Part shown: in pieces, positions 1 to 24,309 of the stretch
Position numbering within the stretch: position 1 is the stretch's first letter
How the letters are laid out: every line of letters starts with the position of its first letter
Origin: a virus
Virus record (IMG/VR): IMGVR_UViG_3300025120_007855
Location: 1-24,309 of that record
Reading direction: 5' to 3' (one strand)
DNA length: 24,309 nucleotides
Made by a program: the position numbers and the translations under genes
Notes under the pieces: model-generated
Seen by the model: the letters and a program-made list of their open reading frames with translations, nothing else
Told to the model about the DNA's origin: nothing
Databases searched by the model: none

Positions 1-28
1 CTAGATATTTACTTGTCTATATGAACAA

Positions 29-394
29 TCAGAAGTTGTACTTGACGCCCAACTTACCACCAACACCGAAGTCATCATCGTCTTCTGCAGTCAGGAAGGA
101 CATCTCACCGTAGACGCCAACAGCGTCAGAGACGGGGATGCCAACGCCTGCTTTACCAGAGAACTGAGTGTCAGTCTCTTGTCCGTCAACAGCGACGATT
201 GCAGGGCCGCCCTGAACGTAATAAGAAGCAGCACCAGCAGTGCCTTCGTAGCCTACGTGAAGATCTGTCGTGGCAGAAGTGTAATCATCGCCAACCCAAC
301 CAGCATTGGTTTCTACGTTGACGTAAGGGCCTGCAAGGGCAGCGCCTGCGGAAGTGAACAGAGCAGCAGTGGCTGCGAATACAGATTTAAACAT
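29..394 (-). CDS. Secreted porin-like outer-membrane beta-barrel protein
   Basis: A 121-aa protein with a clear Sec signal peptide: a Lys near the N-terminus, a hydrophobic Ala-rich core and an A-x-A site at residues 19-21, giving a mature start at G22. The mature part alternates polar and hydrophobic residues in Gly-rich strands (GPYVNVE, DLHVGYEG, SYYVQGGPA, GVGIPVS, VGVYGEMSF, GGKLGVKYNF) and ends in Phe, the usual signal for outer-membrane beta-barrel assembly. About 100 mature residues would make a small barrel of about eight strands. I recall similar short porin-like proteins in T4-like cyanophages, but the function is unknown; it may alter the host outer membrane or be a structural protein. 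The ATG at 394 follows AAAAGG in a long leader, and a late promoter lies about 120 nt upstream. The gene is visibly richer in G+C than the carbohydrate block before it. Confidence 0.85.
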   Translation of the reverse strand: MFKSVFAATAALFTSAGAALAGPYVNVETNAGWVGDDYTSATTDLHVGYEGTAGAASYYVQGGPAIVAVDGQETDTQFSGKAGVGIPVSDAVGVYGEMSFLTAEDDDDFGVGGKLGVKYNF

Positions 395-511
395 TTAAAA
401 ATACCTTTTAGTTACTTGCGGAATGGTTACCCGCAGATGAATGAGACATCGACTAGTCTCGTGTTATGAATGCCCCTTGTTACTTTAATTACTGAAAGAC
501 AAAAGGTTAAG
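395..511 (-). promoter_or_regulatory. Structured 5' leader of the porin-like gene
   Basis: About 115 nt separate the late promoter from the ATG. Two short inverted repeats lie in it: GAGAC (443-447) with GTCTC (456-460), and TGCGG (417-421) with CCGCA (431-435), each with a loop of 8 to 9 nt. An AAAAGG ribosome-binding site lies about 9 nt before the ATG. No ORF is supported here. Confidence 0.45.
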
Positions 512-545
512 TATTTATACTACTAGAAGTCTTGTAGTATGTCAA
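512..545 (-). promoter_or_regulatory. Late promoter TATAAATA overlapping a sigma-70-like TTGACA/TAGTAT pair
   Basis: On the minus strand TATAAATA (519-512) is the exact T4 late promoter consensus. Directly upstream TTGACA (545-540) is followed after 17 nt by TAGTAT (522-517), a 4/6 match to the sigma-70 -10 box. The pair starts right after the stop codon of the last glycosyltransferase gene and faces the porin-like gene. The late element is strong evidence; the sigma-70 reading is weaker. Confidence 0.7.
517..540 (-). repeat. Inverted repeat overlapping the late promoter
   Basis: ATACTAC (517-523) and GTAGTAT (534-540) form a 7-bp stem, with possible further pairing inside the 10-nt loop after one mismatch. 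On the minus strand the 3' arm overlaps the first bases of TATAAATA. It could be an operator, an RNA hairpin closing the upstream operon, or chance in AT-rich DNA. No U-run follows it, so it is not a classical terminator. Confidence 0.5.
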
Positions 546-1385
546 CTAGGTGGGGGTTTCCGCATCTTGTGCTTCTTGTGCAGATTGTGCGGCGGAGTTT
601 TCTGTAATCCTACCTAAGTAAGGATCATAATCCATTTGTTCACGAATATTCATTCGAGCGCCATTAGTAATCCAATATTCTGATTGTGCTTTGTAGTTAC
701 CTACATGAAAAGCGCCAACATGTTCAGGATGAATACTAGAACCCAAATCTGTCTTAAAAAGAAACAGTGGAATTGAATACGTGTTACCTGAATTGTAGAT
801 TAGATCATCTGCAACAGGACGCGGTTTAACCCCATTATCGAGTTTATATTTTTCTCCGCGCACATGGAAGTCTATCAGTTTTTGTGCGTGGCGTCTAGTG
901 ATCATGTAGCAAGCGGTAGAGAAATCGTTTACAAACCGCTTGTGAATTTTAACATGAATATCACCAGTACAAATAATCGCAAGTTGAATTACATCCCAAT
1001 CATATGGAGCATACGCAGCAAAGTCTTCCCAAGTAAAGTTCCAACAATTGACTGTTTCAAGACTACAATCATCCTCCATGATAATAGCATAAGGACTATC
1101 AGAGGTTTCTAGAAAACGTCTGAGTGCCTTCAGGTGAGACGTTGTGCAACCTATCTCACCTGATGTCATCATGTCAGGGTATGCCCCTTTAATGACGTGT
1201 CCAAGATCATCTTCCCTACCATCGTATGCAGAGATACGTTCATAGTTATCAATCTCCCAATACTTGAATTGATCCTCCATATACTGACGCCTATCAGTTT
1301 GATCATCAAGGTTCAGATAATAGATAGGGCCAAAGTTTCGCATCTTGAATGCGGACTTATTTTTATCAGCAGTGGCAAAAGTCAT
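546..1385 (-). CDS. Glycosyltransferase family 25 (LPS/procollagen galactosyltransferase type)
   Basis: A 279-aa GT-A fold transferase of the GT25 family, which moves galactose or similar sugars to LPS cores or, in eukaryotes, to hydroxylysine of collagen. Visible motifs are the N-terminal YYLNLDDQTDRR (22-33), the family signature GEIGCTTSHLKALR (76-89), the metal-binding acidic cluster IIMEDDCSL with E104-D106, and a later ADDLIY. The family usually retains a nucleotide-sugar at the EDD motif. The first residues up to about 16 look non-conserved. It is the last gene of the carbohydrate block; its ATG overlaps the stop of the dehydrogenase gene by one base (TGATG). The C-terminal 20 residues are Ala/Glu/Gln-rich and probably disordered. 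Donor and acceptor cannot be read from sequence. Confidence 0.88.
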   Translation of the reverse strand: MTFATADKNKSAFKMRNFGPIYYLNLDDQTDRRQYMEDQFKYWEIDNYERISAYDGREDDLGHVIKGAYPDMMTSGEIGCTTSHLKALRRFLETSDSPYAIIMEDDCSLETVNCWNFTWEDFAAYAPYDWDVIQLAIICTGDIHVKIHKRFVNDFSTACYMITRRHAQKLIDFHVRGEKYKLDNGVKPRPVADDLIYNSGNTYSIPLFLFKTDLGSSIHPEHVGAFHVGNYKAQSEYWITNGARMNIREQMDYDPYLGRITENSAAQSAQEAQDAETPT

Positions 1386-2521
1386 CAGATCTCAACTTTA
1401 AATACGTCTTCTTTAGGTTCTCCAAACTTTACTCTATCATAATATTGATCATATAGAGTATCTTTGACACGATTCAAGATAGTTTCGTTATCATTGATGT
1501 AAACTGTATACCCCTGTTCTAAAAGAGACTTACACAGTTTAAACTGTTGACTCTCAGTCAAGATATCAGTTCCTTTTTTATATGCAACATAATCAAAGTA
1601 GAAAGGATGATTCTCATGGTTCTTACAAATAAGCAAGTCCAGTAAGAATTGATTATGAGTATCGTTGAAGCTATCAGTTGTAGATCCTAAGTTGTATTCA
1701 ACACCTAGACTCTTTGCATAGGCAGCGAAAGCACGATTATCTCTAGGAAGACAAGGGCCACCGAAACCATATCCAAACTTCAGATACTTATTACCCACTC
1801 GACTGTCTGCACCAATAGCACTAAGCACAGTATCAATCTCATCCTCCATGCCGTCTAGAGTCAGCACCTGCCCCATCATGTTAGCGTAACTGATCTTAGT
1901 TGTAAGATAGCAGTTCGTGGCGATCTTAACTACTTCAGCAGCAGTTCTAGACATCAAACTAATATGAGGAGGAGTTACTTGAATTTTATGATACAATTCG
2001 GACAATGAATTATATGTTTTACTCCATTTTCCGCCAATCAAAACCATGTCAGCGTTCTGCAGATCTTTAATAATAGATCCTTGAGCAATGAACTCAGGAT
2101 TATAGAAAGTCTCCCATCCAACTGATTCTAGTTTTTCTTGGAACATCTCACAATCACCAGGATTAGTAGTGCATCCAACGATAAAATTCTTGTTCTTTAC
2201 ACCAGATTTAGTGATATCATCAACTACTCTCCACACAGCACTAACATCATAGTCACCGCTAGGTAAAGAAGGAGTTGATACCAACGTGTAGATGATATCA
2301 CACTCTCTGATTACTTTTTGATTACTAGTTGTGGCAGAAAAATTCTGAGCACGACTCAGATATTCTTGAACCTCAGGTTCATTAGTATTGATCCTCTTTT
2401 CTGTAAGATTCGCGACATAATCTTCTCTGACATCAGAGACTAATACATCATATCCTGCCTGCTCACAAAGTAATGCGAAACAAATACCAAGTCGTCCCGC
2501 ACCAATTACACCAATTTTCAT
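1385..2521 (-). CDS. ugd: UDP-glucose/GDP-mannose 6-dehydrogenase family protein
   Basis: A 378-aa member of the UDP-glucose/GDP-mannose dehydrogenase family, which oxidises the C6 alcohol of a nucleotide-sugar to the uronic acid with two NAD+. The N-terminal Rossmann motif is KIGVIGAGRLG (2-12). The catalytic residues seem present: NPEFIAQGS with E143, the AAEVVKIATN helix with K199 and N203, and the thiohemiacetal cysteine C257 in GFGGPCLPRD. The usual STVPPG motif reads TTNPGD (118-123), a small departure. UDP-glucose to UDP-glucuronate is the most common reaction of the family, but UDP-GlcNAc or GDP-mannose cannot be excluded. The C-terminal domain (about 300-378) is shorter and more divergent than in bacterial enzymes. 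The ATG overlaps the nadE stop by 4 nt (ATGA). Confidence 0.88.
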   Translation of the reverse strand: MKIGVIGAGRLGICFALLCEQAGYDVLVSDVREDYVANLTEKRINTNEPEVQEYLSRAQNFSATTSNQKVIRECDIIYTLVSTPSLPSGDYDVSAVWRVVDDITKSGVKNKNFIVGCTTNPGDCEMFQEKLESVGWETFYNPEFIAQGSIIKDLQNADMVLIGGKWSKTYNSLSELYHKIQVTPPHISLMSRTAAEVVKIATNCYLTTKISYANMMGQVLTLDGMEDEIDTVLSAIGADSRVGNKYLKFGYGFGGPCLPRDNRAFAAYAKSLGVEYNLGSTTDSFNDTHNQFLLDLLICKNHENHPFYFDYVAYKKGTDILTESQQFKLCKSLLEQGYTVYINDNETILNRVKDTLYDQYYDRVKFGEPKEDVFKVEI

Positions 2522-3357
2522 AGTTTAAATGTAGGAATAGAGATCATTTTATGTTCGTTCTGACGGTGGAACTTTCCATACTGCTTAATAGCAGTCTTCT
2601 GTTGAGAGGTAAGTTCATTACCCATCCATTGATTAAGAGATTCTGGATTTTCATGATTGTTAAAGATTTTACTCTCCATCACCCACTCTAAATCCTCATA
2701 GGATGCACCAATCTGGGTTTCATCAGTTCTACTATCGTCCCACAGTCCATCTGTAGGAGCAGCATCGATAATACGCTGATCGACACAAAGGTGTCTACCA
2801 AGTTCCCTTACTTCAGTTTTGTATAAATCAGCAATGGGCGCAATATCAACACCACCGTCACCATATTTAGTGTAGAATCCGATACCATAATCTTCAACTT
2901 TGTTGCCAGTTCCAACGACAATACCGCCAACAGATCCTGCAACTTGATACAGAGTCACCATACGGAGACGTGATTTAGTATTAGCGTTGGCAAGGTTATT
3001 GGAAGTAAAAGTTCCTTTCTCACCACCATGTGCATCAGTCCACCAATCGATAGACTTCAACAACTGATCATATGTAGATGAAAGTTCAACATTTTGAACG
3101 TTAACATTATCATAGGTTTCTTTCAAAAATGTTGCGTGAGCATTAGAAAGAATTGTATTATCCATTTTTGATGCTAAAGGCATCGTCAATGCAAATGTGG
3201 GAATACCAGTCCTAGCACAAAGAGTAGAAACAACAGCAGAATCAATACCACCAGAGACACCGACAACCAATGCTTTGATGAAATTATTATCAGCGTATTC
3301 ACGAATCCAAGAAACAATTCTAGATTCTAATTCAGAGTAATCTTTAATTTTATTCAT
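2518..3357 (-). CDS. nadE: Ammonia-dependent NAD+ synthetase
   Basis: A 279-aa NadE-family protein that would amidate nicotinic acid adenine dinucleotide to NAD+ with ATP and ammonia, the last step of NAD+ synthesis. The PP-loop VSGGIDSA lies at 34-41, NTKSRLRM at 126-133, GTGNKVEDYG at 149-158, and the signature running from KYGDGG through IAPIADLYKTEV at 164-183, followed by PTDGLW (201-206) and DETQIG. These cover ATP binding, deamido-NAD binding and the catalytic loop. There is no glutaminase domain, so it is the short ammonia-dependent form. I chose the ATG at 3357, which overlaps the upstream stop as ATGA, over a TTG four codons earlier. Its place among glycosyltransferases is odd. It may feed NAD+ to the sugar dehydrogenase and SDR enzymes, counter NAD-depleting defence, or act on another substrate. 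Confidence 0.9.
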   Translation of the reverse strand: MNKIKDYSELESRIVSWIREYADNNFIKALVVGVSGGIDSAVVSTLCARTGIPTFALTMPLASKMDNTILSNAHATFLKETYDNVNVQNVELSSTYDQLLKSIDWWTDAHGGEKGTFTSNNLANANTKSRLRMVTLYQVAGSVGGIVVGTGNKVEDYGIGFYTKYGDGGVDIAPIADLYKTEVRELGRHLCVDQRIIDAAPTDGLWDDSRTDETQIGASYEDLEWVMESKIFNNHENPESLNQWMGNELTSQQKTAIKQYGKFHRQNEHKMISIPTFKL

Positions 3358-4217
3358 AAAATAATCCAATCAGGGCAATAGAGATCCGTAGTGTCTTTAT
3401 CTGCAAACGCAGTCCCGAACCAGTTTTTCGGAGCAATAACTTTTTTGTTAGGGTTTGACTGTAACCAGGCACCCCACCAACTCATACTACTATTAGCAAT
3501 AATAGCATGAGAACACAAAGACATCAAGCATAAATCAGCATATGGTGTTAAAGAACCATCGGCATATTTATCCACAGGTTCAGAAATTAAGAATCGATCT
3601 CCAGAGAAAAACTCTTGCTCTTTCACCCAATCAATAGAATCAGAGAATACAAACACGGGTTGATTATCATCAAATTGTGCAAGAGCGTTTTCATAATATT
3701 CAATAGTCTGAGGTGGATGCATCGATGAACACTGAGTATAACTCCATTTAAATCCACGGGCATCCGTTAGATTAGGATCACCACGTCGAACATGAAGCAT
3801 AATAGGTTCCTGATCCACATAAGGACTCATGATTTCTTTGCATGGCATCAAGTGTTCATCATGAAAAGTATACTCCCTCCTAATGATATCTTCTACATTC
3901 TTAAAGTATTTTTCAGATTGAAAAAATCCATGCAAACTAACGTTATCAAGACAACTTTTAACAAGATGTTCATCATAATGAAAATGTTTCTCTTGGTTAA
4001 ACTCGCCCGTACCTAGCATACCTAGATGGTTATCATCAACATCCTCCATCCTAAAACAATAGTGAAGACTGTAGTTCTCTCCAGTCGAACTTACAGCATT
4101 ATACGGAGGAATGCACCAGTCATATCCATGTGTTGCAGCAATACCACGCAGTGCTGCATACTCAAACATTTGATTACCTAGTCTTCCTAGATTTCCAAGA
4201 TGATTAAACGCTAGCAT
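3354..4217 (-). CDS. GT11 alpha-1,2-fucosyltransferase-like glycosyltransferase
   Basis: A 287-aa GT-B transferase of family 11, which moves fucose from GDP-fucose to the 2-OH of a galactose-type acceptor. The N-terminal motif GRLGNQMFEYAALRG (11-25), the donor-binding HVRRGD (142-147) and the C-terminal ANSSMSWWGAWL (241-252) are all intact, as is the HGFFQSEKYF motif near 96-105. It is a clear paralogue of the gene at 5757-6566, sharing the order and spacing of these motifs. It overlaps the next gene by 4 nt and its upstream neighbour by 14 nt. GT11 enzymes can accept GDP-L-galactose because it differs from GDP-fucose only at C6, which matters because a GDP-mannose 3,5-epimerase is encoded in the same operon. 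No signal peptide or membrane segment is visible. Confidence 0.9.
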   Translation of the reverse strand: MLAFNHLGNLGRLGNQMFEYAALRGIAATHGYDWCIPPYNAVSSTGENYSLHYCFRMEDVDDNHLGMLGTGEFNQEKHFHYDEHLVKSCLDNVSLHGFFQSEKYFKNVEDIIRREYTFHDEHLMPCKEIMSPYVDQEPIMLHVRRGDPNLTDARGFKWSYTQCSSMHPPQTIEYYENALAQFDDNQPVFVFSDSIDWVKEQEFFSGDRFLISEPVDKYADGSLTPYADLCLMSLCSHAIIANSSMSWWGAWLQSNPNKKVIAPKNWFGTAFADKDTTDLYCPDWIIL

Positions 4218-5016
4218 ATTTCTCTAGATACTTTTGATTAGAATAATACTCCATAAGATCCTTTTTGTCCATCCTACATATCTTTTCCCACTCATTCATA
4301 TTATCATCCATGTGTGGATTGGTAAACCAGGAGTTATCACCTCTAGCATGTTCCAGATGATAAACAACATCATGGACTCTACCCACCTTATATCCAAGCG
4401 TAGTAAATCTAAAATATCTTTCCTTGTCTTCTGGAGCATAGGCACGGAAATTTTCATTCTCCATACCACCCTCAATATAAACACTACGTCTAAAAAATTG
4501 AGCCCATCCAAAGTCAGACGTATGGTTATTAGAAACTCTATCTAGAGCGTTGTAATCATTGCCATCAAGAAATTCTGAAACAGTTTTATCTTCAGCGTTC
4601 ACCTGTCTCTGATACATTCCACTACCATAAGGATAAACCACATCATATGTTCCGTTTATAATATCTTCATAGGCAGTCACATAAGAGTTAATGGGTAGGA
4701 TAACATCACAGTCATAGTTCACCACAATCTCTGTTTCTGCTTCCATTATCATTTCATTCAGAACTCTCTGACGATGAAATAGAGGTTCATCACTCTCTTC
4801 AAAAATATGATTGATATTCACATTATCAAAAAAACTTTCTAGTTGAGGAAGTGCTCTCTCTAGAAAAACAGAAGTCTTGTCAACTTCCTTAATAAGGATA
4901 TTAGTATTGAAGTTGTTCAAAAGAAATGCAACTGAAGTAATTACATTCCTAAGTCTATCCTCCGATTCAATACGGATAGGGATAATAAACGTCGCTTGTT
5001 TTAAATCAATCTTCAT
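4204..5016 (-). CDS. GT-A glycosyltransferase with galactosyltransferase-type C-terminal domain
   Basis: A 270-aa GT2-like transferase. The N-terminal half has the beta-strand opening ATFIIPIRIE and a DxD-type metal site in VVNYDCDVILP (D102-D104). The C-terminal half has the Glyco_transf_7C pattern: DFGWAQFFRRSVYIEGG (169-185), then YAPEDKERYFRF (193-204) and YHLEHARGDNSW (219-230), in which the E-D acidic pair is the expected catalytic region. The donor is probably a UDP-hexose or UDP-HexNAc, but this is not determined. I use the ATG at 5016 (MKIDLKQ), overlapping the upstream stop by 11 nt; the longer reading frame would start on a TTG at 5037 with a 32-nt overlap, unlike its neighbours. 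Confidence 0.82.
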   Translation of the reverse strand: MKIDLKQATFIIPIRIESEDRLRNVITSVAFLLNNFNTNILIKEVDKTSVFLERALPQLESFFDNVNINHIFEESDEPLFHRQRVLNEMIMEAETEIVVNYDCDVILPINSYVTAYEDIINGTYDVVYPYGSGMYQRQVNAEDKTVSEFLDGNDYNALDRVSNNHTSDFGWAQFFRRSVYIEGGMENENFRAYAPEDKERYFRFTTLGYKVGRVHDVVYHLEHARGDNSWFTNPHMDDNMNEWEKICRMDKKDLMEYYSNQKYLEKYASV

Positions 5017-5764
5017 CTGGATACTTCCTGGTGTCAAAATATTCTGAGTGCTTCCTAACGATGTGTCCCAATTCTTGTTTATTTACCAACCAAGTTCTAG
5101 ACGAATCAGAAATGGTAGCGTCATAGTAAACGTTAGCAGCACTCATTCTGCCGTCATGCTCTCTGTTTGCGATCAACACATCATCAAGCATCTTTGGCAT
5201 ACCATGAATCCAACGCATTCTGTGATACAGTTCGGTATCGATGAGAAGTTTCATCTTTCCATCCATACCCTCATAAACACCGTTGAGAAATGCAGTACAT
5301 GATGGACTTCCAAGAAGGTTATCCCCTTCTATCATTCTAGGTGTCCACATAGGAGCACAATCTCTGTGAGTTTCTACACCATCTGTGGTGTGAGTGAATC
5401 CATGAATCAACCATTTAGCGCCATCTTGGAATGCATCAAAGATTTTTTGTAATGCATTATCATCAACAAACATGTCATCCTGATAGATTAGTTTGATGAT
5501 TCTACCCTCTGCATTTTCAATCGCACAATCAGTATTTGGTGCCTGATATCCACGTCCATTAGGGTTTTTAATGTAGGTAATATCAAAATCATAATGACAA
5601 TGACGACACCACTCCATGATCACATCGTCCACACTATGATCAGAGATTACAACATCAAAGTCTTGAAATGTTTGATGTGCAAGTGAGTCAAACAACTCTC
5701 CTAGAAACTCTACTCCCCTACCTTTATATTCGTAAGTGGGAATGCATACACTAATTTCAGACAT
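5006..5764 (-). CDS. Family 2 glycosyltransferase
   Basis: A 252-aa GT-A transferase. It opens with the typical GT2 strand ISVCIPTYEYKG (4-15), followed by LFDSLAHQTFQDFDVVISDHS (the nucleotide-binding S-D region, 34-53), a GRGYQAPNTD segment (70-79) that matches the loop binding the donor, and a DxD-like IYQDDMFV with D96-D97. The remaining half has no signature that fixes the sugar. It is a soluble protein without the C-terminal membrane helices of undecaprenyl-linked GT2 enzymes. The ATG overlaps the stop of the preceding GT11 gene by 8 nt, and the gene end overlaps the start of the next GT. It likely adds one residue of the glycan; donor and linkage are unknown. Confidence 0.85.
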   Translation of the reverse strand: MSEISVCIPTYEYKGRGVEFLGELFDSLAHQTFQDFDVVISDHSVDDVIMEWCRHCHYDFDITYIKNPNGRGYQAPNTDCAIENAEGRIIKLIYQDDMFVDDNALQKIFDAFQDGAKWLIHGFTHTTDGVETHRDCAPMWTPRMIEGDNLLGSPSCTAFLNGVYEGMDGKMKLLIDTELYHRMRWIHGMPKMLDDVLIANREHDGRMSAANVYYDATISDSSRTWLVNKQELGHIVRKHSEYFDTRKYPDED

Positions 5765-6566
5765 CTAGATACTCCCAACGATCAACGTAAATATCTGTAG
5801 GATCTTCACCATCAGGGCCGAACCAAAGTTTAGGCCCAATCACATTATCATGTCCTGCGAGCCATGCTCCCCACCAAGAAAAGGTGGAGTTAGCCATGAT
5901 GTTGTAGTTGCACATGGACATGAGGCACATATCATGTATGTTGTCACTCTCAGAGATAAAGAAACGATCAGATTCAAAGAATGAGTGTCCGAACGCCCAC
6001 GATGGATCATCCGTGAATACAAACACAGGGATATCTTTCGGCAGTCGTCCAAGTGCTTCTTCATAATAAGAGATTGGTAGGACTGGATGGAAAGTTGGTT
6101 TGACGAGATGATCAGTTCGTCGTACATGGAGAGCGATTGCTTCGGTATATCCTTCATCAATTACAATTTCTTTCCAAATTTCTTTACAGAGTTTTTGAAC
6201 TTCAGGTTTAAAAGTAAAGTCTTCACGAATCTCATTCGTGATGTCAACAAAATATTTCTCTGATTGAAAATATCCATAGAGATTTACATTGTGATCACAG
6301 TTTTCAAATAAATTAGAATCAAATCGAAAACTTGTTTCCTTCCGATAGGGTGCATTCAACACACCAATGTTCTTAGCACCTATCATATTAAATGCCATGA
6401 AGAGTTTGTGTTGATTCTCTTCATCAGTAAACTCATTGTCAGTTTTAGGCCCATCAGGAATGATGAAGTCAACCTCCTGATTATATGCAATACCTCTAGT
6501 TGCTGCATATTGAAACATCTGGTTACCAAACCTACCGTTCGTACCAATATGATTTTGTCCAATCAT
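5757..6566 (-). CDS. GT11 alpha-1,2-fucosyltransferase-like glycosyltransferase
   Basis: A 269-aa GT11 family enzyme, paralogous to the gene at 3354-4217. Motifs in order: GRFGNQMFQYAATRG (11-25), LYGYFQSEKYF (96-106), HVRRTD (147-152) and ANSTFSWWGAWL (225-236). In the donor-binding motif the usual HVRRGD carries Thr in place of Gly, which is a change at a well-conserved position; the two arginines are kept. The reaction would be transfer of fucose or a fucose-like L-sugar from its GDP derivative. Start ATG at 6566 overlaps the preceding DUF5672 stop by 4 nt (ATGA). Pairing with its paralogue suggests a local duplication followed by separation by two GT-A genes. Confidence 0.9.
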   Translation of the reverse strand: MIGQNHIGTNGRFGNQMFQYAATRGIAYNQEVDFIIPDGPKTDNEFTDEENQHKLFMAFNMIGAKNIGVLNAPYRKETSFRFDSNLFENCDHNVNLYGYFQSEKYFVDITNEIREDFTFKPEVQKLCKEIWKEIVIDEGYTEAIALHVRRTDHLVKPTFHPVLPISYYEEALGRLPKDIPVFVFTDDPSWAFGHSFFESDRFFISESDNIHDMCLMSMCNYNIMANSTFSWWGAWLAGHDNVIGPKLWFGPDGEDPTDIYVDRWEYLDV

Positions 6567-7273
6567 CCTAATTCAACTCCTGGGGGTAAGCGATAATGAA
6601 ATCCAAATGGGGTAATGCCTTCTGCTTCAGGAACTCTGGTTTCTTGTGAGAACCTAACTGCGACATCAACAGGTGCATATTTACATCCCTGTTCTACAAA
6701 GATGTGACGATTATGAACACAGACATTACCATCTTCATGATAGTTTACCACACCTTCAGGCATCCAATAGAAGTCACTGTTGTTTGTTTCCCATGGTACT
6801 TCTACTTTAGTTGGAACCTCTAGAAACTTCTTACTTCGGAAAGAAAATCCACCGTTGCCAACTCTATGATGATTGCCAAAAGGATCGATGTATGCGTCCT
6901 CTACAAGCGCCCAGGGAGCACCAATATAATCATATTCTAACCAAGTATCATCCCACTTGTCAGGGAATAATACAAACCCATCTGGTTGAACGAGGAGACA
7001 ATGAGAAGTGTCAACATGTTCATGCAGATGGTAGATTACATAATAGTTGTAATCATTATAGTTTTTAATATCACGAACAGAAGTTTCCATCGTGACACCT
7101 TCTTTCACAAGATCTGGATTTTTGTTAATCTGTTCTTGTGTGGTAATAAGTTTGACAGCACCATAATTAATGCCAGACATACTAGTAAAGACACCATTAA
7201 GAGTACCTGATAAATCATCTGTGGTGTCTACAGATATCAGAGTAACATCAGGTAGATTAATTTTTGGCATCAT
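6563..7273 (-). CDS. DUF5672 family putative glycosyltransferase
   Basis: A 236-aa protein of the DUF5672 family, thought to be glycosyltransferases from their fold and gene context but without a known reaction. The family pattern is seen in HCLLVQPDGFVLFPDKWDD (91-109), EYDYIGAPW (113-121), the Gly-rich RVGNGGFSFRSKKFLE (137-152), an ED-type acidic motif near 180 (NYHEDGNVCV), and the C-terminal PFGFHY (222-227). The QPDG and EYDYIGAPW segments resemble GT-A donor sites. Start is ambiguous between adjacent ATG codons at 7273 and 7270; the first overlaps the upstream stop by 4 nt. In cyanophages and bacteria this family commonly appears beside GT11 and GT25 genes, as here. Confidence 0.8.
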   Translation of the reverse strand: MMPKINLPDVTLISVDTTDDLSGTLNGVFTSMSGINYGAVKLITTQEQINKNPDLVKEGVTMETSVRDIKNYNDYNYYVIYHLHEHVDTSHCLLVQPDGFVLFPDKWDDTWLEYDYIGAPWALVEDAYIDPFGNHHRVGNGGFSFRSKKFLEVPTKVEVPWETNNSDFYWMPEGVVNYHEDGNVCVHNRHIFVEQGCKYAPVDVAVRFSQETRVPEAEGITPFGFHYRLPPGVELG

Positions 7274-8160
7274 AAATCACCATCATAAATGTTTGATTTC
7301 TTTTTGTACTCATCCCATTCTACTCTACATTCATCTGGTGTAAAGAGTTTTCCTTCTCGATCCATATAATATGTTGGATAACTGTAAATGCTACATCCTA
7401 AACTCCACCATCCTTTTGAAAGGTTGTGATGAAACCAATACTTAGGTGCAATGCACATTTCTAAGTGATCAGATGTCCATAAAGGAAAGCAAGAGAATGT
7501 AGATGTTGTACAGATAACATTTCTAGCATTCTTAATAGCAACATAATCCCATGCCACGTCAACATGATATGCTGGAATATCTGGAAGCATATTTTTGGCA
7601 GTTTCAACATCATCAGTAACAATACAATATTCCATGTCAGGATTATATTCCGACATATGCTGCATTGCATTATACCAATAAGATGCTGGAACATAGGCAC
7701 CAGCATTTCCAATCATGTCTCCACCACGGAAGTTCAATACACAAATATTTTTTCCATTGGTATCATGATGTTCGTGCATTATACGAATCTTTAACCAGTC
7801 TTTGACTAGATTAAGTTCATCATAAAAGTAATCTTCAGATTGAAAATTACCATAGATTATATGATTGTCAGGAATAGATAGTAAACCTTTATCAGTCAAA
7901 CGGATATCAGTATGCAACCGTTTGTCAGTATGTAATGCATGTCTGTATTCATTATATCTAACAAGATTATCAGGAACCTCTTTACCATAATCAAGGTTCA
8001 TAAAATAAAAACCTTTCTTATTAACTCTAGAGTCTCCTGCACTCTGAAGTCCTTTAATACCAAAATCATAACCCAGTCTACGGGCTAAGACTCTAGTTGT
8101 TACATATGCAAATAGTTGATTTCCAAGTCCTTGTCCATGCAAAAATTCAGTCGCTAACAT
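7270..8160 (-). CDS. Divergent GT11-like fucosyltransferase
   Basis: A 296-aa protein with the N-terminal GT11 motif GQGLGNQLFAYVTTRVLARR (9-28) and the GNFQSEDYFYDE motif (104-115), so the fold is that of an alpha-1,2-fucosyltransferase. The donor-binding motif is degenerate: FRGGD (144-148) replaces HxRRGD, with one arginine kept, and the C-terminal SSxSWWGAW motif is reduced to TSTFSCFPLW (219-228). Donor or acceptor use may therefore differ from the other two GT11 genes. I start at the ATG at 8160, which gives a 14-nt overlap; a TTG at 8190 would extend it by 10 residues with no support. The C-terminus is longer than in the neighbours (ending about 296) and rich in Lys and Asp. Confidence 0.78.
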   Translation of the reverse strand: MLATEFLHGQGLGNQLFAYVTTRVLARRLGYDFGIKGLQSAGDSRVNKKGFYFMNLDYGKEVPDNLVRYNEYRHALHTDKRLHTDIRLTDKGLLSIPDNHIIYGNFQSEDYFYDELNLVKDWLKIRIMHEHHDTNGKNICVLNFRGGDMIGNAGAYVPASYWYNAMQHMSEYNPDMEYCIVTDDVETAKNMLPDIPAYHVDVAWDYVAIKNARNVICTTSTFSCFPLWTSDHLEMCIAPKYWFHHNLSKGWWSLGCSIYSYPTYYMDREGKLFTPDECRVEWDEYKKKSNIYDGDL

Positions 8161-9442
8161 ATTCAGATGCCACTTTGCTGATATAATCAATCATCTTATT
8201 GGTGATTGTAGGCGAACATCCAAGGAAGAACACTAAGTCCAACACTTGGTTCGCGTTTGGATATTTATTCGCGTCATCAAGATGCGAATATCCAGGGTGA
8301 AGAAGAATGTTACCAGCAAAGTAATTTCTTGTTTGAACTTTATTATCTTCAAAATGTTTAACAAGAGAATGTTTCAGATTCTTATTTTCACAGAGAATCG
8401 GAACTCCAAACCAACTTGTCTCTGCATTTGGCATCTCATTCATCACGCGAATACCAGGAATACGCTCAACAATTTGATGGATCAACAATTTATTTTTGCG
8501 ACGTTTTTCATGTATCTCTTCAAACTTGAGGAGTTGTACTGAACCAACTGCACCTTGCAAGTCAAGAGGTTTCAGGTTATACCCCATATTTCCAAAGACA
8601 TACTTATGATCAACGATATCAGGATAATTTTCCAACCACTTATCAAATCGCCGTCCACATACACCATTAGACAACAGATTTTGTTGCCCTACACAATAGC
8701 ACCCACGTCCCCACCAAGCAAAACTACGTGCCAAGTCAATAATTGCTTTGTTGTTAGAGGACACCATACCACCTTCAATAGTGCAAATATGATGTGCAGG
8801 ATAGAAGGAGCATGATGCAGCTATAGCACGTTCTGTAAGATATTTTCCTTCATACTTACTACCAAGACTATCACAATTATCAGCAATTAATTCAATTTGA
8901 TGTCTATCAAGAATGTCATAAAGAGCATTCATATTATATGGATTACCTAGAACAGGAGAAGAAAAAACTGCTCTTGTTTTATCAGTTATTCTTGCTTCAA
9001 CTTGAGTCAAATCCCAATTAAGATCAGTCCAATCAATGTCAACAAAAACTGGTTTCAGTCCTGCCTGAACAATAGGAGCGACTGTTGTAGCAAACCCACA
9101 GGCACATACAATAATTTCGTCACCATCTGCCCAGTTGAAATATTTCTTCAATGCTGCAATCATTACTAGATTAGCAGATGAACCAGAGTTCACCATTACA
9201 GAATGTTTGAACCCAAACTTTCGCGAGAACTCATGCTCAAAACGATTTACCTTTTCACCAGAAGACAACCATTTACCCTTCATAATAGAGTAAATTAGTT
9301 CTCTCGCCTCACTATCATCCCAATAAGGCCCAGAGTAATAAATTGGTTTTCCTTCTTTCCAGTCTTTATTTGCCATGAATGGAAAGATGTCGTCATCCAT
9401 CTCTTTCGCGGACTCAATAAAGGTATCAATCAGTTGGTACAT
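8147..9442 (-). CDS. rfbH: RfbH-type CDP-4-keto-6-deoxyglucose 3-dehydratase (E1-like, PLP and [2Fe-2S])
   Basis: A 431-aa DegT/DnrJ/EryC1/StrS fold protein. The usual PLP lysine is absent: SFYPAHHI (212-219) has H217 there, the hallmark of E1/RfbH (also ColD) dehydratases that use PMP. It also keeps the E1 cysteine spacing C190-X57-C248-X1-C250, with a final C262 after X11 where E1 has X7, so a [2Fe-2S] cluster is likely. Other family segments are VNSGSSANL (84-92), ADNCDSLGSKYEGKYL (187-202), DHKYVFGNMGYNLK, and LQGAVGSVQL. The reaction would remove the C3 hydroxyl of a CDP-4-keto-6-deoxyhexose, on the route to 3,6-dideoxysugars. The partner reductase and CDP-glucose 4,6-dehydratase are not in the window. 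It starts at ATG 9442, overlapping the SDR gene by 13 nt. Confidence 0.88.
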   Translation of the reverse strand: MYQLIDTFIESAKEMDDDIFPFMANKDWKEGKPIYYSGPYWDDSEARELIYSIMKGKWLSSGEKVNRFEHEFSRKFGFKHSVMVNSGSSANLVMIAALKKYFNWADGDEIIVCACGFATTVAPIVQAGLKPVFVDIDWTDLNWDLTQVEARITDKTRAVFSSPVLGNPYNMNALYDILDRHQIELIADNCDSLGSKYEGKYLTERAIAASCSFYPAHHICTIEGGMVSSNNKAIIDLARSFAWWGRGCYCVGQQNLLSNGVCGRRFDKWLENYPDIVDHKYVFGNMGYNLKPLDLQGAVGSVQLLKFEEIHEKRRKNKLLIHQIVERIPGIRVMNEMPNAETSWFGVPILCENKNLKHSLVKHFEDNKVQTRNYFAGNILLHPGYSHLDDANKYPNANQVLDLVFFLGCSPTITNKMIDYISKVASEYVSD

Positions 9443-10221
9443 AACTCTTTGATAATTTCAGTAATGCTAATATTGGGACTAAAACCTAACGCTCTCACCT
9501 TACTACAATCCAGACACATATCCTGACTGTAACCAATCTTGCTAAGAATATTAGAATCTGATTTAAGGAAGTGCTTAGCAGTTTTCATTATATCACATAA
9601 TGACATCATCTGTCCACTTCCTATGTTATAGATGCTATCCAGTTCTCCTTTATTTAATACCAAATTTATACCTCTACAAACGTCATCTACATGCAATACA
9701 TCACGATATATTTTACCTTCATTTACTAATGTTATATCTTCTCCCTTCTTGAGAAGACTTATCAAATAGGAAATAGCATTTTTCTTTGGAGATGCTTTTG
9801 GATCTGTGCCACCAACAACATTAGGCATACGAAGTATTCTATACTTCACACCATAGGTTCTACAGAAATCAATCAATAAATCTTCTGCACATTTCTTTGT
9901 AATAGAATAAAAACCTTTTGGATTGCACAACACATCTTCTCTAGCAGGAAGTTCACAGTCTCCATAAACAAACCAAGAAGAGATAAAATTAAAACAAATA
10001 TCACTAGTGCGACAATTGTTTAGTACTTCGCAAAGAATGCGAAGATTAGTATCAACATCTAATGTAATATCAGTATGAATATTACTATTATCTACTGTTG
10101 AGATAAAATATAAAATTTCCTTGGTATAAGGAAATCTCTCTTCCCTAGGAATAATGACAGTATCATCATACATCTGACAATATCTTCCGCCAATATAACC
10201 TGCTCCATAAACACTCAACAC
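9430..10221 (-). CDS. NAD-dependent epimerase/dehydratase (extended SDR)
   Basis: A 263-aa extended short-chain dehydrogenase, shorter than the usual 310-340 aa. The NAD-binding motif is VYGAGYIGG (4-12), a catalytic SSWFVYGD (81-88) and YSITKK with Y105 and K109 follow, and the RxPNVVGG segment (115-122) and RDVLHVDDV (168-176) are typical of nucleotide-sugar epimerases and dehydratases. The product sugar is not readable. It lies immediately upstream of the RfbH-like dehydratase, so the two might act on one intermediate, for example as the 4-keto reductase or epimerase of a deoxysugar. The start is a GTG at 10221 with GAGGA nine bases before it; the overlap with the preceding gene is 7 nt. 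Confidence 0.82.
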   Translation of the reverse strand: MLSVYGAGYIGGRYCQMYDDTVIIPREERFPYTKEILYFISTVDNSNIHTDITLDVDTNLRILCEVLNNCRTSDICFNFISSWFVYGDCELPAREDVLCNPKGFYSITKKCAEDLLIDFCRTYGVKYRILRMPNVVGGTDPKASPKKNAISYLISLLKKGEDITLVNEGKIYRDVLHVDDVCRGINLVLNKGELDSIYNIGSGQMMSLCDIMKTAKHFLKSDSNILSKIGYSQDMCLDCSKVRALGFSPNISITEIIKELCTN

Positions 10222-10910
10222 TCTATCAAATCCTCAGTCCACATCATGTAAAGAAGTCTCTCAATCAAGTAAGACTCACCAGAGGTACTTTGAAACTCTT
10301 CAGGTGGTTCATAAGAAACATAAAACTGCAGTTGTTGATAGAATTTCTCACTAAATTTAAGAATATTTGCCTTAGGAACAACATAATTTCCTCCAGGTGC
10401 AAACCTATTATAAGGAAAATTAGGTGGGTTTACAAACAACTTGTTTAACATTTGAGGAAATGTTGCAAAGTGTCTAGTGTAAACTGTTTGATTTGTAACT
10501 GCTTCCCATGTAGGTTGAATGAATCCACCACCATTACATACAAAAGAAGTGGAGTCATGAAATCGTTCGATTGGGAGAAAATATTCCGCAGTAAGCGCAC
10601 GGTAAAATCTCTCGCGAGTGGTGTAATACTCAGCACCACCACGTTCTTCAGGCCTCTGAAACATATTACCCTTAATAAAGATGCAAATATCAGGGAGATT
10701 ATCATAATGATCTACAATATAGCGCATAATATCATAGATATTTTCACCTACATTTGGCGAACGAATACTTTTACCAAGATGACTCCAATCTTTTACATCA
10801 TCACTCCTATCGTAAATGATAGTATTCTGTGGAGTGAATCCATAATCATGTGTGGATATTAACCACTCCAAGTCAGAATTGTGATTTGATACTACTAAGG
10901 TTTTTTCCAT
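10215..10910 (-). CDS. DUF3431-like protein, putative glycosyltransferase
   Basis: A 231-aa protein resembling DUF3431 proteins, which are found among LPS and capsule genes and are suspected transferases. The pattern seen is VVSNHNSDLEWL (6-17) near the N-terminus, the VGENIYDIMRYIVDHYDNLP segment (53-72) leading into DICIFIKGN, and the C-terminal GESYLIERLLYMMW (212-225) that matches the family's Glu-Arg-Leu-Trp end. There is no signal peptide or membrane helix. The ATG at 10910 lies within the end of the preceding gene (16-nt overlap). I do not know its reaction; a sugar or sugar-like group transfer is inferred from family context only. Confidence 0.65.
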   Translation of the reverse strand: MEKTLVVSNHNSDLEWLISTHDYGFTPQNTIIYDRSDDVKDWSHLGKSIRSPNVGENIYDIMRYIVDHYDNLPDICIFIKGNMFQRPEERGGAEYYTTRERFYRALTAEYFLPIERFHDSTSFVCNGGGFIQPTWEAVTNQTVYTRHFATFPQMLNKLFVNPPNFPYNRFAPGGNYVVPKANILKFSEKFYQQLQFYVSYEPPEEFQSTSGESYLIERLLYMMWTEDLIEC

Positions 10911-11821
10911 TTATCAAAGAAGTTGTTAATATCGAGAGAACTATAATCTGTTTTTTGAGTGTCGATGAATAGTTGATTGTTATCAATTAGAAATTGTTCT
11001 GTTACTTCAGAGTAATCATCAACCCAAAGAACTGGATAAGTTGCATATAACTGTTCAAGAAAAGGAGTTCTTTTCATCACAGGGACTCTTCCCATATAAA
11101 CTGTTTCCCAGTTTCTATGGCAGTCAATGGCATTTCCCCTAGGACATAGGACAAACTTACACCCCCACATTCTATCAAGATAAGTTTGAAAGTCAACTCG
11201 TTCAGTCTCTACAATCGCCCATGGTTTGTCAATAAACTTTTCAGTTAAACCTTTTCTTTCTTCATGAGAGTTTTCATTGATACCGACATATAATAATCTA
11301 AACGATCTGGGTTCTTTCTCATTATTCATATAGGAGTGGAGAACTTCATTTCTATCATCACTCAAAGACATACGTCTCTGAACACCATATGGAGCAGGAA
11401 TCACTCTTTGCCCAGACACGTTAGAGTTTGCAGCAACAACACGAACTACATTATCAGGTAAAGAATCAAAAATATGATCATCTAAAGGAGTATCCTCCAG
11501 ATTTGTAAAGATGATAAACTTCATCTCAGGAAATTCTCCACACAATTTAAGCAGATCATTGTTCTCCATCATGGCATCCACGATAGGTTTATCACTCTCC
11601 TTTACTTCAACAATATCCCTTTTATATAAGCGAATATTATCTATAAAGAGAGTCATATAGTCTCTGCTTTTTTTAATTTCAAACACTTTAGATGCAAACT
11701 CTATGTTTATAAAATTTGCATCTTTCATAAAGTGTGTGTAAATATTACTCCACTGTCCAGATTGATCGCCAAATGAGTAATCACAAAGTCTAGACAGTGC
11801 TACACCTTCAATTAGTTCCAT
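10895..11821 (-). CDS. Exostosin-like glycosyltransferase
   Basis: A 308-aa protein with an exostosin-type C-terminal domain: CKFVLCPRGNAIDCHRNWE (221-239) followed by MGRVPVMKRTPFLEQLY, which matches the F-x-L-x-P-x-G...R...E...G-x-x-P-V donor site of GT47 enzymes and ribitol-xylosyltransferase-like proteins. The N-terminal half (1-150) contains a segment IIFTNLEDTPLDDHIFDS and PAPYGVQRR, where the acceptor-side fold would lie, but no known motif. The role would be transfer from a nucleotide-sugar onto the growing glycan. Start ATG at 11821 overlaps the GT17 gene by 10 nt. Identity beyond exostosin-like is uncertain. Confidence 0.72.
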   Translation of the reverse strand: MELIEGVALSRLCDYSFGDQSGQWSNIYTHFMKDANFINIEFASKVFEIKKSRDYMTLFIDNIRLYKRDIVEVKESDKPIVDAMMENNDLLKLCGEFPEMKFIIFTNLEDTPLDDHIFDSLPDNVVRVVAANSNVSGQRVIPAPYGVQRRMSLSDDRNEVLHSYMNNEKEPRSFRLLYVGINENSHEERKGLTEKFIDKPWAIVETERVDFQTYLDRMWGCKFVLCPRGNAIDCHRNWETVYMGRVPVMKRTPFLEQLYATYPVLWVDDYSEVTEQFLIDNNQLFIDTQKTDYSSLDINNFFDKWKKP

Positions 11822-12669
11822 GGTTTAATAAACTCTGCGTACTTCTCTTGATTTTCTATAATGTATTCAGGGTAACTCTCATCAATGGGAACTGCTTCAT
11901 ATGTCATCCCTCTACCAATAGGATCAAGTCCTTGTTCTATCTTTTCTTTTGCGTTGTCAGTAATAGATGAGATATTATTCTCTGTATGTTCGTAGGAAGC
12001 AAGTTTCAGTTTAAAGTTTTCAGCGTTACCTAAGAAACTAAAGTGCCAACCACCATTAGTAATCTTATAAGCATTAGCATGATTTTGCCGATGCTGATCA
12101 ATAGTGGTTTCTTTCAGGTGTTTCCAAGTACAAAGTCTCGTTCCCATCCAGTCACATTGATATAAGAAGTTCAGTTTGAAGTAATAAGCATTGCAAATAG
12201 TTGTGTAATGTTTACTAGGATCAAACCAGGATAGATCCTCAAGTACAAGAGGGTTGATAATTTCATCAGCATCACTAGTCATCACGATGTCACCATCTTC
12301 AGCACCAGCTTTCTCAATACCAAAACAACTTGCATTACGATTATAAACAGCACGTTGGAATCTGATGGGCAAATCAATAAAACGCTGTCCATATGGATCA
12401 AGTTCGCCATAACCAATATGAAACTTGCTCTTCTCCATCATGTGTGAGAAATCATTAGGGATCTCCTCTGTGATGTTATGAACAATTTTGTCATGCCATT
12501 TAGCAAATCTATCCTTATTTTCTTCATAATACAGTGGTTTTTCATTACCACTAACAGTATATGGAGACTCAGTTAGCACAAACTTGTCTACCACATCACC
12601 AAGAATGTTGAGACGCATCTCAAGCAGTTCGAGTTCATTAAAGAAAATAAAAGAGTCAAATACTTTCAT
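11812..12669 (-). CDS. Glycosyltransferase family 17 (N-acetylglucosaminyltransferase type)
   Basis: A 285-aa GT17 protein. The eukaryotic founder (MGAT3) adds the bisecting GlcNAc in beta-1,4 linkage; bacterial and phage members are common but little studied. The whole N-terminal signature is present: KVFDSFIFFNELELLEMRL (2-20), VDKFVLTESPYTVSGNEKP (27-45), LYYEENKDRFAKW, then PIRFQRAVYNRN and the metal site IVMTSDADEIINP with D133, D135 and E136. The later LCTWKHLK and GGWHFSFLG segments also match. Donor probably UDP-GlcNAc by family, not proven. It starts with ATG at 12669 and overlaps the oxygenase gene by 4 nt. Confidence 0.9.
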   Translation of the reverse strand: MKVFDSFIFFNELELLEMRLNILGDVVDKFVLTESPYTVSGNEKPLYYEENKDRFAKWHDKIVHNITEEIPNDFSHMMEKSKFHIGYGELDPYGQRFIDLPIRFQRAVYNRNASCFGIEKAGAEDGDIVMTSDADEIINPLVLEDLSWFDPSKHYTTICNAYYFKLNFLYQCDWMGTRLCTWKHLKETTIDQHRQNHANAYKITNGGWHFSFLGNAENFKLKLASYEHTENNISSITDNAKEKIEQGLDPIGRGMTYEAVPIDESYPEYIIENQEKYAEFIKPWN

Positions 12670-13361
12670 AGTTTTATTTTAATAGCGTTGTTGTCAATGT
12701 CATGAATACGAAGGTTAAATGAAATTGTCATTCTCTTCTTAAAACTAAAGTTTCTTGATGAGTAATGAGGAATTTTATTTTCAAATAATGTAAGTTTACC
12801 TACCTCATTGACTGAGTGATAGGTTTCTGGATGGTTTATTTGATTGACTGGGTTAATAAAAACAGTCTCCGACTCCTTTACTTTAACACAAAAGTTGCCT
12901 CCAAGGTAGCACTTTGGGTTAACAGAGTGAATGTGAGGTGCAACTTTCTCACCAAAGTTTAATATGTTTATCCATCCATTAAGATAAACATATTCCGGTA
13001 AAGGAATATTGAGCAAATCACATAGGACACGATGTTGCTCAACAATTGCGTTTCTCAAAGCATATAGGTTCGCATTTTTAAATTTAAAGACATTATAAAG
13101 AGAATATCTTGCCATAATATTACTTCTTCCAAGTTTTGTATTGCCATCTGATACTTTATCTCTGATAAGAACGGGGTGCCATTTTATGATTTTCCTATGT
13201 TTTTCCATTAGAAAATCGAAAAGAAACTCATTATTAATATTATCCCATGTCTTTTCAATCAAATATATGTTCCATGTGGGGGCGAACGGAGTCTCTGGAG
13301 GATCACTTCTAAAATTGTGAACGTAGTATTCACATTCATCCCTTAACATAGAAGGTATCAA
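12666..13361 (-). CDS. 2OG-Fe(II) oxygenase family protein
   Basis: A 231-aa protein with the iron and 2-oxoglutarate signature of the 2OG-Fe(II) oxygenases: PHIHS with H143 and H145, a third ligand H199 in NKIPHYSSR, and the 2OG-binding Arg R210 in KKRMTISFNL. The HxH in place of HxD is typical of the phage and marine bacterial branch seen in this window. It would hydroxylate or otherwise oxidise a substrate, possibly a sugar or methyl group of the glycan, since it lies between GT17 and FkbM genes. The start is probably a TTG at 13361, which has AAAGGA a few bases before it and overlaps the upstream stop as TTGA; an ATG at 13349 would be 8 nt downstream of that stop and lacks an obvious ribosome site. 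Confidence 0.75.
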   Translation of the reverse strand: MIPSMLRDECEYYVHNFRSDPPETPFAPTWNIYLIEKTWDNINNEFLFDFLMEKHRKIIKWHPVLIRDKVSDGNTKLGRSNIMARYSLYNVFKFKNANLYALRNAIVEQHRVLCDLLNIPLPEYVYLNGWINILNFGEKVAPHIHSVNPKCYLGGNFCVKVKESETVFINPVNQINHPETYHSVNEVGKLTLFENKIPHYSSRNFSFKKRMTISFNLRIHDIDNNAIKIKL

Positions 13362-13978
13362 ACCAATCCTTTCCTAATGTATAGAGCATCTCCCCAAGTT
13401 TGAGATCCGTGCCATCCAGTAGCAACACGATCAAATTCTACCAGATACTTGTCTATATCACCAATCATAGCGTTGTTTTCATAAACTTCTGCTTGATTCA
13501 CCTCTGTGTAGATGTAATCGATATTCTCTAGAGTTTTTGTTCCTCCTTTCAGAACTTCAAGTTCGTATCCTTGAGTGTCCATATTCAGAAAATTGTAAGT
13601 ATGATATTCCGGGATCTCATCATCGAGTGTAGAAATTTCTACATCAAGAGTTTCTGAGAAGATAACATCTGGAGACAACTCTAGATGCACTTTTGGTTTT
13701 AGAATTGAACCACAGAGTCCTGTAGGATCTGATGTCATTTCTGCTCTACCGACTCTATTCCCAAGAGCTTTGTTAACAAGTTTAGCAGGCAGTTCAACTT
13801 GATTTGCTCTTGCAGTGAGTTTTTCAAAACAGTGTTGTTGTGGTTCAAAGATGATGATATTTTCAATATCTTTCATCTTATAGTCCATCAATTCATCACC
13901 AATGTGTCCACCTACATGAATAACACCGCTGATATTGATATTGTATTGCTTAATGAGTGAGCTTAGAGAGAGTAACAT
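13358..13978 (-). CDS. FkbM family methyltransferase
   Basis: A 206-aa SAM-dependent methyltransferase of the FkbM type, which O-methylates hydroxyls on polyketides and sugars. SAM motif I is GVIHVGGHIGDE (18-29), the acidic motif is IIFEPQ (42-47), and the family-typical NMDTQGYELEVLKGG (132-146) is followed by DYIYTEVN, a strong FkbM mark. It sits in the middle of the carbohydrate block, between an SDR and the 2OG oxygenase gene, so O-methylation of one sugar residue is the natural reading. The ATG overlaps the stop of the SDR gene by one base (TAATG). FkbM genes are common in cyanophage and bacterial LPS clusters. Confidence 0.9.
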   Translation of the reverse strand: MLLSLSSLIKQYNINISGVIHVGGHIGDELMDYKMKDIENIIIFEPQQHCFEKLTARANQVELPAKLVNKALGNRVGRAEMTSDPTGLCGSILKPKVHLELSPDVIFSETLDVEISTLDDEIPEYHTYNFLNMDTQGYELEVLKGGTKTLENIDYIYTEVNQAEVYENNAMIGDIDKYLVEFDRVATGWHGSQTWGDALYIRKGLV

Positions 13979-14967
13979 TATTTCCAGTAATCGTAGATGT
14001 CTTTAGTAACTTCGTATTCCATAACCTTTACTTTTCTATTAGGTTGTTTCATCCCCCAGACAAACATATTTTCAACCAACTCTACAAGGTTTGTATTGTC
14101 CGTAAAGTTAAGCATTGACTTTGCTTTTGTATGATCACAATAAGCATGTTTCACTTCATGACGGGGTTCACCATGTTGAATAGGTACTTCATATCCATAC
14201 TTTTTAGCAATACTCTGAACAGTATGTGCTACTTCATTAAGAGTGAAGTATTTGTCGGCTCCAATATTAAATACCTCACCATCAAATCCCGTCAGAAGTT
14301 TATCAAACGGTTCCATATAATATTTGATATCAGAGAAGGCGCGAGTTTGTTCACCATCTCCATAAACAAGGATAGGTTCTGAATTTAATGCTTTTCGGAT
14401 AAAGATACCAATGACATTACGGTACTTGTCCCAAATATTCTGATAGATACCCAGAACATTGTGAGGACGAACGATATTATATCGAAGTCCAAACTGCTCA
14501 TGAGCAAGTTTCAAATCACACTCTACCGCGTATTTTGCAATACCATATGGATCAACAGGTTGTGGGCGTTTATCTTCTGTAAATGGGGGCGTCTGTTCCC
14601 CATAGACAGCCATAGAAGAAGTGAAGATAATTTTCGTTCCGTAGGTGATACACTCATTGATCAAATTAGCGGAAACGATAAGATTATTACGATAGTTGTA
14701 ATTACGAATAAAAGGAGAAAGTCCTTCAGCCGCATACGCCGCGAAATGAAGGAGGACATCAGGTTGATGCTCCTCAAAAAGTTCAGCAACTTTCTTTCTC
14801 CTCTCTAAGTTTAGTTTTACAAACGTAAACTTCTCCCCTTTAGGTACAAAAGCTTTGTACCCTCCAGAGAGATCATCAATACCTATTACTTCATGTCCTG
14901 AGTCAAGAAGGTGGCGAGCATAGTTTGAACCAAGCAAACCTGCACATCCAGTTACAAAAATTTTCAT
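13978..14967 (-). CDS. NAD-dependent epimerase (UDP-glucose 4-epimerase-like SDR)
   Basis: A 329-aa extended SDR of normal length. It has the dinucleotide motif VTGCAGLLGSN (5-15), FAAYAA (75-80), the catalytic TSSMAVYGE (116-124) with S117 or S118, PYGIAKYA with Y141 and K145, RPHNVLG, and YGDGEQTRAFSDI (202-214), all typical of UDP-hexose 4-epimerases and related sugar epimerases. GalE-like interconversion of UDP-glucose and UDP-galactose is the best guess. Epimerases with other substrates share the pattern, so confidence in the exact reaction is modest. ATG at 14967 overlaps the preceding gene by 4 nt. Confidence 0.85.
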   Translation of the reverse strand: MKIFVTGCAGLLGSNYARHLLDSGHEVIGIDDLSGGYKAFVPKGEKFTFVKLNLERRKKVAELFEEHQPDVLLHFAAYAAEGLSPFIRNYNYRNNLIVSANLINECITYGTKIIFTSSMAVYGEQTPPFTEDKRPQPVDPYGIAKYAVECDLKLAHEQFGLRYNIVRPHNVLGIYQNIWDKYRNVIGIFIRKALNSEPILVYGDGEQTRAFSDIKYYMEPFDKLLTGFDGEVFNIGADKYFTLNEVAHTVQSIAKKYGYEVPIQHGEPRHEVKHAYCDHTKAKSMLNFTDNTNLVELVENMFVWGMKQPNRKVKVMEYEVTKDIYDYWK

Positions 14968-15794
14968 CTATAATCAATGATAAATTGTCTTTGCTCTTCA
15001 GTGTTAGCCCAACTGCAAGGAATGACAGGGATATAATCATCACCTAGTTCCATAACATGAACTTCAACATCTGTATTAAACAGCATAGTATAATTTAGGT
15101 GCTCAGTCAATAGCAAATCTGTAGTGAAAAGATTCTCAATATTGCTAGAACAGAGAGCGGCCGCCATAGCAAATGTACCAACACCTGATAATGCTAAATT
15201 TTTAGCAGACATAAGTGTTGCAAAATCTTCTTGAACTGAGGACGACTTTACCTGAACCTTATCAATTTTACGAAGTTCATGAACAATAGGATTCTTATCA
15301 TCCGGTTCAGTAATAAGAATACATTTATCAAAACTCTCAATCAAATTAAGATAAAAGATTAGAGGATTAGGAACATAGTTAGTTGGCGGATCAAATATAC
15401 GATGATAGTTGTCTCCGCTTCTCAAGTGCATGACAATAGTTTCATCGTCAAGTGCTTCTTTCTGAGGAATTTTAAGAAAAGGTGCTACGTATTCTTTACA
15501 GATACGACGCATATTAGCATAGATATAACTTCTTTCTACACCTGTTTCATTTTCTCCCTCACAAATTCCCTTTTCACAATGAACAAGGGGTTCCCACGAA
15601 TAATATCTACCTTTCCCCGCCCACTGTGAAGTGTGCGACATATCTTGAAAATCGACTTTGAAATCGCTGATAACATCATGATCAAGTTTTTGTCTAAAAA
15701 CAGACTTGTAACCTTCAGCAGCCATTAGGCAATTAGCAACCTGTTGGATGTTATTACCAAGTCTACCGCTCCAATGCGATACTTCAAATGTCAT
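14964..15794 (-). CDS. GT11/GT23-like fucosyltransferase-fold protein
   Basis: A 276-aa protein with a reduced fucosyltransferase pattern: WSGRLGNNIQQVANCLMAAE (8-27), which matches the GRLGNQMFQYA motif, then VMHLRSGDNY (121-130) in place of HVRRGD, and a C-terminal LALSGVGTFAMAAAL (200-214) where the SSxSWWGAW motif would be. The HxRxGD core keeps His, one Arg and Asp, so GDP-sugar binding is plausible. It is the most divergent of the four GT11-like genes here and the first to be translated. It starts at ATG 15794 (4-nt overlap). The family is probable; donor and acceptor are unknown. Confidence 0.7.
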   Translation of the reverse strand: MTFEVSHWSGRLGNNIQQVANCLMAAEGYKSVFRQKLDHDVISDFKVDFQDMSHTSQWAGKGRYYSWEPLVHCEKGICEGENETGVERSYIYANMRRICKEYVAPFLKIPQKEALDDETIVMHLRSGDNYHRIFDPPTNYVPNPLIFYLNLIESFDKCILITEPDDKNPIVHELRKIDKVQVKSSSVQEDFATLMSAKNLALSGVGTFAMAAALCSSNIENLFTTDLLLTEHLNYTMLFNTDVEVHVMELGDDYIPVIPCSWANTEEQRQFIIDYR

Positions 15795-16588
15795 GGAGTA
15801 ACTACTAGTTCATTTTGAATGTTAGCAATATCCTGATCCCAGTCAACGAAATTAGGATTTTCGCGATTAAAATGTAGATCATTCAACCAGTTACGATTCT
15901 CAAAAACTTCGTTCCAATCAATATTATCCTTAAACTTTTCAATACATTCAAGGTTTTTGAATTTGACGAAAGTCATTCCATAACTTTCTTTATGATGTTC
16001 AATCATAATATCATCATCTTCAAAATCATTGATATCACGGACACTAGTAGGAAGTCCAAAAAAGTCTGTAACTGCAACATCAGGGCGCTTCCAGAGTTTG
16101 CCACCAATAGTGTCTCCGTAAGTATCCTCTTGAACAACAGAATCCTGTCCTTGAGCACCTAACCAATGAGTGTCATGAAAAACAAGATAACCACCCTCTT
16201 TAAGATGTTCAACCCAAAAATACATTTCGGCTAAAACTTGCTCACGAGTGTGAATGGTATCAATAAAAATAATATCAAAAGGATCTTCGTCCCAGTTTTT
16301 TCCAAGAGTAACACTATCTGCTTGGTAACACATGTAGTTAGGTTTAACAAAACGAGATCCATTACTTTGGAAACCGTCAAACATCAAGTCACAACCGCAT
16401 ACTTGATTGGCATTTACATCTGCATCAATTGACATGATCGCAGATGATGCTCCAAGACGAACGCCCAAATCAATAAACCTTCCATTTTTGAAAGACTTTA
16501 CAAGTTCGGCAAGAACCCAAGCATTAACACCAAGATCACAATGTGGTTCATTGATAAAGTTTCTAATTTCAGTAAGATTAGTAGCCAT
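15791..16588 (-). CDS. Class I SAM-dependent methyltransferase (Methyltransf_24 type)
   Basis: A 265-aa Rossmann-fold methyltransferase. SAM motif I is GRFIDLGVRLGASS (36-49), an acidic post-I segment is CGCDLMF (64-70), and motifs IV and V are DIIFIDTIHTREQVLAE (105-121) and KEGGYLVFHDTHW (130-142). The FIDTIHTREQV and FHDTHW pair is typical of the Methyltransf_24/cephalosporin-hydroxylase-like group, which methylates sugars and small metabolites using a metal near the D...H pair. The last 90 residues are acidic and Asn-rich without a known domain. It lies between an SDR and a GT in the carbohydrate block and starts with an ATG overlapping the previous gene by 11 nt. Confidence 0.8.
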   Translation of the reverse strand: MATNLTEIRNFINEPHCDLGVNAWVLAELVKSFKNGRFIDLGVRLGASSAIMSIDADVNANQVCGCDLMFDGFQSNGSRFVKPNYMCYQADSVTLGKNWDEDPFDIIFIDTIHTREQVLAEMYFWVEHLKEGGYLVFHDTHWLGAQGQDSVVQEDTYGDTIGGKLWKRPDVAVTDFFGLPTSVRDINDFEDDDIMIEHHKESYGMTFVKFKNLECIEKFKDNIDWNEVFENRNWLNDLHFNRENPNFVDWDQDIANIQNELVVTP

Positions 16589-17432
16589 AGTTTTTTTTCA
16601 TTTCATTGAACACTTTTCTAATACCTGTGTCGATGGTAGTTTTAGGAACCCACCAACCAAGGATATAATTGTTTGCCTCATTCCTTTTATCCATCTGAAC
16701 ACTATCTTTAGCAAGTCCAGAACTGATCTTTACATCATATTTTTCAATCAATCCAAAACAACCCTGGATGATATCAGCAATCTCTCTAACAGTATTAGAA
16801 TGGAATGATGTAATGTGAAGTGGATCTTCTGGTTTGAAATCTGTGAAGTTCTCCATGATTGCTTCTAGTCCTTCACAGCAGTCCTCAGCATAGAGGAACT
16901 GACGCTCTTCAGTACCGTCAGTCATCATCTCAAATTGGCCCTCTTCAAACCCTTTATGGATGAAGTCAGTGATGACATGTGCCTTCTCATGATCCTTTTC
17001 AATACCATATACATTCCAGAACTTAACAGTCAGTCCTTTTAATGCAGCAGTATGAAGTTCGCCAACACGTTTCATCACACCATAAGGGGAGTAACTCATG
17101 TTACTCATCTGAGATGAAGCAAAGATAAATCTTTTCTTATGTTTTTCCAATAACTTGAAAGTGTTTGCCATCAAGCGAGTATTGTTATTGACAAACTCAA
17201 AAGTATGTTGGTACTTCTTTAGGTATCGTGAACCGCCAACATCAAAAGCAAGAAAGAATACAAAGTCAGCACTCTCAATTGACTTCTCTATGATAGTGCT
17301 TGGTGTCACTCTCAAATCATATTGAACACCATTTACAATATCAACATTAGTTACATGATGTCCTTTATTTTTTAAGTACTCAGACAGATATGCACCAATC
17401 TGTCCAGCAGATCCTAGGATTGTAATATTCAT
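16578..17432 (-). CDS. NAD-dependent epimerase/dehydratase (extended SDR)
   Basis: A 284-aa extended SDR, slightly short. The nucleotide-binding motif is ILGSAGQIGAYL (5-16), followed by FASSQMSNMSYSPYGVMK (104-121), in which SSQMS holds the catalytic Ser and Y117-x3-K121 the catalytic pair. FWNVYGIEKDHEKAHVI and EERQFLYAEDC are the usual substrate-side segments of nucleotide-sugar epimerases. The substrate cannot be read. Its ATG overlaps the stop of the GDP-mannose 3,5-epimerase gene by 4 nt, so the two might use related GDP sugars; that link is inference. No membrane segment. Confidence 0.82.
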   Translation of the reverse strand: MNITILGSAGQIGAYLSEYLKNKGHHVTNVDIVNGVQYDLRVTPSTIIEKSIESADFVFFLAFDVGGSRYLKKYQHTFEFVNNNTRLMANTFKLLEKHKKRFIFASSQMSNMSYSPYGVMKRVGELHTAALKGLTVKFWNVYGIEKDHEKAHVITDFIHKGFEEGQFEMMTDGTEERQFLYAEDCCEGLEAIMENFTDFKPEDPLHITSFHSNTVREIADIIQGCFGLIEKYDVKISSGLAKDSVQMDKRNEANNYILGWWVPKTTIDTGIRKVFNEMKKNYGY

Positions 17433-18475
17433 TTATTAGCAACCTGGGTAGCAATCCACTTATATGTTTTTCTAATTCCCTCTTCAAGTGTCTGAGAATA
17501 GTCCCATCCAAGTTTTTCGCGAATTAGATCATTATTAGAGTTACGTCCACGAACTCCAAGAGGCCCATCAATGTGATTTTTTTCCACATTTTTACCCGAT
17601 ACTCTAGCAGCAGTATTTACTAATTCATTAATAGTAACCATCTCCTCAGAACCAATATTAACAGGCCCAAGGAAGTCACTATCCATCAATCGTCGAGTCG
17701 CTTCAACGCATTCGTCAATGAACAAGAAGGAACGAGTTTGTAAGCCATCTCCCCACACCTCGATAGATCCACCGATCGATGAGAGTTCAGCGACTTTACG
17801 GCAGATTGCAGCTGGTGCCTTCTCTCTTCCACCGTCCCAGGTTCCTTCTGGCCCAAAAATATTGTGATACCTAGCAACCCGAACAGGAATACCATGGTTA
17901 CGGTTGTAAGCAAAGTAAAGTCTTTCGCTAAAGAGTTTTTCCCAGCCGTACTCCGAATCAGGAGCAGCAGGGTACGCAGATTCTTCACGGCAATCAGGGT
18001 TATCAGGATCGAGTTGGTTATGCTCTGGATACATACATGCTGATCCAGAGTAGAAGATTTTAGTTTTATTATGTCCTGTCATTTCATTCAACTGACGTTG
18101 TTCTTCAAGAACATTCAGATTGATAGTGACAGAGTTGTGCATAATATCTGCATCATTCTCTCCAGTGAATACAAATCCTGCTCCACCCATATCAGCAGCA
18201 AACTGATAGATCTCATCAAAAGGTTCTGCAAACTTATCCGCAATATCTTTGTAGAAGTTACCAAGATATCCAGTGAAGCGTGTACACCGTTTAACGAACC
18301 TAGTATCCCTCAAATCACCAAGAACAAATTCATTTGCTCTAGTAGAGGTAAATTCTGGTTGCTTAAGATCGACTCCACGAACCCAATAACCTTCTTCGCG
18401 GAGTCTCTTTACCATATGACTTCCAATAAAGCCACCTGCACCAAGCACCAGTGCAGTTTTATTATATTCAGACAT
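17429..18475 (-). CDS. GDP-mannose 3,5-epimerase
   Basis: A 348-aa extended SDR that closely follows the plant GDP-mannose 3,5-epimerase, which converts GDP-D-mannose to GDP-L-galactose and GDP-L-gulose. Motifs: LGAGGFIGSH (11-20), FAADMGGAGFVF (92-103), SGSACMYPE (143-151) with the general acid/base C147, EYGWEK with Y176 and K180, GREKAPAA with the second acid/base K219, EVWGDGLQTRSFLFIDECVE (239-258), PVNIGSEEMV, and GVRGRNSNN (307-315). The spacing C-29-Y-4-K-39-K equals that known for the Arabidopsis enzyme (C145, Y174, K178, K217). It is the first gene of the carbohydrate block, behind an extended -10 motif. I know few viral examples, so it is a firm family call with a striking context. 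Confidence 0.93.
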   Translation of the reverse strand: MSEYNKTALVLGAGGFIGSHMVKRLREEGYWVRGVDLKQPEFTSTRANEFVLGDLRDTRFVKRCTRFTGYLGNFYKDIADKFAEPFDEIYQFAADMGGAGFVFTGENDADIMHNSVTINLNVLEEQRQLNEMTGHNKTKIFYSGSACMYPEHNQLDPDNPDCREESAYPAAPDSEYGWEKLFSERLYFAYNRNHGIPVRVARYHNIFGPEGTWDGGREKAPAAICRKVAELSSIGGSIEVWGDGLQTRSFLFIDECVEATRRLMDSDFLGPVNIGSEEMVTINELVNTAARVSGKNVEKNHIDGPLGVRGRNSNNDLIREKLGWDYSQTLEEGIRKTYKWIATQVANK

Positions 18476-18497
18476 GATGAATGATTTTTACTTTATT

Positions 18498-18506
18498 ATT
18501 ATATCA
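18498..18506 (-). promoter_or_regulatory. Extended -10 promoter candidate (TGATATAAT) for the carbohydrate operon
   Basis: TGATATAAT is an exact TGnTATAAT extended -10. It lies 23 to 31 nt upstream of the epimerase ATG and shares bases with the stop codon of the 68-aa gene. The -35 region has no good match, which extended -10 promoters do not need. Host sigma factor recognition would make the operon early; read-through from the CTAAATA late promoter at 18735 is also possible. Confidence 0.55.
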
Positions 18507-18710
18507 GATACCTAGTTTATATGCGATCTTTTCAGAAAGTTCTGTGACACGCGCTTCAAGGGCAGCAAATTTTTCAGGATCTACTCCTCCACCACCACTA
18601 TGAGAATGATTGGAGGTTTCTAGTGCTTGAAGTCTAGCTTCAACTTCGACATCATACTTCGACATCGCTGCACCAGTTGCAGACTTTGCTGCCGTTCCTT
18701 TTGTTGACAT
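18504..18710 (-). CDS. Small late protein with predicted coiled coil, probably structural
   Basis: A 68-aa protein. The N-terminus is Ala, Thr, Ser and Lys rich (MSTKGTAAKSATGAAMSK); residues 20-32 are charged helix; NHSHSGGGG (34-42) is a flexible linker; and residues 48-62 follow a heptad pattern (FAALEARVTELSEKI) that suggests a short oligomerising coiled coil. It starts at ATG 18710 and is served by a T4-type late promoter CTAAATA about 25 nt upstream, so expression during assembly is likely. I recall related small proteins in cyanomyoviruses with no assigned function. It is the last gene before the carbohydrate operon. Confidence 0.72.
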   Translation of the reverse strand: MSTKGTAAKSATGAAMSKYDVEVEARLQALETSNHSHSGGGGVDPEKFAALEARVTELSEKIAYKLGI

Positions 18711-18733
18711 GGTTACAAATGAATACTGTTTGA

Positions 18734-18913
18734 TTATTTAGTGTTGATTAAGTGAGAAATTTTGTGAGAGTGTTTTTCCCACAAAATTTCATAAAAATAA
18801 TATATGATTGTATATCCTATGTTTAAGATAATAGAGGTTGCCAATGATCCTGTGACAATGTAAGCAAACAACATTGACAGGACTCTATATCCAAGTGATT
18901 TAGCAAGTCTCAT
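18734..18913 (-). CDS. DUF2061 family membrane protein
   Basis: A 59-aa protein that matches the DUF2061 pattern: a basic start KSLGYRVL, a first hydrophobic segment ending in TGS (about 11-23), and a second helix (about 27-42) with the ending IIYYFYEILWEKH, close to the family end of hydrophobic residues, YYxHE and W. Two membrane segments are predicted, so it would sit in the host inner membrane. The function of the family is unknown; cyanophages often carry one. I start at the ATG at 18913, which overlaps the upstream stop by 14 nt; an upstream in-frame start at 18952 would overlap by 53 nt and is less likely. Confidence 0.75.
   Translation of the reverse strand: MRLAKSLGYRVLSMLFAYIVTGSLATSIILNIGYTIIYYFYEILWEKHSHKISHLINTK
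18735..18741 (-). promoter_or_regulatory. Late promoter CTAAATA
   Basis: CTAAATA, the cyanophage form of the T4 late promoter, lies 25 nt upstream of the ATG at 18710. It sits in the last codons of the DUF2061 gene, and a perfect 11-bp inverted repeat lies just upstream of it. Confidence 0.75.
18756..18790 (-). repeat. Perfect 11-bp inverted repeat before the late promoter
   Basis: GAAATTTTGTG (18756-18766) and CACAAAATTTC (18780-18790) are exact reverse complements with a 13-nt loop. It lies inside the 3' end of the DUF2061 gene and ends 14 nt before CTAAATA. There is no U-run, so a classical intrinsic terminator is not supported; an RNA end or control hairpin is possible. Confidence 0.6.
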
Positions 18914-19148
18914 ATGAACAAACACGATCTCTAGTATAACAAGGTACTCCATCTGGATCTAACCATTTGGTGTACTCAAAGTCATCAATCGCAGTCAAGA
19001 GTTGCATTTGATTATCTAGAAGATACATATCACTATATCTCTTCGTCCAACTGTTTGCTTTCTGAATACGATAGTCTGGCATATCGTTGATCTCCAACGT
19101 ACCACACTCAACATAACGATAGGGATAACGCTCTAATAAAACTTTCAT
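18900..19148 (-). CDS. Hypothetical protein, second gene of an early unit
   Basis: An 82-aa protein with no family I can name. It is aromatic and charged, with Tyr-rich stretches (RYPYRYVE at 7-14, DYRIQKANSW) and ends in RDRVCSYETC. The N-terminal half could form a small alpha-beta domain; no membrane segment or motif is visible. Its ATG overlaps the stop of the preceding gene by 4 nt (ATGA), and the gene is flanked by the DUF2061 gene, so it is probably translated from one early messenger with both. Expression follows the sigma-70 promoter at 19380-19408. Confidence 0.7.
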   Translation of the reverse strand: MKVLLERYPYRYVECGTLEINDMPDYRIQKANSWTKRYSDMYLLDNQMQLLTAIDDFEYTKWLDPDGVPCYTRDRVCSYETC

Positions 19149-19357
19149 GCTTCTACCGCTTCAAGATCGGCAGAAATTTGTTCCATCAAAATATCATAAT
19201 CATCAAGGGCATCACCTGAAAATACGACGCCAGTGTTCTCATAATAACGACGAACCTTTTTAAGAAGTTTTGGATTCTTCACATCTAGAAAAATTTCTCC
19301 AATCGCCGCACTGCGAAGAATTTGAATGTCTTTCTTGAATTTGCTAGTCAGTGTCAT
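19145..19357 (-). CDS. Hypothetical 70-aa protein, first gene of an early unit
   Basis: A 70-aa helical protein (MTLTSKFKKDIQILRSA at the start) with basic and acidic stretches, including PKLLKKVRRYYENTG and a C-terminal acidic helix DDYDILMEQISADLEAVEA. I choose the ATG at 19357 because a longer frame would start on a TTG that forms the first bases of a perfect -35 TTGACA box, so that TTG would lie upstream of the transcript. No function is known. A perfect sigma-70 promoter ends about 23 nt before the ATG, which marks it as an early gene. It overlaps the next gene by 4 nt. Confidence 0.72.
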   Translation of the reverse strand: MTLTSKFKKDIQILRSAAIGEIFLDVKNPKLLKKVRRYYENTGVVFSGDALDDYDILMEQISADLEAVEA

Positions 19358-19379
19358 TGTCGTGTGTGTTGACGAGTCA

Positions 19380-19408
19380 ATTATAACTGACTTATGTATT
19401 CTTGTCAA
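19380..19408 (-). promoter_or_regulatory. Perfect sigma-70 promoter TTGACA-N17-TATAAT
   Basis: TTGACA (19408-19403), a 17-nt spacer, then TATAAT (19385-19380): both hexamers match the bacterial consensus 6/6 with ideal spacing. The first bases of the -35 box overlap the TGA stop of the upstream 2OG gene. It drives the three-gene unit ending at 18734. T4-like phages use host-type promoters for early transcription. Confidence 0.88.
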
Positions 19409-20025
19409 GCGTCGGTGTCAAAATGAATGTTCCCGGATATGGAGATCCGATAGTCATCTGATGTATAGAAGGGGTAAACCGTATGACGAAGAGCGGATGG
19501 AAATATCACAATCATACCTTCACTTTCTTTCCTAAGATTCAACTCCATAGAATTATCTCCATAAATCGTTTTATAATGAAATTGAAACATAGAGGTTACA
19601 TTTTTTACCGAGTTTGATCCAGTAGTCCTCAGTTCCTCCTCAAGATCATAAGGAATCTTCACCCAAATTACAAAACTAAAAACACCAGAGTGACTGTGGA
19701 CAGGATTGAATTCATGTTTCTTTTGAAAGTTAACCCAGAGAGACTGAAGTTTATATTTTGATAAAGAAGAATTAACTTGTATGGAATCTGGGTACCGATA
19801 TCTCTCGGTATATATCGTAATCATTTTGATACATAGATCCTTTAGGTTATAACCAATGGATGTCTCAAGTAAATGATTTAGACTGTATTCTTTTTCAATA
19901 ATACCAGCCAAATGTTGGTTGTGTGGATTATTTGCTTTGTGTACCTCCTCTGATAAGGAGACGAAAAGATCTGAGGGAACTTCACTAAAAACGAGTCCTT
20001 GGGGATCAAAATCGTAATATTCCAT
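19405..20025 (-). CDS. 2OG-Fe(II) oxygenase family protein
   Basis: A 206-aa protein with a full 2OG oxygenase core: NPVHSHSGVFSFVIWVKIP (108-126) with H110 and H112 as first metal ligands, then GMIVIFPSALRHTVYPFY (170-187) with H181 as the third ligand, and SDDYRISISGN (189-199) with R193 binding 2-oxoglutarate. The HxH...H...R layout and the IFPS..H sequence are as in the phage 2OG family close to PF13759. The substrate is unknown. The gene follows tRNA-Met directly (start ATG 20025) and its stop lies on the -35 box of the next promoter. Cyanophages carry several such enzymes; roles in nucleic acid or protein modification have been proposed but are not proven here. Confidence 0.85.
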   Translation of the reverse strand: MEYYDFDPQGLVFSEVPSDLFVSLSEEVHKANNPHNQHLAGIIEKEYSLNHLLETSIGYNLKDLCIKMITIYTERYRYPDSIQVNSSLSKYKLQSLWVNFQKKHEFNPVHSHSGVFSFVIWVKIPYDLEEELRTTGSNSVKNVTSMFQFHYKTIYGDNSMELNLRKESEGMIVIFPSALRHTVYPFYTSDDYRISISGNIHFDTDA

Positions 20026-20042
20026 AAATTAAGTTACAAAGT

Positions 20043-20114
20043 GCTTCCTGTGAGGATCGAACTCACCTTAGGCAAATTATGAGTTTGCTGCATTCACCAG
20101 ATTGCTAAGGAAGC
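20043..20114 (-). tRNA. tRNA-Met (CAT)
   Basis: A 72-nt cloverleaf: acceptor GCTTCCT with AGGAAGC, D-stem GCA/TGC around ATCTGGTGAA, anticodon stem GCAAA/TTTGC with loop CTCATAA (anticodon CAT), T-arm GTGAG TTCGATC CTCAC. CCA is not encoded. CAT also fits tRNA-Ile2 modified with lysidine; with tRNA-Ile(TAT) next to it, Met is preferred. Confidence 0.92.
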
Positions 20115-20118
20115 AAAT

Positions 20119-20189
20119 AGGACTGCTGGGAATTGAACCCAGTTTACCCCGTTATAAGCAGAGAGCATTAACCAATATGCGACAGTCCC
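20119..20189 (-). tRNA. tRNA-Ile (TAT)
   Basis: A 71-nt cloverleaf: acceptor GGGACTG with CAGTCCT (one G-U), D-stem GCAT/ATGC, anticodon stem CTCTG/CGGGG (two G-U pairs) with loop CTTATAA, anticodon TAT reading AUA, T-arm CTGGG TTCAATT CCCAG. Most bacteria read AUA with a lysidine-modified CAU anticodon, so a genuine UAU tRNA is unusual. It lies 4 nt before tRNA-Met and abuts the 60-aa gene. Confidence 0.9.
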
Positions 20190-20372
20190 TCAAACTCTCC
20201 CAACTAAAGAGAGAACTCCATGAGAGTAGAATGCCAAAAGGATTCCACCTAGGGTAGCACTTATAATTGTAGCAGTTTTATTGTGTTTGTCAATTGCTTT
20301 ATCAATCATTTCCTGGCACTGCTTCTGTGTGATGTAGTGCTCAGGTTTAATTTCCTTCATCCTGTGAGACAT
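20190..20372 (-). CDS. Small membrane-anchored hypothetical protein
   Basis: A 60-aa protein with a charged N-terminal helix (residues 1-32, rich in Lys, Glu, Asp and Gln) and one hydrophobic segment at about 34-57 (ATIISATLGGILLAFYSHGVL), so a single-pass membrane protein. Its C-terminus abuts tRNA-Ile. No family is recognised; its size and topology recall holin-like proteins but there is no lysis gene nearby, so I do not assign one. The ATG at 20372 is in a 26-nt overlap with the gene before it; an internal ATG at 20360 is an alternative. A sigma-70-like promoter lies inside it. Confidence 0.65.
   Translation of the reverse strand: MSHRMKEIKPEHYITQKQCQEMIDKAIDKHNKTATIISATLGGILLAFYSHGVLSLVGRV
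20266..20293 (-). promoter_or_regulatory. Sigma-70-like promoter upstream of tRNA-Ile and tRNA-Met
   Basis: TTGACA (20293-20288, exact), 16-nt spacer, TACAAT (20271-20266, 5/6). It lies inside the 60-aa gene and its start site would be about 70 nt before tRNA-Ile. It would serve the two tRNAs and probably the following 2OG gene. Confidence 0.6.
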
Positions 20373-20508
20373 TTGGGAGATATTTCATTGGATCCGGTTG
20401 CCCCCCTACTATAGCACAAGCTCGTTTATAATAATAGTTGTCTGTTGTATTGTTTTCTTCAAACGTCTCTTTGATGATTGCCCAATTGGCGAATTCGTCT
20501 GGATGCAT
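20347..20508 (-). CDS. Small hypothetical protein (53 aa)
   Basis: A 53-aa ORF that starts MHPDEFANWAIIKETFEEN and goes through an aromatic stretch (NYYYKRACAIVGG) to DPMKYLPNVS; it has no membrane segment. It reminds me of short cyanophage proteins with an F-x-x-W-A-x-I-K start and a YYxRA...G-x-P-D-P core, but the function is unknown. Frame use and codon bias match the neighbours, and its end overlaps the next gene by 26 nt. A TAAATA motif (CGTAAATA, 20544-20537) lies about 30 nt before the ATG and could be a late-type promoter. Confidence 0.7.
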   Translation of the reverse strand: MHPDEFANWAIIKETFEENNTTDNYYYKRACAIVGGQPDPMKYLPNVSQDEGN

Positions 20509-20536
20509 TTACTTGCATAGTGTAACAGCATGATAC

Positions 20537-20544
20537 TATTTACG
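20537..20544 (-). promoter_or_regulatory. Weak late-promoter-like CGTAAATA
   Basis: CGTAAATA shares the TAAATA core of the late consensus but differs at the first two bases. It lies in the 57-nt gap between the 180-aa oxygenase-like gene and the 53-aa gene, with about 30 nt to the ATG. Weak support only. Confidence 0.35.
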
Positions 20545-20565
20545 ATTTTAAGTATCTCTTAATAA

Positions 20566-21108
20566 TTACAATTTCATTTTTATGTCAAAAACAAAACAAG
20601 TTCTTACGTCAGATGTATCGTCAGATACAAAATGAGTGAGATCATGATCATGAATTACTGACATTCCATCTGATAGTTGTAAGTCAGTAAGTTGATCATT
20701 CTCACAAAATGTAAGGTTACACTCACCAGAAACATGGTAGTACAATATGACAACTATGATTTCATATCCCTCTTCAATATCCATGTAACCATGATCATGA
20801 GGATTGACTTTACATTGATTAAAAGTTCTATTGCACCAGGATCTCAAACACTCATGTCCTTTATAATCTTGTCCAAGATATTTTTTATATTTAATTAGAG
20901 TGTATTGCAACCACTCCTTCATGTATCCCTTTGAATCAATAATTTCAAACATGCGATCATCTGAACATGTCGTGATAGAAAACCCATCAGACATATCGCA
21001 ATAAGGTTGCTCTAATGAAAATTTAAAAAGTTCTCTGTCAAGATGATTATTAAAAAGGACATCATTTTTTGCGATGCTAATATCCTTTTCAAAAACATAG
21101 ATATTCAT
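20566..21108 (-). CDS. Putative 2OG-Fe(II) oxygenase-like protein
   Basis: A 180-aa protein. The C-terminal half has a double-stranded beta-helix look and the residues expected for a non-haem iron oxygenase: VNPHDHGYMD with H104 and H106, then VIHDHDLTHF with H159, and SDVRTCFVFDI with R169. This HxH...H...R spacing is as in the other two oxygenases of the window but the sequence is more distant, and it lacks the FPS motif, so the call is tentative. Cysteines are numerous (C37, C48, C87, C92, C99, C130, C135). It follows the zinc-ribbon gene with a 4-nt ATGA overlap, so they form one unit. Confidence 0.6.
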   Translation of the reverse strand: MNIYVFEKDISIAKNDVLFNNHLDRELFKFSLEQPYCDMSDGFSITTCSDDRMFEIIDSKGYMKEWLQYTLIKYKKYLGQDYKGHECLRSWCNRTFNQCKVNPHDHGYMDIEEGYEIIVVILYYHVSGECNLTFCENDQLTDLQLSDGMSVIHDHDLTHFVSDDTSDVRTCFVFDIKMKL

Positions 21109-21350
21109 TTTACATCAAAGTCTAACCTACGTACCTTACGCTTTTTTCTTTCCTCTTGAAAAGCAAGATCTTGATTAGATAGAACTTTATTAGATTTTTT
21201 AATATCCAAATTAATCATAACAACTTTAGAGAGATCTATTGCGGAGACTTTATCTCCCCTTACTGTCATCATGTTTGGACACCCGCAAACTTGTGTCTTG
21301 GTATTACCAATAATTTCTTTGTTACATTCTTTGCATCTTACAGTAATCAT
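21105..21350 (-). CDS. Zinc-ribbon hypothetical protein
   Basis: An 81-aa protein with an N-terminal CKEC (C6, C9) and CGCPN (C22, C24), a four-cysteine set that probably binds one zinc ion in a small ribbon. The rest is polar and ends in a strongly basic tail (EERKKRKVRR at about 66-75), which could bind nucleic acid. No known family name. The ATG at 21350 lies about 20 nt after tRNA-Val in transcription direction; its stop overlaps the next ATG by 4 nt. Similar small zinc-ribbon proteins exist in T4-like cyanophages, function unknown. Confidence 0.78.
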   Translation of the reverse strand: MITVRCKECNKEIIGNTKTQVCGCPNMMTVRGDKVSAIDLSKVVMINLDIKKSNKVLSNQDLAFQEERKKRKVRRLDFDVK

Positions 21351-21373
21351 TTGACATACATTGAATTCGACAT

Positions 21374-21444
21374 GCTCGAAGAGGGGATCGAACCCCCGAC
21401 AACTTGAATGTAAATCAAGTGTTCTACCTCTGAACTATTCGAGC
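21374..21444 (-). tRNA. tRNA-Val (TAC)
   Basis: A 71-nt cloverleaf: acceptor GCTCGAA with TTCGAGC, D-stem GTTC/GAAC, anticodon stem CTTGA/TCAAG with loop TTTACAT (anticodon TAC, reads GUA), T-arm GGGGG TTCGATC CCCTC. CCA is not encoded. It lies 3 nt from tRNA-Asn. Confidence 0.93.
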
Positions 21445-21447
21445 GAC

Positions 21448-21519
21448 TCCTCCACCTGGACTCGAACCAGGGACAGGGTGATTAACAGTCACCTGCTCTA
21501 CCAACTGAGCTATAGAGGA
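21448..21519 (-). tRNA. tRNA-Asn (GTT)
   Basis: A 72-nt cloverleaf: acceptor TCCTCTA with TGGAGGA, D-stem GCTC/GAGC, anticodon stem GGTGA/TCACC with loop CTGTTAA (anticodon GTT), T-arm CCTGG TTCGAGT CCAGG. CCA is not encoded. Its 5' end overlaps the end of the 64-aa gene by 10 nt. Confidence 0.95.
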
Positions 21520-21704
21520 TTGTTGTACTCTTTTTTTGTTTTAAAGTAGAGTTTATAATATCTCTTCTTCATTTCATTAAGAGTATCCATATCATCTTGA
21601 AATCCCATGTATTTACATAATTGGGATGATCCTTCCAATTCACTAATCAATCTTAGTATATTGACAGGGTGTTTTTCAAGTCCTCCAAAATCATATTGAG
21701 ACAT
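21510..21704 (-). CDS. Small hypothetical protein between tRNAs
   Basis: A 64-aa soluble, mixed-charge protein with a helical look (NILRLISELEGSSQLCKYMG, then DDMDTLNEMKKRYYKLYFKT). No family is recognised. It fills the gap between tRNA-Gly and tRNA-Asn and ends 10 nt inside the 5' end of tRNA-Asn, so its messenger would need processing at the tRNA. The ATG at 21704 has no clear ribosome-binding site, which lowers confidence, but the codon use resembles the neighbouring genes and there is no competing ORF. Confidence 0.55.
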   Translation of the reverse strand: MSQYDFGGLEKHPVNILRLISELEGSSQLCKYMGFQDDMDTLNEMKKRYYKLYFKTKKEYNNPL

Positions 21705-21722
21705 AATAAAAACTTGGAGAAA

Positions 21723-21792
21723 GCGGAATACCAGAATCGAACTGGTGACGAAAGGTTGGAAACCTTTAGTTTTGCCTCTAAACTAATTCCGC
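21723..21792 (-). tRNA. tRNA-Gly (TCC)
   Basis: A 70-nt cloverleaf: acceptor GCGGAAT with ATTCCGC, D-stem GTTT/AAAC, anticodon stem AAAGG/CCTTT with loop TTTCCAA (anticodon TCC, reads GGA), T-arm ACCAG TTCGATT CTGGT. CCA is not encoded. It lies 4 nt after tRNA-Arg. Confidence 0.93.
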
Positions 21793-21796
21793 GAGC

Positions 21797-21869
21797 GACT
21801 CAGGTAGGACTCGAACCTACGACCGACTGCTTAGAAGGCAGTTGCTCTATCCATCTGAGCTACTGAGTC
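21797..21869 (-). tRNA. tRNA-Arg (TCT)
   Basis: A 73-nt cloverleaf: acceptor GACTCAG with CTGAGTC, D-stem GCTC/GAGC, anticodon stem ACTGC/GCAGT with loop CTTCTAA (anticodon TCT, reads AGA), T-arm GTAGG TTCGAGT CCTAC. CCA is not encoded. It overlaps the stop codon of the 65-aa gene by two bases. Confidence 0.95.
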
Positions 21870-22065
21870 AAATCTCGGATTCTTCTGTTTGATCCTCCAG
21901 TACAATATAATCCATTCCATCCATCTTGTCAAGATCAAACCACTCGTGCCATTCGTCCATCATAGCAAGTCTATCATGAACTTGTTCAATACTATCATTA
22001 CAGTCCATAGTATCAATACGTTTGATTGCCCAGTTACGAGCTTGCATCACCACATCCGTTTCCAT
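21868..22065 (-). CDS. Small acidic hypothetical protein
   Basis: A 65-aa protein, strongly acidic (C-terminal half rich in Asp and Glu: WHEWFDLDKMDG, then EDQTEESEI) and Met-rich, probably helical. No family is recognised. I start at the ATG at 22065 because a perfect sigma-70 promoter ends about 38 nt before it; a longer frame to 22281 would run 248 nt through the endonuclease gene and has no start signal. An internal ATG at 22047 would reduce the overlap with the endonuclease stop from 32 to 14 nt. Its stop codon meets the 5' end of tRNA-Arg. Confidence 0.6.
   Translation of the reverse strand: METDVVMQARNWAIKRIDTMDCNDSIEQVHDRLAMMDEWHEWFDLDKMDGMDYIVLEDQTEESEI
21904..21932 (-). promoter_or_regulatory. 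Sigma-70-like promoter upstream of tRNA-Arg
   Basis: TTGACA (21932-21927, exact), 17-nt spacer, TATATT (21909-21904, 5/6). It lies inside the 65-aa gene and would start RNA about 30 nt before tRNA-Arg. Confidence 0.65.
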
Positions 22066-22492
22066 AGTAGTCTTTTCTAAAGTATCTGCTGAGGATGTTG
22101 GAATTATAGTATTTGGGGACTCCTGTGTCAAGGGACTCTGTAAGGACTCCGTTAATAAAAAGTTGTTTTGTTTCTTCGAAGTTTGTTTTGCCGCCTGTTT
22201 TATGTAAAGACAGGATAGTTCTACTAAAGTTCTGTCTACCCAATTTGTCAATGTCCGCTTTAAGTTCTGGACAAGACCCATAGTACTTTCTCCAATCAGA
22301 TTCGGATTTTACTTTTCGTTTCTTTCCTTTAGGCGTTCTGTGCTTCCAAAAATACTTTCGCCCAATGTACTGTCGTTGGTTTGTGAGATTGGTAATGTTA
22401 TAAACAAAACCGTAGTTGTCCCGAATAAGGCTACCATCAAAGGGAACACCCAAATAGATCCATGGATTCTCATAATCAATATCGATACTCAT
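22034..22492 (-). CDS. GIY-YIG family (homing-type) endonuclease
   Basis: A 152-aa protein (from ATG 22492) with a GIY-YIG core: GFVY (28-31) and QYIG (41-44) followed by R45 on the next helix, spaced by NITNLTNQR as in Seg/Tev type nucleases. Next come a basic stretch (WKHRTPKGKKRKVKSESDW) and a YYGSCPEL motif, then NFEETKQLF with a candidate metal-binding Glu. The family cuts DNA near insertion sites in T4-like phages and spreads itself. It stands free, not in an intron, next to nrdB. A TTG one codon earlier (22495) is an alternative start. A perfect 10-bp hairpin with a late-promoter-like motif lies 20 nt upstream, and the gene's own 3' part holds a perfect early promoter for the next genes. 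Confidence 0.8.
   Translation of the reverse strand: MSIDIDYENPWIYLGVPFDGSLIRDNYGFVYNITNLTNQRQYIGRKYFWKHRTPKGKKRKVKSESDWRKYYGSCPELKADIDKLGRQNFSRTILSLHKTGGKTNFEETKQLFINGVLTESLDTGVPKYYNSNILSRYFRKDYYGNGCGDASS
22103..22131 (-). promoter_or_regulatory. Perfect sigma-70 promoter TTGACA-N17-TATAAT
   Basis: TTGACA (22131-22126), a 17-nt spacer, TATAAT (22108-22103), both 6/6. It lies within the 3' part of the endonuclease coding sequence and points at the 65-aa gene and the tRNA block. The second such perfect element in the window, so chance is unlikely. Confidence 0.85.
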
Positions 22493-22637
22493 CAATAATG
22501 TTTAATACCTTATCGAGATATTTATGTGCCATATCTCGATCTCCTTGCCACACTGTCTTAGGTTCTTCGTATACATCATTCTTTAATTGAAGTATACGAT
22601 TCTTCAACTCATCTTTCTTCAATTCATTCTTAGGCAT
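22476..22637 (-). CDS. Small hypothetical protein (53 aa) between nrdB and the endonuclease
   Basis: A 53-aa ORF beginning MPKNELKKDELKNRILQLKN and ending DKVLNIIDEYRY. It is highly charged and helical with Leu/Ile every three to four residues, so a small coiled-coil or helical hairpin is plausible. No family name. It starts at the ATG at 22637, about 35 nt after the nrdB stop, and overlaps the endonuclease start by 17 nt. The start codon is in a predicted hairpin. Frame and position make it a likely real gene even though it is short. Confidence 0.65.
   Translation of the reverse strand: MPKNELKKDELKNRILQLKNDVYEEPKTVWQGDRDMAHKYLDKVLNIIDEYRY
22512..22540 (-). repeat. Perfect 10-bp inverted repeat with a late-promoter-like motif
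   Basis: ATCGAGATAT (22512-22521) and ATATCTCGAT (22531-22540) are exact reverse complements around a 9-nt loop. On the minus strand CATAAATA (22526-22519), a 7/8 match to TATAAATA, spans the loop and the 3' arm. The endonuclease ATG (22492) is 20 nt downstream. It lies in the 53-aa coding sequence. Confidence 0.6.
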
Positions 22638-22665
22638 AGGGGAAACTCATGTCCCCCTATTTAAG
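22636..22665 (-). promoter_or_regulatory. Hairpin over the 53-aa gene start, next to a TTAAATA motif
   Basis: ATAGGGG (22636-22642) pairs with CCCCTAT (22654-22660), an 11-nt loop between. The AT of the ATG start (22637-22636) lies in the 3' arm on the minus-strand RNA. CTTAAATA (22665-22658), one base from the late form CTAAATA, overlaps the 5' arm. A transcript starting there would lose the 5' arm and expose the start codon. Confidence 0.45.
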
Positions 22666-22671
22666 CACAGT

Positions 22672-23862
22672 TTAGAGTTGGAATCCACTGAATGTGTCCT
22701 TTTTCACATCTTGCTTGATTCCACCAACAACATAAGACTCAACCTCAGTCTCTTGTGGTGCCACCTGAAGTCCCTTAGAAGAGATCCAGTGCTGCGTCCA
22801 GGGCAGTGGATTGGCAGATGCTGCAATATCATACACTGGTTTCAATCCAATACCCTTTAAACGACGATTAGCAATCCACTCAACATACTGTTGGAGTAGT
22901 TTATCATTCAAACCAATCATAGATCCATCCTTGAACAGATAGTCTGCCCAACGCTTCTCTTCGTTCACAGCACGATCAAATGCCTTGTAAGTCCACTCTT
23001 CTTCCTCTTTCATAATCTGTGCCATTTCAGGATCATCACCTTTCTTCCACTTATTCAGAATGTTTTGGGTGATGGCAAGGTGTTGATTTTCGTCTCTTGC
23101 AATGAGGGAGATGATCTTGGCGGATCCCTCCATAAGTTTGAGTTCACCGAACGCGAAACTACAAGCAAAAGAAACATAAAAACGAATACCTTCCAATATA
23201 TTGACATTGGCAACTGCTTTATAAAGTTTTCGTTTAAGTTCGTACTTCCCTTCTAGCGCATATGGAACTTGCTCTAATGCATGTTGCCAATCGTTAGAAT
23301 TATCATACTGATGAGCACTCTGAATAAAGTTATCATATGCCTCTGTAACGCTACTAGCACGTTCTAGAATGCGATCATCAGTGACAATCTTATCAAATAC
23401 CTCTGAAGGATCTGCATAGATGTTCTTGATGATGTAGGTATAGGAGCGACTATGGATCATCTCCATAAATCCCCAGACTTCCATACATGCTTCCAGTTCA
23501 GGTAAGGAACAGTAAGGAATGAATGCCATTCCAGGTCCTCTACCTTGAATAGAGTCAAGCATGATCTGATACTTCAGATTAGAAGTATAGATGTGTTTTT
23601 GTTCTGGACGTAGTAGTTGATAGTCACCACGATCCTTTTGTAGGGATACTTCTTCGGGACGCCAAAAAAATCCAAGTTGTTGAGTAGTTAACTTATCAAA
23701 TATAGGATATTTGTAAGAATCATACCTCTGAATACCCAGAGGTTTACCAAAGAACATTGGTTGTTTTTTGGTATCTACTTGTTCTGTATTAAAGACAGTC
23801 ATTCCTTGAACATCTGTCTTTGAATTTTGTACCGATGAAACCTTAAACTGCACAGGATTCAC
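22672..23862 (-). CDS. nrdB: Class Ia ribonucleotide reductase beta subunit
   Basis: A 396-aa NrdB that holds the di-iron tyrosyl radical and works with NrdA to make deoxynucleotides for phage DNA. Iron ligands and the radical site are all present: D103 in MLDSIQGR, E134 and H137 in FMEMIHSRSY, the radical Y141, E240 in SFAFGE, and E258 and H261 in ARDENQH. The entry FFWRPEEVSLQKDRGDY (65-81) and the later KRWADYLFKDGSMIGLN (about 305-321) follow the E. coli-type enzyme. The C-terminus ends in FSGFQL, the tail that docks on NrdA. The N-terminal 40 residues are less conserved. The ATG at 23862 overlaps the nrdA stop by 20 nt. Cyanobacterial hosts usually carry class II enzymes, so the phage brings its own class I type. 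Confidence 0.97.
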   Translation of the reverse strand: MNPVQFKVSSVQNSKTDVQGMTVFNTEQVDTKKQPMFFGKPLGIQRYDSYKYPIFDKLTTQQLGFFWRPEEVSLQKDRGDYQLLRPEQKHIYTSNLKYQIMLDSIQGRGPGMAFIPYCSLPELEACMEVWGFMEMIHSRSYTYIIKNIYADPSEVFDKIVTDDRILERASSVTEAYDNFIQSAHQYDNSNDWQHALEQVPYALEGKYELKRKLYKAVANVNILEGIRFYVSFACSFAFGELKLMEGSAKIISLIARDENQHLAITQNILNKWKKGDDPEMAQIMKEEEEWTYKAFDRAVNEEKRWADYLFKDGSMIGLNDKLLQQYVEWIANRRLKGIGLKPVYDIAASANPLPWTQHWISSKGLQVAPQETEVESYVVGGIKQDVKKDTFSGFQL

Positions 23863-24309
23863 ACTCTCCCTCCTCGGATTGTTCTAATTCGTCTAATATA
23901 CTATTCAGTTTTTCTTTGTCTTCCTCTACTTCGTCAGACTTCATATCGTATGTGTTCTGGTAGTAAGAGGTTTTCCAACCGTACTTATATGTAGTTAAAA
24001 AGTCTTGTGCCATAACAGACACTGGGACTTCATTATCAGGGTAGTTTTCAGGATTATAACTCCAGTTACCAGAAATTGCTTGATCAAAGAACTTCTGCAT
24101 CACCGCAACAACATTAATATAACCACGATTAGATTTCATGTCCCACAGAAGAGTATAATTATTCTTCAGAGTATTGTAAGATGGAACAACTTGCTTAAGT
24201 GGCCCCTTCTTACTCTTTTTAATGGACAAGTAGTCTCTAGGTGGTTCGATTCCATTTGTTGCGTTTGACACAACGGAACTGCTCTCTGAAGGCATCTGTG
24301 CGGACAGTG
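23843..24309 (-). CDS. nrdA: Class Ia ribonucleotide reductase alpha subunit, C-terminal part
   Basis: The last 155 codons of NrdA; the gene continues past the right edge, and the first in-window Met (24295) is internal. The sequence matches the E. coli-type end: MPSESSSVVSNATNGIEPPR, LSIKKSKKGPLKQVVPSY, LLWDMKSNRGYINVVAVMQKF (which matches E. coli LLWEMPGNDGYLQLVGIMQKF), SVMAQDFLTTYKYGWKTSYYQ, and an acidic linker before the C-terminal CESC, the redox cysteine pair reduced by thioredoxin or glutaredoxin. The barrel active-site cysteines and the ATP-cone lie outside the window. nrdB follows with a 20-nt overlap. Confidence 0.96.
   Translation of the reverse strand, partial: LSAQMPSESSSVVSNATNGIEPPRDYLSIKKSKKGPLKQVVPSYNTLKNNYTLLWDMKSNRGYINVVAVMQKFFDQAISGNWSYNPENYPDNEVPVSVMAQDFLTTYKYGWKTSYYQNTYDMKSDEVEEDKEKLNSILDELEQSEEGECESCAV

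Follow-up and report, generated by a model that had tools for sequence, protein, structure and literature searches.

A predicted GDP-mannose 3,5-epimerase gene in the place of GMD-FCL in a T4-like cyanophage glycan island: a plausible route to an L-galactose surface glycan

The GDP-mannose 3,5-epimerase (GME) of Arabidopsis thaliana (PDB 2c59, 2c54, 2c5a and 2c5e) serves ascorbate and wall synthesis. The first bacterial GME to be characterised was GM35E of Methylacidiphilum fumariolicum, which shares 50.5% identity with its Arabidopsis counterpart (PMC6678494). Among phages, PMC9602691 (2022) names a GME in cyanophage S-SCSM1, alongside GMD, FCL and fucosyltransferases, and the naming is repeated in PMC10665884. 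Other cyanophages, P-SSM2, S-SRM01, ACG-2014f and S-CAM7, carry a two-gene GMD-FCL module, the product of which is a 6-deoxy sugar; FCL, the GDP-L-fucose synthase, uses a Cys/His/Lys set of residues whereas GME uses Cys/Lys/Arg. The GT11 glycosyltransferases predicted in these islands are of the same family as E. coli WbgN and human FUT2. According to PMC11987014 (2025), WbgN and FUT2 consume GDP-beta-L-Gal and also accept GDP-L-Fuc and GDP-L-Col. L-galactosylation by other fucosyltransferases, including the mur1 case of Arabidopsis, is reviewed in PMC8787198.

The DNA analysed here, hereafter the window, is a virus record of 24,309 bases with its main genes on the minus strand; its best matches are Synechococcus phages such as Bellamy and S-SM2. 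The record equals the window in length and may be a fragment of a phage genome. Its order is nrdB (22672-23862, by matches), six tRNAs, small T4-GC genes and then a glycan island running from 18475 to 546, of which the GME gene is the first. Every feature located below lies on the minus strand.

The GME gene (17429-18475) is an intact ATG open reading frame of 348 amino acids. When its product was searched against PDB sequences with phmmer, the five best matches were GMEs (E 1.7e-86 to 4.8e-84), with Arabidopsis 2c59 at the top, and the next match stood at E 5e-21. The protein was aligned with Arabidopsis GME, 159 distinct viral rows and 80 bacterial rows, the last being the best 80 matches to the window protein and so picked by similarity; 283 loci had a GME match, and identical rows and those below 300 or above 420 residues were left out. 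A sequence-only reading of this DNA had listed C147, Y176, K180 and K219 as catalytic positions with the spacing of the plant enzyme, and this proved exact: they align with Arabidopsis C145, Y174, K178 and K217. The features of an extended SDR are present, namely a GxxGxxG NAD motif (G12, G15 and G18) and an S-Y-x3-K triad (S145, Y176 and K180), as is the catalytic pair C147/K219 with the Cys-acidifying R311 (C145/K217 and R306 in Arabidopsis). N205 and R248 are also retained, corresponding to the conserved Asn203 and the diphosphate-contacting Arg243 of the plant enzyme, although both are common to FCL decoys and thus do not discriminate for GME. All eight diagnostic residues occur in 158 of the 159 viral sequences, the single miss being a gap, and in 80/80 bacterial homologues, much more than chance would give.

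GME is distinguished from GDP-fucose synthase by a base that is Lys rather than His and by Arg rather than Lys beside the Cys, according to PMC8787198. The window protein has Lys219 and Arg311 at these positions, the GME type. Five phage FCL controls had His and Lys, and Glu stood at the Cys position in four GMD controls, so that the residue test discriminates. An AlphaFold2 model (mean pLDDT 82, falling below 50 in the stretch 94-113 beside the active site) was compared with the PDB by Foldseek, and the 14 best matches of this predicted structure were all chains of GME (E 1.8e-33 for the first, TM about 0.8). The Arabidopsis enzyme has the same eight residues and the same predicted fold at 49% identity; the phage protein differs from it by about 18 inserted residues in the region of 58-84. 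Against eight viral relatives pN/pS is 0.147-0.194. The gene is intact and under purifying selection. By all the sequence and fold tests run, its product is a GDP-mannose 3,5-epimerase, and it looks like a working enzyme.

The earlier description of the gene as plant-like holds for the active site and not for descent. Against Arabidopsis GME the protein shows 49.2% identity, whereas the median for the 80 bacterial homologues is 68.8%. A quick tree places the viral rows among the bacterial ones, with a starred branch setting Arabidopsis apart; the Arabidopsis row is long, which leaves its exact place unsure. A plant origin was rejected on these grounds. Judged by identity and tree, the gene is a bacterial-type GME, as is GM35E, a cellular enzyme outside the present alignment, and it is carried by a T4-like cyanophage. 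Cyanophage GME genes are in themselves common and already known. A phage collection yielded 42 records at E 1e-20, 37 of them with at least 60% identity, and at least 599 stretches of IMG/VR gave a confirmed GME match; for the IMG/VR scans and the genome scans alike, the best 80 matches were carried forward.

What is new here is the position of the gene. In P-SSM2 the order is GC249-GC250-GC251-GMD-FCL-GC254, followed by a GT11 (GC260) and a GT25 (GC266). The window reads GC249-GC250-GME-GC254, again followed by GT11 and GT25, so that GME fills the slot held by GMD-FCL in P-SSM2. The conserved upstream flank consists of orthologues of T4-GC249 (19145-19408; 66% identity to P-SSM2 and 80% to S-SM2) and T4-GC250 (18900-19148; 68% and 79%). 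Directly 3' of GME lies a T4-GC254-type SDR (16578-17432; 57% to P-SSM2_259), which in the alignment has Met at the GME/FCL Cys position and His at the base position, whilst the far end of the island is formed by a T4-GC266 GT25 glycosyltransferase (546-1385; PF01755 56.7 bits; 63% to P-SSM2). In S-SRM01, ACG-2014f and S-CAM7 (the flank genes of the last were left out of the comparison) GMD-FCL is found 3' of small genes and 5' of a GT11. In Bellamy, SynMITS9220M01, S-PRM1, S-8S53 and S-CAM9 the GME gene is followed directly by a PF01531-matching gene. Across 198 viral GME loci, counted without dereplication, the next gene is a GT11 in 25 and GC254 in 38. S-SCSM1 encodes a homologue with 64% identity to the window GME (ORF123, MK867354; PMC9602691) and resembles the window in that its GME lies downstream of GC250-type genes, with a GT11 three genes further on. 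Unlike the window, where GME stands alone within 24 kb, S-SCSM1 has a tandem GMD-FCL-GME, farther from GC250, and the next gene is not GC254. No title on an exchange between GME and GMD-FCL was found in a literature search to which subscription papers were largely out of scope, and the available text of PMC7725333 yielded no passage on L-galactose.

The two modules tend to alternate, although this is no rule. GMD passed its cut-off in one of the 17 whole GME isolate records, S-SCSM1, which is the one isolate seen with both modules; two further GMD-like matches were weak, at about 164 bits. Meanwhile GMD was over cut-off in six of seven comparison phages, six of the seven having been chosen for an FCL or GMD match, and none of the seven gave a GME-level match (best 76 bits, at FCL genes where present). 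Phage FCL, GMD and GT11 records were taken from 60 matches each out of longer sets. Phage B23 has a GT11 with neither module, which counts against the L-galactose reading set out below, and AG-345-E08, a 22.8-kb contig with a GT11, showed no GME and no FCL or GMD among the matches listed. Co-occurrence among isolates gave P 0.0012 for 19 hand-grouped entities, some of them partial single-cell contigs and uncorrected for kinship; among 15 lineages searched whole, nine had GME (one with GMD in addition), five GMD only and B23 neither (P about 0.011, by hand).

IMG/VR loci were collected around two anchors, ranked by likeness to proteins of the window or P-SSM2. Around GC250, 149 IMG/VR loci gave 90 with at least 3 kb downstream and 82 clusters at 95% identity, and in the 9 kb downstream of the anchor these slots held GME only (51), GME and GMD (5), GMD and FCL only (5), all three (5) or none (16). 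GME is thus present in 61/82 and GMD+FCL in 10/82, and half of these ten also hold GME, against 7.4 expected by hand (P 0.07). Around GT11, 71 IMG/VR clusters had GME in 19, FCL in 16, both in 1 and neither in 37, although flanks reached 10 kb at most and a cluster counted as 'neither' may have its module beyond them; the single overlap compares with 4.3 expected (P 0.03), and 57 clusters with 12 kb or more gave P 0.008. Strict either/or use of the modules is weakened by the five of ten GMD+FCL slots with GME, which show that the two are not strictly alternative: in other cyanophages the surroundings of GC250 hold either module, both together or none.

The clear GT11 genes of the window are fewer than had been supposed. 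Four GT11-like genes had been said to follow GME. Two are clear, 3354-4217 (PF01531 81.5 bits) and 5757-6566 (87.5 bits; GC260-like, 44% to P-SSM2 GC260), both well over the PF01531 cut-off of 23.9. A third, 7270-8190, gave no Pfam match with E up to 5; by profile comparison (PHROG 2644, E 2.1e-14; hhalign to the GT11 profile, 97% probability) it is a divergent GT11 relative. The fourth, 14964-15794, is a conserved cyanophage-island protein with relatives at 19 viral loci; neither Pfam nor PHROGs links it to GT11, it matches nothing in the PDB, its hhalign probability against the GT11 profile is 18.8%, and its candidacy as a GT11 is unsupported by anything beyond short motifs. The phage GT11 profile itself found no chain among PDB sequences at E 0.1. 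Downstream of GME it is about 11 and 13 kb to the two clear genes, neither of which adjoins it. Across isolates the association of GME with GT11 is supported (PF01531 in 17/17 whole GME records, groups of near-copies among them). The island also encodes other glycosyltransferases (GT2, GT17, GT25 and further), a GalE/dehydratase-like SDR (13978-14967; TIGR01179 137 bits, below the cut-off of 262) and a DegT-family NDP-4-keto-6-deoxyhexose 3-dehydratase-like protein of the RfbH/E1 type (8147-9442; NF011936 364 bits against a cut-off of 423; PDB 3bcx, E 1.7e-70).

It is attractive to consider that the phage directs the synthesis of an L-galactose glycan, which is plausible on sequence and by analogy. 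During infection GME would take up host-made GDP-mannose, hold it as a bound 4-keto intermediate and release mostly GDP-L-galactose, together with a smaller share of GDP-L-gulose. Transferases encoded in the same island, probably the GT11 enzymes, would then draw on this product and attach L-galactose to a glycan of the surface, be it host LPS, capsule or a glycan of the virion; in relatives with GMD-FCL in the same place, GDP-L-fucose would be supplied to the same transferase family. A probability of roughly 0.6 is given to this route from GME through GDP-L-galactose and island transferases to an L-galactose surface glycan. The Arabidopsis xyloglucan fucosyltransferase, which had been invoked as a precedent for L-galactose transfer, belongs to CAZy family GT37 and not to GT11; WbgN and FUT2 are, by analogy, the better precedent. 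The distance of the clear GT11 genes from GME, and the GC254 SDR directly after it, count against the L-galactose role. Under this proposal, what had been a loose notion of an 'LPS gene island' becomes a precise chemical question, namely which GDP-L-sugar is made and whether the same GT11 takes either, and the presence of fucose genes in the same place in relatives makes the sugar swap testable. Should it hold, marine picocyanobacteria would carry L-galactose at their surface under phage direction, in a host family with GME in 1/151 sampled genomes.

A working GME could also coexist with a GT11 that uses GDP-L-fucose made by the host, in which case GDP-L-galactose would go to another island transferase (GT2, GT17, GT25 or unnamed). 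The host evidence bears directly on this. The absence of GDP-fucose synthesis genes, as had been noted earlier, is true of the 24,309 bases: on the FCL model (cut-off 500) the four window SDRs reach 93, 33, 45 and 39 bits, and all of them fall below the GMD cut-off of 415. The conclusion drawn from it, that the glycan may lack fucose, is not supported. A search for GDP-fucose synthase across 151 genomes, of unstated completeness, from the family to which Prochlorococcus AG-409-M05 belongs went against that conclusion: FCL-type matches at E 1e-60 occurred in 88, all of them short of the curated cut-off, and GMD matches in 93, 89 of which passed theirs. GDP-fucose is thus likely to be on hand in many hosts, as far as gene content can tell, and since the window is in addition a fragment, the absence of FCL from it says little. 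GDP-mannose should be on hand as well, since a ManC-type match is found in 138/151 genomes (136 over cut-off). The supply of host fucose, the several other glycosyltransferases of the island and the separation of GT11 from GME in the window all speak for host-derived fucose as the GT11 donor. Against it, GT11 accompanies GME in all 17 GME isolate records and directly follows it in 25/198 viral loci, GT11 was found in just 13/151 host-family genomes at E 1e-6, and B23 alone lacks both modules among the GT11 phage records that were searched whole for the two. Use of host fucose by GT11 appears unlikely, though it is the most serious of the competing explanations.

The product that matters might instead be GDP-L-gulose (or GDP-D-altrose); another possibility is that the GME product is converted further by the GC254 SDR, which would make L-galactose no more than an intermediate. 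GC254 does directly follow GME in the window and in 38/198 viral loci; however, it follows FCL too in P-SSM2 and so is not specific to GME, and GDP-L-Gal is the larger equilibrium product of the bacterial enzyme, said to agree with the plant enzyme (PMC6678494). A gulose product or further conversion by GC254 is considered improbable.

The L-galactose reading can be extended to the exchange of modules. T4-like cyanophages might switch the L-sugar of their glycan between L-fucose and L-galactose, which are one hydroxyl apart, by exchanging GMD-FCL and GME cassettes at a fixed place whilst keeping the same GT11 lineages. The terminal sugar that other phages and grazers meet would then depend on donor supply rather than on transferase sequence. 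This is put forward tentatively, the odds being somewhat against it. A GT11 tree was built from 151 sequences thinned to 103, of which 79 came from GME islands and 24 from FCL islands; loci with both modules or neither and three isolate loci were left out, and IMG/VR labels were read from flanks of at most 10 kb. The tree requires at least nine switches between GME and FCL labels, five of them forced by starred branches, compared with a mean of 21.7 changes for shuffled labels and none of 500 shuffles as low as nine. The labels are therefore clustered, even though the same lineages of GT11 have several times adjoined now one module, now the other. Of 652 column tests for a GT11 residue signature tracking the module, none was usable among the results listed, because the tree offers just 4-5 independent pairs.

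Such alternation might alternatively record nothing but recombination through flank homology, with GME, GMD-FCL and GT11 sharing a slot and no donor being swapped. In the window and P-SSM2 the slot does have homologous neighbours to either side, and tandem GMD-FCL-GME copies exist. Set against this are the retention of the eight residues in nearly all viral sequences, the low pN/pS and the company of at least one module that GT11 keeps in all but one whole record tested, and recombination history by itself seems a distinctly improbable account. That the gene is a UDP-glucose 4-epimerase, as several relatives are annotated, or a GDP-fucose synthase, both being found in many phage annotations, is hardly credible: it scores 93.3 bits against 500 on the FCL model and 65.7 against 262.3 on the galE model TIGR01179, has Lys219 for His and Arg311 for Lys in a Cys/Lys/Arg set, matches GME folds, and belongs to a kind for which such misannotation is frequent according to a review (PMC8787198).

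Some smaller observations concern the setting of these genes. No ascorbate-route gene was recognised among the 23 window proteins scanned, in contrast to the role of the enzyme in Arabidopsis. S-SCSM1 and S-SCSM2R have an annotated wcaG RNA one or two genes 5' of their sugar module; the window gave no match to this RNA at E up to 1. Amongst cellular records, one GME (L085) is set among host chromosome genes, judged from translations, whilst a locus under a Rhodobacteraceae MAG title (L086) has the order GC250-GME-GC254-GT11 and resembles a cyanophage contig that ended up in the bin.

Genes for GDP-mannose 3,5-epimerase (GME) are also found on contigs assigned to bacteria. L086, a contig titled as a Rhodobacteraceae MAG, has the order GC250–GME–GC254 followed by three GT11 genes, and it looks like a cyanophage contig that was placed in a bacterial bin. 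L087 and L088 are Prochlorococcus single-cell contigs in which GME is followed by a GC254-type SDR; both fall among the viral rows of the tree, with unstarred support, and possibly represent phage contigs or a phage-to-host transfer. The GC254 SDR of the window (16578-17432, minus strand) lies directly after GME; its P-SSM2 counterpart comes after FCL. The window protein retains the catalytic triad, but Met replaces the Cys, and the base position is occupied by His.

The GME-containing islands of the cyanophages Bellamy and SynMITS9220M01, and of three IMG/VR stretches downstream of GC250, also contain GMD-like genes (L166, 32328-33347; L319, L343 and L350). With 46% identity, or about 164 bits, these lie below the GMD cut-off and perhaps encode a different sugar-nucleotide dehydratase. 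The sugar modules of S-SCSM1 and S-SCSM2R each have an annotated wcaG RNA one or two genes upstream (L165, 14893-14979, and L179, 8226-8323, respectively); a search of the window found no wcaG RNA at E values up to 1.

The gene at 14964-15794 (minus strand), called GT11-like in the sequence-only reading, belongs to a conserved family of cyanophage-island proteins. Searches of Pfam, PHROG and the PDB returned no significant match for it, and its motifs SGRLGNN and HLRSGD are reminiscent of GT-B fucosyltransferases. The DegT-family protein encoded at 8147-9442 (minus strand) is nearest to CDP-4-keto-6-deoxy-D-glucose 3-dehydrase (3bcx, E = 1.7e-70) and to ColD. It reads SFYPAHH at the place where E1/RfbH carry His instead of the PLP lysine, and could possibly catalyse a 3,6-dideoxyhexose step.

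Also within the glycan island, a UDP-glucose dehydrogenase-like gene adjoins an NAD-synthase-type gene (1385-3369, minus strand). The records of Sf-FS3 and S-SCSM2R annotate the same two neighbours; in S-SSM7 and P-TIM68 the NAD synthetase gene is followed by a gene of similar size. The NAD-synthase-type gene perhaps encodes a sugar-acid amide ligase rather than an enzyme of NAD synthesis. Separately, the product of 22034-22495 (minus strand) resembles by eye a GIY-YIG protein labelled ‘NAD synthetase’ in many cyanophage records, a label which, on such GIY-YIG-like proteins, is likely to be a widespread misannotation.
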